Positions 1-64,000 of a stretch of 64,000 nucleotides of DNA are shown here, in pieces. Position 1 is the stretch's first letter; each line of letters opens with the position of its first letter. This DNA is from Allopusillimonas ginsengisoli (GTDB lineage Bacteria; Pseudomonadota; Gammaproteobacteria; Burkholderiales; Burkholderiaceae_B). The position numbers and the translations under genes were made by a program. The notes under the pieces were generated by a model that searched no databases, was not told the origin of the DNA, and saw only the letters and a list, made by a program, of their open reading frames with translations. The DNA lies in NCBI RefSeq assembly GCF_004153455.1, contig NZ_SDQE01000001.1, forward strand, positions 620,001 to 684,000. The letters run 5' to 3'.

Positions 1-1
1 C

Positions 2-1201
2 ATGTATTTAATATCTTTCGCCACATATGTTGCAATTCTCTTCATGCATATTAAATACGGGCGAGAAATGTTATTTCTATGGCTTGCCATTTCATTCAAT
101 TTCTATATACCAATATACATTGATGCCCAAACAGCAACCGGATCCACACACGCTATAGAATACGCTTTATTTTTTTCAGCTGTATTCAACGCGAGCTACA
201 TTGTGTTTTTTGCGATTATTTACTCTGTTACGCACTCAAAAAAAACGATTACGCCTATTTCTGAAAACCTAAGAGATGAAACTAGGACTCATAATGCAAT
301 CTCAGCTATTTTTCTCATTACTACCGTCATAGCCTTAATTAGCATATATGCAACTAAAGGAACGGTCTTTAATGCAGGATGGCGCGAATCGAAAAATATT
401 CCATTTTATTTACCACTTATATACATTTATTATTTTTCAGCGATTTCAATTTTTTCCTCAGTAATAATTTACAAAAAATATATTAATGCAATAATTCTAT
501 TTTTACTTTCTGTCGGGTTCGTATTAGCATTTAAATCGCGCAGTTTAATGCTACCAATTATATTCCCGTTTATATTCTACTATATATTTATACGAAAATC
601 ATATATAAAGTTCGCGGTTTATATAGTTTTATTTTTAGCATTGTTTTTTACTCTTCAGCAGCTACGCTACGTAGGCATTGATGATTTCTCGATCGAAACA
701 TCGACAACAAACATTATAAATATGATTTCCTCCGGTGAGGGCGAGCTATCACTAATAGATTCATTCTATTACCTTATCGACCATGGAAATGATGTGGTCG
801 GCTTCGGTGAAGGGTGGACAATTTCAAGAATTATTTTCTTCTATCTTCCCACGGGATTTCTAGGAATTAAGCCTCCGGACTTTTCATACGAAGTCTGGAA
901 TTCTTATACAGGCATATACAACGTCGGAGGAAGTATGCATCCGACCATGTATGGAATGTTTTATGGAAATTTCAAATCAGCAGGAAGTTTTGCCTCGATA
1001 TTTATAGCTTGTTTTTACTTGATCTACTTCAAGGCAAAGCAACGATTTGGAATAAGTAGTCTCTATCTACTATCTTCATTTTTAAGTGCGTCGATACTAG
1101 TGGCTAGAGGAAGTATCTATAATGGTTTCGTAGTCTTTATGACGGGCATACTACTATTGGCCATCGTCCGACTGTACGTGAGATTTACATCCCTAAAATG
1201 A
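2..1201 (+). CDS. O-antigen polymerase (Wzy-like membrane protein)
   Basis: The 399-residue protein is almost entirely hydrophobic, with about ten predicted membrane segments and a longer soluble stretch around residues 225-320. That topology is typical of oligosaccharide repeat-unit polymerases, which join lipid-linked repeat units on the periplasmic face of the inner membrane. Wzy proteins are poorly conserved, so the call rests on topology and on the flippase gene directly downstream. The ATG is at the second base of the window, so the true start could lie further upstream. The gene is strongly AT-rich, like its next four neighbours, which suggests acquisition by transfer. Confidence 0.7.
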   Translation: MYLISFATYVAILFMHIKYGREMLFLWLAISFNFYIPIYIDAQTATGSTHAIEYALFFSAVFNASYIVFFAIIYSVTHSKKTITPISENLRDETRTHNAISAIFLITTVIALISIYATKGTVFNAGWRESKNIPFYLPLIYIYYFSAISIFSSVIIYKKYINAIILFLLSVGFVLAFKSRSLMLPIIFPFIFYYIFIRKSYIKFAVYIVLFLALFFTLQQLRYVGIDDFSIETSTTNIINMISSGEGELSLIDSFYYLIDHGNDVVGFGEGWTISRIIFFYLPTGFLGIKPPDFSYEVWNSYTGIYNVGGSMHPTMYGMFYGNFKSAGSFASIFIACFYLIYFKAKQRFGISSLYLLSSFLSASILVARGSIYNGFVVFMTGILLLAIVRLYVRFTSLK

Positions 1202-1252
1202 TCTCACTTATGAGAAAAGAGAATTCTTGAGCACGCATCTATAATTATTCAA

Positions 1253-2440
1253 ATGATTGGAATAAAATCGCCATTAATTGGAGTTGGTCTATCAGAAGCT
1301 GTAGCACGTAGCTGCAGCTGGTTATCTTTAGCGTTATTGCCATTCTTTATTTCCCCCTCGGACTACGGGAAGATAGTCCTATGTTATTCTCTGTTAATGA
1401 CTTTGTCACCACTTGTATTAATGGGACAAGACAGAGAATTATTAAGTGCAAAAACTGAGAATATAGCTCTCGAAGCATTCTCGGCAGCTACTGTATGCAT
1501 GATCACTTCAGCGATATTATTCTTGCTTGGAGCCGGAAGCATACCATTTATCCCTGAAGCTCCTTTATATCTATTATATATACCGCTAGTTGCGCTTCTT
1601 TTATCATTAAATAAGATTCTACTTTGTACTTATCGAACTCAGAGCAAATTTTTGCAATTTTCAAAAAATAGGCTGCTGTATGCCTCAACGCGATTGATTT
1701 TGGTTGTTACGTTGAGCAGCTATACTGGCAGTACTTTTTTATATCTTCTTGCAGAATCATTTGCCGCAGTTTTTACAAGCCTGAAGGTATTTTCAGTAGC
1801 CTCATGGTCAAAAATTAGCTTCTACACGCTAAGAATTAGAATTAGCAAAGGACTTCCTATTGCGTGCCATGGAATCTCTGGAATACTTTTGTCCATGTCG
1901 GATCGATTTATTTTAGCTCACTATCTAGATTCTGATGCTGTCGGGCAATACTCTTTCATGTATACCTTCACTTCGGCACTGACGTTCGCATATGCGGTAA
2001 TAGCAATTGTATTTGAACCAAAAATATATAAATCGAACTCGATTCTAGAATTGAGCAAAACCACCACAAAATGCGTGATATATATGATATCTCTCGGCTG
2101 CGTTTTGTCCGTTATATTATCAGTGTGTTACTTTATTGCGACGATCTATTTAGAAGAATATACTTATAATCCTCTGATTTATTGTGTGCTCCTTGCAGCC
2201 CATCTTATTATGCCTTTTTATCTAGTTTCCAATTACACATTAATTAAAATTGGCCGCGCAAAATTGCTGTTTTTTAGCAGCCTAATCGCAATGATTCTCA
2301 ACGTTGCTCTTAACGTCTTTTTAATCCCTAAATACGGTATTACTGGAGCGGCGTATTCGACTTTAGCAGGCAACCTAGCGCTTGTTGTTGTTGTCCAAAC
2401 CATGCGCCACAAGAATATTTATAAATTCAGCTGGACTTAA
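1253..2440 (+). CDS. Polysaccharide flippase (Wzx-like, MATE/MOP superfamily)
   Basis: The 395-residue protein has about a dozen hydrophobic segments spread over its whole length. Near residues 200-230 a segment carries an S-D-R-F-I-L sequence of the kind found in polysaccharide_synt family flippases. Wzx proteins move undecaprenyl-linked repeat units across the inner membrane. It lies 51 bp after the Wzy-like gene and before an acyltransferase, the usual O-antigen arrangement. It is slightly shorter than many Wzx proteins. Base composition is AT-rich as in its neighbours. The flippase role is a family inference; the sugar substrate cannot be read from the sequence. Confidence 0.75.
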   Translation: MIGIKSPLIGVGLSEAVARSCSWLSLALLPFFISPSDYGKIVLCYSLLMTLSPLVLMGQDRELLSAKTENIALEAFSAATVCMITSAILFLLGAGSIPFIPEAPLYLLYIPLVALLLSLNKILLCTYRTQSKFLQFSKNRLLYASTRLILVVTLSSYTGSTFLYLLAESFAAVFTSLKVFSVASWSKISFYTLRIRISKGLPIACHGISGILLSMSDRFILAHYLDSDAVGQYSFMYTFTSALTFAYAVIAIVFEPKIYKSNSILELSKTTTKCVIYMISLGCVLSVILSVCYFIATIYLEEYTYNPLIYCVLLAAHLIMPFYLVSNYTLIKIGRAKLLFFSSLIAMILNVALNVFLIPKYGITGAAYSTLAGNLALVVVVQTMRHKNIYKFSWT

Positions 2441-2508
2441 CGTAGACATCAATTAAAACTATAAACGATTATTTCGGATAATGTTGATATTTTTTTATTA
2501 AGGCACAC

Positions 2509-2964
2509 ATGAATGCAATCGGTTTATTCAGATTGTCTAATTTCTTATATAGACATAAGATTCCATTTTTACCAAAAATTATAAAAGGAGTGAATTTCAT
2601 TTTATTTAACAGCGTAATCCCCTATTCTTGCGTAATTGGAAAGAAGTCGAAGTTTGCCTACGGTGGAATTGGAGTTGTATTGCATTCAAAATCAATTATT
2701 GGCGAAAAGGTAATTATCGGTCAGAATGTAACTATTGGACGTCAACTAGATCCGATGGGAGTGCCCAGAATTGGGGACAATGTCTATATAGCTGCAGGCT
2801 CCCGGATTCTGGGCGACATTACTATCGGAAGCAATGTGATTATAGGTGCTAATTCCGTCGTAATAAACAGCGTTCCCGACAATACAATCGTTGCTGGGGT
2901 GCCGGCAAAAGTGATAAAAACAACTTCGGTCGATATTTATACACTCCTTAAAAACATATATTGA
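2509..2964 (+). CDS. Left-handed beta-helix acyltransferase (serine acetyltransferase-like)
   Basis: The 151-residue protein has hexapeptide repeats from about residue 55 to the end (IIGEKVIIG, NVTIG, IGDNVYI, IGSNVIIGANSVV), ending in the VPDNTIVAGVPAKVI signature of LbH_SAT transferases. A histidine near residue 62 (VVLHSKS) fits the catalytic position of this fold. It is shorter than true CysE (about 270 residues) and lacks its long N-terminal helical domain, so it more likely O- or N-acetylates a sugar of the polysaccharide than serine. It ends one base before the next gene's ATG, which suggests translational coupling. Confidence 0.75.
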   Translation: MNAIGLFRLSNFLYRHKIPFLPKIIKGVNFILFNSVIPYSCVIGKKSKFAYGGIGVVLHSKSIIGEKVIIGQNVTIGRQLDPMGVPRIGDNVYIAAGSRILGDITIGSNVIIGANSVVINSVPDNTIVAGVPAKVIKTTSVDIYTLLKNIY

Positions 2965-2965
2965 T

Positions 2966-4125
2966 ATGAGAGTAGCTTTTTTTCAGCCTTACCTGGCAAA
3001 TTGGCGTATTCAATTTCTAGAATACTTTATTGAAAACTCTCATCACGACGCAATAATATACGATGGTGGATACAAACCAAAGAATGATACTAAATCAATA
3101 ACAGGAAATACCGTCCCATTTCCCTATAAAAAATTACGATCAGTTTCTCCAACCATCCACTACAAGAATCAGAAATATCCTTTTTATTTTTCTCCGTTTC
3201 TATTTTTTTCGCTGGTAAAAGATAGGCCAGAGATAATCATCACTGAAGGTGAAATTAATTTTCTAAATAATTTATCGATATATGTTTATTGCAAGCTGTT
3301 CAAATCTAAATATATCTGGTGGAGTTTAGGAAAAGTAAGAACTAGAAAGAGAAATTTTCTAAACAAACTTACCGACCCTATTATTAATTTTTTACTTTCT
3401 CGTTCATCATGCGTAATGGCAAGAAACACCTTAGCAAAAGATTATTATATTTTAGAAAAAAAATACGGCACAAAAAAATAATTGTTGCTCCCAATAGTAT
3501 GAATGAACAGCGGGCGTTAGCTGAGATAGATCTATCTTTAGTCTCAAAGCTGAAAAGTGCAAAAAATGGGCCGGCTATTTTGTATGTCGGTTCTTTGATT
3601 AAATCCAAACGCCCTATGGATCTTTTGTTATCGTTCAGAGATGTGTTGTTAGATGTTAATATTCATCCAGATACTCAATTATGGTTTGTTGGAGCTGGGC
3701 CTGAATTGCCTGAACTGGAACGTCGTGCCCATGAAATGTGCATATCGTCTAACGTAAAGTTTTTTGGCAAGATATTTGAAGGGGTTGGTAACTATTTTTC
3801 TGCCGCAGACTTAGTAGTAGTCCCCGGACTCGGTGGTTTGGTAATAAACCATGCAATGATATTCGGCAAACCGGTCGTTTCGCGGCCAGCAGATGGCACT
3901 GAGAGAGACCTAGTAATCGATGGTGAAACGGGGTTTCTTTTGAATGATTACGATATATCGAATCTAACACATGCCATTGTAAAATCGTTGCACTCGGAAA
4001 AACTAATCTATATGTCTGAACAAGCGAGAAGATTAGTAGCCGAAACGTGGAATATGAAAACCATGCTTCTGAAAGTGCATGAATGCGTGGCATACGCCGA
4101 GAACAATGACTCCGATCTCTTATGA
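2966..4125 (+). pseudogene. Glycosyltransferase split by a frameshift in a poly-A tract
   Basis: The N-terminal part (2966 to the TAA at 3479-3481, 171 codons) opens like GT-B glycosyltransferases (FFQPYLANWRIQFLE). The C-terminal part continues in the -1 frame as IIVAPNSMNEQ, followed by a typical GT4/GT1 donor-binding half: LYVGSLIKSKRP, LWFVGAGPELPELE, then an E-R-D-L-V-I-D-G-E-T-G-F sequence. Joined at the A7 run (3472-3478) they make one protein of about 386 residues, the normal length. The apparent ATG at 3409 lies inside the first half in another frame and is unlikely to be a real start. The break could be a mutation, a sequencing error, phase variation or programmed slippage. The gene overlaps the next by four bases (ATGA). 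Confidence 0.75.
3472..3478 (+). repeat. A7 homopolymer at the glycosyltransferase frameshift
   Basis: Seven adenines lie in the zero-frame register A-AAA-AAA and are followed at once by TAA. A -1 slip here restores the glycosyltransferase frame. A second run of eight adenines (3456-3463) lies just upstream. The register matches the X-XXY-YYZ slippery heptamer of bacterial -1 frameshifting, but no stimulatory structure was established. Confidence 0.6.
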
Positions 4126-5948
4126 TACTTGTCAAAATAAGAACTTTATTTTTGTTAGGCTTACGTAATGTCGCACGCGTCTTAATTTATCGGTTGAGCA
4201 TAAAGACGAAAATTAATCCAGTATTACGTCTGAAAGCTGATATTCCTCATCTGCCTTTCTTTTTTGATCTGACACCGGATTTAACGAAACCGAAGGCTCC
4301 CTATTTTTGGACTCGTCGCGCATTGTATTTCGGATTTCATGAAGTATGCGTTGATGCCACGCCGCCATGTTGGCATAATGATCCATTTAAGAACGTGACA
4401 ATCTCGAATTTCCGAAATGACTGGTGGGCCATTCCGGATTTCGAGACAAACGTTACGGATATCAAAGTAATTTGGGAAGCATCTCGGTTTGATTGGGTTA
4501 TCTCATTTGTTCAACGCGGTATTTTAGGTGATCCTACTGCTTTACATAAATTAAATACTTGGATCGACGACTGGATATTGAACAATCCTCCCTACAAAGG
4601 GGCTAATTGGAAGTGTGGGCAAGAAGCCTCAATTCGCGTTATACATTTAGCTATGGGTGCATTGTTAAGTAACCAAATTGCTAAGCCGTGTTTATCTTTG
4701 TTATCATTGATTGAAATACATTTAAAACGCATAGCACCTACCATTGATTACGCACTCGGTCAGAATAATAACCATGGCACTTCGGAGGCGGCGGCATTAT
4801 TTATAGGTGGTGGATGGCTAGCTACTCAAGGAAACGTTTCGGCAAAACGCTGGGAGACTCTAGGGCGCAGATTACTAGAAGATAGAGTTGAACAATTGAT
4901 TTCACCAGACGGAAGCTTCTCTCAATATTCATTGAATTATCATCGGTTAATGATGGATACACTATCCATCGTCGAATTATGGCGCCGTAAACTTAATCGT
5001 CCTCGATTTGATACTCTTTTTTATCAAAGAGCATGTGCCGCGGCCGTCTGGCTAGACCATATGTTAGATATAGAGTCGGGAGATGGGCCAAATTTTGGTG
5101 CTAACGACGGGGCACATTTGTTGCCCATAGTTGATACAGACTATAGAGATTATAGACCCAGTGTTCATTTATCTATGACGCTCTTTGTTGGTTGCAGTAG
5201 ATATAATGAACAACAAGCATCTAAAGAACTTCTGCGCTGGCTTGGTCTAGTTCCTCCCACTTTGGATACTTCAGTTCAACGCTCTGTAGTATATTCTGAT
5301 GGGGGGTATGCGGTTTTAAGAAGAGAACGCGCTCTCGCACTGCTACGCTTTCCCAGATTTCGCTTTAAACCCAGTCAATCTGATGCGCTTCACCTGGACT
5401 TATGGGTTGATGGTCTAAATTTACTTAGAGATGCAGGAAGCTATAGTTATAACTCCTCATCGGATTTAATGCATTATTTCTCCGGGACACACGGCCATAA
5501 TACTGTACAGTTTGATGGCAGAGATCAGATGCCAAGAATTAGCCGTTTTCTATTTGGAGACTGGCTAAAAACAAATTGGATAAAACCACTTTTGATTTCC
5601 GAGAAGAATGATACTTTTGGCGCGGGCTATAGGGATAGAAATGGAGTTTCGCATAAGCGCTTACTGGAACTGCACAAAAATCACCTGACTGTTACAGATA
5701 ATATATCAGGATTCAAGGATAAAGCTATTCTTCGCTGGAGACTGGCTCCCGTCTTATGGGAGCTACACGGCCTCACAGCCCGCAGTAAGCGTTATTCTCT
5801 TGAGATTACATCGAATCAACCGATTGACCGTTTCGAACTGGTTGATGGGTGGGAATCTCTATACTATCTTCATAAAACGAAACTGCCTGTGCTGGAGCTT
5901 GAAACTCATTACGATGCATGCATCACTACTATTATCCGCTGGACCTAA
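4122..5948 (+). CDS. Heparinase II/III-like protein of a polysaccharide locus
   Basis: The 608-residue protein looks like a heparinase II/III or alginate-lyase-like family member. An alpha-helical N-terminal half (about 1-330) contains the QNNNHGTSEAAALF stretch with the conserved Asn-His region, then an S-P-D-G-S-F-S-Q-Y-S-L-N-Y-H-R sequence. A beta-rich C-terminal half (about 375-608) contains FSGTHGHNTVQFDG, typical of the heparinase II/III C-terminal domain. Family members cleave uronic-acid polysaccharides by beta-elimination. Homologues inside O-antigen or capsule loci may trim or modify the polymer. No clear signal peptide is visible, so the compartment is uncertain. It starts inside the stop of the preceding gene. 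Confidence 0.75.
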   Translation: MILVKIRTLFLLGLRNVARVLIYRLSIKTKINPVLRLKADIPHLPFFFDLTPDLTKPKAPYFWTRRALYFGFHEVCVDATPPCWHNDPFKNVTISNFRNDWWAIPDFETNVTDIKVIWEASRFDWVISFVQRGILGDPTALHKLNTWIDDWILNNPPYKGANWKCGQEASIRVIHLAMGALLSNQIAKPCLSLLSLIEIHLKRIAPTIDYALGQNNNHGTSEAAALFIGGGWLATQGNVSAKRWETLGRRLLEDRVEQLISPDGSFSQYSLNYHRLMMDTLSIVELWRRKLNRPRFDTLFYQRACAAAVWLDHMLDIESGDGPNFGANDGAHLLPIVDTDYRDYRPSVHLSMTLFVGCSRYNEQQASKELLRWLGLVPPTLDTSVQRSVVYSDGGYAVLRRERALALLRFPRFRFKPSQSDALHLDLWVDGLNLLRDAGSYSYNSSSDLMHYFSGTHGHNTVQFDGRDQMPRISRFLFGDWLKTNWIKPLLISEKNDTFGAGYRDRNGVSHKRLLELHKNHLTVTDNISGFKDKAILRWRLAPVLWELHGLTARSKRYSLEITSNQPIDRFELVDGWESLYYLHKTKLPVLELETHYDACITTIIRWT

Positions 5949-5977
5949 ACCCTCAAAATTCCATCTAGAAATAATTT

Positions 5978-7126
5978 ATGTTAATCGACATTATTGCCGG
6001 CGCACGCCCAAATTTCATGAAAATAGCCCCGATAATCAGGGCTCTCAAGGCGCGAGAAGCCGAAGGTGGCATCCTGCGCTATCGCCTGGTTCACACCGGA
6101 CAACATTATGACGCCAAGATGTCCGGCGACTTTTTTGAACAATTGGGCATCCCGCTACCTAACGTCAACCTTGAAGTCGGTTCTGGCACCCAGGCTGAGC
6201 AGACTGGCGGCATCATGATCAGATATGAAGCGCTGCTGTTGGAAAAGCCATCAGACCTCTGCCTTGTAGTGGGAGACGTTACATCAACCATGGCCTGCGC
6301 CATCACCGCACAGAAGCTGCATATCCCAGTCGCGCACGTGGAAGCGGGCATCCGATCGGGCGATTGGAGCATGCCTGAAGAAATCAATCGTATGGTTACG
6401 GACTCCATCACCAATTGGTTTTTCACCACAACTGTAGAAGCAGACTGCAACCTGCTCAAAGTGGGGATTCCTGACGACCGTATTTTTTTCGTCGGCAATA
6501 CGATGATCGACACCCTGCTCGCCAATCAGGATAGATTGCGTGCACCTGATTTTTGGCAAGATCTGAATCTAAACGGCAAAGACTATTTTGTTGTCACACT
6601 GCACCGTCCTGCCAATGTAGACGAGGGCACATCGTTCTCTAAATTGCTGAGTGCCATTGCAGTAGGCACGCGGGGCCTGCCTGTAATATTTCCCGTGCAT
6701 CCCCGCACGGCCAAGACCTTGAGGGAGCTACGGGGTTTTCCGTCTTCTATCAAGCTGGTAGATCCACAGCCTTATCTTGAGTTCAATTACATGGTCAAGA
6801 ACGCCTTAGGCGTCATTACCGATTCGGGCGGCATCACGGAAGAAACGACCGTCATGGGTGTGCCATGCCTGACCTTGCGCGACACCACCGAAAGACCTGA
6901 GACAGTGACCGTCGGTACCAACGAGCTGATCGGCACCGATCCCGCCAAACTCACGCCAGCGCTTGACCGTCTTTTTGCGGGTGAATGGAAAAAAGGCGCA
7001 ATTCCTGAAAAATGGGACGGAAACGCTGCTGTAAGAATTATTGCTCAGCTCGAAACACTGCTGATCGGCACGACGGAGCAGTCTGCGCCCCTCATGACCG
7101 ACATCAACACACCGGCTAATGCCTGA
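5978..7126 (+). CDS. wecB: UDP-N-acetylglucosamine 2-epimerase, non-hydrolysing
   Basis: The 382-residue protein matches the WecB/WbpI family over its full length. It opens with GARPNFMKIAPII and contains HTGQHYD (about residue 45), a V-A-H-V-E-A-G-I-R-S substrate region, PVHPRT and DSGGITEET (about residue 280). It interconverts UDP-GlcNAc and UDP-ManNAc, or a diacetamido-uronic analogue as in WbpI/WlbD. With the UDP-sugar dehydrogenase at 13195 it could supply UDP-ManNAcA. The gene is GC-rich, in contrast to the AT-rich genes on both sides, so it has a different history. The symbol denotes the family; the exact substrate is not established. Confidence 0.85.
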   Translation: MLIDIIAGARPNFMKIAPIIRALKAREAEGGILRYRLVHTGQHYDAKMSGDFFEQLGIPLPNVNLEVGSGTQAEQTGGIMIRYEALLLEKPSDLCLVVGDVTSTMACAITAQKLHIPVAHVEAGIRSGDWSMPEEINRMVTDSITNWFFTTTVEADCNLLKVGIPDDRIFFVGNTMIDTLLANQDRLRAPDFWQDLNLNGKDYFVVTLHRPANVDEGTSFSKLLSAIAVGTRGLPVIFPVHPRTAKTLRELRGFPSSIKLVDPQPYLEFNYMVKNALGVITDSGGITEETTVMGVPCLTLRDTTERPETVTVGTNELIGTDPAKLTPALDRLFAGEWKKGAIPEKWDGNAAVRIIAQLETLLIGTTEQSAPLMTDINTPANA

Positions 7127-7149
7127 ACATTAACGACATTGATCATTTA

Positions 7150-8370
7150 ATGAAAGTCCTATATTTTCACCAGCATTTCTCTACTCCAAAAGGATCCGCA
7201 GGTATTCGTTCCTACCAAATGGCACAGAAGCTGATTTCGCTCGGACACCAAGTGACTATGGTTTGCGGAAGCTATAATCGGGGAGGGTCAGGACTAAACA
7301 ATCCGTTTAATAAAGGCATGAGACGTGGAGTTGTTGACGGTATAGATATTATAGAGTTTGACCTGGCATACTCCAATAATTTTGGCTTAACACAAAGAGC
7401 CGGCCAGTTTTTAAGGTTTGCTGCGCGTAGTGTTAAATTAATATTCACTGAAAACTATGACGGCGTGTTCGCCACCACCACTCCCTTAACTGCAGGCATT
7501 CCAGGTATATTTGCTCGATGGTTTCGACGTAAGCCATTCATCTTTGAAGTGAGAGACTTATGGCCGGAGTTGCCCAAAGCAATGGGAGTTATCCGCAACC
7601 CGCTTGTCTTGAAATCAATGTCCTTTCTCGAATGGGCAACCTACAGATCTGCTAACAAATTAGTAGGATTATCCCCCGGAATAGTCGAGGGAATTCGACG
7701 CAAAGGTATATTAAGTAAAAACATTGCGTTGATACCTAATGGTTGTGATTTAACAATATTTTCTTCTGACGCTGCACCATGGCGCCCTGCAAATGTAAAT
7801 GAAGATGACTTTTTAGCGTTATACGCAGGCACTCATGGAATAGCAAATGGACTTGATGCGCTATTAGACGTCGCCGAACAGTTAAAAAATAGAAAACAAG
7901 ATAAAATAAAATTACTTCTCATTGGGCAAGGAAAATTAAAAGATTCATTGATTGAAAACGCAAAAAAAAGAAATTTAGATAATTTGATTTTTCACGATTC
8001 TGTAAATAAGCAAAAATTAGCTGGGTTAATGAAGAGCTCGGATCTGGGCCTACAGTTACTTGCCAATATACCGGAATTTTATTATGGCACATCGCCGAAT
8101 AAATTTTTTGACTATATTGCCGCCGGCCTCCCCGTGCTGAACAATTATCCAGGATGGATAAGCGATATGATTCTAGAAAAAAACTGTGGCTATACGGTAC
8201 CGCCTGATAACTCAATTGCTTTCGCTGATGCTCTAGAACATGCTTTATGTAACAAACAAATATTAAAACAGATGGGTAGGAACGCAACAGCGTTAGCTAG
8301 AGAACAATTTGATCGGGATGATCTTTCCACATCCTTTTGCGATTGGCTCGAAGCAGCAATTCAGCGATGA
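7150..8370 (+). CDS. Glycosyltransferase family 4 (WbuB/PglA-like)
   Basis: The 406-residue GT-B enzyme starts YFHQHFSTPKGSAGIRSYQ, as in WbuB/WcaI-type transferases. It carries an F-E-V-R-D-L-W-P-E-L sequence near residue 138, LVGLSPGIVEGI, the donor-site stretch LYAGTHGIANGLD, and SPNKFFDYIAAGLPVL near the conserved Glu/Asp region. Members transfer a sugar from a UDP donor to a lipid-linked acceptor at the cytoplasmic face of the membrane. It overlaps the PglC-like gene by four bases (ATGA), so it probably adds the second sugar to the bacillosamine-type primer made by that enzyme. The gene is AT-rich. Confidence 0.85.
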   Translation: MKVLYFHQHFSTPKGSAGIRSYQMAQKLISLGHQVTMVCGSYNRGGSGLNNPFNKGMRRGVVDGIDIIEFDLAYSNNFGLTQRAGQFLRFAARSVKLIFTENYDGVFATTTPLTAGIPGIFARWFRRKPFIFEVRDLWPELPKAMGVIRNPLVLKSMSFLEWATYRSANKLVGLSPGIVEGIRRKGILSKNIALIPNGCDLTIFSSDAAPWRPANVNEDDFLALYAGTHGIANGLDALLDVAEQLKNRKQDKIKLLLIGQGKLKDSLIENAKKRNLDNLIFHDSVNKQKLAGLMKSSDLGLQLLANIPEFYYGTSPNKFFDYIAAGLPVLNNYPGWISDMILEKNCGYTVPPDNSIAFADALEHALCNKQILKQMGRNATALAREQFDRDDLSTSFCDWLEAAIQR

Positions 8371-8999
8371 AACGTATTTTTGATATTTTTTTTTCTGCGA
8401 TGGGAATCATTATCTTGTTTCCCATCTTTCTCATAGTCGCCCTAGCAATAAAGCTCAAACTTGGCTCGCCAATTTTTTTTACGCAATCTAGGCCAGGTTT
8501 AAACGGAATTCCGTTTCAAATGATTAAATTTAGATCTATGCTAGATAGTAAAGACGCACAAGGCGAACCATTACCGAATGATCAACGACTTACTCGGTTT
8601 GGAAGAATACTGCGTTCATCAAGCTTAGACGAGCTGCCCGAGCTCTGGAATGTATTTAAAGGTGACATGAGCTTAGTAGGTCCTCGCCCCTTATTAATAG
8701 ATTATTTACCTCTCTACACTAAAGAACAATTCAGACGGCACGAAGTAAAGCCAGGAGTTACTGGTTGGGCCCAGATTAACGGAAGAAATGCTATTAGTTG
8801 GGAAGAAAAATTCAACTTAGATATTTGGTATGTCGAAAATAGATCTATTTGGTTGGATAGTAAAATAATTATTCTAACAATCAAAAAAATCCTGATCAGA
8901 GAAGGAATTAATTCTTCGGCTGATCAAACCATGCCGCGATTTACAGGGGCTCCTTCCGACCTAGTTAGTACTACCGAAAAAACTGATACAGAGCGATGA
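8367..8999 (+). CDS. pglC: Initiating sugar-phosphate transferase (PglC-like)
   Basis: This bacterial sugar transferase of about 210 residues has one N-terminal membrane hairpin (IFFSAMGIIILFPIFLIVALAIKL). It carries the family signatures [28 protein letters not shown] (with the catalytic Asp-Glu) and KPGVTGWAQINGRN. The short form, without extra N-terminal transmembrane helices, is that of PglC, which moves diNAc-bacillosamine phosphate onto undecaprenyl phosphate. The ATG at 8367 is preferred to one at 8337 because it overlaps the preceding stop as ATGA and removes ten non-family residues. PglD-, PglE- and PglF-like genes follow directly, which supports the substrate inference. Confidence 0.85.
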   Translation: MKRIFDIFFSAMGIIILFPIFLIVALAIKLKLGSPIFFTQSRPGLNGIPFQMIKFRSMLDSKDAQGEPLPNDQRLTRFGRILRSSSLDELPELWNVFKGDMSLVGPRPLLIDYLPLYTKEQFRRHEVKPGVTGWAQINGRNAISWEEKFNLDIWYVENRSIWLDSKIIILTIKKILIREGINSSADQTMPRFTGAPSDLVSTTEKTDTER

Positions 9000-9002
9000 A
9001 TA

Positions 9003-9665
9003 ATGAGTGATTCAATATTTGCGGTGTACGGGGCGAGCGGCTTTGGCCGTCAAGTTATGCCTTTATTGAGAAGCCAACTAGACTCTATGGGTGTAGACTG
9101 TAGTAAGAAATTATTTTTTATAGACGATCAATGCTCACATAGCTGGATCAATGGGCATCAAGTATTAAGATACCAGGAATTTCTTAACTATAAGGCTTAC
9201 AAGAAATACATAGTCATAGCCATTGCAAATAGCTTAATTCGTGAAAAGCTGGCAACTCAGTGCACCAATGACAACATTGCGTTCATCAACGTTGCAGCCG
9301 CAAATACGGTAATTTTAGACGACGTACAAATTGGCGAAGGATCTGTACTCAGCTCCTTTTCAATGCTCACCTGCAATATTAAAGTTGGCTGCCACTTCCA
9401 TTTAAACCACTATAGTTACGTGGCTCATGATTGCGTAATAGGTGATTTCGTAACATTTGCAGCCGGTGTAAGGTGTAGCGGCAACGTTGTCGTAGGCGAT
9501 CATGTTTATATTGGATCTGGGGCTGTTCTAAAACAGGGAACTCCTGACAATCCTTTAATAATTGGTAATAACGCCGTTATTGGAATGGGCGCTATCGTTA
9601 CCAAGGACGTTCCCCCTAATGTGACGGTTGTGGGAAATCCCGCACGCCTGTTGTCCGTGGGCTAG
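9003..9665 (+). CDS. pglD: UDP-amino-sugar N-acetyltransferase (PglD/NeuD-like)
   Basis: The 220-residue protein has the two-domain layout of sialic-acid O-acetyltransferase NeuD/PglD. A small Rossmann-like N-terminal domain (VYGASGFGRQV at about 8-18) is followed by a left-handed beta-helix of hexapeptide repeats. The catalytic His region is HLNHYSYVAHDCVIGDFVTFA (His near 138-145). PglD acetylates the 4-amino group of UDP-4-amino-GlcNAc derivatives to give UDP-diNAc-bacillosamine. It starts three bases after the PglC-like gene and precedes the PLP aminotransferase. The substrate is inferred from the pglC-D-E-F order. Confidence 0.85.
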   Translation: MSDSIFAVYGASGFGRQVMPLLRSQLDSMGVDCSKKLFFIDDQCSHSWINGHQVLRYQEFLNYKAYKKYIVIAIANSLIREKLATQCTNDNIAFINVAAANTVILDDVQIGEGSVLSSFSMLTCNIKVGCHFHLNHYSYVAHDCVIGDFVTFAAGVRCSGNVVVGDHVYIGSGAVLKQGTPDNPLIIGNNAVIGMGAIVTKDVPPNVTVVGNPARLLSVG

Positions 9666-9712
9666 CGAAAGAGTTTAAGAAATAAACCGCATTCGTTGCT
9701 AGAGTAAATACT

Positions 9713-10915
9713 ATGCTAAATACTTCCTTCTCCCCTTGGCCTTCCTTCACCGACGAAGAAGCCAGAGCAGTGCGTGATGTCGTACTTTCTAATAAGGTCA
9801 ATTACTGGACCGGGCAAGAATGCAGGCAATTTGAGACAGAATTTTTTTCCTGGGCTGACAGCACCCATGCTGTAGCGTTGGCTAATGGCACGCTTGCGCT
9901 GGATGTTGCGCTCAAAGCGCTGGGCGTCGGCCTTGGCGCTGAGGTCGTTGTTACGCCTCGCACCTTTCTTGCTTCCGTATCATGCGTGATCAATGCCGGT
10001 GCTGTTCCCGTTTTTGCAGAGGTAGACCGCGATTCCCAGAACATTACCGCGGAAACTATCCGCGCCGTGCTAACGCCTCGCACCAAGGCCATCATCTGCG
10101 TCCACCTGGCGGGCTGGCCGTGCGACATGGATCCCATCATGGATTTGGCGAAAGAACACAACCTGTTCGTCATCGAGGATTGTGCTCAGGCACATGGCGC
10201 TCGCTACAAAGGCAAGTCGGTGGGCTCCATCGGTCATATCGGCGCCTGGTCCTTCTGCCAGGATAAGATCATGACCACAGGCGGCGAAGGCGGCATGGTA
10301 ACCACTAACGATGCCGAGCTGTGGAAGAAGATGTGGGCCTATAAAGACCACGGCAAAAGCTGGGAAGCCGTGTACGAGCGCGAGCATCCGCCGGGTTTCC
10401 GCTGGCTGCATGAGAGTTTCGGCACCAACTGGCGCATGCTTGAAATGCAGGCTGTTATCGGCCGCATTCAGCTGAAGCGGATGGCGGACTGGCACGAGCA
10501 ACGGGTGAGCAATGCGAATGCCATCTGGGATACAGCCCGCCGGTTAGCTGGCTTGCGTGTCCCGGTGCTGCCGGAGGGCAGCATACATGCCGCCTACAAG
10601 TGCTATGTATTTATCGAACCGTCTCAGCTCGCCGATGGCTGGAACCGGGATCGCATCGTGAGCGAGATTTCGTCCCGCGGCGTGCCCTGCTATCAGGGAT
10701 CATGTTCCGAGGTTTACCTGGAAAAGGCATTTGACAATACGGGATGGCGCCCAACAGAACGTTTACCTATCGCGAAAGAGCTGGGAGAAACATCCATGAT
10801 GTTTCTGGTACACCCAACGCTGACCCAAGCCGAAATCACCCGTACGTGTACGGTATTAACGGAAGTGATGCAGTTGGCAATTCAGGCAGAGGTAAAGGAT
10901 GAACACGAGCAATAA
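9713..10915 (+). CDS. pglE: DegT/DnrJ/EryC1/StrS aminotransferase (PglE-like)
   Basis: The 400-residue PLP-dependent sugar aminotransferase covers the whole DegT family. It has ALANGTLALDVALKALGVG near residue 45, VIEDCAQAHGA near 152, and WSFCQDKIMTTGGEGG with the catalytic Lys near residue 184. PglE aminates C4 of UDP-4-keto-6-deoxy-GlcNAc, the product of the PglF dehydratase encoded next, using glutamate. It sits 47 bp after pglD and overlaps the pglF gene by 17 bp. From here rightwards base composition is GC-rich, so a composition boundary falls between pglD and pglE. Confidence 0.87.
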   Translation: MLNTSFSPWPSFTDEEARAVRDVVLSNKVNYWTGQECRQFETEFFSWADSTHAVALANGTLALDVALKALGVGLGAEVVVTPRTFLASVSCVINAGAVPVFAEVDRDSQNITAETIRAVLTPRTKAIICVHLAGWPCDMDPIMDLAKEHNLFVIEDCAQAHGARYKGKSVGSIGHIGAWSFCQDKIMTTGGEGGMVTTNDAELWKKMWAYKDHGKSWEAVYEREHPPGFRWLHESFGTNWRMLEMQAVIGRIQLKRMADWHEQRVSNANAIWDTARRLAGLRVPVLPEGSIHAAYKCYVFIEPSQLADGWNRDRIVSEISSRGVPCYQGSCSEVYLEKAFDNTGWRPTERLPIAKELGETSMMFLVHPTLTQAEITRTCTVLTEVMQLAIQAEVKDEHEQ

Positions 10916-13115
10916 CCCCAAGTTATCGATGCGCGAGTGGCTTTTAGGGCTGCCGCGCGGACGAAAACGGGCACTACAGATTGTTGTCGACACCATGCTG
11001 ATCTGGCTAGCCTTATGGCTAGCCTTCTTTATTCGTCTCGATAACGCCAGTGTCGTGCAACCTTTTGGTGCGCATGCATGGCTATTTATCGCCGCGCCGA
11101 TGGTTTCACTGCCCTTGTTTATTCGTTTTGGCATGTATCGTGCAGTGCTGCGCTATATCGGCGCTCAGGCGCTGACCACGATCGGGCGTGTCGTCACCCT
11201 ATCCTCTGCGCTGCTCGCAGTGGTGATTTACCTGTACGGTCAGGCCGAGGCTGTGGTACCCCGCTCGCTGGTAATCATCTATTGGCTACTCTGCCTGCTC
11301 TTTATCGGCGGGCTCAGGCTGGCCATACGACGCTACTTCAACAAAATGCAGTTCGGCCATCATCGTGCCCTGCCCTTGTTGCCCACCGGCAACAAGCGCA
11401 AGGATCAACGACAGCGCGTGGTCATTTACGGTGCGGGAGCTGCAGGCAGTCAATTGCTGCAAGCCTTGCGTGCCGGCTCAGAGATGCTACCCGTTGGATT
11501 TCTGGACGATGATCCACAGCTCACTGGCCGCTTGTTGATGGGCATGCAAGTCTATGCGCCCGAGAACATCAAAGAGATGTTGCACGATACAGGCGCCCAC
11601 GAAATACTGCTCGCAGTACCTCGCGCCACGCGGAAAAGGCGCCGCGAGATTGTCGACATGTTGGCCCCCTACTCCGTACCCGTACGCACTGTGCCAGGGC
11701 TTATGGACCTGGCCAGTGGTCGCGTCAAGGTAGAGTATCTGCGCGAAGTGGAGGTGGACGATCTGCTGGGCCGCGATTCGGTCCCGCCGAATGAAGCGCT
11801 CTTTGGCCGCTGCATCAGCGGACAGGTGGTGATGGTAACGGGCGCGGGAGGCTCCATCGGATCAGAACTGTGCCGCCAGATCCTGCGCAGCGACCCGAGG
11901 ACCCTGCTCCTCTATGAGCACTCTGAGTTTGGCTTATACGCCATTCATCAGGAACTGGAAAGCTACGTCCGCGACAACCATCTGCCCACACGCGTACTTC
12001 CTGTATTGGGTTCGGTTCGCAACCAAACTCGCCTTCACGATGTGATGAATGCCTGGAAAGTTGATACGGTGTATCACGCGGCAGCCTACAAGCATGTGCC
12101 GATGGTGGAACGAAACATGGCCGAAGGCATCGTCAACAACACCTTCGGCACCCTATACGCTGCCCAGGCGGCCATGCGTGCCGGCGTAAGCAATTTCGTG
12201 CTGATTTCCACCGACAAAGCGGTACGCCCCACCAACGTCATGGGTGGTACCAAGCGCATGGCAGAATTGGTGCTACAGGCCCTGGCAGAAGAAAAACAAC
12301 CCACACTGTTCGGCACTGATAGAAAGGTCGAGAACCGCACACGCTTTACCATGGTGCGTTTCGGAAATGTGTTGGGATCTTCGGGCTCGGTGATTCCACT
12401 CTTTCGCAAACAAATCCGCCACGGCGGGCCGGTAACGGTCACCCACCCCGACATCACTCGCTACTTCATGACGATACCCGAGGCCGCCCAACTGGTTATC
12501 CAGGCTGGCTCCATGGGTCAGGGGGGTGACGTGTTTGTGCTGGATATGGGTGAGCCCGTAAAAATCGCCCAGCTTGCCGAGAAAATGATCCAGCTATCCG
12601 GGCTGAGCGTCCGCTCTGATACCAATATCGACGGCGACATCGAAATCGAATATACAGGCTTGCGCCCTGGTGAAAAGCTGTACGAAGAGCTACTGATCGG
12701 CGATAACGTCACCCCAACAGCACATCAGATGATCATGCGTGCCAATGAAAAGCGCTTTGAGTGGGATGAGCTGACCGCAGCATTGACCAAGCTTTGGAAT
12801 GCTATCAAAAGCGAAGATTATCCACGTATCCGCCAGCTGTTTTTCATGCTGGTCGATGGCTACAAGGGCGGCGAGCAAATTGACGACTGGATTTACCAAC
12901 AAAAGATTTCTTCAGGTACTCCTCAGTCTCTTCTTACCGCATCCAGTGACGGAAATACCCGCGACAGTCTCGAGGCCAATGACAGCATAGAACACACTGA
13001 TGCTACGCAGTCAGGCCATGTTCCAACTACCTTGCCCCGCCCCCGGGCCAACGCTCGCAACGAGCGCATCGAGAAGAACGATCCAGGTTTGGGCCTGACT
13101 CCTGACGCACCCTGA
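10899..13115 (+). CDS. pglF: Membrane-bound UDP-GlcNAc 4,6-dehydratase (PglF/WbpM-like)
   Basis: This 738-residue nucleotide-sugar dehydratase has about four N-terminal membrane helices (within residues 20-145). A first Rossmann-like domain carries VVIYGAGAAGSQ near residue 179. The catalytic SDR domain carries VMVTGAGGSIGSELC near 310 and STDKAVRPTNVMGGTKRM near 435. The usual SDR Tyr is replaced by Met (NVMGG), as in WbpM/PglF/FlaA1 enzymes. It makes UDP-4-keto-6-deoxy sugar from UDP-GlcNAc, the first step to diNAc-bacillosamine. A low-complexity tail of about 70 residues at the C-terminus is outside the family core. GAGGTAAAGG just before the ATG acts as ribosome-binding site inside the pglE end. 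Confidence 0.9.
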   Translation: MNTSNNPKLSMREWLLGLPRGRKRALQIVVDTMLIWLALWLAFFIRLDNASVVQPFGAHAWLFIAAPMVSLPLFIRFGMYRAVLRYIGAQALTTIGRVVTLSSALLAVVIYLYGQAEAVVPRSLVIIYWLLCLLFIGGLRLAIRRYFNKMQFGHHRALPLLPTGNKRKDQRQRVVIYGAGAAGSQLLQALRAGSEMLPVGFLDDDPQLTGRLLMGMQVYAPENIKEMLHDTGAHEILLAVPRATRKRRREIVDMLAPYSVPVRTVPGLMDLASGRVKVEYLREVEVDDLLGRDSVPPNEALFGRCISGQVVMVTGAGGSIGSELCRQILRSDPRTLLLYEHSEFGLYAIHQELESYVRDNHLPTRVLPVLGSVRNQTRLHDVMNAWKVDTVYHAAAYKHVPMVERNMAEGIVNNTFGTLYAAQAAMRAGVSNFVLISTDKAVRPTNVMGGTKRMAELVLQALAEEKQPTLFGTDRKVENRTRFTMVRFGNVLGSSGSVIPLFRKQIRHGGPVTVTHPDITRYFMTIPEAAQLVIQAGSMGQGGDVFVLDMGEPVKIAQLAEKMIQLSGLSVRSDTNIDGDIEIEYTGLRPGEKLYEELLIGDNVTPTAHQMIMRANEKRFEWDELTAALTKLWNAIKSEDYPRIRQLFFMLVDGYKGGEQIDDWIYQQKISSGTPQSLLTASSDGNTRDSLEANDSIEHTDATQSGHVPTTLPRPRANARNERIEKNDPGLGLTPDAP

Positions 13116-13194
13116 GCGTTGATCGTTAGATCTTTCTTTGGCCATCTTCTGGCCGGCACAGCATACTGAACACAATTTTTCGCAGGAGATTTAC

Positions 13195-14469
13195 TTGCAG
13201 ATCGAAGACGTGAACCTATCCGTTGTTGGCCTTGGTTATGTAGGCCTGCCACTGGCAGTGGAATTTTCCAAGAAACGCCCTGTGCTGGGCTTTGATATCA
13301 ATACCCGCCGGGTTGAACAGTTAAAGAGCGGCGAAGATAGCACGCTGGAACTGAGCGCAGAAGAGCTCGCCGATGCGCCTCAATTGACGTTCAGCTGTAA
13401 AGCGGCAGACCTGGCCCAGGCCAACGTCTTCATCGTGACCGTTCCCACGCCGATCGACGAATACAAGCAGCCCGATCTGACCCCTTTGATCCGCGCCAGC
13501 GAAACCATCGGCAAGATCCTCAAGCGCGGCGACATCGTCATCTACGAATCCACGGTCTATCCGGGTGCGACCGAAGAAGACTGCGTGCCGGTGCTCGAGC
13601 GCATCTCGGGCCTGCGCTTTAACGAAGACTTCTTTGCCGGCTACAGCCCCGAGCGCATCAATCCGGGCGATAAAGAGCATCGGGTGTCCACCATCAAGAA
13701 AGTCACCTCCGGCTCCACGCCCGAGGTGGCCGACCTGGTCAATGCGCTGTACAGTGAAATCATCGTGGCCGGCACCCACAAGGCGCCGTCCATCCGCGTG
13801 GCCGAGGCGGCCAAGGTCATCGAGAACACCCAGCGCGATGTGAACATAGCGCTGATCAATGAGCTGGCGCTGATCTTCAACAGGATGGGCATCGATACGC
13901 AGGCTGTGCTCGAAGCGGCCGGCACCAAGTGGAACTTTCTGCCGTTTCGCCCAGGCCTGGTGGGCGGGCACTGCATAGGCGTGGATCCGTACTACCTGAC
14001 GCACAAGGCGCAGTCCATCGGCTACCACCCGGAGATCATCCTGGCCGGTCGCCGGCTCAATGACTCGATGGGCGGATATGTGGTCTCGCAACTGGTCAAG
14101 GCCATGACGATGCGCTGCATCCAGGTGCAGGGCTCGCGGGTGCTGGTCATGGGGCTGACCTTCAAGGAGAACTGCCCGGACCTGCGCAACACGCGGGTGG
14201 TGGACATTGTCAAGGAACTGGGCGAATACAACATTGAGGTCGATGTGTACGATCCGTGGGTCGAGGCCCAGGAAGCCCAGAACGAGTACGGCATCACGCC
14301 CATCGACAAGCCGGCCGATGGCGCCTACGACGCCATCATCCTGGCCGTCTCGCATCACCAGTTCGTGCAGATGGGCGCGGCGGCGATCCGCGCGCTGGGC
14401 AAGCCTGAACATGTGCTGTACGACTTGAAGTATGCGTTGTCGCCACAAGAGGCTGATTTACGCCTTTAG
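13195..14469 (+). CDS. UDP-N-acetylhexosamine 6-dehydrogenase (TviB/WbpO-like)
   Basis: This is a 424-residue nucleotide-sugar dehydrogenase. It has the NAD motif [15 protein letters not shown] at the N-terminus, [13 protein letters not shown] near 155, and the catalytic-Cys block [17 protein letters not shown] near 260. It oxidises a UDP-hexosamine to the uronic acid; together with the 2-epimerase it could give UDP-ManNAcA. A TTG start at 13195 is chosen because AGGAG lies six bases upstream (13184-13188) and family members start here. An upstream ATG in frame (13138) would add 19 unrelated residues and has no ribosome-binding site. The gene is GC-rich with a long antisense ORF that is only a codon-bias shadow. 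Confidence 0.88.
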
Positions 14470-14617
14470 GCTATCGGCAAATTAGCCTACTCCTGCCAAC
14501 TGCATAGTTCCAACATTTCAGTAAATCGGCTATCACTGTAATCCTCCGGCTGATAGAGCTCGGAACTCTATAAGCGTAGATCAAACACGTACAGTGCAGA
14601 GGGAGGCGAGTCATTGA

Positions 14618-15229
14618 ATGGCCAAACGTCTATTTGATGTGATAGTTGCCGCTGGCGCACTGTTGCTTCTCGCACCCGTTTTCCTTGTCTTGGCTTACAA
14701 GGTTCGACGCAACCTGGGCAGCCCGGTACTGTTTCGTCAAATGCGCCCAGGACTCAAAGGGCAGATGTTTGAAATGATCAAGTTCCGCAGCATGCGCGAA
14801 CCTCAAGAACTGATGGTATCGGATGCTGAGCGGTTGACGCCTTTCGGTATTTTTCTACGCTCAACTAGCCTAGACGAGCTACCCGAACTTTGGAATGTGC
14901 TGAAGGGAGAAATGAGTTTAGTAGGGCCACGCCCACTTTTATCAGAATATCTCCCACTGTACAGCCCTACTCAACATCGACGCCATGAAGTTCGGCCAGG
15001 CATAACAGGATGGGCGCAAGTCAACGGTCGCAATTCGCTGAGCTGGGATGAAAAATTCCAGATGGATGTTTGGTATGTAGACCATCATACTTTTTGGCTA
15101 GACCTAAAAATACTTGCACGCACCATTAAAAAAGTTATCGGTAGAAGAGACATAAACCCGGCGAATCAAGTCTCAATGCCAAAGTTCACAGGTAGCAAAC
15201 CACAAGCTGAAAACACGCAGACGCCATAG
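14618..15229 (+). CDS. Second PglC-like sugar-phosphate transferase
   Basis: The 203-residue bacterial sugar transferase has a membrane segment at about residues 9-28, [33 protein letters not shown] and [29 protein letters not shown]. It is a clear paralogue of the product at 8367, with the same short PglC architecture, but its gene is more GC-rich. AGGGAGG precedes the ATG. Two initiating transferases in one locus suggest either replacement of one O-antigen cluster by another or two separate glycan primers. Which lipid-linked sugar it makes cannot be told from sequence. Confidence 0.85.
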
Positions 15230-15308
15230 GCTATTCCCTTCACCGATCAAGCGCTGATTACATTCACCTTTAAGTTCGCGATCGCGGGCGGTTTTAGACC
15301 GTAAGAAG

Positions 15309-15443
15309 CAATTCGTCGGCTAGGTGTCTTCGCCGCATATTACTCAGTGCGCGCGACGATAATTATCGCGCTGGGCGGCCCCCAACACGTGCTGCGACTT
15401 GACGTATGTGTCGACGGCAGAGGAACCACGTTACGCCGCTGAT
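15309..15443 (+). pseudogene. Remnant of a nucleotide-sugar dehydrogenase C-terminus
   Basis: This stretch lies in the 360-bp gap between 15229 and 15594 and resembles the last 130 bases of the dehydrogenase gene ending at 14469. Shared blocks include an H-V-L-x-D-L-x-Y segment around 15388-15410, the CGCGCTGGGC block, and a final TTACGCC before a stop-like TAA. Frameshifts and small indels destroy the reading frame. It marks a partial duplication or recombination scar at the end of the polysaccharide locus. The rest of the gap shows no gene, only AT-rich sequence before 15594 that may hold a promoter. Confidence 0.6.
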
Positions 15444-15593
15444 AAATACGCCTACAGCTTCGTGACGAATTTTCACTCAATTTTCACACTATCTACTGTC
15501 AAATAGGCCTTAGGTCACCTTTTCCTCACGCTGATAGTCGGGCATTGGAAGTTCTATACCCAACTACCGCGCAATGCATTTCTGGAGTAAGGC

Positions 15594-15989
15594 ATGAAGT
15601 CAGTTCAGGGTGTTGTCGCAATGCTGGGTTACACCCGCGTCAGCCCAAGGGTAGTGACCTACACTGTCATAGAAATCGGGGACCAGGCGGTCCCCGATGT
15701 GGCTGTACCCAAGCGATTAATCAGATATCTTGTGCGGGCTACACGCACTCAGGAAGCATCCGTGCTGTACCTGCAGGATAATCGTTTGATCGGCATCCGG
15801 GTAGGAGATGGCCAAACCTACTATTACCAAAGCAATCGGCTGCTATTGGCAATATTTGTGCTGTTGTCCGTGCTGCTGATCCCTGCACTTGGCCTGGGGG
15901 TGTTGATGCTGTGGTATGGGTATCGGTACGTCCGGTACGCCAAGGCGGCCAATATATTGGCTGATCAAGGTGCCACCAAGGTGAATTAG
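15594..15989 (+). CDS. Small membrane protein of unknown function
   Basis: I do not recognise this 131-residue protein. Residues 1-80 look like a compact, beta-rich soluble domain (alternating short hydrophobic strands, ending GDGQTYYYQS). Residues 83-110 form one long or two tightly packed membrane segments (LLLAIFVLLSVLLIPALGLG followed by VLMLWYGY), then a basic tail. GGAGTAAGG just upstream of the ATG is a good ribosome-binding site, which supports translation. It converges on the sulfatase gene, with only four bases between the stops. No functional inference is justified. Confidence 0.6.
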   Translation: MKSVQGVVAMLGYTRVSPRVVTYTVIEIGDQAVPDVAVPKRLIRYLVRATRTQEASVLYLQDNRLIGIRVGDGQTYYYQSNRLLLAIFVLLSVLLIPALGLGVLMLWYGYRYVRYAKAANILADQGATKVN

Positions 15990-15993
15990 GCTA

Positions 15994-17580
15994 TCATGCC
16001 AACGCTGTAGGGTACGGCGACGTATCCACATGCTCGAGCATCAGGTAGGCCAATCGCTCAAGCATGCCCGCCTTCATGGCACGCGCCGCCGCATCTGCCC
16101 ACATATTGCGCAGTTCATGGGGGTCTTCGTTCAGATCGTATAGCTCGCCCCATTTGGCCCCATCGTAAATGGTCAGGCGCCAGCCGCCCATCAACAGCGT
16201 GCGGCAGCGTATGCGGCTGTCGAATCCCAATATCACGCGCTGCCCCTCCTCTTCAATCATTAAAGCGTCACGCACGTGACCGCTTTCGCCTTGAAGCAAC
16301 GGCAGCAGGTTACGCCCCTGCATGCCATTGAAAGGCTTCACACCCGCCCTTTCGAGAATGGTGGGCGCAATATCAATGGTGCTCACTAATGCCTGCTCGT
16401 TGCCATGCGCTGCAGGCGCGCCCGCGGGGTCACGCCAAATGAATGGCACACGGGTCAGGCCGCGATAATGGATCGGGCCTTTGAGCAAGAGTTGATGATC
16501 ACCCAGGTAGTCGCCATGGTCGCTGGTGAAGATCACTACCGTGTTGCGATCCAGCCCGTGTTCCTTCAATGCCGCCAGCACCCTCCCGACTTGATGATCG
16601 ATATTCGAGATCGAGCCATAGTTCAGCGCGATCGCTTCTTGCGCTTCCCGAGCGGTACACGCAAAGATCGCAGGCGTGTGGCGTACTGCCGTGCCATCGT
16701 CACGCTTGTCGCGCAGCCATTGCACATGCGGTGGCGGTGAATGCGGCGAGTCAAACGACGCCGGCAGTCGCATGTCTTCAGGGCGATACATATCCCAATA
16801 CTGACCGGGCGGGGTAAATGGGTGGTGGGGATCGGGAAAAGAGCACTGCAGAAAGAAAGGCGCGTCCTGCCGGGAAAACTGCGCTAGACAACGTATGGTT
16901 TCATTGCCGATGTAGGCGGTCGGATACAGATCCTCTGGCACCCGCGTACGCCAGGCCTGCCGTATGCGTGTCAACTCATACGCGGGCGCTGGAATTGCTG
17001 CTTGCGGACCGATGCATTGCTCAACGTCGGGGTGATGTTCACGTAGCCAGTAGCGATAATGCCCGTGGACATCATCGCTATGATCATCCACCAGTCGCGC
17101 TTGCTCGAAGCCGTAGTAGGGCAAGTCCAGATCGTAGTCGTCTCTGCCCAACCAAAGCTGTCGCTTTTCCTGATCGTAATTGCCGGCGTCTGGCTCGCGT
17201 GCCTCGGCTGGCAGTCGGTCCTCCGCGCGCACGGGCCAACTGGGTGCGATATCAGTCATGTTCTGCAAGTGAGCCTTGCCCACTAGCGCCGTGCGATAGC
17301 CCGCTTGGCGCAGGGTATCGACAAAGGTAGACGAGCGCAGCGACAACGAGATACCGTTGTGCCGTGCACCATGCGTGGAAGGATACCGGCCTGTCATGAG
17401 ACTGGCCCGGTTCGGCATGCAGATGGGAGTCGCCACGTGCATGTTGCCTGCGCGCCAGCCCGTACGCGCCAACGCGTCCAGGTGCGGGGTCTGTACCACA
17501 TCGTTCCCGTAACAGCCAACGTGATCCGCCCGTTGTTGATCTGTAATGATCAAAAGAAAATTGACGCTATCTTTTTGCAT
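15994..17580 (-). CDS. Sulfatase-family hydrolase (Cys-type)
   Basis: The 528-residue alkaline-phosphatase-superfamily enzyme has metal-binding Asp14 in ITDQQRAD and the C-x-P-x-R signature CMPNR at residues 54-58, where the Cys is converted to formylglycine. Further motifs are LMTGRYPSTHG and the metal site FTSDHGDYLGDH near residue 345. It cleaves sulfate esters, or possibly phosphonate or phosphate monoesters, since some family members do. No Sec signal is visible, so it is probably cytoplasmic and would act on an imported substrate. It follows a Bug receptor gene by 11 bp, suggesting that the receptor captures the ester. The exact substrate is unknown. Confidence 0.87.
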   Translation of the reverse strand: MQKDSVNFLLIITDQQRADHVGCYGNDVVQTPHLDALARTGWRAGNMHVATPICMPNRASLMTGRYPSTHGARHNGISLSLRSSTFVDTLRQAGYRTALVGKAHLQNMTDIAPSWPVRAEDRLPAEAREPDAGNYDQEKRQLWLGRDDYDLDLPYYGFEQARLVDDHSDDVHGHYRYWLREHHPDVEQCIGPQAAIPAPAYELTRIRQAWRTRVPEDLYPTAYIGNETIRCLAQFSRQDAPFFLQCSFPDPHHPFTPPGQYWDMYRPEDMRLPASFDSPHSPPPHVQWLRDKRDDGTAVRHTPAIFACTAREAQEAIALNYGSISNIDHQVGRVLAALKEHGLDRNTVVIFTSDHGDYLGDHQLLLKGPIHYRGLTRVPFIWRDPAGAPAAHGNEQALVSTIDIAPTILERAGVKPFNGMQGRNLLPLLQGESGHVRDALMIEEEGQRVILGFDSRIRCRTLLMGGWRLTIYDGAKWGELYDLNEDPHELRNMWADAAARAMKAGMLERLAYLMLEHVDTSPYPTALA

Positions 17581-17591
17581 AGGGTTGCCGC

Positions 17592-18563
17592 TTAGTGAGA
17601 TTCAAGACCGGTGGTCTCGACAGCCTGCTTCCAGAAGTCCATGTCGCTGCCCACCTTGTCTGAAAACGCTTTCGGGCCCATGTATTCGGCTTGCATTCCC
17701 TGCACTTGCAACGTCTCCTGCAGCTTGGGCGACTGCAATGCCTTCTGTAAGGCCTTACTCAGGGTCTCAACCCGATCCGGCGGCGTACCCGCTGGCATGA
17801 ACAGCCCCATCCAGGAGCTGACCGCGGCCTGTGGCACCACATCAGAAAAATACTGCGCGTCTGCCGGCAGGCCTTCAAATTTTCGTTCATTGGCCACAGC
17901 CAGAACCTTTACCTTGCCCGACGCGATAAACGATTTGGCTGGCGCAATACCACCTATCATCAGCGGCACCGTACCCGCAACCAAATCAATCATGGCCGGC
18001 CCCGCCCCTTTGTATGGAACATGCATGAGGTCCAGACCCTCTGCCTTCTTCAGCAACTCCATTGACAAGTTATGCACTGTTCCGAGACCAGGAGAAGCAT
18101 AGCTGTATTCGTCGGGTGATTTTTTGATCAACGCGATGGCCTGCTCCAGCGTGTCTGCTGGAAAGGAGGCATTAGCCAGCAGCACCACAACGTTTTCCGC
18201 CACGAGACCGACAGGCTCAAAGCTTTTGACCGGATCGTAGTTCAGCTTGTAGATAAAGCTATTGATGCCGTTTGTGTTGGAAGTTCCAAATAGCACCGTA
18301 TAACCATCGGGTGCAGCACGTGCCACTTGGCTTGCGGCAATGCCGCCGCCTGCGCCGCCCTTGTTCTCCACAATAAGCTGGTACCCCGTATCCTGGCTTA
18401 TCTGTTCTGCCAACATACGTGCCGTGACATCGGTCGCGCCGCCCGGCGCAAACGGCACGATGATGGAGATAGGCTTATCTGGGTAGTGATTCTGAGCTGA
18501 CACTGGGATCGCCGTCAAAACAGCAACGAGTCCACATAATAGTGAGGAAAGCATCTGCGGCAT
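17592..18563 (-). CDS. Bug/TctC-family periplasmic solute receptor
   Basis: This 323-residue tripartite tricarboxylate transporter receptor starts at MPQML, 13 codons inside the longest frame, where CCGGAGAC lies about seven bases upstream. A signal peptide (residues 1-24, cut near VSAQN) precedes YPDKPISIIVPFAPGGATDVTARML, the Bug ligand-loop signature. No tctA or tctB genes accompany it. Orphan Bug receptors are common in Alcaligenaceae. It is cotranscribed with the sulfatase and lies opposite a LysR gene, so it probably binds the sulfatase's substrate or a related anion. Confidence 0.87.
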   Translation of the reverse strand: MPQMLSSLLCGLVAVLTAIPVSAQNHYPDKPISIIVPFAPGGATDVTARMLAEQISQDTGYQLIVENKGGAGGGIAASQVARAAPDGYTVLFGTSNTNGINSFIYKLNYDPVKSFEPVGLVAENVVVLLANASFPADTLEQAIALIKKSPDEYSYASPGLGTVHNLSMELLKKAEGLDLMHVPYKGAGPAMIDLVAGTVPLMIGGIAPAKSFIASGKVKVLAVANERKFEGLPADAQYFSDVVPQAAVSSWMGLFMPAGTPPDRVETLSKALQKALQSPKLQETLQVQGMQAEYMGPKAFSDKVGSDMDFWKQAVETTGLESH

Positions 18564-18673
18564 GGTTGTCTCCGGAATCTGGCGGCGCCCAGCAATGGAC
18601 ATACGCCTTTTCTTGAATTAGCTTAGTCTGCCAGTGCAGCGGGTTGATGTAAAATGAATTAAAAATCAACCTT

Positions 18674-18691
18674 GATAACTATTTGGTTATC
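18674..18691. promoter_or_regulatory. Dyad operator candidate between LysR gene and Bug-sulfatase operon
   Basis: GATAAC and GTTATC form a perfect inverted repeat with a six-base spacer in the 198-bp divergent intergenic region. Position and size fit a LysR-type regulator site controlling the Bug-sulfatase operon and the LysR gene itself. This is an inference from placement. Confidence 0.45.
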
Positions 18692-18761
18692 CTCCAGAGT
18701 GAGGTCCGGTCATGGAATTCGATCCACACCTCAATAACCAGCCGTGTAAAAGGCCCCTCAC

Positions 18762-19673
18762 ATGCTTAGCCAGCATTTGAAACCCAGGCATATCACTTTG
18801 CTGCTCTCCCTGGATCGCACCGGGCATCTGGGGAGAACAGCCGAAGCGCTCAATATGAGTCAGCCTGCGGCATCCAAGTCGCTGGCTCAACTCGAAGAGC
18901 AAATCGGTCAAACACTATTCGAGCGTACGGGTACCGGCACGCGTCCTACCGCCATCGGCGAGCTGGTGATCGCTCATGCAAAGAACCTCGCCGGAGCCGC
19001 CGATCGATTGGCGAACGATCTAAAGGCGCTGCAGTTGCGACACCAACGAGTGCTGCGTCTTGGCGTGCTACCTTCCGCATCCATTCATATCGCGCCACAA
19101 TTGGTTAGCACGCTTCTGGCCAAAGCCCCTGACCTAGACATAAGCATTCATGAAGGCCTGTTGCACGATCTGCTTGATGGACTGCTCGACCGACGTCTGG
19201 ATTGCGTCATTGGCCGCACAACTTCCCGTATCGACTCCAATCAAGTCGAGGGACGTTTTCTGCATGAAGATCCCGTTTCCATCGTGTGCGGCACAGGCAA
19301 TCCTTTCGCACGCCGGCGGCAGCTTTCTCCCTCTGACCTTGCTGCATGCATGTGGATCTTGCCCATCGCCGGAACAGTGATGAGCGACCGCATGGACGAA
19401 ATGTTCGATCGTATGGGCACCGGGCGTCCAGCACGATATATACAGTCAAATGCAGTCCACACCAATATCCAGTTGATCAATACCCACCCCTGGGTCAGCG
19501 CGCTGCCAGGCGTGATCGCCGAGTATTTTCAGGACCAAGGGCACCTTCGCATTTTGCCGGTGGATACGCGGGTTCATTTCGGCAACATGCAGGTGTTGGT
19601 TCGCAAGGAAAGCAATCGTGGGGCACCAGTGCAGATGGTGCTGGACGCGCTGGCGGAGATGTTTTCCCGGTAG
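18762..19673 (+). CDS. LysR-family regulator of the Bug-sulfatase operon
   Basis: The 303-residue protein has an N-terminal winged helix-turn-helix (residues about 7-65; SQPAASKSLAQLEEQIGQTLFERTG is the recognition region) and a LysR substrate-binding domain from about residue 90. The first residues (HLKPRHITLLLSLDRTGHLGRTAEALN) resemble the GbpR/PcaQ-like branch. It is transcribed away from the Bug-sulfatase pair, the classic LysR arrangement, so it most likely activates that operon in response to the imported ligand or its product. Confidence 0.87.
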   Translation: MLSQHLKPRHITLLLSLDRTGHLGRTAEALNMSQPAASKSLAQLEEQIGQTLFERTGTGTRPTAIGELVIAHAKNLAGAADRLANDLKALQLRHQRVLRLGVLPSASIHIAPQLVSTLLAKAPDLDISIHEGLLHDLLDGLLDRRLDCVIGRTTSRIDSNQVEGRFLHEDPVSIVCGTGNPFARRRQLSPSDLAACMWILPIAGTVMSDRMDEMFDRMGTGRPARYIQSNAVHTNIQLINTHPWVSALPGVIAEYFQDQGHLRILPVDTRVHFGNMQVLVRKESNRGAPVQMVLDALAEMFSR

Positions 19674-19889
19674 GATGGGGATGCGATTTGTATGCAGATC
19701 ACGCTCTCTGTGCTCTCGAACAACGGGGCCCGCCCACTAGATATTCACCTGAATGCGGCAAAGTCATCCTGTCAAATCTCACAGGGGCGCAACTTACCCG
19801 TGGATAAATGTGTTCACGGAAAAGCACAAAACGAATGAGTTTAGATAAATTGGTTGCGAAGCCAGCGCCAACGCGAAGTTGCGCCATTC

Positions 19890-19918
19890 TTGATGAACCT
19901 AATCCATTGGATTACAAT
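19890..19918 (+). promoter_or_regulatory. Sigma-70 promoter of the toxin-antitoxin remnant
   Basis: TTGATG (19890-19895) and TACAAT (19913-19918) are separated by 17 bases, close to the sigma-70 consensus. The GTG start of the toxin remnant is at 19924, six bases past the -10 box, so the transcript would be nearly leaderless if that start is used. Confidence 0.6.
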
Positions 19919-19923
19919 AAGCC

Positions 19924-20144
19924 GTGCATAGTATTGCAGAATTGCCCACGTACATTAAGTTGGCAGACAAGCTACTGGGCGAGAACGAACGCCGCAATCT
20001 AATCGATTTTCTGGCCCAACACCCAAAAGCTGGGGACATCATTGAAGGCACAGGCGGAATACGAAAATCGCGAAGACTGAGTCCAACGCGTTGGCCGCTT
20101 TGGTCGACATACTCGTAGATATTTGGAAGGGACGACAGTCATGA
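19924..20144 (+). pseudogene. RelE/HigB-like toxin gene with internal deletion
   Basis: The first 48 codons (GTG start, H-S-I-A-E-L-P-T-Y-I...L-A-Q-H-P-K-A-G...G-T-G-G-I-R-K) match the N-terminus of RelE/HigB-type toxins. The frame then jumps. From about 20070 another frame reads TESNALAALVDILVDIWKGRQS to a TGA at 20142-20144, the typical C-terminus of the same family. The middle of the toxin, roughly 30-40 residues normally holding the catalytic beta-sheet, is missing, so no active toxin is made. In its own frame the N-terminal piece ends at 20118 as a 64-residue product. The TGA overlaps the antitoxin ATG as ATGA, the normal toxin-first order. Confidence 0.7.
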
Positions 20145-20425
20145 GCACTCCATTTGAAAGGATCAAGCAAGGCCTGCAAGAGGCTATCGCCCACGCAAAA
20201 GGTGATGAACATGGTGTGCGTGTGCACCGTCCTCGCCCCGTCGATGTGAAGGCAGTGCGAGCCAAGGTTGGCATGACTCAGGAGCAGTTTTCTGCCCGTT
20301 TCGGTTTCTCCACTGCCACGCTACGGCATTGGGAACGAGGCGATCGTACGCCTCGCGGCCCCGCGCTGGTACTACTCAATGTTATTGACCACAATCCCGA
20401 GGCAGTGATTGCGGCGTTAGCCTGA
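20141..20425 (+). CDS. HigA/NadS-like XRE antitoxin
   Basis: The 94-residue DNA-binding antitoxin has an N-terminal segment (residues 1-35, containing RIKQGLQEAIAHAKG) and an XRE helix-turn-helix at about 40-90 (VGMTQEQFSARFGFSTATLRHWERGDRTPRGPA). The family neutralises RelE/HigB toxins encoded just upstream and represses the shared promoter. The ATG at 20141 overlaps the toxin stop; an upstream in-frame start adds only six residues. The antitoxin is intact although its toxin is not, so it may survive as a regulator or as protection against a related toxin elsewhere. Confidence 0.8.
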   Translation: MSTPFERIKQGLQEAIAHAKGDEHGVRVHRPRPVDVKAVRAKVGMTQEQFSARFGFSTATLRHWERGDRTPRGPALVLLNVIDHNPEAVIAALA

Positions 20426-20500
20426 CGGTAATTCGTATTCCATCAGCCCGATGTCTGATTGATCTTCTACTCAAATGCGAAGCGGGACACACGCGCCTGC

Positions 20501-20523
20501 AAAAAAAATTCTCGGGCCGCCCG
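20501..20523 (-). terminator. Possible terminator downstream of the Bug fragment
   Basis: Read on the minus strand, a short GC hairpin (CGGGC/GCCCG region, 20513-20523) is followed by a run of eight T (20501-20508). The stem is short, so this is a modest candidate for ending transcription from the TctCBA operon. Confidence 0.35.
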
Positions 20524-20548
20524 TCGCTGCTTTTTTTCCTACCCCGCC

Positions 20549-20792
20549 TCAATCCAGCCTGACGTTGCCGTTTTTGATGACCGTCGCCCATTTCTTCAGT
20601 TCGGCGTCCTGAAAGGTCGCGAGCTGCTCGGGAGTGCTCGCTATAATATTGACGCCCAATCCAGCCATTCGCTCGATGACATCCGGCTGCTTGAAAATGT
20701 CTTGAATGGCTGAGTTCAGGTGATCGCGAATTTCGGGATCCAGCCCGGCAGGCGCAAAAACTGCCTGCCAGGAAACTACATCATAGCCTGCC
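20549..20792 (-). pseudogene. C-terminal fragment of a Bug receptor gene
   Basis: About 80 codons encode the C-terminus of a Bug receptor (GYDVVSWQAVFAPAGLDPEI to the end). The sequence is nearly identical, in DNA and protein, to the last 80 codons of the intact receptor at 34286-35260. Homology stops abruptly at about 20792, one base before the stop codon of the adjacent tctA gene. No signal peptide or N-lobe remains, so it cannot function as a receptor. It is one end of a direct repeat of about 245 bp that flanks the 13.5 kb between the two copies. Confidence 0.85.
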
Positions 20793-22307
20793 TTATTCGA
20801 TAATAGTACGCTTATTCGGTAAGAGCCCAATTATACTTTTAAAGAGAGGCGTTAATATAAGCAACAAGGTGAGTGCGTAGACAGTGAATGATATAGGGCT
20901 ATTGATAAAAGCAGTCCAATCCCCACGCGTAGCAACCAGTGTACGCCGAATATTAACTTCGAGAATGGGCCCTAAGATCAATCCCAGCACAAGCGGGGCC
21001 AAAGGGAAGTTAGCGGTTTTCATAAGATAGCCGACCACGCCAAATACGACAACCATCAACAAATCAAATGTAGAATAATTTATGCTATAGACGCCATACA
21101 CAATAATGCACAACACGATTGGATAAAGATACATACGCGGGGTAAAAATAGCTGCTGCTAGCAGCGGGACTAATGCAGCAGTCATAATCAACAGAACCAC
21201 ATTGCCAACATAAAAGGTTCCAAATAGCGTCCAAACCAGTTCCCCATGTTGCTGAAACAGTAGCGGGCCTGGCTGTAATCCAAGCATTACAAGACCCGCC
21301 AGGAGAACTGCTGTAGTCGCTGAACCGGGAATCCCCAGTGTGAACAATGTAACCATTGATCCATAGGCAGCACTGTTATTAGCTGATTCTGGAGCGGCAA
21401 TGCCTTCCGGTGCCCCATGGCCAAACTTCTCTGGCTCACTTGAAAACTTCTTTGCAGTGGCATAGCTCACCATTGTGGATGCGGTCGCTCCAACACCAGG
21501 CAGTACACCAATAAAAAAGCCAATGGCTGAGCCCAAGGAAAGTGCTTTTTTAGTAGCATACACGTCACTTAGCCGTGGCCGCATTGAGCTATAGCTATAG
21601 GTGCTGCGTATAACAGGCAAACTACGCTCACGCATCGAGAACAACATTTCTCCGACGCCGAAAAGCCCGACTGCAACAACGGCGAAATCCAGACCGTCCA
21701 ACATGTGCGCAGTACCAAATGTGAAACGAGGCGTTCCTATAATGGCATCTAACCCAATAGTTCCTAGCCAGATGCCCACACCTAGAACGGCAAAGCCCTT
21801 TGCGGGAGCGTCAGAAGAAAGCAGACTCACCAGCGAAAGAGAAAATACCATAAGCGCTGTGATTTCAGAAGGGCCAAATGCCAGGGCATAACTTGCAATA
21901 ATTTGGGCTGAAAAAGTCAACCCCACCAATCCAACTATGCCACCGATAAATGAGGCAATAATGGATATACCCAGTGCACGGCCCGCTTCGCCCTTCTTGG
22001 CAAGAGGATGGCCGTCCAATACTGTCATGACAGCTGGAGCATCGCCAGGAATCCCGAGCAGAATAGCGGTTATTGCTCCTCCGTACATTGCTCCAAAATA
22101 AACACCTGCAAGCATGGCGAGAGCAGTAGTTGGATCGAGTGACAAGACTATAGGCAGCATAATGGCCACCCCAGCCGCCGGCCCTAGACCCGGCAAAACC
22201 CCAATTATCAAGCCACTCAATGAACCGACGATCACCGCAAACATATACTGCCATGTCGTGAGGGTTGCGTAGATTCCAGAAGTCAAGAGAGCAATTGAAT
22301 CTGTCAT
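20793..22307 (-). CDS. tctA: Tripartite tricarboxylate transporter large permease (TctA)
   Basis: The 504-residue protein has about twelve membrane segments and both TctA signatures: GVLPGLGPAAGVAIMLPI near residue 38 and GVLPGVGATASTMVSY near residue 270. It is the ion-coupled transport subunit in the inner membrane that works with TctB and the TctC receptor to import carboxylates. It lies 30 bp after tctB. Its stop codon sits exactly at the junction with the Bug fragment, so the recombination point is at or just past the end of the gene. Length is normal. Confidence 0.93.
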   Translation of the reverse strand: MTDSIALLTSGIYATLTTWQYMFAVIVGSLSGLIIGVLPGLGPAAGVAIMLPIVLSLDPTTALAMLAGVYFGAMYGGAITAILLGIPGDAPAVMTVLDGHPLAKKGEAGRALGISIIASFIGGIVGLVGLTFSAQIIASYALAFGPSEITALMVFSLSLVSLLSSDAPAKGFAVLGVGIWLGTIGLDAIIGTPRFTFGTAHMLDGLDFAVVAVGLFGVGEMLFSMRERSLPVIRSTYSYSSMRPRLSDVYATKKALSLGSAIGFFIGVLPGVGATASTMVSYATAKKFSSEPEKFGHGAPEGIAAPESANNSAAYGSMVTLFTLGIPGSATTAVLLAGLVMLGLQPGPLLFQQHGELVWTLFGTFYVGNVVLLIMTAALVPLLAAAIFTPRMYLYPIVLCIIVYGVYSINYSTFDLLMVVVFGVVGYLMKTANFPLAPLVLGLILGPILEVNIRRTLVATRGDWTAFINSPISFTVYALTLLLILTPLFKSIIGLLPNKRTIIE

Positions 22308-22337
22308 TTTATAGTCCTTTACGCAATAGAATCATTG

Positions 22338-22820
22338 TCACACCGGAAAAGCCAATATTCCTTTTGGCAACGGAACGTTAAGGAACCATGTGAAAAACAA
22401 ATGAGTAACTACTCCAAATATTATTAAAACAGACGCCAGCCAGATTTTTCGATAAAATCTCATTTTTTTATCTGCACAACAGATGCCAACAACAATCATC
22501 ATAATAATCGTGCATAAAAACAAACCTAATGATTCCGCCATCGCCACCAAACACATCAGCGAGGCAACCATGATCGCAATCAAGCCTATATCGCTGCGAC
22601 CTTCTATATTTAAATCCTCAGAACTGGTGGCCCGCCAAGAGCTCCATATATTTACTGCTGAGGATATAAGTATTAACAGCCCCGAGATAAATGGAAATAT
22701 TCCTGGCCCCGACTCGTCATCAGACAATATGAAGTAAAAAAGAGAATAATGCAGAATCAACAAACCGGCTATCAAAAGACAAAAGCTAAACAATAGTTCT
22801 GGATTCTTAATGTTCGGCAT
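22338..22820 (-). CDS. tctB: Tripartite tricarboxylate transporter small permease (TctB)
   Basis: The 160-residue membrane protein has four hydrophobic segments, the usual size and topology of TctB. The family is poorly conserved; the call is secured by its place between the TctC-type receptor gene (43 bp upstream) and tctA (30 bp downstream). It is the small accessory membrane subunit of the TTT transporter. The gene and its neighbours are noticeably AT-richer than the rest of the catabolic region. Confidence 0.88.
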   Translation of the reverse strand: MPNIKNPELLFSFCLLIAGLLILHYSLFYFILSDDESGPGIFPFISGLLILISSAVNIWSSWRATSSEDLNIEGRSDIGLIAIMVASLMCLVAMAESLGLFLCTIIMMIVVGICCADKKMRFYRKIWLASVLIIFGVVTHLFFTWFLNVPLPKGILAFPV

Positions 22821-22863
22821 GAAGCCACCTTTGATGGAAAAAAATTTGTCGAATAAATGAGGT

Positions 22864-23838
22864 TTATTTTTTCATCAAATTCAAAAACTTCTCGTCTATT
22901 TCTTCCAGCTTGTCTTTAAGCTCATCTCCATGTATAAAAACGGGATCCAGATGAGTTTTATCCAAATATCGATTTTTCCATTGCTCGCTCATTACTGCCT
23001 CTCTGATAATCTCCACCCAATACTCGCGCGCATCCTCGGATACGCCAAGTGGCAGTGCAAAACCACGGGGCTGTGACAGTACGATGTCCAAGCCAGCTTC
23101 TGTCAGTGATTGAATTTCTGGTAAAGCGGACATTCTTTCTTTGGAGCTAACCGCCAATGGCCGCAACTTACCAGCTTCGATCAAAGGAATTGCCACGGTT
23201 GGTACGGCGAACATCACATCGATATGCTTTCCCAATAAAGCCGCAACAACACCACTTTGGCCAGAAAAAGGAACAACGGCAGTTTCGATATTAAAATGTT
23301 GTCCAATTTGTTGCGCCAATAGAGCCGGACCCGCCATGATGCCTTCAGTCCCCGAAAGCATGAAGCCTGCCGCTTTTATATCGTTCAGACTCTTGATATC
23401 AGAATCCGCACGCACAGCCATGATCCAAGGCTCTTCTGCAATCATGGCAAGGGGAATAAAGTCCTTATAGCTCACAGAAGACTTATTCAGCATCGGGGTA
23501 GTGAAAAATGCAGTCGCAAAGTTGATCCATATGTATGGATTGTTTTTATGCTTGGCGGCGTACTGCATGCCCACCAGGCTGCTGCCTCCTGGGCGATTTT
23601 CTACCACAAAATTCGACTTAGTCAGTTTAAGATCAGTAATTACCGAGGCCAATGTGCGACTGATCATGTCGTTCCCTCCGCCTGCAGAGGTGGTTACGAT
23701 GATACTAACGTCACGATCAGGTTCGAACGCACTTGCACTGCTGTGAAAAACTCCTGACAAAGCACAGGATAATATAAAAAGACAGCCGAAATTGGTAGAT
23801 TTTTTTAATAAATGACAGGTTAAAAATTTGGCAATCAT
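22864..23838 (-). CDS. tctC: TctC/Bug-family receptor of the TctABC system
   Basis: The 324-residue receptor has a long N-terminal signal region (hydrophobic core at about 18-36, cut near ASAFEP). It then has VSIIVTTSAGGGNDMISRTL, where the usual P-F-x-P-G-G is replaced by T-T-S-A-G-G-G, and VVENRPGGSSLVGMQYAAKH. It binds the carboxylate ligand in the periplasm and delivers it to TctAB encoded just downstream. It is preceded by the enolase-superfamily enzyme at 24035, so the ligand is probably that enzyme's substrate or a precursor. An A/G-rich GAGGAG ribosome-binding site precedes the ATG. Confidence 0.9.
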   Translation of the reverse strand: MIAKFLTCHLLKKSTNFGCLFILSCALSGVFHSSASAFEPDRDVSIIVTTSAGGGNDMISRTLASVITDLKLTKSNFVVENRPGGSSLVGMQYAAKHKNNPYIWINFATAFFTTPMLNKSSVSYKDFIPLAMIAEEPWIMAVRADSDIKSLNDIKAAGFMLSGTEGIMAGPALLAQQIGQHFNIETAVVPFSGQSGVVAALLGKHIDVMFAVPTVAIPLIEAGKLRPLAVSSKERMSALPEIQSLTEAGLDIVLSQPRGFALPLGVSEDAREYWVEIIREAVMSEQWKNRYLDKTHLDPVFIHGDELKDKLEEIDEKFLNLMKK

Positions 23839-24034
23839 TTTCTGCTCCTCCTTTTAGAACGCATTTTTAATTATTGTCGAAATTTATTTTGGTTACTTCT
23901 TCCTTGCGACAGGAAGATCGTTTAAATATGTTTTTCCAGGCATAAATCCGATAGATATCATCAATGCCTTTTTCCTATAAACACTATTAAATAGTTGTGC
24001 AATCCGAAACTTTTTTGCGTACCGCTTAGAATAT

Positions 24035-25138
24035 TCAGACACTATATTGTTTAAGTTTGGCTTCACTCAGCGTTGTGCCCATACCGAAACCAGGCGGCAG
24101 TATCAACTTGCCTTCACTCAGGTCGATAGGAGAATCAGTCAAATCACCAGAAAGTTTGGCCGGGCCTACCATTTCCCCTACCGAATCGATTTGGGCAAAC
24201 GCACAAGCGAGCTGCATTTCTGCTGATGCTTCAATGCTTGAACACAGTCCTTGACCAAGAATAACTTTTAAATCTGCTGCTTGACATAACTCGATAATTC
24301 TACGTGCATTTATATATCCGCCGACTTTGGTGATTTTGATTTTTACGGCGTCTACCGCATCCTGCTCAATGCATCGCATAACATCCGCGACGGTAAATGC
24401 GCTTTCATCAGCTAGTATGGGAACGACTCCCATGCTTCTCAATTTTCTTAAGCCACGAAAATTAAGAGCAGAGACAGGTTGCTCAAGGTGTTCAACATTA
24501 CATTCTGCAATTCCACGAATCACCGTAACTGCATCTGGCGTCGTATATCCAGAATTGCAGTCAACCCTTAAATTGACGTTATCCCCAATAGCTTTACGCG
24601 CAGCGATCACACACGCAATGTCGTTGTGTATGTCATTTGTTCCAATTTTTATTTTTACGGTCTTATAACCTTTATCTACTAGCTCAGTAAGTTTCCCACC
24701 CAATCTTTCGGGAGTGTCAATACCGATTCCACCGGAAAGTTGTATTTGGTTTCTCACAGGCCCACCTAACATCTCAGCTATTGAAATGCCACGCTGCTTC
24801 GCCAAAAGATCATATGCCGCCGTTTCAAACGCACTCTTTACGAACGGATTTCCTATCCGGATAAACTCCATGCGCGAATGAAACTCTTCTATAGACACAA
24901 GATCAGTCCCTATAAGTGCCGGACGAAAGGTGTGCTGTGCCACGGCATACATTGAGTCGATAGTTTCATAGGTATATCCAGCTATTCCTTGATGAGCCTC
25001 CCCAATACCTACGATGCCATCGTCGCTAATCAACCTGATCACAAGACTTTCTAATGCGGTATGTACCCCGGTGGCCATGCGATAATCGCCCTTTACAGGG
25101 ATTGACACCTTAAATACCTCTATATTGCTGATTTTCAT
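24035..25138 (-). CDS. Mandelate racemase/muconate-lactonizing enzyme family protein (MLE subgroup)
   Basis: This 367-residue enolase-superfamily enzyme has a capping domain (1-125) and a barrel with catalytic Lys162/Lys164 (VKIKIG), metal ligands Asp193, Glu219 and Asp244, and a second Lys pair in VKIKITKVGG (266/268). The K-x-K...K layout defines the MLE subgroup, which includes muconate cycloisomerases, dipeptide and hydroxyproline-betaine epimerases, and cis-3-hydroxyproline dehydratases. The start at 25138 has GGAGC five bases upstream; the longer frame adds 43 unrelated residues. It is first in an operon with TctCBA, so it probably acts on the transported carboxylate. The reaction is not determined. 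Confidence 0.82.
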   Translation of the reverse strand: MKISNIEVFKVSIPVKGDYRMATGVHTALESLVIRLISDDGIVGIGEAHQGIAGYTYETIDSMYAVAQHTFRPALIGTDLVSIEEFHSRMEFIRIGNPFVKSAFETAAYDLLAKQRGISIAEMLGGPVRNQIQLSGGIGIDTPERLGGKLTELVDKGYKTVKIKIGTNDIHNDIACVIAARKAIGDNVNLRVDCNSGYTTPDAVTVIRGIAECNVEHLEQPVSALNFRGLRKLRSMGVVPILADESAFTVADVMRCIEQDAVDAVKIKITKVGGYINARRIIELCQAADLKVILGQGLCSSIEASAEMQLACAFAQIDSVGEMVGPAKLSGDLTDSPIDLSEGKLILPPGFGMGTTLSEAKLKQYSV

Positions 25139-25403
25139 TTTTGCTCCGATTGTGCAACGGTTGGGAATACGGCTAGTGTTGCAGCCGCACCATATAAAAT
25201 CAAATGCTAATACCAGATTGGTATATAACGTTAACTTATACCCATGCGAACTCTCAATTCCGCTCACTAGCGATTCTTGCTACAGAGCGATAAGGAATGA
25301 AGGCACCGTCTTGTTTGGAATACCCTTAGAGTAAATAGATTAGAGTCTTTTTGTAGAAAATAATTATTTAGGCCCGAATACGACGCAGAGACCGAATAAA
25401 CAA

Positions 25404-25431
25404 CGGCTGGTATTCATAAGAATACCAGCCG
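25404..25431 (-). terminator. Hairpin terminator after the LysR gene
   Basis: A perfect 12-bp inverted repeat (CGGCTGGTATTC and its complement) surrounds a four-base loop. On the minus strand it is followed by TTGTTTATT, so it should terminate the LysR gene ending at 25575 and insulate the 24035 operon. The remaining gap (25139-25403 and 25432-25574) holds no gene; it must contain the promoter of the 24035 operon, but I could not pick out confident -35/-10 boxes. Confidence 0.75.
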
Positions 25432-25574
25432 CATATTGTCCTGTTAGTGAGTAGTGATGGCTGAACGCATCAAGGCTCAGATCGGATTACCGAATTAACA
25501 AACTGTGGTCAAGGAATCTTAATTCGCTTAGCCAGCACATGACTCTCCATCGACAGAGTTTTCTCTTTGAGCAC

Positions 25575-26489
25575 TCATAAACCTTGAGCCTTGGAAAACT
25601 CCGCAAAACAGCGCTGAATACATGCCACTAAATCGCTGGAGAAGCGTGCCCTCGCACGACGTACTGGGTAAAGGCATGCGTATTCAAAAGGAACGACTGG
25701 CAAAAATGGCCTTACAACGACCTTTCGGTTGATGAAACGGGCTGCTGTAAACGGATCAACAAGCGATACACCCTGGTTATGAGAGACAAGCTCGCAAACT
25801 GCTTCCGAAGTTTGCGCTTCAACCAGTTTTTGTAACTCGATACCTAATCGCTCAAACATCATATCGATGTAGAGCCTACCAACAGTGCCAGAGGAAAGCG
25901 AAACAAATCGCTCTCCCTTCAAATCTTCGGCTTCAATTACCTGTCGTTCCGCGAGAGCATGAGAAGAAGGCAGAATACAAACCCCTCTTACAACACCTAG
26001 TTTTTCGATATCGTCTATTGGATACTCTATCGGCATTGCGGCCACGGCGATGTCGAACTCTTGTTCATTCACCCATTTTCTAATTTCATCACGCACGGTT
26101 ATGCCTAAGGAAATGGCGACTTTGGGAGAGCGTTTGGAAAACTCCCCTATGGCCTGAGGCAGCAAGCCATGGGCAATCGCATTGGTCCCCACCACCCGCA
26201 ACTGGCCGCTTTCTCGAGATTTCAACTCTGATAGGAACCGACACACACGATCGTAGTTTGCCATGAAGACATGTGTTTCCTGGAACAGGACTTCAGCTTC
26301 TTCAGTGGGAATAAGACGCCCCTGCCTACGGTCGAATAATTCGCAACCTGCCAGATGCTCCATTTCTCGTAACAATCGACTAATCGCCGGTTGAGACACT
26401 CCCAACTCTGTAGCCGCTTTTACCGTGCTACCCAGTAGCATAATCGCCCGGAAGGCCCGCAACTGCCTGAAACTTAATGAATGCAACAT
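25575..26489 (-). CDS. LysR-family transcriptional regulator
   Basis: This 304-residue LysR protein has a helix-turn-helix at about residues 4-62 (AATELGVSQPAISRLLREMEHLAGCELFDRRQGRLIPTEEA in two stretches) and an effector domain from about 90. The form FRQLRAFRAIMLLGSTVKAA resembles regulators of amino-acid or organic-acid catabolism. It is on the same strand as both flanking operons, with a strong terminator after it and 179 bp before it, so it is its own unit. Its target could be the TctCBA-enolase operon to its left; this is inference from proximity only. Confidence 0.85.
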   Translation of the reverse strand: MLHSLSFRQLRAFRAIMLLGSTVKAATELGVSQPAISRLLREMEHLAGCELFDRRQGRLIPTEEAEVLFQETHVFMANYDRVCRFLSELKSRESGQLRVVGTNAIAHGLLPQAIGEFSKRSPKVAISLGITVRDEIRKWVNEQEFDIAVAAMPIEYPIDDIEKLGVVRGVCILPSSHALAERQVIEAEDLKGERFVSLSSGTVGRLYIDMMFERLGIELQKLVEAQTSEAVCELVSHNQGVSLVDPFTAARFINRKVVVRPFLPVVPFEYACLYPVRRARARFSSDLVACIQRCFAEFSKAQGL

Positions 26490-26668
26490 CGCCTAAGCCT
26501 TTAAGTTGTCCTACCTGTTCCATTGACTAATCCCTTAGCAGGAGAGTTTGCAGACTTTTCTCAGGTTTAACAACAGTATTCGCCTAGGGTTTCAGCGTCC
26601 ACGCTCTTAACAATGCAAACGAGACTCTGGACGCGTGAAAAATGCCAGCTGCTCTGAGCCAACGTGCG

Positions 26669-28276
26669 TTAAGCCATGTGAGAGTACACATACTCCCTGG
26701 CCGGCACCCAGGTCTCCTTAATTGTTCTTGGCGATACCCAACGCATGAGATTCAATGGGGATCCTGCTTTGTCGTTGGTTCCGCTTCGCCGGGCACCACC
26801 AAATGGCTGCTGCCCCACGACGGCACCTGTGGGTTTGTCATTGATATAGAAGTTACCTGCTGAGAATCTTAGCCGATCCGCCGCTCGGCGCAGCGCGCTT
26901 TGATCTGTGCCAAATATAGCCCCGGTCAAAGCATAAGGACTAGTCTCATCCACCAGCGTCAGTAGTTCCTCCCAGCTTTTGTCGGCATAGACAAAAACCG
27001 ACAGGACTGGTCCAAATATTTCTTCTTGCATTGTACGGGCCTTGGCATCTGCTACTTCGATCAACGTTGGTTCAATGAAATAGCCTTTTGTATCGCAATA
27101 GCCACCTCCTGCCAGAATGGTGTCGGCTCCGGCACGCGCCTCGTCAATATACCCCGCAACTCTTGAGTAGGCTTTGCGATCGATGACTGCACCCATAAAT
27201 TGCCCAAAGTCTTCGATGTCGCCCATCTTGATTGTCGCGATATCGTCTATCAATCGCTGCTTCAGCCTTGGCCACAACGAGGCGGGCACATAAGCGCGCG
27301 ATGCAGCACTACACTTCTGGCCCTGGTATTCAAAAGCGCCCCTCAGCAACGCAGTGCTTAAGGTCTCAATCTCTGCAGAGGCATGTGCCACCACAAAGTC
27401 TTTTCCTCCTGTCTCTCCAACAAGGCGTGGGTAGTTCCGGTAGCCAGAAAGATTCCGAGCCACTTCCGTCCATAAAGCGTCAAAAACAGAAGTAGATCCC
27501 GTGAAATGCAACCCACTAAAAGACTCTGCTGACAGCACGGCACTCGACACGGAATGAGAGGGGCCTGGTACAAAATTAATTACACCAGGCGGCAGCCCTG
27601 CGGCTTGGAGCAATTCCATGATCATATAATTGCTATAAGTCGCTGTGAATGCAGGCTTCCAGATTACTGTATTGCCCATCAATGCGGGTGCGCAGGGCAA
27701 ATTCCCCCCAATTGCCGTGAAGTTGAAAGGAGTCACCGCGTACACAAACCCTTCCAAGGGGCGGTAATCCAAGGTATTGCGCATACCATTGGGCGAACTA
27801 GGTTGAATTTGTTGCAGCTCCTGCGCGAACCTCACGTTCAGGCGTAGAAAATCTATCAACTCACATGCAGAGTCAATCTCGGCTTGATGGATCGTTTTGC
27901 TTTGCCCAAGCATGGTGGCGGCATTGAGCTTCTGACGCCACGGCCCCGACAGCAATTCCGCCGCCCGTAAAAACACGGCGGCACGATCTTCCAACGACCA
28001 TGCTGCCCACTCCGTGTGCGCAGCAGTTGCGGCAGCGATGGCGGATCCTATATCCGATTCAGTAGCTTGGTGGACAGATGCCAGCTGGACGGTGTGATCG
28101 TGCGGGCAACTGAGAGGTACGCCGCGTCCCTGATAAAACCGCTTGCCTCCGATTACTAACGGGATATCGAGCTGCTGCTGCTTAAGGTCGTGCAGAGCGG
28201 CCTGCACTGAGCCTCTTTCAGGGCTTCCAGGAAGATACGAAAGTACTGGCTCGTTGAGTTGGTATAGATGATTCAT
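26669..28276 (-). CDS. Delta-1-pyrroline-5-carboxylate dehydrogenase-like aldehyde dehydrogenase
   Basis: The 535-residue NAD(P)-dependent aldehyde dehydrogenase is of the PruA/group 1 P5CDH type. It has AVTPFNFTAIGGNL at about 185, VGETGGKDFVVAHA with the general-base Glu near 290, and YQGQKCSAASR with the catalytic Cys near 322. The N-terminal extension and total length match stand-alone P5CDH. The canonical reaction is glutamate semialdehyde to glutamate, but here it is last in an operon after a Mo-oxidoreductase and an AtoE transporter. It may therefore oxidise another semialdehyde. A 15-bp spacer separates it from the transporter gene. Confidence 0.85.
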   Translation of the reverse strand: MNHLYQLNEPVLSYLPGSPERGSVQAALHDLKQQQLDIPLVIGGKRFYQGRGVPLSCPHDHTVQLASVHQATESDIGSAIAAATAAHTEWAAWSLEDRAAVFLRAAELLSGPWRQKLNAATMLGQSKTIHQAEIDSACELIDFLRLNVRFAQELQQIQPSSPNGMRNTLDYRPLEGFVYAVTPFNFTAIGGNLPCAPALMGNTVIWKPAFTATYSNYMIMELLQAAGLPPGVINFVPGPSHSVSSAVLSAESFSGLHFTGSTSVFDALWTEVARNLSGYRNYPRLVGETGGKDFVVAHASAEIETLSTALLRGAFEYQGQKCSAASRAYVPASLWPRLKQRLIDDIATIKMGDIEDFGQFMGAVIDRKAYSRVAGYIDEARAGADTILAGGGYCDTKGYFIEPTLIEVADAKARTMQEEIFGPVLSVFVYADKSWEELLTLVDETSPYALTGAIFGTDQSALRRAADRLRFSAGNFYINDKPTGAVVGQQPFGGARRSGTNDKAGSPLNLMRWVSPRTIKETWVPAREYVYSHMA

Positions 28277-28291
28277 GATATTAAAGAATAC

Positions 28292-29752
28292 TCACTTGCC
28301 AGGGATAACCGGCGGCACATAGTCGAAGGTTGCCATCAGCAGCGCACCAGCTAGGATTACGATGGGTAGATGTATAAAGAATTGCATCGCGGTATAGCCT
28401 ATAAGGTCTTTTGATCGCAGTTTCAATATGCCAAGTAAAGGCAACATCCAGAATGGATTGATGAAATTGGGCAGTGTTTCCGCAATGTTGTAAACCATAA
28501 CGGTCCAGCCCAGGTGCGCCTCAAGCTGATTCGCGGCAGTCATGATGTAAGGCGCTTCGATCACCCATTTCCCTCCAGCAGACGGGATAAAAAATCCCAA
28601 CACCGCTGAATAGATACTGATCAATATCGAGAAAACCTCTGTATTGTGGGCAAGCCCTACAAACCAGTGTGCAATGGTATCGGATAGCGTGTGATGTTCG
28701 CTGTTTACCACCTTCGTTAGCACATAACCAATTCCCCCGTAAAAAGGGAACTGCAGCAACACACCACTTACACTGGGCATCGCGCGCGCAAAGCTCTCCA
28801 AGAAGCTGCGGGGACGCCAATGCAACAGCAAGCCCAGCAAGAGAAAGACGAAGTTATAGGTGTTCAGCTGTGACAGCGTGATTAAGGGGTTGCCGCTACG
28901 GAAGGTGTTCCATAGCCAGCCTAGTGCAAGTACGACAACCACTACCGTCAGAATGGGGCTGAACTCGAAATAATCGCCGGGTCGTTGACGGTGCGCGGGA
29001 GGAACCCGATCATCGTCAAGATCAACACCCAGATCAGCAGCGGTCACAGTAGCGTCAGCAGACCTTGGCGCCGTAAAAAAGCAGACCAGCGCGGAAACTA
29101 TTGTGACCATTACTATAACGAGCGCGTTCTGCCAGGTGAGTATGGTCTCAGAGAAGCTGATCACCCCTGTGATAGGCATTAGAGAGGTTGGAATGCTACC
29201 GGGGGTAGCCTGCAGTTGCGCCGCTGAGGAGCTCATTCCCAATGTAAATCCACATCCAAGACCAAGATACCCCGCGGCGCCCGCCGCTCGATAGTCGAGC
29301 CGTAAGTCAGTACGCCTGGCCATCTCTCTTACCAACAGCCCTGAGAAAATCAAGCTAACGCCCCAATTGACCAACGAAAGCAGAATACTGAGCGTACCGA
29401 TAAACACGACAGCACCTCTAGATGTGCTGGGAACACGTGCCAGCTTCCGAAGCAGGCTGGCAATCGGCGGCGACATGGCAAGCACATAGCCTGTAATAGC
29501 TACCATGGCCATTTGCATGGTGAACGGAATAATGCTCCAGAATCCTTCACCAAACGCCTGACTGACGTCCACAGGTGAGCCACCGTGCAATACAGCTAAG
29601 ACACCTACTACGGCACAAGCAACGACAACAAAAACATAAGCATCGGGGAACCATTTTTCCGCACAAGATACGATGATTTGGGAGAGTCGCTCTATGCGTG
29701 TGGATGACGCGGGCAACCTGACGTTACTGGGCTGAAGCTGACTGGTAGACAT
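28292..29752 (-). CDS. AtoE-type short-chain fatty acid transporter
   Basis: The 486-residue inner-membrane protein has about twelve hydrophobic segments and family landmarks of AtoE/TIGR00366: FAKMP-like ARAMPSVSGVLLQFPFYGGIGYVL, FFIPSAGGKWVIEAPYIM (about 370) and NFINPFWMLPLLGIL (about 430). Members import acetoacetate or short-chain fatty acids. It sits between the Mo-fusion gene (61 bp upstream) and the P5CDH-like gene, which suggests uptake of the operon's substrate. The true substrate is unknown. Confidence 0.88.
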   Translation of the reverse strand: MSTSQLQPSNVRLPASSTRIERLSQIIVSCAEKWFPDAYVFVVVACAVVGVLAVLHGGSPVDVSQAFGEGFWSIIPFTMQMAMVAITGYVLAMSPPIASLLRKLARVPSTSRGAVVFIGTLSILLSLVNWGVSLIFSGLLVREMARRTDLRLDYRAAGAAGYLGLGCGFTLGMSSSAAQLQATPGSIPTSLMPITGVISFSETILTWQNALVIVMVTIVSALVCFFTAPRSADATVTAADLGVDLDDDRVPPAHRQRPGDYFEFSPILTVVVVVLALGWLWNTFRSGNPLITLSQLNTYNFVFLLLGLLLHWRPRSFLESFARAMPSVSGVLLQFPFYGGIGYVLTKVVNSEHHTLSDTIAHWFVGLAHNTEVFSILISIYSAVLGFFIPSAGGKWVIEAPYIMTAANQLEAHLGWTVMVYNIAETLPNFINPFWMLPLLGILKLRSKDLIGYTAMQFFIHLPIVILAGALLMATFDYVPPVIPGK

Positions 29753-29813
29753 TTTTTTACCTTTATGTAGTCGTGATTGGGTACAGCAGTCAATACGCGT
29801 TATGGGCCTGTGC

Positions 29814-32800
29814 TTACCGACGCAGGATCACTGTGGATAGCGGTACTGCCTGGCAGGTCAAGCATCTGTCGGGGGGACCTTCGTAGGGCGACAGATGCAC
29901 CACCTGCCCCGAGACAATCTGCATCGAACAGCTTTCGCACTGCCCCACGCGGCATCCGCTAGGCAGCGCTACGTGGAATCGCTCCCCGGCATCCAAAAGT
30001 GAACCTAGTTCGGGCCGCCATTCAAACTTTGCATCGTTTCCCTCGACTTGTATCGACTGCGGTCGTAGTGTCGAAGGGACCTTTACGTCGGCACTAAAGG
30101 CTTCCGTGAAAATATCGAAAAGCGGAATGCCGCGTCGACTCAACGCTTCTGTCGCATCCTGAAGAAACTTGGGCGCACCGCACAAATATGCCAGGGGCCG
30201 ACGTTTCAGCGTCTCGTCCTCGATCCAACCAAAGTCCAGATCGTCGCTGTTGTCAAAATCAACACCGATACGGTCAGAGGAAAGCGGTGCACGATAGACA
30301 GTAATGATTTTCACGGTGGAAATATCTTGCGCCAACTCCTTGAGTCTGGCGGCATAAGCGTGTGTACGACTATTACGACAGACATATACAAGCGTGATAT
30401 CGGGTGCACCCGCCGCGCCTTTCGAGACAGCTTGTAGATAGCCGACAAAAGGCGTGATGCCAATGCCGCCAGCCACCAAAATGATGGGTCGCCTACTGAA
30501 GGTCGGAATCGTGTACGAACCGGATGGTGGGAACAGAAATACCTGGTCTCCAGCATCTAAGCCATGCAGGTGGGCAGACATGCTGCACGCATTAGTTTGA
30601 TCTGTAACTCTGCGTCGAACGCCGATTGTGAATACCTGCGGTGCGCAATTTTGCCCCGTAAGGGAATATGCACGGCGGATATCGACACCTGCCAATGACA
30701 CCATTACATGCTGGCCCGGAAGAAAGTCTGGCAACGGTCGCTCATCGATAGGCGTAAATTCGAACTCGGCTATATCTTCTCCCAGCGAACGCTTCGAAGC
30801 GATCCGGAAAGCACGAGGCCCTGCCCAGCGACCACGGTTCATTGCGATTTCTGGGCTGATGCGGCATTGGACAGCGCGCAGGGGAACGCTGCCGCTGACA
30901 GGGTCCCTATCGGCATCACTCAGAATGCTGTTAATGTTGAATGACCCATTTCCGACGATTGGCGCGTCATCCTGCCCCAATGCCGTGCAGCCCTGCCACC
31001 ATCCAAAATCCGCGATAGCAACGTCTCGATGTAAATGTTCATCAAGATGAGCTCGCATGACAACATGGCCAGACGGCGTCGTAATGCGAACCCAATCTTC
31101 GCTCTGAATCCCAAGATGCTCGCCAAGCGCACCACTCATAGAAACCTGCGGCAACAAGGACTTTTTGCGTAGAGAAGCGACATGGCGATGAGACGAATGT
31201 ACGAACCATCCGTTCTTTGCTGTGCTAAGGAGAATGGGGAACGCCTCGCGCAGCCCGGTTGATTCCGAATCATGAGCGGGCTCAGCAAACGCAGGTATTG
31301 GAGGCTGGCCAATATCCAACAAGGCTTCAGAGTAGAGCTCAACAAACCCGCTTTCCGTCGGAAATCCCGCCGGTCGACCTGCAGCATCCCGCCGAGCGTA
31401 TTTTTCATGGCTAAAGGCTTGTGGGAAACGCATTCCACCGGGATGGGCCCGCAAGTCTGCGACCGTAATTCCCAAGGGCGCCAATTGAAAATTCCAACCC
31501 GCCTCGATATCGCCGCCAAAAAATGCGTCGCTCAACCCCAAACGCTTGGCCAGTTCGAACACGATTTCAAAATCCGCACGGGATTCGCCCAAGGGAGTTA
31601 CCATGCGCTGACGCAGTTGAACATGCTCGACTGCGTCTTGGGTTATCTCGAACCCGCACTTAAGCGCCTCGCGCTCCCAAGGGGTGTTGGCGGGAAGAAC
31701 AATGTCTGCATTCTGCGCTGTGGGGTTCATGTACATGTCTACGTGAACATGGAAGTCCAAGGCTCGCAGTGCTCGAATATTGCGCTCAGTGTCCGACTGA
31801 GACACCAGAAGATTGGAACCAAAGCTCATCAACATTTGTACCGGATAAGGCTTATGCTCCAGCACTGCAGCGCTAAAATCTCTGGCAGTGATCCATCCCA
31901 ATCGGGGCGGACCTAAAGGCAACTGCGAAATACCGAGAGCCTTGGAACGCTGCTCTTCAGAAAGCAACTCATGGTATGTATTTACCGCGCGATAAGGCGG
32001 CGCAACCGTCCAAAGATTGCCTCCTTGGCGATCACAGGCACCGCATAAAGCGTACAGCGTAGCAATGGCACGCTCGGTCTGAGTGGCATTCGAATGTTGA
32101 CCGACGCCCGTCCATGCGTGGTAGCACAATCTCGGACTATCCTGGAATAATGCGTTGAATTGCGCGATCTCTTTTGCGTCTATCCAAGTGTGTTCTGCCA
32201 CAGATGCAACATCATATGGCTCGACGGCAGACGCCAGAAGTCGAAAGACAGTCGTGTAAGAGCGTGAACGACCATGCCTATCGACAAGTGTTCCAGCCGC
32301 ATCTAATAGCACTTCGTTGGCCTGCGATGCGATGTTGGTGGTCGCACCAAATCCGCCTTGAGACAGCGCAACCAGATATGCGCCAGCGTCTTGCGTGGGC
32401 CAGATTTCATTAGCTCGCAAAAGTTTTCCACTCTCTTGGTCCACCAGAGCGGGCGCATTCGTCCAGCGACGAACAAATGCGTCATCATAACGGCGGGTGC
32501 TGATGAGATGGCGGATCGCTCCCAGCGCCAGAACACCATCCGCGCCAGGGCGGATGCGCAACCAAATATCCGCCTGCTGACCAGACCCCTCCTGCTTAGG
32601 GTCAATAACAACCACCTTGGCTCCGCGTTGTCGCGCTGTACCGATGCGGCTGGCTTGCTTCAACCATGTCCGTGCCGGGTTGTGGCCCCACAAGACAATG
32701 ACATCCGTATTTTCCAGATCCGGCACTCCAATCCCGCGGCCAAATGTCAGTGCGTGTGCATAGTCTTTATGCCAACCACACACTTCCACGGCATAGATTA

Positions 32801-33212
32801 GATTGGGGCTGCCATAGCACCGCACGAAACGCTCGACCCATTCAAAGCTATCCACCATGGGAGTACCGCTCGGTGTAGTCACGGCGAATGCGACCGATTC
32901 GGCGCCGTAGATGGCCCGCTGATCTAGCAAACGACCGGCAATCTCATCAAGTGCTTCACTCCAGGAAATCTGTTTCCATTCGCCCTGACCCCTTGCTCCT
33001 GTTCTACGCAAAGGGTGTGTCAGGCGTAAGGGACTGGCCAATAACTCTGGAGCCGCACGTCCTTTTGCACATAAAGCACCGCCCGTTGGATGACTGGGCG
33101 ATGGGGTTACCTTTACTAGCCGGCCGTCCTGAATAAGATTCAAAGAGCCGCAACGCGATCTACAGAGGGTGCAATATCCCTCCAGCAACTCTGACGGAAA
33201 TTCTCGGTCCAT
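29814..33212 (-). CDS. Molybdopterin oxidoreductase fused to FAD/NAD(P) reductase and [2Fe-2S] ferredoxin domains
   Basis: This is a single 1132-residue chain. Residues 1-770 form a DMSO-reductase-family molybdopterin enzyme: Cys14, Cys17, Cys21 and Cys48 bind a [4Fe-4S] cluster, and Cys145 (VEVCGWHKD) is a likely Mo ligand. Residues about 785-1030 are a ferredoxin-reductase-type module with R-A-Y-S-L-T (FAD) and GGIGITPF (NAD(P)). Residues about 1050-1132 are a plant-type [2Fe-2S] domain (CRVGQCESCSM, later CLTC). The build implies self-contained electron transfer between NAD(P)H and the Mo centre. No Tat signal is seen, so it is cytoplasmic. It is first in an operon with AtoE- and P5CDH-like genes and divergent from a GntR gene. 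No clear ribosome-binding site precedes the ATG. Confidence 0.88.
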   Translation of the reverse strand: MDREFPSELLEGYCTLCRSRCGSLNLIQDGRLVKVTPSPSHPTGGALCAKGRAAPELLASPLRLTHPLRRTGARGQGEWKQISWSEALDEIAGRLLDQRAIYGAESVAFAVTTPSGTPMVDSFEWVERFVRCYGSPNLIYAVEVCGWHKDYAHALTFGRGIGVPDLENTDVIVLWGHNPARTWLKQASRIGTARQRGAKVVVIDPKQEGSGQQADIWLRIRPGADGVLALGAIRHLISTRRYDDAFVRRWTNAPALVDQESGKLLRANEIWPTQDAGAYLVALSQGGFGATTNIASQANEVLLDAAGTLVDRHGRSRSYTTVFRLLASAVEPYDVASVAEHTWIDAKEIAQFNALFQDSPRLCYHAWTGVGQHSNATQTERAIATLYALCGACDRQGGNLWTVAPPYRAVNTYHELLSEEQRSKALGISQLPLGPPRLGWITARDFSAAVLEHKPYPVQMLMSFGSNLLVSQSDTERNIRALRALDFHVHVDMYMNPTAQNADIVLPANTPWEREALKCGFEITQDAVEHVQLRQRMVTPLGESRADFEIVFELAKRLGLSDAFFGGDIEAGWNFQLAPLGITVADLRAHPGGMRFPQAFSHEKYARRDAAGRPAGFPTESGFVELYSEALLDIGQPPIPAFAEPAHDSESTGLREAFPILLSTAKNGWFVHSSHRHVASLRKKSLLPQVSMSGALGEHLGIQSEDWVRITTPSGHVVMRAHLDEHLHRDVAIADFGWWQGCTALGQDDAPIVGNGSFNINSILSDADRDPVSGSVPLRAVQCRISPEIAMNRGRWAGPRAFRIASKRSLGEDIAEFEFTPIDERPLPDFLPGQHVMVSLAGVDIRRAYSLTGQNCAPQVFTIGVRRRVTDQTNACSMSAHLHGLDAGDQVFLFPPSGSYTIPTFSRRPIILVAGGIGITPFVGYLQAVSKGAAGAPDITLVYVCRNSRTHAYAARLKELAQDISTVKIITVYRAPLSSDRIGVDFDNSDDLDFGWIEDETLKRRPLAYLCGAPKFLQDATEALSRRGIPLFDIFTEAFSADVKVPSTLRPQSIQVEGNDAKFEWRPELGSLLDAGERFHVALPSGCRVGQCESCSMQIVSGQVVHLSPYEGPPDRCLTCQAVPLSTVILRR

Positions 33213-33221
33213 AATAATAAT

Positions 33222-33285
33222 GCGTGACGCGTTACTTAATTGCCGACAGTCTACTGCGTCACGCGCTACATTAAATTGGTATAAT
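33222..33285. promoter_or_regulatory. GntR gene promoter with paired operator sites
   Basis: A nine-base inverted repeat, GCGTGACGC (33222-33230) and GCGTCACGC (33256-33264), lies in the 137-bp divergent region. Around the first arm GTGACGCGTTAC (33224-33235) is itself almost palindromic. A TATAAT box (33280-33285) reads toward the GntR gene, and the second arm falls near its -35 region. This fits autoregulation by the GntR protein and control of the Mo-fusion operon. Confidence 0.5.
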
Positions 33286-33349
33286 CCCTATGATGTAACC
33301 CCCTAAGTTCCAGGCAGTTATATCGTCGCACTCACAGGAGAACGTTCCA

Positions 33350-34024
33350 TTGATCAACGCATTGCCACCGTTTGATAGCCCACTTGAGGCAAATCTTCGC
33401 TCCTCAGTGCTGCAGCGCATCCGGCTGGAGATCGTGTCAGGCAAAACGCGGCCAGGTGAAATTCTTACCGTTCCCACCTTAGCGAAGGCTTGGGGCAGCT
33501 CAACCACCCCAGTACGAGAAGCGCTGCTCGAACTCAGCAATCAAGGGCTTCTGGAACCACTACGCAATCGCGGATTTCGTGTCTGTATACCAACCGCGGA
33601 AGACTTAAAGAATCTATTCGCAATTCGTGTACAGCTGGAAGGCTATGCAATCACTTCGGTAGACAACATATCGGAAAATGCAGTGGCGGAGCTGCGGCTA
33701 CATGCACAAGAAATCGCTGACGCAGTCACCGCGCGGGATACCTTCAAATATCTAGCAGCGGACCGAGCATTTCATTACACATTAATCTCTTTGGCCGGCA
33801 ATGAACGGCTCACCAAGATGATCATGAATCTGCGTGACAACATGAGGCTATACGGCATCGAATCACCGGCAGGTATGGAACGACAAGCGTTGTCTGTAGA
33901 TGAACACTTTCAGCTGGTCGACGTAATAATTTCGGGAGACAAGCAGCGCGCTCTGAGCTTGATGAAAACTCATATCCTCGATTGGGAGCCCATATTTCTC
34001 GATGCTATCGAAGCAGATCTGTGA
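33350..34024 (+). CDS. GntR-family regulator, FadR/FCD subfamily
   Basis: The 224-residue protein has a winged helix domain (residues about 12-75; LRSSVLQRIRLEIVSGKTRPG, then AKAWGSSTTPVREALLELSNQGLLEP) and an all-helical FCD effector domain from about 85 with the D...H...H metal-ligand spacing (DRAFHYTLISLAGN). The start is TTG at 33350, with AGGAG at 33336-33340. It is divergent from the Mo-fusion operon and probably represses it until a carboxylate ligand binds. Confidence 0.87.
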   Translation: MINALPPFDSPLEANLRSSVLQRIRLEIVSGKTRPGEILTVPTLAKAWGSSTTPVREALLELSNQGLLEPLRNRGFRVCIPTAEDLKNLFAIRVQLEGYAITSVDNISENAVAELRLHAQEIADAVTARDTFKYLAADRAFHYTLISLAGNERLTKMIMNLRDNMRLYGIESPAGMERQALSVDEHFQLVDVIISGDKQRALSLMKTHILDWEPIFLDAIEADL

Positions 34025-34285
34025 GAAGAATCGCTTAGCACCAGCCTTGCCGTCAGTACAAGGCCACGGAGTGCGAACCAGAATGTTCCGATAAGCATGG
34101 CCACGTGGTCACTGAAGGGGTTCCCACCGTCTCGCTCGCTTAACATAAGCCATGATCAAACCAATAATTGCCGGCAAGCCTCCCCTGCTGGGTCGAAACC
34201 GCAGCAGTTGTTCATGAGCAAACCAGGCGGCCCCACGCCTGCAGGCAGACGTAAAGGCTCGCCAGGCTCTTGTTTCTATCTTCCG

Positions 34286-35260
34286 TCAATCCAGCTTGAT
34301 GTTGCCCTTTTCGATGACCGTCGCCCATTTCTTCAGTTCGGCGTCCTGAAAGGTCGCGAGCTGCTCGGGCGAGCTCGCCATAATGTTGACGCCCAATCCT
34401 GCCATTCGCTCGATGACATCCGGCTGCTTGAAAATGTCTTGAATGGCTGAGTTCAGGTGATCGCGAATTTCGGGATCCAGCCCGGCAGGCGCAAAAACTG
34501 CCTGCCAGGAAACTACGTCATAGCCCGCCACGCCGGCTTCCTGCATCGTGGGCAGGTCGGGAAAAGCTGCTTCCCTATCGGAAGAGGTGACTGCCAGCGC
34601 CCGGACAGCGCCACTTTTAATCTGAGGACTGGCGACGATCAGGTTCTCGAAGCTAAAGGGCACTTCGCCCGCCATGACTGCCGTCAGCGCCGGACCTGCC
34701 CCCTTGTAGGGAACATGCAGCAGCTTCACATCTTCTGTCTGCGCGAACAGTTCCGCTGACAGATGCTGCGAAGTGCCCGCGCCGGCAGACGCAAAGGCCA
34801 TGGGATGCTCTGACGCGCGGATGCCCTCCAGCAGATCCTTGACACTGCGATATGAAGTCTTGGGATTGACGATCAGCACGTTGGGCGTTGTTCCCACAAG
34901 GCTTATCGGTGTGAAGTCCTTCTTTGGATCAAACCCAATATTTTTGTACAGACTGACGTTGATGGAATGTGTTGCGATCGAAGCACCGCCGATCGTGTAA
35001 CCGTCAGGCGCCGATCGGGCTACGTATTCGGTACCGATGTTGCCGCCCGCACCGGGTTTGTTCGTCACAATGACAGTCGTATCGAGAATGGAACCGAGTT
35101 TGTCGGCAACCACTCTGGCGATGATGTCCGTGCCACCGCCTGGCGAGAACGGAACGACATAGTTTATGGGCTTGTCAGTGGGCCATGCGGCCAGCGATGC
35201 TCTGCTGGCAATCAGCATGATAGATGCGACGGCAAGGCCAAACTTCATTCTTGATTTCAT
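34286..35260 (-). CDS. Bug/TctC-family periplasmic solute receptor (stand-alone)
   Basis: The 324-residue receptor has a signal peptide (residues 1-24, cut near SLAAWP), INYVVPFSPGGGTDIIARVVADKL and VTNKPGAGGNIGTEYVARSAPDGYT, all hallmarks of Bug receptors. It stands alone, without TctA/TctB. Its last 80 codons are almost duplicated at 20549-20792. Upstream (35392-35409) lies a copy of the LacI-type palindrome that also precedes the 44311 operon, so it is likely part of the LacI regulon and supplies the same pathway as a second receptor. It converges with the GntR gene across a 261-bp gap in which I see no gene. Confidence 0.87.
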   Translation of the reverse strand: MKSRMKFGLAVASIMLIASRASLAAWPTDKPINYVVPFSPGGGTDIIARVVADKLGSILDTTVIVTNKPGAGGNIGTEYVARSAPDGYTIGGASIATHSINVSLYKNIGFDPKKDFTPISLVGTTPNVLIVNPKTSYRSVKDLLEGIRASEHPMAFASAGAGTSQHLSAELFAQTEDVKLLHVPYKGAGPALTAVMAGEVPFSFENLIVASPQIKSGAVRALAVTSSDREAAFPDLPTMQEAGVAGYDVVSWQAVFAPAGLDPEIRDHLNSAIQDIFKQPDVIERMAGLGVNIMASSPEQLATFQDAELKKWATVIEKGNIKLD

Positions 35261-35305
35261 GGTTGTCTTAAATTCACATTGAACAGTTATATTTGCGTGA
35301 ACCCG

Positions 35306-35389
35306 CTAACGCGAACCCACCCCCTGATACTCACGACCATCGGCCACCAGCGTCCAGGCCGTGCGCGCCATCTTGTTGGTTCCCTCCAT
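35306..35389 (-). mobile_element. Possible IS110-type transposase C-terminal remnant
   Basis: On the minus strand a 27-codon stretch contains NKMARTAWTLVADGREY, resembling the A-N-K-x-A-R-x-A-W-x-L C-terminus of IS110-family transposases, followed by a TAG at 35306-35308. It lies between the LacI-type operator and the Bug gene. It is far too short to be functional, and the match is short, so the family call is tentative. Confidence 0.4.
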
Positions 35390-35391
35390 TG

Positions 35392-35409
35392 ATTGCAAAC
35401 GCTTGCAAA
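35392..35409. promoter_or_regulatory. LacI-type operator upstream of the stand-alone Bug gene
   Basis: This site matches the perfect palindrome at 44329-44346 in 16 of 18 positions, including the central CG typical of LacI/GalR-family sites. It lies about 130 bp before the Bug start at 35260 and just beyond the 3' end of the LacI gene, linking this receptor to the same regulator. Confidence 0.7.
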
Positions 35410-35454
35410 TTTGTCAAAACAACTGCCATACATAAGACACTGATTTCGCAAAAA

Positions 35455-36495
35455 CTAGATGGGGCGCGTTGTTGAGCGCCTTATAAGTTGGACAGGCGTC
35501 ACTACTTGCCTTGGCGTGGCATCGCCGGTTTCAAGATGCTCAAGCAATATCGATACGGTTGCCCGGGCCATGAGCTCAGAGTTCTGCTCTATTGTGGTCA
35601 GCCGATAGCCGCCCCATGCTGACTGCGGTACGTTATCGAACCCCACCACCTGAACATCTCTTGGAACTTCGTGGCCCATGTCGCGCAACGCATCGATGAC
35701 GGCAAAGGCCATGTGATCGTTAGCAACAAACAGGGCATCCGGCTTTTTGGCCAAGCTGAATAGTTCTCGTGTAGCAGCCTTAGCCGCATCAAAATCATAC
35801 TCGCCGCAAATATGCCCGAAGAGCCGTTTACGGTGCCGTGCAAGCTCCTCCTTTAAACCCTTCTCGCGGTCTTGCGTGGTGGATGAATCCTCCAGCCCCC
35901 TGACAAATGCGATACGTCGGGCGCCGCACTCGATCAAGGTCCTGGCAGCCAGACGACCACCTTCCAGATTGTCGGATGTAACCGTACTGGCCTCCTCTAC
36001 GGGCGCCAGGCGATTGAACAGTACGACCGGGATTCCGACGGCGTGGCAATGCGCAGCGAGCTGTGATGACATCGTTGTACTGGCAAGTACGATTCCATCA
36101 ACCTGATACTGGAGAATATCCAGCAGCAAGGCGTCGATGCCGTCCTCGCCTGTGCCCGTATCGCTACTTATAAAGAGCAGGACATGATACCCATGTAGCT
36201 GCAGCATTTGCGACAAACGCTCGATGACCGTTGGATAAAACTGATTGTGCAGATACGACACCACAATACCGATCATCCGTGACTTGCGGGTCGACAGCGT
36301 TCGAGCGATGGCATTGGGGCGGTAGCCAAGGGTTTTGGCTGCCTCAAGTACGATAGCTCGCGTTTTTTTCCCGACGCTCGCGCCAGGCGTAAACGTACGG
36401 CTCACCGCCGATGAACTTACTCCGGCAAGCGCCGCCACATCGGCCAGTGTCACCTGCCTGATAGCTGTCGATCCGAATTTCGCAGAATCAGTCAT
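35455..36495 (-). CDS. LacI-family transcriptional regulator
   Basis: The 346-residue repressor has an N-terminal LacI helix-turn-helix (about residues 13-60; VTLADVAALAGVSSSAVSRTF, then the hinge region GYRPNAIARTLSTRKSRMIG) and a periplasmic-binding-protein-like effector domain (about 65-340). The start at 36495 leaves a 10-bp gap to the upstream gene and begins just before the family core; a longer frame (36543) would overlap that gene. It is last in the HisD-like/IlvD operon, so it probably represses its own operon through the palindromes at 35392, 44329 and 44397. The effector is likely a sugar or sugar-acid-like ligand. Confidence 0.87.
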   Translation of the reverse strand: MTDSAKFGSTAIRQVTLADVAALAGVSSSAVSRTFTPGASVGKKTRAIVLEAAKTLGYRPNAIARTLSTRKSRMIGIVVSYLHNQFYPTVIERLSQMLQLHGYHVLLFISSDTGTGEDGIDALLLDILQYQVDGIVLASTTMSSQLAAHCHAVGIPVVLFNRLAPVEEASTVTSDNLEGGRLAARTLIECGARRIAFVRGLEDSSTTQDREKGLKEELARHRKRLFGHICGEYDFDAAKAATRELFSLAKKPDALFVANDHMAFAVIDALRDMGHEVPRDVQVVGFDNVPQSAWGGYRLTTIEQNSELMARATVSILLEHLETGDATPRQVVTPVQLIRRSTTRPI

Positions 36496-36505
36496 AAGTA
36501 GCCAT

Positions 36506-37672
36506 TCAAAGCGGTGCGACGGTTTTCCGGGCAAGCAATTCACTTGTCACATCGGAAAGCTCCGCGCAACCCAATAAAGCCATATTCCTGTCCACCTCAG
36601 TGGCAAGAATGGACAATACGCGCCCTGCGCCGGATGCGCCGGCCACCGCAGCACCATAAAGTGTAGCGCGTCCCACAAACACCAATGATGCTCCGAGCGC
36701 TATCGCTTTCAATACGTCGGTGCCGCGGCGAAATCCACCGTCTATCATGACGGGAAATCCCGTCGATACCGCATTGATGATCGATGGCAGGATGGCTAGC
36801 GGCGCTATAGTACCATCCAACTGGCGGCCTCCATGGTTTGAGACGATGATCCCGTCCGCGCCCATCTGCTCCGCCTTCTGGCCATCCTCAGGATGCATCA
36901 CGCCTTTTAGTACCAACCGGCCCTTCCATTGCTCGCGCAACCAGGCGATGTCATCCCAGCAGAGCCTATCTCTGCCGGTACGAAACCCGTGTGCCGGTTC
37001 TTGCGTAATCGGTGGGCCTATCTCTTCATAGAGGTTGGCAAAACGCGGAACCCCATTGGCGCGTAGCGTTTTCAGAAACACGCCGGCGCTCCAACGCGGG
37101 TGCAAAACGCCATCCAGCAAGAGTCGCGGCGTCATTCGAAAGGGAATAGTGAAATCCAGCCTTGCATTGTTCTCGCGATTGGCGGCCACGCAGGTATCAA
37201 TGGTTACTACCAGAACACCAATGCCTGCTGCCTCCAAACGCTCAAGAATGCGCGACATTCGAACACGATCGCCGGGAAAATAGGCCTGGTACCAGTTCTC
37301 CCGGCTTTCTTCCTGAAGTCGTTCAAGCGGAACACTGGATGATCCGCTGATAATGAACGGAACATCGGCCTCTTTCGCGGCACGGACCAGCTCCAAATCG
37401 CATTCGTGCCGCACCAGTGCCGCCAGGCCTGTGGGCGCGATACCCAGCGGCATTCTGTATCGGCGCCCCCACAGCTCTGTGGAAGTATCCCGCTTGTCCA
37501 CGACATTCAGGCCGCGAGGCATGAACCCGACGCTGTCAAACGCCTGATAATTTGCCCGCAAAGACTGCTCATCCTCCGTGCCTCCGCGAACATAGCCATA
37601 CACGCACCGGGGTAGCCGCTTTGCCGCCGCACGCTCAAAATCCGATACAGACAGAAAGCGTTCCAGTTTCAT
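36506..37672 (-). CDS. FMN-dependent 2-hydroxyacid dehydrogenase (LldD/glycolate oxidase family)
   Basis: This 388-residue FMN enzyme has the beta/alpha-barrel signatures PLGIAPTGLAALVRHECDLE near residue 78, LVLKGVMHPEDG near 240, SNHGGRQLDG with catalytic His near 268, and MIDGGFRRGTDVLKAIALGA near 300. Family members oxidise L-lactate, glycolate, mandelate or other (S)-2-hydroxyacids and pass electrons to quinone, cytochrome or oxygen. It overlaps the preceding D-2-hydroxyacid dehydrogenase gene by four bases (ATGA). In this operon it may oxidise a hydroxyacid released by the aldolase step. Confidence 0.88.
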   Translation of the reverse strand: MKLERFLSVSDFERAAAKRLPRCVYGYVRGGTEDEQSLRANYQAFDSVGFMPRGLNVVDKRDTSTELWGRRYRMPLGIAPTGLAALVRHECDLELVRAAKEADVPFIISGSSSVPLERLQEESRENWYQAYFPGDRVRMSRILERLEAAGIGVLVVTIDTCVAANRENNARLDFTIPFRMTPRLLLDGVLHPRWSAGVFLKTLRANGVPRFANLYEEIGPPITQEPAHGFRTGRDRLCWDDIAWLREQWKGRLVLKGVMHPEDGQKAEQMGADGIIVSNHGGRQLDGTIAPLAILPSIINAVSTGFPVMIDGGFRRGTDVLKAIALGASLVFVGRATLYGAAVAGASGAGRVLSILATEVDRNMALLGCAELSDVTSELLARKTVAPL

Positions 37673-38628
37673 GACGCCAGCACCTGCTTGTTCACAACGA
37701 CTGCCGGATCAAGTGAATCACGGAAGTAATCAATCACGTTCTGGGCAGCTTCCAGCGCCATCCGCCGCAGGCTCCCGTCCGTCAGAGAAGATATATGCGG
37801 CGACAGCACTACGTTGCCCAAGCCAACCAAGGGATGCTCGGCGCACAGCGGCTCGGACTCGAATACATCAAGCCCGGCGCCAAGAAGATGGCCATTCTTC
37901 AAAGCCTGTACCAGTGCGGCTTCGTCCACAACGGGCCCGCGCGATGTGTTGATCAGCACGGATCCCTGTTTCATCGCCAGTGGATTGATCGAATGACGTG
38001 TCTGCTCCGTCAATGGCAGGTGAAGGCTGACAACGTCTGCTTGAGCAAGCGCATCGGACAAATGCTCGACGCGCTGAACGCCTGACATCAAAGTAGCGCT
38101 ATCCGGCAACGCGGGATCATACGCCTGAACCTGCATATCGAATGCACGCAATCTATGCGCCGTAGCGGTACCAATGCGGCCTGCTCCCACGATGAGCGCA
38201 CGTTTACCAGCCAATTCAAACATTGGCATGGTCGCATTCGTGGACCAATTTCCCTTGCGCACCTCCAGATCAAAAAATGAAGTCCGTCGTGCCACAGCCA
38301 ATAGCAGCGACAGGGCGTGTTCAGCGACCGACACCGCATTGGCGTCTGGAGTGATTGTCAAAGGTATACGGCGTTCGTCAAGCGCCGTGACATCAACTGA
38401 GTCGTAGCCCACCCCATGTCGGGACACAACCTTGAGTTGCGTTGCGACGGCGATATCGGCGGTTCTCAGTGGCTGAAAACACAGAATCACGCCATCCGCA
38501 TTCGCCAGCCTGTCCGTGAATTGAGCGCTACAGGAGGCGTCGAGGACGTCAATGGTGAAACTTGGTTCGGCGCGTAGCAATGCTATGCCCGGCTCGGCGA
38601 TTTTCCTGGAAACAAGAATATGTGGCAT
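37669..38628 (-). CDS. NAD-dependent D-2-hydroxyacid dehydrogenase
   Basis: This 319-residue enzyme is of the SerA/PGDH-like family. The NAD-binding loop is ALIVGAGRIGTATAHRL near residue 142; the catalytic Arg is in LINTSRGPVVDEAALV (near 228) and the catalytic His in VLSPHISSLTDG (near 280). It interconverts a 2-keto acid and a D-2-hydroxyacid. With the FMN enzyme encoded just downstream, the pair could invert or fully oxidise a 2-hydroxyacid. The substrate is not evident from sequence. It starts nine bases after the dehydratase gene. Confidence 0.88.
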   Translation of the reverse strand: MPHILVSRKIAEPGIALLRAEPSFTIDVLDASCSAQFTDRLANADGVILCFQPLRTADIAVATQLKVVSRHGVGYDSVDVTALDERRIPLTITPDANAVSVAEHALSLLLAVARRTSFFDLEVRKGNWSTNATMPMFELAGKRALIVGAGRIGTATAHRLRAFDMQVQAYDPALPDSATLMSGVQRVEHLSDALAQADVVSLHLPLTEQTRHSINPLAMKQGSVLINTSRGPVVDEAALVQALKNGHLLGAGLDVFESEPLCAEHPLVGLGNVVLSPHISSLTDGSLRRMALEAAQNVIDYFRDSLDPAVVVNKQVLAS

Positions 38629-38637
38629 TGAACAATC

Positions 38638-40377
38638 TCAGTGGATTTCGGGCTCGGGAACAGGATCCGTTCCCATCAGAAAGTCAAAGTCGCAGCCCTT
38701 GTCAGCCTGCTGTATATGCGCCATGACCAGCTTCCCATAACCACGGGGGAATCGCTCTTCGGGCTGCTTCCAGTGCTTGCGCCTTTCCGCAAGGGTCTCA
38801 TCAGACAACAGAACGTCCAGTGTTTTCGCGTTGGCATCAAGGCGGATGGTGTCGCCGGTCTGTATAAGCGCCAAAGGACCTCCTATCCAGCTTTCTGGCG
38901 ACACATGCAAAACACAGGTGCCATAGCTGGTTCCCGACATGCGCGCATCTGATATGCGAACCATATCCCGCACGCCTTGCTTGAGCAGCTTGCGCGGAAT
39001 AGGCATCATGCCCCACTCGGGCATGCCAGGTCCGCCCAGTGGCCCGGCGTTACGCAGGACAAGCACAGAGTCTTCGCACACATCCAGATCATCGCGATCA
39101 ATCAGATCCATCATGTGATCGTAGCTGTCGAATACAAGGGCCCGCCCGGTATGTTGAAGAAACCGTTGATCCATGGCGCCAGTCTTTAGCACAGCTCCGT
39201 CGGGAGCCAGATTCCCTCGCAAGACAACCAGCCCGCCATCCGTCTTCACCGGGTTGTCTCGGCGCCGAATCACATCGTCATTCCAGATCTTTGCACTGGA
39301 AATGTTTTCGCCCAGCGTTTTCCCGTTGCAGTTCAAGGCCTCAAGATGGAGCAGGTCCTGTATCTCCCGCAACAAGGCAGGCAGACCCCCGGCATAGTGG
39401 AAATCCTCCATCAGATAGGTGTTTCCAACTGGGCGGATATTCGCCAGCACCGGCGTGCGCGCACTGACCTGGTTGAAGTCGTCCAACACTAGGTTGACGC
39501 CCGCACGCCCCGCCATGGCAACCAGATGAATAACCGCATTGGTCGATCCTCCGTTGGTCATCAAGGTGGTTGCGGCGTTCTGAAACGCTGCCGGCGTCAG
39601 AATGTCACGGATTTTGAGATCTTCCCACACCATTTCAACAATGCGCTTGCCGCATTGAGCCGCCATCCGGCCGTGCCCGGAATCAGGCGCCGGTATGGAG
39701 CTTGCACCCGGAAGCGAAACGCCCAAGGCTTCGCAGATCGTCGCCATCGTCGATGCGGTACCCATCGTCATGCAGGTTCCCGGTGACCGCGCGATACTGG
39801 CCTCGACCTCGCGGTGCTCTTCTTCCGTGATATTGCCCATGCGGCGCTCATCCCAGAACTTCCACTGGTCGGACCCCGATCCCAGCGTCTGGCCTCGCCA
39901 CCGGGCCGTCAACATCGGACCGGCCGGAAGAAAAATGGTTGGCAGGTTCATGCTGGTCGCCCCCATCACCAGCGCCGGCGTGGTCTTGTCGCAGCCACCC
40001 AGCAACACCGCACCGTCGATGGGATAAGACCGCAACAACTCTTCTGTTTCCATCGCCAGAAGATTGCGGTACATCATCGTTGTGGGCTTCTGTATCGTTT
40101 CAGCCAGTGTGATGGCAGGCAGCTCAACAGGAAAGCCGCCGGCCTGCCAAACGCCCCGTTTTACGTTCTCGGCGCGCGCCCGCAGATGCGTATGGCAAGG
40201 GTTGATCTCGGACCATGTATTGACGATGCCGATCACGGGTTTGCCTACAAAGTCCTCGCGATCGAGCTCCATTTGCATCGTACGCGAACGATGGCCGAAT
40301 GCCCTCAAATCCTGCGCACCGTACCATCTATGGCTGCGCAGAGATTCCGGGGTCTTTTTGTGCTTTGTATCGCTCAT
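38638..40377 (-). CDS. IlvD/Edd-family dehydratase (sugar-acid dehydratase type)
   Basis: The 579-residue dehydratase has three cluster cysteines: Cys61 (INPCHTHL), Cys129 (GGCDKTTPA) and Cys202 (GTCMTMGTASTM). Their spacing matches [2Fe-2S] enzymes such as L-arabinonate and D-xylonate dehydratases rather than the [4Fe-4S] Edd type. It removes water from a 2,3-dihydroxy acid to give a 2-keto-3-deoxy acid. The start at 40377 begins MSDTKHKK two bases past the Bug stop; a longer frame would overlap that gene. In this operon it is the strongest hint that a sugar acid or similar polyhydroxy acid is the substrate. Confidence 0.9.
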   Translation of the reverse strand: MSDTKHKKTPESLRSHRWYGAQDLRAFGHRSRTMQMELDREDFVGKPVIGIVNTWSEINPCHTHLRARAENVKRGVWQAGGFPVELPAITLAETIQKPTTMMYRNLLAMETEELLRSYPIDGAVLLGGCDKTTPALVMGATSMNLPTIFLPAGPMLTARWRGQTLGSGSDQWKFWDERRMGNITEEEHREVEASIARSPGTCMTMGTASTMATICEALGVSLPGASSIPAPDSGHGRMAAQCGKRIVEMVWEDLKIRDILTPAAFQNAATTLMTNGGSTNAVIHLVAMAGRAGVNLVLDDFNQVSARTPVLANIRPVGNTYLMEDFHYAGGLPALLREIQDLLHLEALNCNGKTLGENISSAKIWNDDVIRRRDNPVKTDGGLVVLRGNLAPDGAVLKTGAMDQRFLQHTGRALVFDSYDHMMDLIDRDDLDVCEDSVLVLRNAGPLGGPGMPEWGMMPIPRKLLKQGVRDMVRISDARMSGTSYGTCVLHVSPESWIGGPLALIQTGDTIRLDANAKTLDVLLSDETLAERRKHWKQPEERFPRGYGKLVMAHIQQADKGCDFDFLMGTDPVPEPEIH

Positions 40378-40379
40378 GA

Positions 40380-41363
40380 TCAGAGTTCGATATCCAGGTT
40401 GTTGATGATATCGCCCCACTTCTTCTCATCTTGACGCAAATTGGCCGTTACCTCTTGGGGATCCGAGGCGTGCATACGTACGCCCAGCGCGTCGGTCTTG
40501 CGCCGCAGTTGTGCATCACTGTTCAACTCCAGCATTGCAGAAGAGAGCTTCGATTGAATTTCGGGCGGCAAGTTCTTGGGCGCGACTAATGCCATCCAGA
40601 ATACAGCCTCGAAATCCTTCAGGTCGGCGGCCTCGTTCATAGTGGGCACGTCGGGGAGCATGGACAGCCGCTCTGCTGTCGTCACCGCCAACCCTTTGGT
40701 ACGTCCCGCCCTCATCATCGGCGCCGCCTCGTTTGCAGCGGAAAACATCATGTGAATCTGCCCGCCAACCAGGTCCTGCGATGCCGGCGCGCCTCCTTTG
40801 TAATGGGCAACAATCATGTCAAGCCCAAACTCATTGATAAAGTATTCAGCGGCCAAGTGGTTAATCGAGCCTAAGCCAGATGTACCGATTGCATACTTTC
40901 CCGGATGAGCTTTGATCAAGGTCACCAGATCCTTCACGTTATCTGCGCCCATGTCTTTATTCACCTGCAGCACAAACGGCGAATAAAGCAACATCGAGAT
41001 AGGCGTGAAATCCTCATAGGGCTTGTAGCCGACCTGGGGTTGCAGAATCGGGTTCAGAACCAAGGATACCGGCGCCGCATACAGAGTGTAACCATCGGGC
41101 TTCTGGTGCACCATCCAGTTGCTGGCTACCGTCGAGGCTGCTCCAGGGCGATTTTCCACAATGATGTTACCGCCGATCTTTGCCGACAAAGCTTCGGCTA
41201 TCGTTCGAGCCGACACATCACTCATGCCACCGGCAGGATACGGCATGACCAACTTGATGGGTCCCGACGGATAGTTGTCTGCGGTCGCAGCCAAGGCCGA
41301 TCCGACTGCGGTTGCGGCAATACCCAACGCCATTAGGGCGCGCAAAAAAAACTTTCTGTTCAT
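40380..41363 (-). CDS. Bug/TctC-family receptor of the LacI-controlled operon
   Basis: The 327-residue receptor has a signal peptide (residues 1-26, cut near ALAATADN), IKLVMPYPAGGMSDVSARTIAEALSAK in two adjoining blocks, and VENRPGAASTVASNWMV. It is the only transport gene inside the operon; no TctA/TctB is encoded nearby, so it must use permeases encoded elsewhere. Its place between the RraA-like aldolase and the IlvD-type dehydratase genes implies that its ligand enters this pathway. Confidence 0.9.
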   Translation of the reverse strand: MNRKFFLRALMALGIAATAVGSALAATADNYPSGPIKLVMPYPAGGMSDVSARTIAEALSAKIGGNIIVENRPGAASTVASNWMVHQKPDGYTLYAAPVSLVLNPILQPQVGYKPYEDFTPISMLLYSPFVLQVNKDMGADNVKDLVTLIKAHPGKYAIGTSGLGSINHLAAEYFINEFGLDMIVAHYKGGAPASQDLVGGQIHMMFSAANEAAPMMRAGRTKGLAVTTAERLSMLPDVPTMNEAADLKDFEAVFWMALVAPKNLPPEIQSKLSSAMLELNSDAQLRRKTDALGVRMHASDPQEVTANLRQDEKKWGDIINNLDIEL

Positions 41364-41416
41364 ACGTTGTCTCCGTCAAATGCCTGATGCGTCAGGCCGC
41401 CATTTATGAAATCAGG

Positions 41417-42136
41417 TTAGTGAATGTCGTCGGCCTCAGCCATTGCGCGCTTGAGATCTTCGGTAGAAAAGCCCGGAAGTTTGGACGCTTCGATCAGCGG
41501 TCTTTCCTTTGCTGTAATAACTTCTATGCCATGAGGCAACGCTGCTAACCCATCGGCTGGTATCACTACTGCACCGTGTCTGTCCGCATGAATCAGATCA
41601 CCATCCTCGATGGTCAATCCGTGAATTTCTACGGGCTCGCCGATGGTGACAATTTGTGCAAAGCCATGGCTGGGAGAAATGGTGCCAGCCAAAATCTGAA
41701 AGCCTTCGGCCAGCATCCCGAAGTCGCGCATCGCACCGTTGGTCAGCACACCCGTCACGCCCAGGCCTTTCAGCACGTTGCTGTGTACCTCCCCCCAGAA
41801 AGCGCCCAGGCCAGGCTCATCATCGATGTCCTGCATCACACAAAAAGTGGGAATCCCCTTGCCTTCCAGGTGCTCATACCAGGCAATTCGCCGGGCCTTG
41901 ATGGTGTCCAGCGGTTCGGTGTAAGGATGTGCCGTGCGCAGAGTTGCCGTGCGTGCAAAGCCAACCACAGGCTTCATATCAGGATGCGCCGCATAGAAAG
42001 CGCCTCGTGTAAAACCCTTGTTCGTTCGGGTGCCTGTAGCAATCTCCAGCGCATTGCAAATAGTGGGCGTATCAACCGAGGTCAGCACCTCGATCAAGTC
42101 CGGCGTAAGCAGCGCCGGATCTATTTTGGTCGACAT
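41417..42136 (-). CDS. RraA-like/HMG-type aldolase family protein
   Basis: The 239-residue protein belongs to the RraA/4-hydroxy-4-methyl-2-oxoglutarate aldolase fold. The family signature is G-E-V-H-S-N-V-L-K-G-L-G-V-T-G-V-L-T-N-G-A-M-R-D, where the conserved G-x3-N and R-D residues bind the pyruvoyl moiety and metal, followed by DLIHADRHGAVVIP. True aldolases of this family split 4-hydroxy-2-oxo acids into pyruvate and an aldehyde or keto acid. It could therefore cleave the keto-deoxy acid made by the IlvD-type dehydratase. An RNase-inhibitor (RraA) role is unlikely given the catabolic context. Confidence 0.8.
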   Translation of the reverse strand: MSTKIDPALLTPDLIEVLTSVDTPTICNALEIATGTRTNKGFTRGAFYAAHPDMKPVVGFARTATLRTAHPYTEPLDTIKARRIAWYEHLEGKGIPTFCVMQDIDDEPGLGAFWGEVHSNVLKGLGVTGVLTNGAMRDFGMLAEGFQILAGTISPSHGFAQIVTIGEPVEIHGLTIEDGDLIHADRHGAVVIPADGLAALPHGIEVITAKERPLIEASKLPGFSTEDLKRAMAEADDIH

Positions 42137-42190
42137 AGCGGTTCCTTATGTAGCATTAACTTTATTGATTCAATACACGTGACGGCCGCT

Positions 42191-42952
42191 TCAGGATGCC
42201 GTCCATCCACCGTCCACCATGATTGAAGAACCAGTAATCATGGCGGACGCGTCGCTGGCCAGAAACACCACGGCTCCCATGATGTCTTCTAAACTTGCCA
42301 TTCGGCCCAGTGCAATATTGGAGTCTACGTATTGCTTGAATGCCGGATCATTCAGCATCGTCTTGGTCATCTCGGTTTCTATGAAGGTTGGACATATCGT
42401 ATTGACGCGGATAGCCGCCGGCCCCAATTCCAGCGCAAGCGCCTTTGAGAACCCTTCAATGGCGTGCTTGGTCGCGCAATACACCGTTCGCTTCGGCCCA
42501 CCCACATGCCCCATCTGCGATGACATATTGATGACACTGCCTCGTAAACTGTTTTCTTGCATCAGACGTGCTGCCTCGCGTGTCACATAGAACGCCGCCT
42601 TGACATTCAAATCGATGACGTCATCCAGGTCAGCATCCTCCAAGTGTGAAAGGAGAGCCGGACGATTCGTACCCGCGTTATTGACCACAACATGAAACGG
42701 GCCATATTCGATCATTCCGCGTCTCACAGCCGCCGAGTCGGTCACATCAAGCGTCCACAACGCCACCTGGGCATCGGGAGCGGCTTCCAGCACCACCTGC
42801 TTTGCGGCCTGCAAATCACTTTCCGTCCGGGCCGCCAACACGACCTGCGCTCCAGCCTGTGTCAATGCACAGGCTGCTGCCAGCCCTATGCCGCGGCTGG
42901 CGCCGGTTATCAAGGCCTTGCGACCATCCACACGAAAGCTAGGCATACGCAT
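42191..42952 (-). CDS. Short-chain dehydrogenase/reductase
   Basis: This 253-residue classical SDR has the NAD(P) motif TGASRGIG near residue 17, NNAGTNRPAL near 90, catalytic Ser in INMSSQMGHVGG and Tyr-x3-Lys in YCATKHAIEG near 155-159, and a C-terminal SSIMVDGGWTAS. It oxidises or reduces a secondary alcohol. It follows the HisD-like gene by 24 bp. An alternative start two codons later (MPSFRV) is possible. The specific substrate is inferred only as a pathway intermediate of this operon. Confidence 0.88.
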   Translation of the reverse strand: MRMPSFRVDGRKALITGASRGIGLAAACALTQAGAQVVLAARTESDLQAAKQVVLEAAPDAQVALWTLDVTDSAAVRRGMIEYGPFHVVVNNAGTNRPALLSHLEDADLDDVIDLNVKAAFYVTREAARLMQENSLRGSVINMSSQMGHVGGPKRTVYCATKHAIEGFSKALALELGPAAIRVNTICPTFIETEMTKTMLNDPAFKQYVDSNIALGRMASLEDIMGAVVFLASDASAMITGSSIMVDGGWTAS

Positions 42953-42976
42953 AGCCTTACCCTCCCACTTTTGCGA

Positions 42977-44311
42977 TTATTGGTCCGATGCCGCCAACGG
43001 AGATACCGGCTGGTACCAGGGCACCTCGGGGCGATCGCCATAGCGGCGCACACGCAGATTGGCTTGCTCACCATGCCCTGCGAAGTTTTCCATATGGCAT
43101 AGTCGCGAGCCATACTCGCCGATCAACGCGGATGCCTCATCAGTAACAACCTTCTGGTAGGTGCAGGTCTTGATGAACTTTCCGACCCACAGTCCTCCCG
43201 TGTAGCGGGCCGCACGCTTGGTCGGCAACGTATGGTTGGTTCCGATCACCTTGTCTCCAAACGACACGTTGGTACGCGGCCCCAGGAACAACGCGCCATA
43301 GTTGGTCATTTGCTTCAGGAACACATCCGGGTCTTCGGTCAGGACCTGCACGTGTTCGTAGGCAAGCGCATCCGCAATCTCGATCATTTCTTCCTGAGTG
43401 TCGCAAACAATGACTTGCCCGTAGTCCGCCCAAGAAATGCGAGCGATGTCAGCCGTCGGCAAGACCTGCAGTTGCCGTTCAATTTCAGCCATGGTGTCAC
43501 GTGCAAGCTGTTCATCCGTAGTCAGCAGCACCGCAGGTGAAGTGGGGCCGTGCTCGGCCTGACCCAGCAAGTCCACCGCACACATTTCGGCATCCGCTGT
43601 ACTGTCCGCAATCACCAGGGTTTCCGTAGGTCCGGCGAACAGGTCAATACCCACTCTGCCAAAGAGCTGACGCTTGGCTTCGGCTACAAACATATTCCCC
43701 GGTCCCACCAACATGTCGACAGCAGAGATACTCTCCGTCCCCAAAGCCATGGCGCCAATGGCCTGCACCCCACCCAACACCAGAATCTCTTCGGCGCCGG
43801 CAAAATGCATGGCGGCAACGATTGCCGGGTGAGGGGCGCCCTGGAACGGAGGCGCAGTCGACACGATGCGTTTGACCCCAGCCACCTTGGCGGTGAGCAC
43901 GCTCATGTGTGCCGATGCGATCATGGGATATTTCCCGCCGGGCACGTAACAACCTACGGCATCGATAGGAATGTGTTTATGGCCAAGAATGACGCCAGGC
44001 ATTGTTTCAACCTCCACATCTTTCATGGAGTTACGTTGAATGGCGGCAAATCCCCCAATCTGCTTCTGTGCGAACTTAATGTCTTCTATTTCCAGTGGTG
44101 ACAACTGCTTGACCGCAGCCTCAACCTCCGCTGGCGATAACTGAAAGCGCTCTGGCGCCCATCCATCGAACTTCTGCGACAGCTCACGCACGGCATCGTC
44201 GCCACGCTTTTCAATATCGGCCAGTATCGCCTCAACAGTGGCGCGAACCTTGGCATCGCTCTCGGCGATCGCTTGCTCATCCTTGCCTTTTTTCAAGTAC
44301 CTGACAGCCAT
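42977..44311 (-). CDS. Histidinol-dehydrogenase-family alcohol dehydrogenase (HisD-like paralogue)
   Basis: The 444-residue protein covers the HisD fold: [22 protein letters not shown] near residue 112, [18 protein letters not shown] near 205, metal-ligand region [14 protein letters not shown] near 260, catalytic Glu-His in [11 protein letters not shown] near 325, and [18 protein letters not shown] near 370. It lies outside any histidine operon and has the degenerate C-terminus of catabolic paralogues such as the sulfopropanediol dehydrogenase HpsN. Family chemistry is NAD-dependent four-electron oxidation of a primary alcohol to an acid. It is the first gene of the LacI-controlled operon; AGGAAG precedes the ATG. 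Confidence 0.87.
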
Positions 44312-44328
44312 TTGTTACTTCCTGTTAT

Positions 44329-44346
44329 TTTGCAAGCGCTTGCAAA
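44329..44346. promoter_or_regulatory. LacI-type operator 1 of the HisD-like operon (perfect palindrome)
   Basis: TTTGCAAGCGCTTGCAAA is a perfect 18-bp palindrome with a central CG, typical of LacI/GalR-family operators. It lies 18 bp upstream of the HisD-like start codon, just before the ribosome-binding site, where a bound repressor would block transcription. Confidence 0.8.
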
Positions 44347-44396
44347 TTTTGATCTAAATACCCAACCGGCTGGGCGACCGAGAAACTATATCGATT

Positions 44397-44414
44397 TTTG
44401 CAAGCGCATGCAAA
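44397..44414. promoter_or_regulatory. LacI-type operator 2 of the HisD-like operon
   Basis: This site matches the perfect palindrome at 44329 in 17 of 18 positions (one change in the right half). The two centres are 68 bp apart, which would allow cooperative binding or looping. The rest of the 44415-44570 gap shows no gene. Confidence 0.75.
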
Positions 44415-44570
44415 CTATTTCCTATGCCAATTCAGTCCAATATGATAAGGGTTTTCCCTGGTATATCTGCATGACTAACGTGATCAATGCCCTTTCCACA
44501 GGACAGGCATATGGCGCTGATGCGACACAGCCGTATGAGTTGTCTATCTATCCTGTGAGCCTGTCCGCGT

Positions 44571-44576
44571 TATAAT
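44571..44576 (+). promoter_or_regulatory. -10 box upstream of the DUF6932-like module
   Basis: TATAAT matches the sigma-70 -10 consensus exactly and lies 26 bp before the ATG at 44603. No good -35 box is seen at the expected distance. GGAG (44594-44597) is the ribosome-binding site. Confidence 0.45.
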
Positions 44577-44602
44577 ATAACGATGCGTTAAACGGAGTTT
44601 GT

Positions 44603-44838
44603 ATGATCCCTGCCTGGAATCTTCAAGGCGTAATCCCACCTGTCCGTCCGGGGTTGCCGGGCCATGATTTCGATCGTTCCCCTTACAAATCCCCATTGGA
44701 TACGTTCATCATTACGATGGGGACATCCCCACGCTCGCCTGGAAGGGTTTCGTCCAATTGGATCTGGAGAGCACTCAAGATCTTGCGGCCGTGCAGGTTC
44801 TGAATCAAGTCAGAGCCAATCTTGGAGGCGCGTCATGA
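44603..44838 (+). pseudogene. Broken DUF6932-like gene, first of a two-gene module
   Basis: The N-terminus (IPAWNLQGVIPPVRPGLPG, then RSPY) resembles DUF6932-type proteins as I recall them. From about 44700 the frame changes and reads DGDIPTLAWKGFVQLDLEST, then the family-like C-terminus ending NLGGAS and a TGA at 44836-44838. The central part of the gene, over 100 residues in full-length relatives, is missing. The C-terminal piece is repeated at 61204-61350, there preceded by YWYSMWSHRR. The stop overlaps the next ATG as ATGA, showing original coupling. Function of the family is unknown to me. Confidence 0.6.
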
Positions 44839-45725
44839 TTCAACGCAGTGAATCGCTATTGTCTGAGATCCGGGAACTCGAACAGTTGCTTGATGGAATT
44901 CCAGAAACGGCAGTCATACAAAGAATTTCGCTCGAAAATCGCCTGAAATCGGTACGACAAGCGCTCGAACAAGAAGTTGTTAAGCCAAAGCCGTCGTGCG
45001 CGAGGCTAACGTTTCGAGGACGGCCGGTCGTTGGCAGTCGCGGAATTGCGGCTGATTTTGGGGGAAAGGCATCTAACGCGTTTGCCGATGCGTTCGCGGC
45101 CGTGGTCGCTGGCTTAAATGAAAGCCTCCATTTCATGGGGCCGATTCCTGATCGAGCAAAGAATCAGCTACTTATAACAGGAACCGCTATTGGGTCTTTT
45201 GGCTTCGAATTCGAGTTACCTGCTGACAGCTTGTTTCCCGACCAAGAAAAGACAGAGGAAGCTTTGCAGAGGATGCAGTCTTTACTTGAGGCTTCTGCAA
45301 TAGGCAGCGACGACGAAGTCGCGGAGCTTGTCGATGTCATCCACCCTCGTGCTGTCAAAAAAATATCTGAATTTCTTGGCGTGCTGTCACACTATCAAGC
45401 TTGGTGCGGCCTGGAATTCAAACACAAGATATTTAAATTTGAGGGAATGGAGCAACTGGAAAAATCAGCAGGCCGGCTCAAAGAAGAAAATATTAAAGAA
45501 GGACGAGTCACTTATCAGGGTAAATTTCTGGGCGTGCTCCCGAACAGCCGATCATTCGAATTCCACACACTCCAGGGAATTATTAAAAGGAAGATTGGCG
45601 TTTCAATCGAAGATCCGGATTTGATTAACAGAGAATGGCTTAAGCGAGATTCCACTATCACATTGGACGTGGTTCAGGTGGGGCAAGGGCGCCCCCGCTT
45701 CACGTTAAACGCCCTTCCTAACTAA
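44835..45725 (+). CDS. Protein of unknown function, second gene of the two-gene module
   Basis: I do not recognise this 296-residue protein. Residues 1-50 (RSESLLSEIRELEQLL, then RISLENRLKSVRQALEQE) look like a helical hairpin or coiled coil. A central region (about 55-160) contains LTFRGRPVVGSRGI and GSFGFEFELP. The C-terminus (about 230-296) looks beta-rich (VTYQGKFLGVLPNSRSFEFHT). The start at 44835 overlaps the preceding stop, and a homologous truncated copy at 61347 starts at the same residue; a longer frame from 44664 adds out-of-register sequence. It converges with the reductase gene and their last 8 bp overlap. With its partner broken it may be non-functional or free-standing. Confidence 0.65.
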   Translation: MIQRSESLLSEIRELEQLLDGIPETAVIQRISLENRLKSVRQALEQEVVKPKPSCARLTFRGRPVVGSRGIAADFGGKASNAFADAFAAVVAGLNESLHFMGPIPDRAKNQLLITGTAIGSFGFEFELPADSLFPDQEKTEEALQRMQSLLEASAIGSDDEVAELVDVIHPRAVKKISEFLGVLSHYQAWCGLEFKHKIFKFEGMEQLEKSAGRLKEENIKEGRVTYQGKFLGVLPNSRSFEFHTLQGIIKRKIGVSIEDPDLINREWLKRDSTITLDVVQVGQGRPRFTLNALPN

Positions 45726-46881
45726 GTATCGGCGCAAGCCAAGGCGGCACGCGCTCTGCCAGCTTGCGGTACTCGCTTAGGTGCTCGCCCCCGACGACAA
45801 ACCCCGTAGGTTTGTTCGCGGCATTAAAGTATGTTGCCCTGATGCTCGCCTGAGTCGCTGACTCAATGACCCAGTCGCCGTCCAATACCATCGGCGGCGA
45901 AATGGCAATCGGAAACGCAGGCGTTTTCACGACGATGGGCATCGCGGCATAGTTAACCGGCGTACGTTGGCCGCTCAAGGTTCTGGCCAAAGCCTTGGCG
46001 CATTGCATGATGGGCATAACGTAAGGCAGCAAGGTGCCGGACACCTGGGCGCAGTCTCCCAAGGCATAAATGTCTGCAGCACTGGTTTCCAAATAGCGAT
46101 TGACAACTATGCCCTTGTCGATCGAGACGCCTGCCCGGCTGGCCAAATCAGTGCGGGGACGCAGGCCGATTGCACTGATCACGACATCCGCATGTTCGAG
46201 CGCCCCATCGGAGAGCTCAAGCTGCAAGTGCCCATCGGCATGATTGACTGCCTTGCAGAACGTGCCGCAATACACGTTCACGCCTATGTGAGCCAAAGCC
46301 TCCTTCATCTGCATACCAATTTGCAAGGGCAGCAAGCGGCTCAAGGGGCATGGTTCGGGATCAATCAACGATACCGTGTGGCCAGCGCTGACCAGATCGT
46401 TCGCAAATTCACAGCCTATCAGTCCCGCGCCCAGAATGGCGATGCGCTTTGGTTCATCCAACTGCGCGAAAAGTGCACCGTAGTCTTCCAGGTTATTGAT
46501 CGATACGACGTGGTCTGCAGCGGTGCCCTTCAATGGCAGGCGCAGCGGCTCGGCGCCCACTGCCAACACCAGCTTGGCATATGACATCGGCTGGCCGGCG
46601 ACCGTGAAGGTATGCTGGTCCGGCACTATGGCCTCTATGGCGCAGCCCGTGTGCACCTGAACCTTTAGTTGCTCGCGCATGCGGTCGACAGCCTGCCCTT
46701 GAAGCTTCGCCGCGTCTTTGCCGGCAGAAATGCCATTCGACAACATGGGCTTGGCGTAAAAATGGCCCTCGTCCAGCGTGAACAAGGTAATTGGGGTCTG
46801 CTCGTCGAACCGGCGCAGCTCTCGCGCTACCGCGTAGCCTGCCAGTCCAGTGCCAACGATGACGATAGGAGGGGCGTTCAT
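45718..46881 (-). CDS. Rubredoxin/ferredoxin NAD+ reductase (FAD-dependent)
   Basis: This 387-residue pyridine-nucleotide-disulfide-type flavoprotein has the N-terminal FAD motif IVIVGTGLAGYAVARELR, an NAD motif IAILGAGLIGCEFANDLV near 145, and a second FAD motif IYALGDCAQVSG near 270. It is closest in form to rubredoxin reductases (AlkT/RubB type). The start at 46881 has AGGAG seven bases upstream. A rubredoxin gene opens the same operon (51974), so this enzyme most likely passes electrons from NAD(P)H through that rubredoxin to the Rieske oxygenase. Confidence 0.82.
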   Translation of the reverse strand: MNAPPIVIVGTGLAGYAVARELRRFDEQTPITLFTLDEGHFYAKPMLSNGISAGKDAAKLQGQAVDRMREQLKVQVHTGCAIEAIVPDQHTFTVAGQPMSYAKLVLAVGAEPLRLPLKGTAADHVVSINNLEDYGALFAQLDEPKRIAILGAGLIGCEFANDLVSAGHTVSLIDPEPCPLSRLLPLQIGMQMKEALAHIGVNVYCGTFCKAVNHADGHLQLELSDGALEHADVVISAIGLRPRTDLASRAGVSIDKGIVVNRYLETSAADIYALGDCAQVSGTLLPYVMPIMQCAKALARTLSGQRTPVNYAAMPIVVKTPAFPIAISPPMVLDGDWVIESATQASIRATYFNAANKPTGFVVGGEHLSEYRKLAERVPPWLAPILS

Positions 46882-46997
46882 CTGGATACTCCTGTGCTCT
46901 TGATGCTGTTGCTGTCTGCCGGTCAAAGCGAGGCCGATACACTCTAGACTGAATGCATCCCGGCCGGCCTGAGCCAGCGACAGGATGCAATGCCCGT

Positions 46998-48008
46998 TTA
47001 TTCCGGCAAAGTCATCTTCAGCACTGCGTCACTGATCTGCGCAGCGTCAGGGATCAATACGCTCTGAAGATGGGGCGCGGCCGGCATGCGTACGTCTGGC
47101 GTGCCAAGGCGCCGCACAGGTGCGGAAAGATTCAGGAAATGGCGCTCTTGCGTGCGCGCAGCGATCTCTGCGCCGAAGCCGCCGGTGACGTTGGCTTCGT
47201 GCACGATCAACAGCCGTTTGGTTTTGCTCACACTTTCGTCCAGCGTTTTCCAGTCGAACGGCGCAACCCAACGCGCGTTGATCACTTCGGCCGAGATGTC
47301 ATGCTTCTCGGCCAACGTTTCGGCGGCGGCCAGAGCCTGCGATAACATGGCGCCCCAAGTCACAATGGTGACATCCTTGCCCGGCCGGGCGATATGCGCG
47401 CCTTGCGCCGCCTCGATGTCACCGTCGATCTCGACGGCTTGCGCTTCGCCGTAATACAAACCGCGATTTTCTATCACCAACGTAGGGTCATCACATTTGA
47501 CCGCGGCCAACGTCATGGAATAGGCATCCTGTGCTGTGGCGGGCAAGCCGACGCGCAAGCCAGGCACGTGAGCATAGAATGCTTCCAGGTTCTGGGAATG
47601 CTGGGCACATGACCCAGGCAAGGCGCCTTGCTGGGTGCGGATCGTCAATGGTGCGCCCAGGCGGCCTGCAGAAACATAGCGTACATTGGCTGCCTGGTTG
47701 ACGATCTGGTCCATGGCCACCAGGCTGAAGTCTATCCACATGATCTCGACGATAGGACGCAACCCCGTCATCGCCGCACCCACCGCCGTACCCAGCATGG
47801 CGGTTTCGCTGATCGGCGTGTCGAACACTCGATCCTCACCAAAATTGTTTTGTAGATCTTTGGTAATGCCAAACACGCCACCCGGCTTGCCTGCATCCTC
47901 GCCAAAGAGAACGGTTTCGGGAAAAGTGGACATGGCTCGCTGCAGTGCGGCGTTGATCGCTTTTCCGTAGCTCAGCTCCACCACTGATGTTTGAATATCG
48001 TTATGCAT
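46998..48008 (-). CDS. 2-oxoacid/acetoin dehydrogenase E1 component, beta subunit
   Basis: This 336-residue protein has the transketolase-type pyrimidine-binding domain (residues about 10-180; FGEDAGKPGGVFGITKDLQ, FDTPISETAMLGTAVGAAMTGLRPI) and the C-terminal transketolase domain (VTIVTWGAMLSQALAAAE, then LIVHEANVTGGFGAEIAA). It pairs with the alpha subunit encoded upstream, overlapping it by 8 bp, to form a thiamine-diphosphate E1 alpha2-beta2 enzyme of the acetoin/branched-chain 2-oxoacid type. No E2 or E3 gene is in the window. Confidence 0.9.
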   Translation of the reverse strand: MHNDIQTSVVELSYGKAINAALQRAMSTFPETVLFGEDAGKPGGVFGITKDLQNNFGEDRVFDTPISETAMLGTAVGAAMTGLRPIVEIMWIDFSLVAMDQIVNQAANVRYVSAGRLGAPLTIRTQQGALPGSCAQHSQNLEAFYAHVPGLRVGLPATAQDAYSMTLAAVKCDDPTLVIENRGLYYGEAQAVEIDGDIEAAQGAHIARPGKDVTIVTWGAMLSQALAAAETLAEKHDISAEVINARWVAPFDWKTLDESVSKTKRLLIVHEANVTGGFGAEIAARTQERHFLNLSAPVRRLGTPDVRMPAAPHLQSVLIPDAAQISDAVLKMTLPE

Positions 48009-48975
48009 ACAGATGCTCCAGAATGGTCTTGGTATCAGCCAGGGGGGCGTCCAACGCTTTCTGCGCGGCGGCCTCTATCGTATTGCGTGCGTCGGCCTCA
48101 CAGTCATCCAGTTGCGTGGCGGACACGTCCATCCCAAGCAGCTTTTCGCGCAGCCTGAGGATGGGTTCGTTTTTCTTTGCCTCGGCCAGTTCGCCACGTG
48201 GGCGGTAGCTCTGCATGTCGCCGTAATAGTGGCCCACCAGGCGCTGCGTCATCATCTCGATCAACACAGGTCCTTTTCCTTCGCGAGCAGCTTTTGCCTG
48301 TTCGGCGACGCAATCGCGCACCGCCTCAAGGTCGTTACCGTCAATTCGCATGCCAGGGATTCCATAAGCCTGCGCGCGCTTGAACAGATTGGTATCGCGC
48401 GTCATCTCGGCGATGGGCGTAAGCTCGGAATAGACGTTGTTTTCACAGACAAATATCACAGGCAGATCGAGATACGCTGCAAAGTTCATCGCCTCGTGGA
48501 TGGCGCCTTGATTCATTGCACCGTCACCAAAGGCTGTCAGCGCAACGGCGCCATTACGGGTCAGCTTATTGGTGAGCGCCGCGCCGCAGGCAATTGGCGC
48601 GCCAGCGCCAACGATGGAGTTCTCGCCATAGAACCCCCAATCGGCCGCGCTGAAATAGGCAGATCCACCGCGTCCCTGGTTTACTCCTGTCTGCCGTCCG
48701 AGCAGCTCTGCAAGAATCGCTTCGGGCGGCACGCCGCAGGCCATTGCCCATCCATGCCCCCTATAGGTTGAAAACACCTGATCACCCTGCCGCAAGGCTT
48801 GTAGCGCGCCCGCATAGATAGACTCCTGTCCGATACAAAGGTGTACCGACCCTTGGATAATCTGCTGTTTGCGCAGCTCGGTAATCTTTTCTTCGAGAAA
48901 ACGAATTCTCTGCATCATACTCAAGCCGATGATCGCGGCCTCTGTATTCTTGATGGGTAAATCACTGACTGTCAT
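48001..48975 (-). CDS. 2-oxoacid/acetoin dehydrogenase E1 component, alpha subunit
   Basis: The 324-residue protein carries the thiamine-diphosphate motif GDGAMNQGAIHEAMNFAAYLDLPVIFVCENN (in two blocks, near 165-195), preceded by GRGGSAYFSAADWGFYGENSIVGAG. This is the form of AcoA and PdhA alpha subunits. It decarboxylates a 2-oxo acid or cleaves acetoin with ThDP and hands the acyl group to a lipoyl E2 encoded elsewhere. It lies between the SDR gene (51 bp) and the beta-subunit gene in the Rieske operon. Confidence 0.9.
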   Translation of the reverse strand: MTVSDLPIKNTEAAIIGLSMMQRIRFLEEKITELRKQQIIQGSVHLCIGQESIYAGALQALRQGDQVFSTYRGHGWAMACGVPPEAILAELLGRQTGVNQGRGGSAYFSAADWGFYGENSIVGAGAPIACGAALTNKLTRNGAVALTAFGDGAMNQGAIHEAMNFAAYLDLPVIFVCENNVYSELTPIAEMTRDTNLFKRAQAYGIPGMRIDGNDLEAVRDCVAEQAKAAREGKGPVLIEMMTQRLVGHYYGDMQSYRPRGELAEAKKNEPILRLREKLLGMDVSATQLDDCEADARNTIEAAAQKALDAPLADTKTILEHLYA

Positions 48976-49026
48976 ATAGCCACCTCTTTGGTAAAACTGC
49001 TGATGAATGAACTGCGCGGCCCATAC

Positions 49027-49803
49027 TTAAAACATGCCCTTGTAGGCGCCGCCATCGACAAGCAGATGCTGGCCGGTCAGGTAGCTGGCGCCCTCGCTGC
49101 ACAGAAATGCGCAGACATGGGCGATTTCCTCGGGCAAACCGAGTCGCCCCATGGGGATCGCCGCAGACACCGTCCGCTCGTAGGCCTCTCGCGATACGCC
49201 AGCGCGGCGCGCGTCGCGCTCCAGCGCATTGCTTTGTCTGGCTGTCAGAATTCTTCCCGGCAGTATCGAGTTGATGGTGACGCCGCTGGGAGCTGCTTGC
49301 GCGGCCCTGGCGCTGACGAGGTTGGCCAGCCCGGTCCGGAACACGCCCGATACAAGAAGGTTGGGGATAGGCTGCTTGACCGCCACGGAGGAAATCATCA
49401 CCACCCTGCCCCAGCCGCGCCGCATCATACCGGGCAAGACCTGATCCAGAATGTCTGCCATGGGAAGAAAGACCGTTTCAAAAGCGCTTTGCCAATCGTC
49501 CAGCGACAACGCTTCGGTGGTCGCGGCGGGGCCGCCCATATTGAGTACCAATACGTCGATGTCGCCCGCCTGGGAAAGTAAATGTTGTCGGTCTGCGTCC
49601 AGATTCAGGTCCGCTACGCATGACGAAAGCTGAGCATGGGGATGCCTGCCCAGCAACTTGCGTTCGGCGTCTTCAAGGCGATCTGCATCCCTACCGTTCA
49701 AGCACACTGAAAGGCCCTCGCTGGCCAGCGCTGTCGCGCATGCATACCCGATACCAGCACTCGAAGCCAGCACCAGTGCCCGCCGTGACTCGGACTTGCT
49801 CAC
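49027..49803 (-). CDS. Short-chain dehydrogenase/reductase of the Rieske operon
   Basis: This 258-residue SDR has an unusual cofactor loop, LVLASSAGIGYACATALASEG (S-S-A-G-I-G instead of the common T-G-x3-G-x-G), then VLNMGGPAATTE (N-M-G-G in place of N-N-A-G), SSVAVKQPIPNLLVSGVFRTGLANL and YLTGQHLLVDGGAYKGMF. The usual Tyr-x3-Lys is replaced by an S-G-V-F-R-T pattern. This resembles the divergent SDR branch around 3-oxoacyl-ACP-reductase-like proteins in aromatic or acid catabolic clusters, and its activity is uncertain. It overlaps the HpaI aldolase stop by four bases. Confidence 0.82.
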   Translation of the reverse strand: MSKSESRRALVLASSAGIGYACATALASEGLSVCLNGRDADRLEDAERKLLGRHPHAQLSSCVADLNLDADRQHLLSQAGDIDVLVLNMGGPAATTEALSLDDWQSAFETVFLPMADILDQVLPGMMRRGWGRVVMISSVAVKQPIPNLLVSGVFRTGLANLVSARAAQAAPSGVTINSILPGRILTARQSNALERDARRAGVSREAYERTVSAAIPMGRLGLPEEIAHVCAFLCSEGASYLTGQHLLVDGGAYKGMF

Positions 49804-50576
49804 GGTTGCGCCTCCCCATGCTGTCGCCTGACCCGCTGCTGCAGGCTATCCGCTCCCGCGACAAGAATGCCCATCTCTGATCCCAGGGCTATTACACTGG
49901 CGCCCGCCGAAAGATAAGGGTCGCAGGCATGCTCGTTTGCGAGGACAGCTGCCACCTTGCCAGCCGCCCGCACCTGACTGATGCCGGTGATAACGGCCGC
50001 CACCACTTCAGGATGTCCAGGCTGACCCAGCAAGCCCATGTCCGCAGCCAGGTCATTGGGGCCAAAAAATACAACATCCACGCCTTCGACGTCCGCAATC
50101 TGAGGCAGGTTTTGCATCGCGATCCTGCTTTCGGCCTGCACCATCAGCACAGCATCCTCCGGCCGATGATCGCCGGAGATTTTGTCGCGACCATAGCGTG
50201 AGGCGCGCACACTCCCGCCCACACCTCTTTTTCCGGCTGGTGCATAGCGGCAATAACTGACAGCGACTTGCGCCTGCGCCACGGTGTCGACGTTGGGCAC
50301 CATAATGGCGTGCGCCCCGAGGTCGAGGCATTGCTTGATCTGGCCCGCGTCCAGTCCGCCAACACGCACGACGGCTGTCGTGCTGGTGGACGAGATCGCA
50401 AGAAATTGAGCATGCAGTGTCGTCAAGCTGCCCGGGCAATGCTCAGTATCAAAGATCAGAAAATCATAGCCGCTGTGAGCGATCGCCTCGGCGGTCTGTG
50501 AACTGTAGGAACAGCAGAAAAGGCCGAACATCCTTTGCTGTTCCAGGATGCGCGAGCGCCATTGTTTGAGCTTCAC
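49800..50576 (-). CDS. HpaI/HpcH-family class II pyruvate aldolase
   Basis: The 258-residue aldolase has the HpcH/HpaI signatures DFLIFDTEHCPGSLTTL near residue 38, IKQCLDLGAHAIMVPNVDT near 90, VQAESRIAMQNLPQI (metal Glu) near 150, and VFFGPNDLAADMG near 172. These divalent-metal enzymes cleave 4-hydroxy-2-oxo acids to pyruvate or oxaloacetate and an aldehyde. It overlaps both neighbours by four bases, so it is tightly coupled with the Rieske oxygenase and the SDR and probably acts on a ring- or chain-cleavage product. Confidence 0.9.
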   Translation of the reverse strand: MKLKQWRSRILEQQRMFGLFCCSYSSQTAEAIAHSGYDFLIFDTEHCPGSLTTLHAQFLAISSTSTTAVVRVGGLDAGQIKQCLDLGAHAIMVPNVDTVAQAQVAVSYCRYAPAGKRGVGGSVRASRYGRDKISGDHRPEDAVLMVQAESRIAMQNLPQIADVEGVDVVFFGPNDLAADMGLLGQPGHPEVVAAVITGISQVRAAGKVAAVLANEHACDPYLSAGASVIALGSEMGILVAGADSLQQRVRRQHGEAQP

Positions 50577-51925
50577 GATTGCACCTTTTCCGCGGCCTGG
50601 CGCAGGTCAGCGCCGACGTAACCGTAGGGATGTCCAAAACGCTCGACCATGACCTGTTCGAGCTTCTTGCCTGCGTCCGCCACCCAACCGCCAGAGCGGA
50701 CGGCGTAATGCGCCGCGCAGCCGGGCTCGGCGGGCTCCTGGCCTTCGCTGGCCAATGCCTTGGCGCGCTTCAGCATGTATTGACGAAACTTCACGAGACC
50801 GATATCAGTCGCACCGAGATGTTCGCGTGTGCGGTCAACAATGCCGCCCATACTGTTCTGAATGGCGGCGTCCTGCTCTGATACGCCTTGAATTCCCGTA
50901 AAGCTACCTTGACGCTGTGCCTCGCGATCAATCAGATAATCGTTGTGAGGCCCTCGCAGCGGATAGTAGTTCTCGTCAATTTCGGCGTGAACGGTCAGGC
51001 CCTTGCGGCAGGCTTCGCGCTCTTCTTCCGTCAGCGGACGGTCTGGATTCCACGTGTAGTTGTAGATCCAGCACGATGTGTCGGTGACGGGCACCCAGGT
51101 TTGCCCGTGATAGTTTTCGCCGGGAAACGCACTCGGTACAAGCGCGTGATTGGGTGCCAGAAACTGGGCGATGCGCCAGTAGAGATCCTGTTCTCCGGCA
51201 ATCCGCGCACCCCCTATCGTGAGGCCCGCGGGAAACTCATTAATCTCGAACTTGGGTCGTGGATCTTCCTGCACCCAACGAATGCGGTCATTCTTGACAC
51301 TCTGGGAACCGATGGCTGCGTGCTGCAACAGACTGGCGACGTCTTGTCCTTCCTTGGGAATCACCATGTGCAGGAAGGAAAAATGGGCGGTATCAATTGC
51401 ACCTTCTACGCATTGCACCCAGTTGCAGTCCTGCCACTTTTTGGAGACAAACACATGCGACGCGGGAAGCAGCGTGAACTCCATCTGCGGCAGTTCTGGC
51501 ATTTTGTCCGCCGGCCCCATGTATGCCCAGATAAATCCACCGGCCTCCCTCGTGGGGTATGTCTTGATTTTGATTCGGTCTTTGTAATTGGAATGACAGG
51601 GCGCGGTGGGCAGGTCTACGCAATTGCCGTCCACATCGAATTTCCAGCCGTGGAACACACAGCGCAGGCCACCCTCTTCATTGCGACCATAATAGAGATT
51701 GGCGCCGCGATGCGGGCAGACCGGCTCGACCAGACCGACACGACCGTTCGTATCACGGAATGCCAGCAAGTCCTCACCCAGCACCGTTACCCGCTTCTGC
51801 GTTCCTCCCGGCGCATCAAGCTCCTCGCACAGCAGAACCGGCAGCCAGAAGCGGCGCAGCAGTTCTCCCATGGGAGTGCCAGCGGCGCTGTGGGTCAGAA
51901 TCTCATTGTCTTCTTTACTTAGCAT
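50573..51925 (-). CDS. Rieske non-haem iron oxygenase, large subunit
   Basis: The 450-residue oxygenase has the Rieske cluster ligands Cys70-His72 and Cys89-His92 (CPHRGANLYYG, LRCVFHGW) and the mononuclear iron site Asp178, His181 and His186 (D-T-A-H-F-S-F-L-H). Overall form, with FWLPVLLCEEL at the start, is that of phthalate-4,5-dioxygenase-like homohexameric oxygenases, which hydroxylate or demethylate aromatic acids. No small subunit is encoded. A rubredoxin gene lies just upstream and a rubredoxin reductase gene ends the operon, an atypical electron-supply set for this family. The substrate is unknown. Confidence 0.92.
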   Translation of the reverse strand: MLSKEDNEILTHSAAGTPMGELLRRFWLPVLLCEELDAPGGTQKRVTVLGEDLLAFRDTNGRVGLVEPVCPHRGANLYYGRNEEGGLRCVFHGWKFDVDGNCVDLPTAPCHSNYKDRIKIKTYPTREAGGFIWAYMGPADKMPELPQMEFTLLPASHVFVSKKWQDCNWVQCVEGAIDTAHFSFLHMVIPKEGQDVASLLQHAAIGSQSVKNDRIRWVQEDPRPKFEINEFPAGLTIGGARIAGEQDLYWRIAQFLAPNHALVPSAFPGENYHGQTWVPVTDTSCWIYNYTWNPDRPLTEEEREACRKGLTVHAEIDENYYPLRGPHNDYLIDREAQRQGSFTGIQGVSEQDAAIQNSMGGIVDRTREHLGATDIGLVKFRQYMLKRAKALASEGQEPAEPGCAAHYAVRSGGWVADAGKKLEQVMVERFGHPYGYVGADLRQAAEKVQS

Positions 51926-51973
51926 GTCATGCTCCCTTGTATGTATGCGCTCGTTCCCGGAGGGCTGAGTTCG

Positions 51974-52204
51974 TCAAACCTGCACCATGATGAATTCGGA
52001 TTTTCCAACGCCGCAGTCGGGACAGAGCCAGGAATCGGGGACATCTTCCCAGCGTGTTCCGGCCGGCAGGCCACTGGCAGGATCTCCCTGCGCCTCGTCA
52101 TAGATCCAGCCGCACAGCACGCACATCCATGCGCCCATCAAGGCGTCTTGAGAGACGCTGTCGGCGACGCCAGCTTCGCGGAAAGCCATCGCTGTCTTTT
52201 CCAT
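51974..52204 (-). CDS. Rubredoxin
   Basis: The 76-residue protein contains a complete rubredoxin domain: Cys28 and Cys31 (MCVLCGWIYDEAQGDP), then Cys61 and Cys64 (WLCPDCGVGKSEF), with the conserved W-x-D-V-P-x-x-W loop between. One iron bound by four Cys carries single electrons. The first 22 residues precede the domain; a start near MGAWMC is possible. It is the first gene of the Rieske operon and lies 48 bp before the oxygenase, so it is the likely electron donor to it. Confidence 0.9.
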   Translation of the reverse strand: MEKTAMAFREAGVADSVSQDALMGAWMCVLCGWIYDEAQGDPASGLPAGTRWEDVPDSWLCPDCGVGKSEFIMVQV

Positions 52205-52282
52205 GTGTTTATCTTTTAGCTAGTGATGATTCAAATATCGAATACGTGATAATCTACCGACATTCGGTTTTCATTCACATCA

Positions 52283-52303
52283 TTGTTTCGAATAATGAAA
52301 CAA
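52283..52303. promoter_or_regulatory. IclR-type operator candidate between rubredoxin and IclR genes
   Basis: TTGTTTC and GAAACAA form a perfect inverted repeat around a seven-base spacer in the 110-bp divergent region, ending 11 bp before the IclR start codon. Size and symmetry fit an IclR-family site. Confidence 0.5.
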
Positions 52304-52314
52304 GTAGAGATGCC

Positions 52315-53142
52315 ATGACGTATCTTTCTGCCATTCAACAAAGCGCCACTCAGCTGGAAGACTTCGATGGCGATCCACAGTTCGCCATGACGCTGGCCAA
52401 GGGCCTGGAACTGTTGTCCGCCTTCACGCCTGAAAGACCGATACTGAGCAACAAGGAACTGTCCGATCTACTGGGCATGTCAAAGTCCACGATCTCGCGC
52501 TTCACCTATACGCTGACCCGCCTTGGATACATGACCACGGAAAAAAGCTCCGGCAAGTTCCAGCTCGGCACGGCGGTATTGCCCATCGGATATCCCTTGC
52601 TGGCGAATATGGCGATACGCCAGATTGCCAGGCCGCTGATGAGCGAGCTGGCAGAGGCGATACAAGGTTCGGTTTCCATGGGAGTACTTGACCGGCTGCA
52701 CATCACCTATGTCGAAACCAGCCGGCATCGCTCGATATTCAATACGCGCATGTCCGATATTGGGCTATCGGTGTCGCTGGCGGGCAGCGCCATTGGCCGA
52801 GCTTACCTGTGCGGCTTGAACTCTGACGCTCGCGAAATGCTGCTTAATACGCTGCGCGTCAAAAAGCCCAAGGAATGGGCCCAGCACAAAGACGCACTGG
52901 ACAAAAGCATGCAAGACTACAGACGACTCGGGTTTTGCATGGCCGCGGGCGATATCCTTCCAGACGTTTACGGCGTGGGAATTCCTTTTGCGGGAATTCG
53001 ACAAGGCGAGCTACTGGTTTTCAACTGTGTCGTGCATTCTTATCAAGGCAAAAACGGCGCCCTGGAAAATGAGATCGGCCCGCGCCTGCTGGCCATGGTC
53101 AAAAACCTTGAAGGCTTTATGCTGCCACACAGAAGCACCTGA
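52315..53142 (+). CDS. IclR-family regulator of the Rieske operon
   Basis: This 275-residue protein has an N-terminal winged helix (residues about 20-85; LAKGLELLSAFTPERPILSN, LSDLLGMSKSTISRFTYTL, LGYMTTEKSSGKFQLG) and an IclR effector domain (about 95-270). The ATG at 52315 is used because the domain begins just after it; the longer open frame runs back through the divergent rubredoxin gene. It is transcribed away from the rubredoxin-Rieske operon, as for PobR/PcaR-type regulators of aromatic catabolism. It converges with the thiolase operon. Confidence 0.87.
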   Translation: MTYLSAIQQSATQLEDFDGDPQFAMTLAKGLELLSAFTPERPILSNKELSDLLGMSKSTISRFTYTLTRLGYMTTEKSSGKFQLGTAVLPIGYPLLANMAIRQIARPLMSELAEAIQGSVSMGVLDRLHITYVETSRHRSIFNTRMSDIGLSVSLAGSAIGRAYLCGLNSDAREMLLNTLRVKKPKEWAQHKDALDKSMQDYRRLGFCMAAGDILPDVYGVGIPFAGIRQGELLVFNCVVHSYQGKNGALENEIGPRLLAMVKNLEGFMLPHRST

Positions 53143-53189
53143 ATCAGTGCCAAGAACCTGGCAGCGGCCCGATCCCGTGCGCCGCCTAC

Positions 53190-54359
53190 CTAGCGTGTCG
53201 CGGCAGACCCAAGGATGGCCGTAACCTGGCTGGCAAGCACGCCGCCATTGCCATGACACAACACAGTTTCGACCTGAGGCACCTGACGATCACCTGCATC
53301 GCCCCTGAGCTGCCTGACCGCTTCGATTACCGTAAATACGCCATACATTCCCGGATGCACGCACGACAGACCACCTCCATTGGTGTTGACCGGCAGGCCG
53401 CCACCAGGTTCGATCGCACCACTCTGGACAAATGCCCCTCCCTCTCCTTTTCGGCAAAAGCCCAGGTCCTCGAGAAATAAAATCACATTGATGGTGAAGG
53501 CATCGTAGAGCTGCAGAACGTCGATGTCAGACGGCTGCAGTCCGGCCATGGCATATGCCTTGCGTCCTGACTCCACTGCTGCCGTTGTGGTCAGGTCGGG
53601 CATCCCAGATATCTGGCGATGCGTCTGCGATGCGCCGGCGCCCAGCAGATAGACTGGCTTTGCCGACGCGTGCCCTGCACGATCTGCCCGCGTCATCACA
53701 AAAGCCCCAGCCCCGTCGGTCAATAGGCAACAATCACGTACGGTTAACGGATCACTGATCATTCGGGATGCCAGCACGTCTTGAACAGACAATGCTTCTC
53801 GCATGAATGCGTCGGGATTCAACTGCGCCCATTTGCGCGCGGATACCGCGACCTGCGCAAGCTGCTCGCGTGTCGTACCGAACTCATGCATATGGCGTGC
53901 CGCAGCGAGCGCGTACGACGTTGCAGGATTGAAGGGCTTGTAGGGTGCCTCGTAGGGTTGCGGCTCGAGCTGCCCGCGCGCGCGGATATGCTCGCGAAAG
54001 TCTCGCTGCGTGCGAGCGGTGCTGCCGTAAACCACCAACACGGCGTTGCACAGGCCCGCGTTCAGCGCGAGCGCGGCAGTCAGCAGGTAATTGACGTAGG
54101 ATGCCCCTCCTACGTTGCTGCTGTCCATCCATGCGGGCTGAACGTTCAGGTATTCCGCCACGGACAGGCTGGGCAGAAATCGGCTGAAACTCGCGGTCAT
54201 GAGGCCATCGATGTCCTTCATGCCCAGGCCTGCATCTGCCACTGCAGCCTGCGCTGCGTGGGCCAGGATTTCCAGTTCGGTAAAGCCACTGGCTTCGCCA
54301 AGGCCGGCAGTCCCTATACCGGTCACGGCGACCGAAGCACTTATGTCATTAAGCTTCAT
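53190..54359 (-). CDS. Thiolase-family protein (SCP-x/acetyl-CoA acetyltransferase type)
   Basis: This 389-residue thiolase-fold protein has NVGGASYVNYLLTAALALNAG near residue 85 where the nucleophile region lies, followed by LCNAVLVVYGS, then GLPVNTNGGGLSCVHPGMYGVFTVIEA (in blocks, near 320) and VLCHGNGGVLASQV near 365. The canonical nucleophilic Cys is not obvious (N-V-G-G-A-S). It therefore resembles the non-decarboxylating or retro-aldol thiolases that pair with DUF35 proteins, as Ltp2 does with ChsH2. The start at 54359 overlaps the DUF35 gene by 11 bp; a longer frame has no support. Confidence 0.85.
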   Translation of the reverse strand: MKLNDISASVAVTGIGTAGLGEASGFTELEILAHAAQAAVADAGLGMKDIDGLMTASFSRFLPSLSVAEYLNVQPAWMDSSNVGGASYVNYLLTAALALNAGLCNAVLVVYGSTARTQRDFREHIRARGQLEPQPYEAPYKPFNPATSYALAAARHMHEFGTTREQLAQVAVSARKWAQLNPDAFMREALSVQDVLASRMISDPLTVRDCCLLTDGAGAFVMTRADRAGHASAKPVYLLGAGASQTHRQISGMPDLTTTAAVESGRKAYAMAGLQPSDIDVLQLYDAFTINVILFLEDLGFCRKGEGGAFVQSGAIEPGGGLPVNTNGGGLSCVHPGMYGVFTVIEAVRQLRGDAGDRQVPQVETVLCHGNGGVLASQVTAILGSAATR

Positions 54360-54753
54360 GTTGCGCACCACGCATTGGCACAAACAGAATGCGGCTTTCT
54401 TCTCCGCTGTTGTCGAGCCTCGCGGAAACACGGGCGCCTATCGTCAAGCCCTCATTGTTGTCCTCAGCAGCGCCGCCCATGATACGCACGCCTTCGTCCA
54501 GATCCACCAACAGTACCAATGGCCCCTTGCCATCCCTGGCGAAGACCCTGCTCATCGAATAAACCGTGCCCAGGCCGGTAGGTGCGCGCCACCGCAGCTC
54601 AGGCGATTGGCAATGAGGACAATATTCACGCGGGTAAAAAATCCATCGATTGCATGTCTGGCACTGTTGTATGTTCCATATGCCCGACCGAAGAAAACCA
54701 AAGTAGGTTGCTTCAGCGCCCGCGGCGGGCATCATGCCCTGTTGATCGCTCAT
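54349..54753 (-). CDS. OB-fold/zinc-ribbon acyl-CoA-binding protein (DUF35 type)
   Basis: The 134-residue protein has an N-terminal helix, a rubredoxin-like zinc ribbon (CQTCNRWIFYPREYCPHCQSPEL, as C-x2-C and C-x2-C, residues about 33-53) and an OB-fold C-terminal part (GLGTVYSMSRVFA, LVLLVDLDEGVRIMG, GARVSARL). This is the DUF35/ChsH2 architecture, which binds acyl-CoA and works with a thiolase-like partner encoded next. The ATG at 54753 overlaps the CoA-transferase stop by four bases. Confidence 0.88.
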   Translation of the reverse strand: MSDQQGMMPAAGAEATYFGFLRSGIWNIQQCQTCNRWIFYPREYCPHCQSPELRWRAPTGLGTVYSMSRVFARDGKGPLVLLVDLDEGVRIMGGAAEDNNEGLTIGARVSARLDNSGEESRILFVPMRGAQHEA

Positions 54754-55448
54754 TCCGTTTCCCTGGTCTCTATCGTGACGATGCGCATGTCCGCGGCGGG
54801 CATAAGCGGCGCTTGGGTCCATTGCTGAAGCGTCTCGAATGTGATTGAGTCCACCAACTCTCGCACCAACAGGCCATCGCTTGCCACATCAATCACCGCG
54901 AAATCGGTGTAAATGCGATCGACTACCTTTTTCCCGGTCAAGGGGTACGTGCACGCATTGACGATCTTGGGCTCGCCTGCCTTGCTCACATGATCCATCA
55001 TCACATAGAGTCGCCGAGCGCCTGTCACCAAGTCCATGGCGCCACCAACCGCTGGCATTTCGCCTTCGCCTCCGGTCCACCAGTTGGCCAGATCGCCCTG
55101 CTCTGACACCTGGTACGCGCCCAAAAGGCATAGGTCCAGGTGCCCGCCGCGCATCATGGAAAACGACGTGACATGATCAAAAAATGAGCCGCCTTGCCGC
55201 AAAGCGATGGGTCGCTTGCCCGCATTGATCAAATCCCAATCGACTTGCGCGGGGTCCGTGACTGTCTCCCCCATGCCGAGAATGCCATTCTCGCTATGAA
55301 GAATGATTTCCTTGTCGCTGGGGATATAGTCAGCCACTTTCTCGGGTGTGCCTATACCCAGATTCACATACCAGCCGTCTTCGATGTCGCGGGCCACCCG
55401 CGCGGCGAGCTGTGTGCGGCTGTAGCCTTGCATGATTGTCGAGGACAT
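54750..55448 (-). CDS. CoA-transferase subunit B
   Basis: This 232-residue subunit is of the 3-oxoacid CoA-transferase type. It has YVNLGIGTPEKVADYIP near residue 28, the catalytic Glu block LHSENGILGMGE near 50, and GGHLDLCLLGAYQVSEQGDLANW near 100. It forms a thioester with CoA on the Glu. The start is ATG 55448, with AAGGA upstream; TTG at 55454 is possible. It is paired with subunit A upstream. The acid partner (3-oxoadipate, succinate or acetoacetate) is not determined. Confidence 0.9.
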   Translation of the reverse strand: MSSTIMQGYSRTQLAARVARDIEDGWYVNLGIGTPEKVADYIPSDKEIILHSENGILGMGETVTDPAQVDWDLINAGKRPIALRQGGSFFDHVTSFSMMRGGHLDLCLLGAYQVSEQGDLANWWTGGEGEMPAVGGAMDLVTGARRLYVMMDHVSKAGEPKIVNACTYPLTGKKVVDRIYTDFAVIDVASDGLLVRELVDSITFETLQQWTQAPLMPAADMRIVTIETRETE

Positions 55449-55450
55449 GC

Positions 55451-56140
55451 TCAATTCCTTGCTTCCGGTGCGATCTGCACGACACGATCAACAAAAATAC
55501 CCGGCGTAACGATGTGCTCGGGGTCAAGCGCCCCCAGCGCCACCACGTCGCTCACTTGAGCAATTGTCGTGGTCGCTGCCATGGCCATCACCGGATTAAA
55601 ATTGCGCGCGGCCTTGTGGTAAATGATATTGCCCCAACGGTCGGCGCTCATTCCCTTGATCAGGGCAAAGTCTCCATGCAGGGGCTGCTCCAGCACGTAT
55701 TCCTTGCCGTTGATTTCCCGCACTTCCTTGCCTTGCGCCATGACCGTGCCGGCGCCCACACGCGTGTAGAAACCGCCGATGCCAGCACCTGCCGCCCGCA
55801 ACCTCTCGACGATGGTTCCCTGCGGAATCACTTCAAGTTCGATTTTTCCGGCCCGATACCAGCGCTGAAAAATGTTTGGATCGCTGCGGGGGTCTGCTGC
55901 GCGCGGGAAGGAACAGATCATTTTGGCGACACGGCCAGCATCCACCAAGGCCGCCAGTCCGTCCGTACCCGTCCCCGAATTGTTGTTCACAATAGTGAGA
56001 TGCTTTGCCCCGTGGTCGATCAGGGCGTGGACCAGCTCGAAAGGGAGACCGGCGCCACCAAACCCTCCCACCAGAATGGTTGCGCCATCGTGTATACCTT
56101 GCAGGGCCTGCCCGACAGACGTGTGTATCTTGTTAAGCAT
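55451..56140 (-). CDS. CoA-transferase subunit A
   Basis: This 229-residue subunit of a CoA-transferase has the glycine-rich ILVGGFGGAGLPFELVHALI near residue 20, IVNNNSGTGTDGLAALVDAG near 50, and GIGGFYTRVGAGTVMAQGKE near 118. It binds CoA and, with subunit B, activates an organic acid. Its place between a Bug receptor gene (9 bp upstream) and the subunit B gene suggests the imported acid is activated here and then cleaved by the thiolase/DUF35 pair. It resembles PcaI/ScoA, but substrate cannot be assigned. Confidence 0.9.
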   Translation of the reverse strand: MLNKIHTSVGQALQGIHDGATILVGGFGGAGLPFELVHALIDHGAKHLTIVNNNSGTGTDGLAALVDAGRVAKMICSFPRAADPRSDPNIFQRWYRAGKIELEVIPQGTIVERLRAAGAGIGGFYTRVGAGTVMAQGKEVREINGKEYVLEQPLHGDFALIKGMSADRWGNIIYHKAARNFNPVMAMAATTTIAQVSDVVALGALDPEHIVTPGIFVDRVVQIAPEARN

Positions 56141-56149
56141 GGCGTTGTT

Positions 56150-57136
56150 TTACTGAGGCTCTACACCAATCTGCCGCATGAATTCAGGCCACCGCTCCGC
56201 TTCGCTCTGCATGAACACGCCAAATGCTTCTGGCGTACTGCCCTGGATTTCGATGCCGGTGCTGCTCAGCGAGTCGATAAACGCTGGATCCGCTATGACA
56301 GCGCTCACCTCTTTGGAAAGCCGATCCACGACGGATTGGGGCGTTCCCGAGCGCACGATCAACCCCCACCAGACCCCGACATCCACAGAGGGGTAACCCA
56401 CTTCGGCCATACTGGGGACATCCTCCAGGCCTGCAATGGACGAGCGTTTGTCACCCGTCACCGCAAGCGCGCGCAGTTTTCCTGCTTTAACCTGCGGTGC
56501 AACCGTTGAGCCGCCGTCAAAAATCATGGTGACCACACCGCTCATCACGTCTGTAATGGCCGGCACGCTGCCTTTGTAGGGGACGTGCAGCAAGCTGATA
56601 TCGGCCGCGCTGGAGAAGAGCTCCCCAGCCAGATGCAGACTGCCCCCCAATCCCAAGGAGGCGTAGGACAGGTCGCCTGGCTTGGCTTTGGCCATTTCAA
56701 CCAGTTCTTTAACGTCTTTTGCGGGAACGTCGGCATTGACGGCAAGATAAAGCGGCGTAGAGAACAATCGGCTGACCGGCGCGAAGTCCTTGAGCGGGTC
56801 GTAAGAAAGCTTCTTGTATGAACCCAGATTGGTGGCCAGACTGGTCATGGAGCCAAGAAAGATGGTGTATCCATCTGCGGGAGCCCGCAGCACTTGTTCC
56901 GCTCCGATGATCTGGCTGGCGCCGGGCTTGTTTTCCACAATAATGGGTTGTCCAAGCTTCTCATTCAGGCCTCGCGCCAGCGAACGCGAAAACGTGTCGC
57001 CCAATCCGCCGGGAGGATAGGGCACGACAAACTTGATGGGTTTGACAGGATACGATGATGCTGCCTCGTCTGCAGCCTGGGATGCGAAAGGAAGAAAGAG
57101 GCTACAAGCCAATGCCAGGCTCAGGAAATGCCGCAT
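56150..57136 (-). CDS. Bug/TctC-family receptor of the CoA-transferase operon
   Basis: The 328-residue receptor has a signal peptide (residues 1-21, cut near SQAAD), IKFVVPYPPGGLGDTFSRSLARGLNEKL as the Bug loop, VENKPGASQIIGAEQVLRAP and PYKGSVPAITDVMSGVV. It is the first gene of the operon with CoA-transferase A/B, the OB-fold protein and thiolase. It probably captures the organic acid that is then activated. A strict 7-bp dyad lies about 105 bp upstream at 57241-57259. Confidence 0.9.
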   Translation of the reverse strand: MRHFLSLALACSLFLPFASQAADEAASSYPVKPIKFVVPYPPGGLGDTFSRSLARGLNEKLGQPIIVENKPGASQIIGAEQVLRAPADGYTIFLGSMTSLATNLGSYKKLSYDPLKDFAPVSRLFSTPLYLAVNADVPAKDVKELVEMAKAKPGDLSYASLGLGGSLHLAGELFSSAADISLLHVPYKGSVPAITDVMSGVVTMIFDGGSTVAPQVKAGKLRALAVTGDKRSSIAGLEDVPSMAEVGYPSVDVGVWWGLIVRSGTPQSVVDRLSKEVSAVIADPAFIDSLSSTGIEIQGSTPEAFGVFMQSEAERWPEFMRQIGVEPQ

Positions 57137-57240
57137 TTGATGTCTCCAAGACGTGTTTTAGCAAGAAGAGACAATCTATACCTGCGGGAAAAACGGTCAA
57201 TGATTGTTTCGATATTCGGGACGGCGAACAGGCAGCCTCC

Positions 57241-57259
57241 TGATAGGCCCATCCTATCA
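57241..57259. promoter_or_regulatory. Dyad upstream of the Bug-CoA-transferase operon
   Basis: TGATAGG and CCTATCA form a perfect 7-bp inverted repeat with a five-base spacer, in the 340-bp gap between the Bug gene (start 57136) and the TonB receptor gene (57477). It is a candidate operator for the operon. The remaining gap sequence shows no gene and no convincing Fur box. Confidence 0.4.
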
Positions 57260-57476
57260 ATTAAGCATTCGGCTCGCAATAACTCGATACGATGCTCGTC
57301 GACACAGCTTAATCGACACCATGGCAACTTCGCCTGCCCCATATTTCACGGTTCTTCGTGTCTGATAAAAAATCAATGTTTAAGCAGTAAAAAAGCAGGT
57401 TTGCAGCGTTTTCCAGTCATCCTAATTCTCAATCTATTTTGAAACTCAATCCTCAATTCGGATAGGGAAAAAAAGA

Positions 57477-59651
57477 ATGGCTATTACTACAACACAAATG
57501 AACATGGAGCGACAAATACCATTGCGGTTGCTCACGCCGCTGGCAACGCTGATCGTCACAGGCTTTAGCGCTGGACAATCCGCTTTAGCTCGGGACGTTG
57601 CTCCTTCGGCTAGGGCCGTTCCCCAGCTACCGGAGGTATCGGTGATCGGCACGCGGGAGGACCACACACTGCAGCACCTCCAATCGCCGGTCCTCAGCGG
57701 CGCGCTGGGCACGCGCAGCAAGCTTGAAACACCATTCTCCTCCACTGTGATCATCAGCGCGGACATCAAAGAGCGCCAAGTCAACAAGCTAGGGGACGTG
57801 TTCATGACGGATGCCTCGGTGTCCGACAACAGTGCAGCCTATGGCGCTTGGGCGAACTACCTTACTGTGCGCGGCCTGCCCCTGGATTGGCAGAATTCTT
57901 TCCGCATCGATGGAAAGCCGTTCATGAGCTATGCCACAACGTTACCGTATGAGCAGTTTGAACGCGTCGATCTGCTCAAAGGGGCAACAGGATTCATGTA
58001 TGGTTTCGGTTCGCCAGGCGGTTTGGTGAACTATGTCACCAAGAAACCTACCAACGGGCCGGTTCGTGATGTCACAGTAGGGTACCAATCCAAAAACCTG
58101 TGGCACGAGAGCGTCGATCTGGGCGGACGCACAGGCGATAACGACCGATTCGGCTATCGGCTCAATGCTACGCACCAAGAAGGCACCTTATATAACAACA
58201 GCACCCTAAATCGGAACTCCGTATCGCTGGCACTGGATGCGCGCCTGACCGACCGTCTGACCTGGGATTTCCAGAGCATTTATCAGGATATCAAAGCATC
58301 AGATACTGAACCCACGATTTATACCGGGCTGTTGACTGGACACAATCTACCTTCGGCTGTGCGCAACGACAATGGGCGGCTAGTGGGAGACGGAACGCAC
58401 TTCAATAATGCATTTCGGTTTTACTCTACCGGGCTGAAGTACAAGATCTCGCCAGATTGGACGCTGAGCACCAGCTACAGTCAATCATCCACCCAGACGC
58501 GACGCAACGAAGAGGTAGTCCAGTTTACGGACGAACTGGGCAACTACAATGACATTCGCTCCGATTACGGCGAGGCTTATCAGTTCAACTTCTGGCAGGC
58601 TATGTTGCAAGGGCGCGTCCAGACTGGGGCAATCCAACACGATATTGTGGCGGGTGCGTCGCAGCAAAGTCAGAAAAATGATTACGCCGGCAATGGTTTC
58701 TATCAACAGATAGGCACCGGGACATTGTCTATGCAGAATACCAATACTTATCAAAGCGTTGGCACCATACATAGTCTGGGTATGTTCCGGGGGGCGGAGA
58801 TCGCCCAAAAGGCGATTTTTGCGAGCGACACGGTACAGCTGTCAGACCGGTGGTCAATACTGGGGGGGCTGCGCTATACCAATTATGATCAGAAGGCCTT
58901 TGGTCCTGGTGGTGCTCAGACATCGTCGTACAACAAAAACGGCGTATTAACGCCAACAGCCGCATTGATGTATAAGCTCATGCCGCAGACCATGGCGTAT
59001 GCAAGCTATATTGAATCATTGGAACAAGGCTCCTCAGTTGGATCCCGTTATGCCAACCACGGTGCACAACTTGATCCCATTAAAAGCCGACAATACGAAA
59101 TCGGCATCAAGAGCGTGCAAGAACGCTTGGCGGCGACTGCAGCGCTGTTCCGCGTTGAAAGAAAGACCGAATACCCCAACGTCGCCAATGAAATCGTGCA
59201 GGACGGCCTCTCGGTATACCAAGGCGCAGAAGTGGGAGCATCTATGCGGCTAGGTTCCTACTGGGACATAGGCGGCGAGGTGATGCTGCTAAATGCAACC
59301 TACGAGAAAGGCGCCGATAACATCGGAAATCGCGTTGTGGGTGCGCCGAAAGTCGTCGCTACGACTCAGGTTTCATACCGCGTACCACAAATTCCTGGCC
59401 TTAAACTTATGGCCAACGCCAAATACACGAGCAGCACCATGTTGCGGCCTAGCAATGATGTCGAGATGGATAGCTATGCCGTCTTCAATGTCGGAGCCAG
59501 TTATGAAACCACGGTCAATGGCTACGACACGACACTTCGTTTGGCGGCACACAATATCACGAATCAACGCTACTGGACCTACCAATACGCGGACTATATT
59601 AAAGCAAGCGATCCTCGCAGCATAAGCCTGACCGCCACCGCGCAATTTTAG
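57477..59651 (+). CDS. TonB-dependent siderophore receptor
   Basis: This 724-residue outer-membrane receptor has a signal peptide (about 1-42, ending ALA), a TonB-box-like LPEVSVIG near 57, and a plug domain (about 70-210). The plug carries VRGLPLDWQNSFRIDGKPF and FERVDLLKGATGFMYGFGSPGGLVNYVTKK, typical of TonB-siderophore receptors. A beta-barrel follows, ending in Phe (TATAQF). There is no N-terminal STN signalling domain, so it is not a transducer. It lies 36 bp before the RhtX/FptX-like MFS gene, which is broken, so import of the siderophore across the inner membrane may be lost or may use another permease. Confidence 0.92.
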   Translation: MAITTTQMNMERQIPLRLLTPLATLIVTGFSAGQSALARDVAPSARAVPQLPEVSVIGTREDHTLQHLQSPVLSGALGTRSKLETPFSSTVIISADIKERQVNKLGDVFMTDASVSDNSAAYGAWANYLTVRGLPLDWQNSFRIDGKPFMSYATTLPYEQFERVDLLKGATGFMYGFGSPGGLVNYVTKKPTNGPVRDVTVGYQSKNLWHESVDLGGRTGDNDRFGYRLNATHQEGTLYNNSTLNRNSVSLALDARLTDRLTWDFQSIYQDIKASDTEPTIYTGLLTGHNLPSAVRNDNGRLVGDGTHFNNAFRFYSTGLKYKISPDWTLSTSYSQSSTQTRRNEEVVQFTDELGNYNDIRSDYGEAYQFNFWQAMLQGRVQTGAIQHDIVAGASQQSQKNDYAGNGFYQQIGTGTLSMQNTNTYQSVGTIHSLGMFRGAEIAQKAIFASDTVQLSDRWSILGGLRYTNYDQKAFGPGGAQTSSYNKNGVLTPTAALMYKLMPQTMAYASYIESLEQGSSVGSRYANHGAQLDPIKSRQYEIGIKSVQERLAATAALFRVERKTEYPNVANEIVQDGLSVYQGAEVGASMRLGSYWDIGGEVMLLNATYEKGADNIGNRVVGAPKVVATTQVSYRVPQIPGLKLMANAKYTSSTMLRPSNDVEMDSYAVFNVGASYETTVNGYDTTLRLAAHNITNQRYWTYQYADYIKASDPRSISLTATAQF

Positions 59652-59687
59652 GTCTATGCGCTCACGGCAACATCGCTTTTGATCAAT

Positions 59688-61027
59688 ATGGACGTGCAAC
59701 GCTCCCTATATAGCGACGCGCCCGCGCCACACACCATCTTTCTGGCAGTCGGCGCGCTTTACGTCTCGCAAAGTGTCATCGGGGGGTTGACAATGCTCGG
59801 GCTGCCTGCTGTCTTGCGCAAGGACGGTTTGCCACTCGACCAGATCGGGCTGCTCTATCTCACCGTTATACCGTGGTCCCTGAAATTTCTCTGGTCGCCC
59901 CATGTCGAGCGAATCAGACATCTTGGCTCCGCACACCGCGGAACGCGTGTCCTTACGACGCTAGGCAGTATCCTGTGCGCGATGGGACTCGTGGCGCTTG
60001 CCTTTAATGGCCCTGCTATAACCGTCACCACGGTTTTCATACTAGTATTTGTAGCCCTCATAGCGTCAACCGTTGACATTGCTTGCGACGGATTCGCAGT
60101 GGAAAACCTAAAGCCCGAACATCACGGCTGGGGCAATGCCGCTCAGGTCGGCGGACCTATGTCGGGTCGGCAATAGGTGCTGGTGCCTTTCTGTGGATAG
60201 CGGCTCAACAAGGCTGGACGTCTTCGGTGCTGATCATGGCCGTAATTATCTTCGGCCTTGGTTTACCGTTCGCCTTCATGCGCATTTCAAAGACGACATC
60301 TACCTCGGCTTCCACCCAACCGTCCTTATAAACCGCGCTCAAGAGACGCGAGGTCCAACTTGGTCTACTGGTCACTGCTGTTTTCACCGTCGCGCAAAAA
60401 TGGGGTGTCGCTATGCTTGGGCCATTCATGGTCGACTATGGCCTTGATCTACAAACCATCGGTATTCTTACCGGCGTCGGCAGCATGTTCGTTGGCTCGG
60501 TCGGCGCGCTTATCGTTGGCGCGGTGGTTCGTCTAACCGGCGCGAAATTTGTGCTCATCCTTGCATTGATCTTGCAAGCGGGTCTTTTCGCGGGGCTATT
60601 GGTTCTTTCCGTCCTCGCAGAACGTTTCCACAGCGTGATTTTGCTGCTTGGCATTCTAAGTTCGTCTGGTGTTATGGCATTCGGCTATGTTGCGCTTTAT
60701 TCAAGCTTCATGCGATGGTCCGATATCAAGCAGGCAGGCGTCGATTTCACACTCTTTCAATGTGCCGATGGGCTATTCAGCATGCTAGGCGGCGTTGTGG
60801 CTGGGTTTATAGCTCAGCATCTCGGCTATACCCCATTTTATGTGATCACCTTGTTGATTTCGATCTCGGCTATAGGAACAATTGCTGCCATGGTCACTAC
60901 CTTGCAAATCAACCGTTTTAAGATTGCGTTTTCTAACAGCAGAATTCAGGGTCGTTTGCTGAGTGCAGCGAGCCGGCCGACCCGCTCAGCATCTGGACAG
61001 AACGGCGATCTTGAGCATCGCATGTGA
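59688..61027 (+). pseudogene. RhtX/FptX-like MFS siderophore importer, disrupted
   Basis: The frame reads from ATG 59688 through several membrane segments to about 60154 ([10 protein letters not shown]). It is then broken by a one-base deletion: the next frame continues [14 protein letters not shown]. That frame holds a TAA at 60329-60331 before going on as TALKRREVQLGLLVTAVFTV, followed by further membrane segments to a TGA at 61027. Joined, the pieces make an MFS transporter of about 445 residues of the RhtX/FptX group, which imports siderophores through the inner membrane. One frameshift plus one nonsense codon point to a true pseudogene rather than a single sequencing slip. It is paired with the TonB receptor. 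Confidence 0.8.
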
Positions 61028-61028
61028 A

Positions 61029-61120
61029 AATATCAAACCAGGCCTGCAAGAGGCGATTACGCACGTTAAAGGCGATGACCGCAGCGTGCGTACACACCGC
61101 CACCGCGCTCAAGTTACAGA
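61029..61120 (+). pseudogene. Antitoxin gene remnant
   Basis: About 30 codons (IKPGLQEAITHVKGDDRSVRTHRHR) match the N-terminus of the intact antitoxin at 20141 (IKQGLQEAIAHAKGDEHGVR). The helix-turn-helix part is missing and no start codon is apparent. It follows the MFS pseudogene stop directly. Confidence 0.65.
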
Positions 61121-61203
61121 CCTAATCGTCTAATGGCTAGCTATTGGACGCAAGAACTGGCTTTACGCTGATGGGTCGCCCAGGGCGTGCGCTTTCAATT
61201 CAG

Positions 61204-61350
61204 CATATATCCTATTGGTACAGCATGTGGTCTCACAGGAGAGACGGCATGCGGAAGGCTTTTGTTCAATTGGATCTGGAGAGCACCCAAGACCTTGTCG
61301 CCGTGCAAGTTCTGAATCAAACCCGAGCCGACCTTGGGGTTGCACCATGA
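61204..61350 (+). pseudogene. C-terminal remnant of the DUF6932-like gene, second copy
   Basis: The reading frame contains ISYWYSMWSHRRDGMRKAFV, then QLDLESTQDLVAVQVLNQ and a TGA at 61348-61350. It is closely similar to the C-terminal piece at 44740-44838. The N-terminal and central parts are absent. The TGA overlaps the next ATG (61347) as in the first copy, so the two-gene module was present here too. Confidence 0.65.
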
Positions 61351-61589
61351 TTCAACGACGTGAATCCTTGCTGTCTGAGATCCAAGAGCTCGAACAGCTA
61401 CTCAGCGGAATTCCCGCAGATGCCGTCATCCAACGGCTTTCGCTCGAAAACCGTCTGAAATCGGTCCTCCAAAAACTTGAGCAGGAAGGTGTTGAACCAC
61501 AGCAGTCTCGCGCAAGGCTTACGTTTCGAGGACGACGGTTGTCGGTAGCTACGGAATGTGTTGTTGTCGTAGGCCCATGCAGACTTTGA
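61347..61589 (+). pseudogene. Truncated copy of the unknown second-gene protein
   Basis: The 80 codons begin IQRRESLLSEIQELEQLL, then RLSLENRLKSVLQKLEQEG and RARLTFRGRRLSVATE, matching the first 75 residues of the 296-residue protein at 44835. The frame then runs into unrelated sequence. Only the helical N-terminus is kept, so the full protein is lost. Confidence 0.7.
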
Positions 61590-61730
61590 TCGACGAAAGG
61601 GAGAAGTGGAAACGCAAAGTCGCCGACCTGAACGACGCAGTTTAATCAGACAAGACAGCCTCTGAAAGCCGGGACTGTCAGATCAAGTCGCGACTACTAC
61701 ACACAAGCGCTCGTATATTATCAAGGTATC

Positions 61731-61860
61731 CATGCCGCGATATTTGCATGCCACCTATAGCGCGACGATCTGCTTATGCCGTCCACGCGAGAATTGTGGC
61801 CATCGTAGTGCCGGCTTCGACTTGGTTGAGAATCGCCATGATTTGGCTACCGAGAGGGAT
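61731..61860 (-). mobile_element. Possible IS3-family OrfA remnant
   Basis: On the minus strand, QIMAILNQVEAGTTMATIL resembles the helix-turn-helix start of IS3-family OrfA proteins (Q-I-x-x-I-L-x-x-A-E-A-G). After a frame change, RGRHKQI and CKYRGMD resemble the following R-x-H-G-I and K-Y-x-G-M-D segments. Stops and shifts break the frame. It lies in the 360-bp gap between the truncated module and the CitE-like gene; the rest of that gap shows no gene. Confidence 0.4.
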
Positions 61861-61948
61861 AGCCAGTCATGGTATTGATATCGCAGATCTCGCTACAACA
61901 CGCCGGAATTATTGATTGACCCCCACTTGACAATAACAGACAACTTTC

Positions 61949-62815
61949 TCACTCAAGCGTATCGGCCCGGCGAGCCCTTTCGATCAGCCGTCGCGCACTT
62001 TCAATAAATGGGCCATCAACCAGTTTCCCGTCAACCACAAAAGCACCAGTGCCTCGAGCGAGATTATTCTCTGCAGCCTCCATCACACGAAGGGCGTGGG
62101 CGACTTCGGCGGCATCTGGTATGAAAATATTGTTAGCCAATCGAACCTGAGAAGGGTGTATGCAGCTCTTGCCTGCGAATCCCATTGCATTCGCTGCTTT
62201 CGCGTCTTCCTCGTAGCCTTGTGGATTGCCGATATCGACGTAGGCGCCATCGTAAGCCTCGATTCCTGCTTCGCCTGCGGCTAAACGTACTTGGATTCGG
62301 ACGTACTGACACGCCTCATTGCTCGGTTGAATGCCTAATGGTTTGAATAAATCACCAAAACCTATTTGCAGACCACACACTCGTGGATGGGCCCGAGCGA
62401 TCTCAGAGGCACATCGAAGTCCGCGTGGCGATTCGATATTGGCAAGGATGCCAATGGGCGTATCTACACCATGCTCTTTCTCGGCACGCTCGAGTGCTTC
62501 TGCCATTGCGATGACCGCATCGGGCGATTCCACCTTCGGAAGGTTAATCTGATGTAAGGCTGCACAAGCCACCGCCTGTATATCGTCCTGAAACTCCGGT
62601 GTGTCGATGCTGTTGCAACGGACGATGAGGATCTTGCCAACCTCTTGTTTAGGGGGCAACGATTTCAACCAAGTAGCCAATTCGACTCGAGCGGTGGCCT
62701 TACGCCGTTGCTCAACGGCATCTTCGAGATCAAAAGAGATACCGTCCGCCTCGCTTTGCATTGCCTTGGTATACAGTTCTGGACGCGAAGCAGGTACAAA
62801 CAATTTACTACGCAC
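61949..62815 (-). CDS. HpcH/HpaI-family lyase (CitE-like)
   Basis: The 288-residue protein has SKLFVPASRPELYTKAMQSEADGISFDLEDAVEQ (in blocks, N-terminus), the R-C-N-S-I-D-T-P-E-F substrate loop near 76, LANIESPRGLRCASEIA near 143 and LQIGFGDLFKPLG near 168. These are the features of citrate-lyase-beta-like and malyl/citramalyl-CoA lyase-like enzymes, which cleave C-C bonds of acyl-CoA or 2-oxo acids with Mg2+. It is the last gene of an operon with an amidohydrolase and a cyclase. Confidence 0.87.
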   Translation of the reverse strand: MRSKLFVPASRPELYTKAMQSEADGISFDLEDAVEQRRKATARVELATWLKSLPPKQEVGKILIVRCNSIDTPEFQDDIQAVACAALHQINLPKVESPDAVIAMAEALERAEKEHGVDTPIGILANIESPRGLRCASEIARAHPRVCGLQIGFGDLFKPLGIQPSNEACQYVRIQVRLAAGEAGIEAYDGAYVDIGNPQGYEEDAKAANAMGFAGKSCIHPSQVRLANNIFIPDAAEVAHALRVMEAAENNLARGTGAFVVDGKLVDGPFIESARRLIERARRADTLE

Positions 62816-62879
62816 GGTGCGGTTCTCCTCTATCTACTATTTGATCAATATGGCAGGCACGATCGGGGCCATGGCGCGG

Positions 62880-63761
62880 TCAAGCCGCATGCGGGGAAAA
62901 CCCGTAGAGCCTTTCCGGGTTATCTACTAGAACACGCCGTAACAGCTGCGGCGAGGGCGCCCAGCGCCGTAACAGCCTTCGCAATTGAACAGTCGCTATG
63001 GGCCGACCGGCGCTTATCTCCGTTACATGGGGCCAGTCGCTACCCCATACCAACCGTCCCGGCGCTGTCCTGATCAAGGTCGCTACCGTCGCTGAAACCT
63101 CGGGATAGTCCGGCTCACCGATATGGCTGTTTAGATAAGCTCCAGACAGCTTCACCCAACAGCGGCCGTTATTCAACAGTTCCTTCACCACAGGCCATGC
63201 GGCATGCTGTAGACCCTGTTCAGGTGGCAGTCGCATGATATGGTCAAACACGATGGGGCAAGGAAGTCGGTGCAGCAGAGCCGCACTATGTACTATTTGG
63301 TCTGCGGTCATATGCAATTGAACGTGCCAATCGAGATCTGCGATGCGCTCCGCCATTTCTTCGAGGAGGTCCAGATTCATGACCGTATCAGCATCATTCC
63401 AGACGCTGAATCTTAATCCTCGAATGCCCTGGGTGTTTAGCTGCCGAAGCTCAGTTGCGCTGATGCTCGGCGCTACCACCGCGATGCCTCTTGCACTTTC
63501 GCCGAGTTGGCGCAGCGCATCGAGCAAACAAGCGTTATCGGTACCATAACGCTTCGCCTGCACAATCACGGCCCGGCTTGTGCCAATCAGTGGTTGAATT
63601 TTTCGATAGTCGTTGACCGTCGCATTCGGAATCAACGCATCATAACGAGCGGTTTGCGAAAAACGCCCGTCGAAGATATGCAAGTGGCTATCGCATGCGT
63701 AATCTAGCCAACTTTCAGGAGCAACTTCTAAAGATGATGTTGTAGAGTTGATATTCTGCAT
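62880..63761 (-). CDS. Amidohydrolase-2-family hydrolase (LigI/2-pyrone-4,6-dicarboxylate hydrolase-like)
   Basis: The 293-residue TIM-barrel hydrolase has the N-terminal H-x-H motif (YACDSHLHIFDG near residue 27), VQLHMTADQI near 145, IVFDHIMRLPPEQG near 172 and the acid residue in LVWGSDWPHVTE near 245. This layout is that of LigI-like amidohydrolases, which open lactone or pyrone dicarboxylates. It starts three bases after the cyclase stop. Neighbours suggest ring or lactone hydrolysis, then lyase cleavage by the CitE-like enzyme. Confidence 0.85.
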   Translation of the reverse strand: MQNINSTTSSLEVAPESWLDYACDSHLHIFDGRFSQTARYDALIPNATVNDYRKIQPLIGTSRAVIVQAKRYGTDNACLLDALRQLGESARGIAVVAPSISATELRQLNTQGIRGLRFSVWNDADTVMNLDLLEEMAERIADLDWHVQLHMTADQIVHSAALLHRLPCPIVFDHIMRLPPEQGLQHAAWPVVKELLNNGRCWVKLSGAYLNSHIGEPDYPEVSATVATLIRTAPGRLVWGSDWPHVTEISAGRPIATVQLRRLLRRWAPSPQLLRRVLVDNPERLYGFSPHAA

Positions 63762-63764
63762 ATC

Positions 63765-64000
63765 TTATCTCAGCGCTATAGCGTTCGCCGGCGAGCCGAC
63801 ACCACCACGCAAATTCAGTGGCACAGACACAAAAAAGTACTCGTATTGTTGATTCTGCTGAGCATCTTCGGCTAGTGCGTCCAGATCGAACATTTCTCCC
63901 AGCAAAAGCCCTAATCTCGCAATAGCAAGATGCAAGCTCGGCCGATTCTCGTGCAAAGGCCAAGCTTCGACAGTTACAGAATCAGAAGCCACGCCAATCA
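63765..64000 (-). CDS. Cyclase-family protein (C-terminal part; runs off the window)
   Basis: The C-terminal 75 or so residues (W-P-L-H-E-N-R-P-S-L-H-L-A-I-A-R-L-G-L to SPANAIALR) resemble the end of kynurenine-formamidase/cyclase-family proteins (L-G-E-M-F-D-L-D-x-L-A, then FFVSVPLNLRGGVGSPANAIA). The metal-binding HxGTHxD motif would lie upstream, beyond base 64000. It would be a metal-dependent hydrolase. It is the upstream partner of the amidohydrolase gene. Confidence 0.7.
   Translation of the reverse strand, partial: IGVASDSVTVEAWPLHENRPSLHLAIARLGLLLGEMFDLDALAEDAQQNQQYEYFFVSVPLNLRGGVGSPANAIALR

Follow-up and report, generated by a model that had tools for sequence, protein, structure and literature searches.

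A single-chain molybdenum, FAD and [2Fe-2S] oxidoreductase probably linked to pyrroline-carboxylate metabolism

Closest described systems and the fused protein

Acetylene hydratase of Pelobacter acetylenicus (2E7Z) has 727 residues and lacks a fused reductase; Cys141 is its metal ligand and Asp13 its catalytic residue. The thiosulfate and polysulfide reductases PhsA and PsrA belong to the same superfamily and are periplasmic and multi-subunit. The assimilatory nitrate reductase NasC, served by NasB, is a cytoplasmic molybdenum reductase that draws its electrons from NAD(P)H by way of flavin and iron-sulfur centres. In flavohaemoglobin and PaaE-type reductases, an FAD/NAD(P) module serves a haem globin or a non-haem oxygenase. 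The microbial metabolism of pyrrole-2-carboxylate is described as known but poorly understood in PMC12899673. The enzymes found for this acid are a decarboxylase (PMC7976604) and a monooxygenase known from a title, and neither is presented there as reducing the ring. In the catabolism of trans-3- and cis-3-hydroxyproline (Lhp genes), Delta1-pyrroline-2-carboxylate (P2C) is formed by a dehydratase and then reduced to proline (PMC5144071).

In this study, we analysed a 64,000-nucleotide stretch of the Allopusillimonas ginsengisoli genome, hereafter the window. The original prediction had described one 1132-residue chain joining molybdenum, FAD/NAD(P) and [2Fe-2S] domains, without stating its strand. 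We found this chain in an ORF that reads from 33212 to 29814 on the minus strand, with the following parts.

29814..33212, minus strand: Mo/[4Fe-4S], FAD/NAD(P) and [2Fe-2S] oxidoreductase in one chain, 1132 amino acids (ORF and Pfam)
30852..33212, minus strand: residues 1-787, DMSO-reductase-family catalytic part (PF04879, PF00384, PF01568)
30090..30827, minus strand: residues 796-1041, flavohaemoglobin-type FAD/NAD(P) reductase module (PF00970, PF00175)
29817..30050, minus strand: residues 1055-1132, plant-type [2Fe-2S] domain (PF00111)

All six domains (Molybdop_Fe4S4, Molybdopterin, Molydop_binding, FAD_binding_6, NAD_binding_1 and Fer2) scored above the curated Pfam cut-offs, including those of the DMSO reductase (MopB) superfamily (PF00384, 152.9 bits; PF01568, 61.3; PF04879, 31.4). 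The cysteines predicted to bind the [4Fe-4S] cluster, Cys14, Cys17, Cys21 and Cys48, were identical in 62/62 aligned fused sequences, the window included. The same was true of Cys145, the candidate Mo ligand within EVCGWHKD, which matches the position of Cys141, the presumed ligand of acetylene hydratase. The FAD motif RAYSL lies at residues 847-851, and the [2Fe-2S] cysteines Cys1087, Cys1092 and Cys1095, followed by Cys1117 or Cys1120, were kept in 61 or 62 of the 62. An AlphaFold2 model of the entire chain had a mean pLDDT of 79.8, and the whole-chain fold search gave its best coverage for residues 2-908. MopB superfamily folds appeared among the structural matches with Z of 25-33: residues 9-788 share the overall fold of acetylene hydratase (VIA-align Z 32.9, rmsd 2.9, 679 aligned, 27% identity), and the match to 2VPW (PhsA/PsrA) had Z 30.0. 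Residues 797-1039 matched best to 4eh1 (Z 29.6, rmsd 2.0, 230 aligned). The reductase-then-[2Fe-2S] order is that of PaaE, whereas here the partner is a molybdenum enzyme in the same chain.

An assembly error had been raised as a possible origin of the fusion. The fusion is genuine, since an alignment spanning the three modules was obtained for 64 of the 79 loci compared, which come from numerous genera and also from plasmids. Thirteen loci encode a separate Mo protein of about 780 residues and two are broken; in the tree, none of these 13 unfused relatives groups within the fused clade, so the split forms give no sign of misassembly. Neighbourhood genes were called with an ORF caller weighted by conservation, and the called ORF is interrupted in three of the 64 fused loci (L057, L104, L106). 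The 64 are not independent, since they include near-identical pairs such as L063/L097 and L034/L035, and the count of 79 leaves out eight regions fetched later (three fused, five unfused). A Pfam scan of 24 fused proteins detected the Mo domains, NAD_binding_1 and Fer2 in all 24, and FAD_binding_6 (E <= 0.001) in 19. Most annotated plasmid records call the fused protein just 'molybdopterin-dependent oxidoreductase', and the plasmid copies in Sphingobium, Klebsiella and Enterobacter sit amid unrelated genes.

Genes that accompany the fused oxidoreductase

The fused gene was further predicted to be cotranscribed with an AtoE-type transporter and a P5CDH-like dehydrogenase under a GntR regulator. 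The neighbouring features are as follows.

28292..29752, minus strand: AtoE-type short-chain fatty acid transporter (SCFA_trans; PF02667, 280.7 bits)
26669..28276, minus strand: L-glutamate gamma-semialdehyde (P5C) dehydrogenase (TIGR01236, 789 bits vs cut-off 613.6)
33350..34024, plus strand: divergent GntR/FCD regulator (PF07729, PF00392)
33224..33235, minus strand: candidate GntR operator GTAACGCGTCAC, motif shared across clade loci
33258..33269, minus strand: candidate GntR operator GTAGCGCGTGAC, motif shared across clade loci

The close same-strand genes and the divergent GntR gene were confirmed. The fused gene is followed after 61 nt by the AtoE gene, which is followed after 15 nt by the P5C dehydrogenase gene, and judging from this spacing the three are probably co-transcribed. 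The AtoE-type protein scored under the TIGR00366 cut-off (276.3 vs 575.75 bits). In the 137-nt gap between the GntR and fused genes lie operator-like sites that are conserved in the window's clade: the motif was present with at most one mismatch in 16/16 divergent-GntR loci, a count that is descriptive because these loci also served to define the motif. In the window alone, the 12-base form gave two matches, which is not significant (13/100 shuffles equal), and in the genome the 14-base form with at most one mismatch was outnumbered by its backwards control (15 vs 39). Scans for promoters (10 found vs 10.4 expected) and terminators (16 found vs 11.2 expected, sd 3.6) were at chance level and barely over chance, respectively.

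Across the fused loci, an AtoE-type transporter of the same cluster as the window's is present in the same-strand run in 34/64, and an enzyme of pyrroline-carboxylate metabolism in 18/64. These 18 comprise 14 loci with an ornithine-cyclodeaminase (OCD)-family gene, four with P5C dehydrogenase and one with ProC, one locus (L084) having both P5C dehydrogenase and P2C reductase in one run. Nine of the 14 OCD-family partners were scored with NCBIfam (L074, L075, L077, L078 and L080 were left out), and 9/9 exceeded the NF004793 cut-off for P2C/piperideine-2-carboxylate reductase (389.7-437.4 vs 322 bits). On the tree this partner trait requires at least 10 changes. The P5C dehydrogenase orthologues of the window, L033, L036 and L084 all exceeded the TIGR01236 cut-off, as ProC did that of TIGR00112 in two lineages, downstream in L052 and behind a divergent GntR gene in L039, the latter outside the 18. 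By its P5C dehydrogenase, the window's operon belongs with the proposed pyrroline-carboxylate-forming operons, in which every scored partner lies above its cut-off. The run lacks a pyrroline/proline enzyme in the other 46 fused loci, two of which (L044, L045) have less than 3 kb of downstream sequence, and likewise in the later-fetched L117-L119 (3/3).

Some candidates were left uncounted. In L042 and L117, the OCD-family gene contains the stretch GGDCPGK, a mark of true ornithine cyclodeaminases, and lies by eye beside amidinotransferase- and Lrp-like genes; arginine catabolism is its probable context. The unfused copy of L103 is preceded by an Ldh_2-like gene, a possible P2C reductase, in an operon that looks, by eye, hydroxyacid-metabolic.

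In Rhodococcus opacus, genes annotated as proline dehydrogenase, pruA and NAD-glutamate dehydrogenase follow 2.6 kb past the run on the opposite strand; pruA exceeded its cut-off and the proline dehydrogenase scored under that of its best NCBIfam model (211.9 vs 500). In the window's own genome, the single PF02423 gene encodes an LhpI-type P2C reductase (421.4 bits vs 400), a Pro_dh domain lies inside a PutA-like open frame of 1292 codons, and there are four Ldh_2 genes. Two Xanthobacter loci that are close relatives of each other have a UbiD gene next in order, with UbiX called in L047 only. This UbiD retains an Asn reported to be crucial in HudA, which decarboxylates pyrrole-2-carboxylate (PMC7976604), and its best-scoring solved relative is a protein other than HudA (440.3 vs 426.8 bits). 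The two loci represent a single lineage.

Proposed route and alternative readings

P5C dehydrogenase is one of three kinds of partner, with P2C reductase and ProC, that recur across lineages, and no odd companion. These three kinds point to a pyrroline-carboxylate as the product, and we consider that the fused enzyme is probably linked to pyrroline-carboxylate metabolism. The original prediction allowed for an NAD(P)-linked enzyme that hydroxylates, dehydrogenates or reduces a small organic acid; this kind of enzyme was upheld, and the partner enzymes favour a reductase. The flavohaemoglobin/PaaE-type module fits a supply of electrons from NAD(P)H to the Mo site. Our tentative reading is a self-contained cytoplasmic Mo reductase for an imported five-membered N-heterocyclic acid, for which pyrrole-2-carboxylate would be the best candidate. 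More tentative still is an oxygen-independent route from pyrrole to proline through reductive dearomatisation of this acid. The anion would be imported by AtoE or, in other lineages, by an ABC transporter, and its presence would turn the operon on through GntR. Electrons would pass from NAD(P)H to FAD, the C-terminal [2Fe-2S] centre, the N-terminal [4Fe-4S] cluster and Mo-bis(pterin) near Cys145, where the ring would take up two electrons and two protons to give P2C or, with reduction at the other double bond, Delta1-pyrroline-5-carboxylate (P5C). L-proline would then be made by ProC or by a P2C reductase, encoded either within the operon or, as in the genome of the window, elsewhere, and converted to glutamate by proline dehydrogenase/PutA and P5C dehydrogenase. 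P2C would thus come from a molybdenum enzyme, in contrast to the dehydratase of the Lhp pathway. As P5C dehydrogenase and ProC imply P5C and P2C reductase implies P2C, products may be lineage-specific or partners may act one step later. P2C reductases also take piperideine-2-carboxylate, and a six-membered ring is therefore compatible with that gene alone. Oxidation of 3,4-dehydroproline by ProC is described as quasi-irreversible, which the authors credit to aromatisation (PMC12899673); pyrrole reduction would therefore require a favourable pull.

The same partner enzymes would fit equally well if the Mo site instead deoxygenated an N-oxygenated or hydroxylated proline-like acid, such as the cyclic nitrone of pyrroline-2-carboxylate, to pyrroline-carboxylate. 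Members of the DMSO reductase superfamily most commonly catalyse oxygen-atom transfer, and perchlorate reductase held the top Foldseek rank. However, no abundant natural compound of this type is known to us, and a pyrrole acid better suits both a transporter for short-chain fatty acids and the HudA-like UbiD, which makes deoxygenation unlikely. We give less credence to an oxidative reaction, in which the Mo site would hydroxylate C5 of pyrrole-2-carboxylate with water and pass electrons to NAD(P)+, and the OCD-family reductase would turn the cyclic imine into 5-oxoproline. Ethylbenzene dehydrogenase, a structural relative, hydroxylates with water, and to judge from titles the known aerobic route starts with a flavin-dependent oxygenase on pyrrole-2-carboxylate; yet such a pathway needs no P5C dehydrogenase, ProC or proline dehydrogenase, all of which were found. 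Reduction of pyroglutamate was set aside as energetically unlikely on general grounds, and the scores of the partner reductases, which identify them as P2C reductases, led us to reject ornithine and N-hydroxyornithine, whether as substrate or as product.

Better-known activities of the superfamily are highly improbable. The case for an assimilatory nitrate reductase that uses NAD(P)H, or for a formate dehydrogenase fused to a reductase, is that a relative is annotated nasC in one plasmid record, that some unfused relatives have close by what look by eye like genes for nitrate transporters and sensors, and that L066 adjoins a gene annotated as nitric-oxide reductase. However, the protein scored far under the cut-offs for NasC (NF047855, 143.3 bits vs 1100) and formate dehydrogenase alpha (TIGR01591, 209.8 vs 666.25), the window operon contains no nitrate or formate gene, and the partners belong to proline metabolism and differ from those in NasC/NasB operons. 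PhsA was likewise rejected (NF012032, 218.6 vs 694). Equally improbable is a non-redox hydratase of the acetylene hydratase type, or a transhydroxylase, whose reductase module would merely keep the metal reduced: among solved relatives, acetylene hydratase ranks first both by sequence (188.5 bits) and by the VIA-align score above, but the residue that follows the second cluster Cys, the catalytic Asp in that enzyme, is Arg18 here and Arg in 59/62 fused sequences.

Implications for the superfamily and for proline catabolism

In line with the original prediction, which knew of no characterised pathway with this gene set, a limited literature search found neither a characterised enzyme of this architecture nor a paper describing the proposed system. 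The routes named for pyrrole-2-carboxylate in the sources consulted are an oxygenase, from its title, and a decarboxylase. If the proposal is correct, Mo-dependent ring reduction that supplies proline catabolism would add a reaction to those of the DMSO reductase superfamily and constitute a new catabolic pathway, scattered over distant bacteria and partly plasmid-borne. It would also account for an architecture that is annotated only generically in most plasmid records, and the coupling of NAD(P)H to Mo in one chain would make the enzyme an attractive biocatalyst for pyrroline production.

The fusion gene and its surroundings

The original prediction described a 1132-residue Mo/[4Fe-4S]-FAD-[2Fe-2S] chain with AtoE-type and P5CDH-like neighbours and a GntR regulator. 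The genes in the window were as follows.

29814-33212, minus strand, fusion ORF, 1132 residues
28292-29752, minus strand, AtoE-type transporter, 61 nt after the fusion gene
26669-28276, minus strand, Delta1-pyrroline-5-carboxylate (P5C) dehydrogenase, 15 nt after AtoE
start at 33350, divergent from the fusion gene, GntR/FCD regulator

Both the chain and its neighbours were confirmed. Pfam domains were found in the order Molybdop_Fe4S4, Molybdopterin, Molydop_binding, FAD_binding_6, NAD_binding_1 and Fer2, all above curated cut-offs, and the P5C dehydrogenase scored 789 bits against the cut-off of 613.6 of its NCBI model. The next gene, 179 nt beyond the P5C dehydrogenase, encodes a LysR regulator and probably opens a separate transcription unit. 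The minus strand downstream of the operon (20793-26489) holds this regulator, an enolase-superfamily protein and, read by eye, a tripartite tricarboxylate transporter set. The models nearest to the enolase-superfamily protein were muconate cycloisomerase and cis-3-hydroxyproline dehydratase, all below cut-off, and a link of this set to pyrroline-carboxylate is possible. At 34286-42136 we noted, also by eye, further apparent TctC-like binding proteins, an apparent LacI regulator, an alpha-hydroxyacid dehydrogenase, a 2-hydroxyacid dehydrogenase, a dehydratase and an RraA-like gene.

The near-palindromic motif GTARYGCRYNAC was present with at most one mismatch no more than 120 bp upstream of the fusion in 16/16 window-clade loci with a divergent GntR, the sequences from which it was derived (broken copy L060 included), and in 0/3 divergent-GntR loci outside this clade; single-base shuffles gave an average of at most 0.03. 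Perfect GTARCGCGTSACGC occurred at two sites in the whole genome, both in the fusion-GntR gap and both sources of the pattern; one mismatch added 13 places, and a backwards control gave 39 matches at that tolerance. The operator-like repeats in this gap (33213-33349) are GTAACGCGTCAC and GTAGCGCGTGAC, and the perfect 14-base form built from them was found nowhere else in the genome. These results suggest that GntR may be a dedicated local regulator acting via the candidate motif.

Distribution and family identity of the fusion

At E <= 1e-60, a relative was found in 20/268 genomes and 16/43 genera of the window's family. Relatives outside the family were rare. At E <= 1e-150, with the window's own genome in each count, they were found in 10/300 genomes of the order (all except the window's matching the Mo part only), 3/274 of the class and 5/398 of the phylum. 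Three further orders gave 10/249, 8/199 and 1/194 genomes at E <= 1e-180, the genomes behind the first two counts overlapping. A genome-contig scan yielded 29 loci, and the plasmid collection contained 26 records that matched 80% or more of the fusion protein at a single site. Altogether, 81 loci and the window were pooled, and 79 were compared after three duplicates were dropped; eight regions added later (three fused, five unfused) stand outside these counts.

The alignment spanned all three modules in 64/79 loci, which include near-identical pairs such as L063/L097 and three copies with an interrupted called ORF (L057, L104, L106). A separate Mo protein of about 780 residues was present in 13/79, adjoined by a separate reductase in two Variovorax records, and L060 and L111 were broken copies (2/79). 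All 13 unfused forms lay outside the fused ones on the tree, so these split relatives do not indicate misassembly. In a Pfam scan of 24 fused proteins, the three Mo models, NAD_binding_1 and Fer2 were found in all 24 and FAD_binding_6 in 19. Thus the fusion is real, conserved and patchily distributed, and the interrupted or broken genes of L060, L057, L104, L106 and L111 suggest its recurrent loss. A literature search, with most subscription journals outside it, returned no description of the architecture, which is weak evidence that none has been published.

Several plasmid copies sit amid unrelated genes. In L066 (Sphingobium yanoikuyae), a fused copy lies between IS6100 copies near a gene annotated as nitric-oxide reductase, and no proline gene was found in the nearby annotation. 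L063, L067 and L114, on large Klebsiella and Enterobacter plasmids, have fused copies near metal or transposon genes, and other Klebsiella plasmid records matched without the first 241 residues or more. The Variovorax plasmids L112 and L113 carry the unfused Mo protein and separate reductase next to a GntR gene; a shared convergent set annotated as dihydroorotase, Zn-dependent hydrolase or carbamoylase, dihydroorotate dehydrogenase and phosphoribosyltransferase resembles a cluster for the breakdown of pyrimidines or orotate.

Conservation was examined in 62 fused sequences, which include the window's but not those of L057 and L104. Cys14, Cys17, Cys21 and Cys48 of the predicted cluster, and the predicted ligand Cys145, were invariant, as were Lys50, Glu143, Lys149 and Asp150; Trp147 and His148 were kept in 60/62. 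The signature E-x-C-x-W-H-K-D surrounds Cys145, a likely metal ligand, and 12 unfused relatives retained its Cys, Trp, His and Asp in 12/12, Lys in 11/12 and Glu in 9/12. The FAD motif R847-x-Y849-S850 was found in 62, 62 and 61 of the 62, and the C-terminal-domain cysteines in 61 or 62.

In an AlphaFold2 model (mean pLDDT 79.8, pTM 0.76), predicted residues 9-788 best matched acetylene hydratase by VIA-align (Z 32.9, rmsd 2.9, 679 aligned), and residues 797-1039 matched flavohaemoglobin reductase 4eh1 (Z 29.6, rmsd 2.0, 230 aligned). The top Foldseek match was perchlorate reductase, with acetylene hydratase in fourth place. Acetylene hydratase shares the ligand position, with which Cys145 aligns, but the position of its Asp, which we take to be catalytic, holds Arg18 in the fusion. 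The formate dehydrogenase, NasC and PhsA models scored far below their cut-offs, which argues against a known nitrate or formate enzyme. The fusion firmly belongs to the DMSO-reductase superfamily and, by these tests, fits none of four characterised families within it: acetylene hydratase, formate dehydrogenase, NasC and PhsA.

Pyrroline and proline enzymes beside the fusion

Neighbours were counted in the same-strand runs of the 64 fused loci. An AtoE-type transporter was present in 34/64, all such transporters forming one cluster joined at at least 28% identity, and upstream ABC genes in 7/64. An ornithine-cyclodeaminase-family (OCD) gene was found in 14/64, a P5C dehydrogenase in 4/64 (window, L033, L036 and L084, the last together with an OCD gene) and ProC in 1/64 (L052). 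At least one pyrroline/proline enzyme was thus present in 18/64 runs, not counting a second ProC in L039, behind a divergent GntR. None was found in 46/64 (two with less than 3 kb downstream) or in the runs of the three later-added fused loci. The OCD trait must have changed at least 10 times on the tree and is therefore not one inherited block. Given one OCD gene per 4.5-Mb genome, we estimate that chance would place far fewer than one OCD neighbour among all 64 loci.

All nine OCD partners scored, of the 14, exceeded the cut-off of NF004793, the NCBI model for bifunctional Delta1-pyrroline-2-carboxylate (P2C)/Delta1-piperideine-2-carboxylate reductase (389.7-437.4 vs 322 bits). The family label is misleading, and the scored partners are predicted P2C reductases. 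The ProC of L052 and L039 and the P5C dehydrogenases of L033, L036 and L084 were also above their cut-offs. The run in Rhodococcus opacus 1CP comprises, in order, the fusion, P2C reductase and AtoE genes; from 2.6 kb past it, the other strand carries an annotated proline dehydrogenase (211.9 bits, short of the 500 required by its best NCBIfam model) and pruA (827.3 bits, above cut-off), followed by an NAD-glutamate dehydrogenase. A PF02423 search of the window's genome found one OCD gene, outside the window, which is an LhpI-type P2C reductase (421.4 vs cut-off 400). A Pro_dh domain inside a 1292-codon open frame of this genome can be read as PutA. The earlier view of a Mo oxidoreductase for an organic acid stands, and these neighbour enzymes narrow it to a pyrroline/proline link, which we consider probable from gene content. 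The same literature search found no paper pairing a molybdopterin oxidoreductase with ornithine cyclodeaminase, or molybdopterin with pyrroline-2-carboxylate. The papers that mention pyrrole-2-carboxylate together with molybdenum were, judged by title, two reviews and a spectroscopy study.

Proposed reaction

The loci bring together a transporter, the Mo enzyme and a pyrroline-carboxylate consumer; the smallest reading is that an acid would be imported and converted directly by the Mo enzyme into pyrroline-carboxylate, which the next enzyme would consume. Conversion of pyrrole-2-carboxylate to pyrroline-carboxylate is a two-electron reduction, and pyrrole-2-carboxylate, as a hydrophobic monocarboxylate, is plausibly AtoE-type cargo. 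Xanthobacter loci offer a separate hint. A regulator, UbiX and UbiD follow on the same strand in L047, with UbiD starting 2.4 kb past the fusion; in L049, UbiD lies 1.4 kb past it and UbiX was not called. Both UbiDs keep an EENHT stretch whose Asn corresponds to N318, a key residue in the pyrrole-2-carboxylate decarboxylase HudA (PMC7976604). This HudA-type Asn may point to pyrrole-2-carboxylate, and the evidence counts once because the two proteins are 92% identical. The best-scoring structure for that UbiD was 6da6 (440.3 bits vs 426.8 for HudA), which has Thr at the N318 position. We take 6da6 to be TtnD.

The product would be P2C or P5C, depending on which ring double bond is reduced. Regiochemistry could thus explain why P2C reductase alternates with P5C dehydrogenase or ProC; alternatively, P5C dehydrogenase or ProC may serve the step following proline. 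P2C reductases also take piperideine analogues, so the evidence for the ring size comes from P5C dehydrogenase, ProC and proline dehydrogenase. ProC oxidation of 3,4-dehydroproline is quasi-irreversible according to PMC12899673; the pyrrole ring would thus strongly resist reduction to this isomer, and the proposed reaction would therefore have to be drawn forward by the reductase that acts next. In hydroxyproline catabolism, P2C is reduced to proline, as described in PMC5144071. We tentatively propose, as a possibility short of an even chance, that the fusion is specifically a pyrrole-2-carboxylate reductase, which would feed imported pyrrole-2-carboxylate into proline and glutamate.
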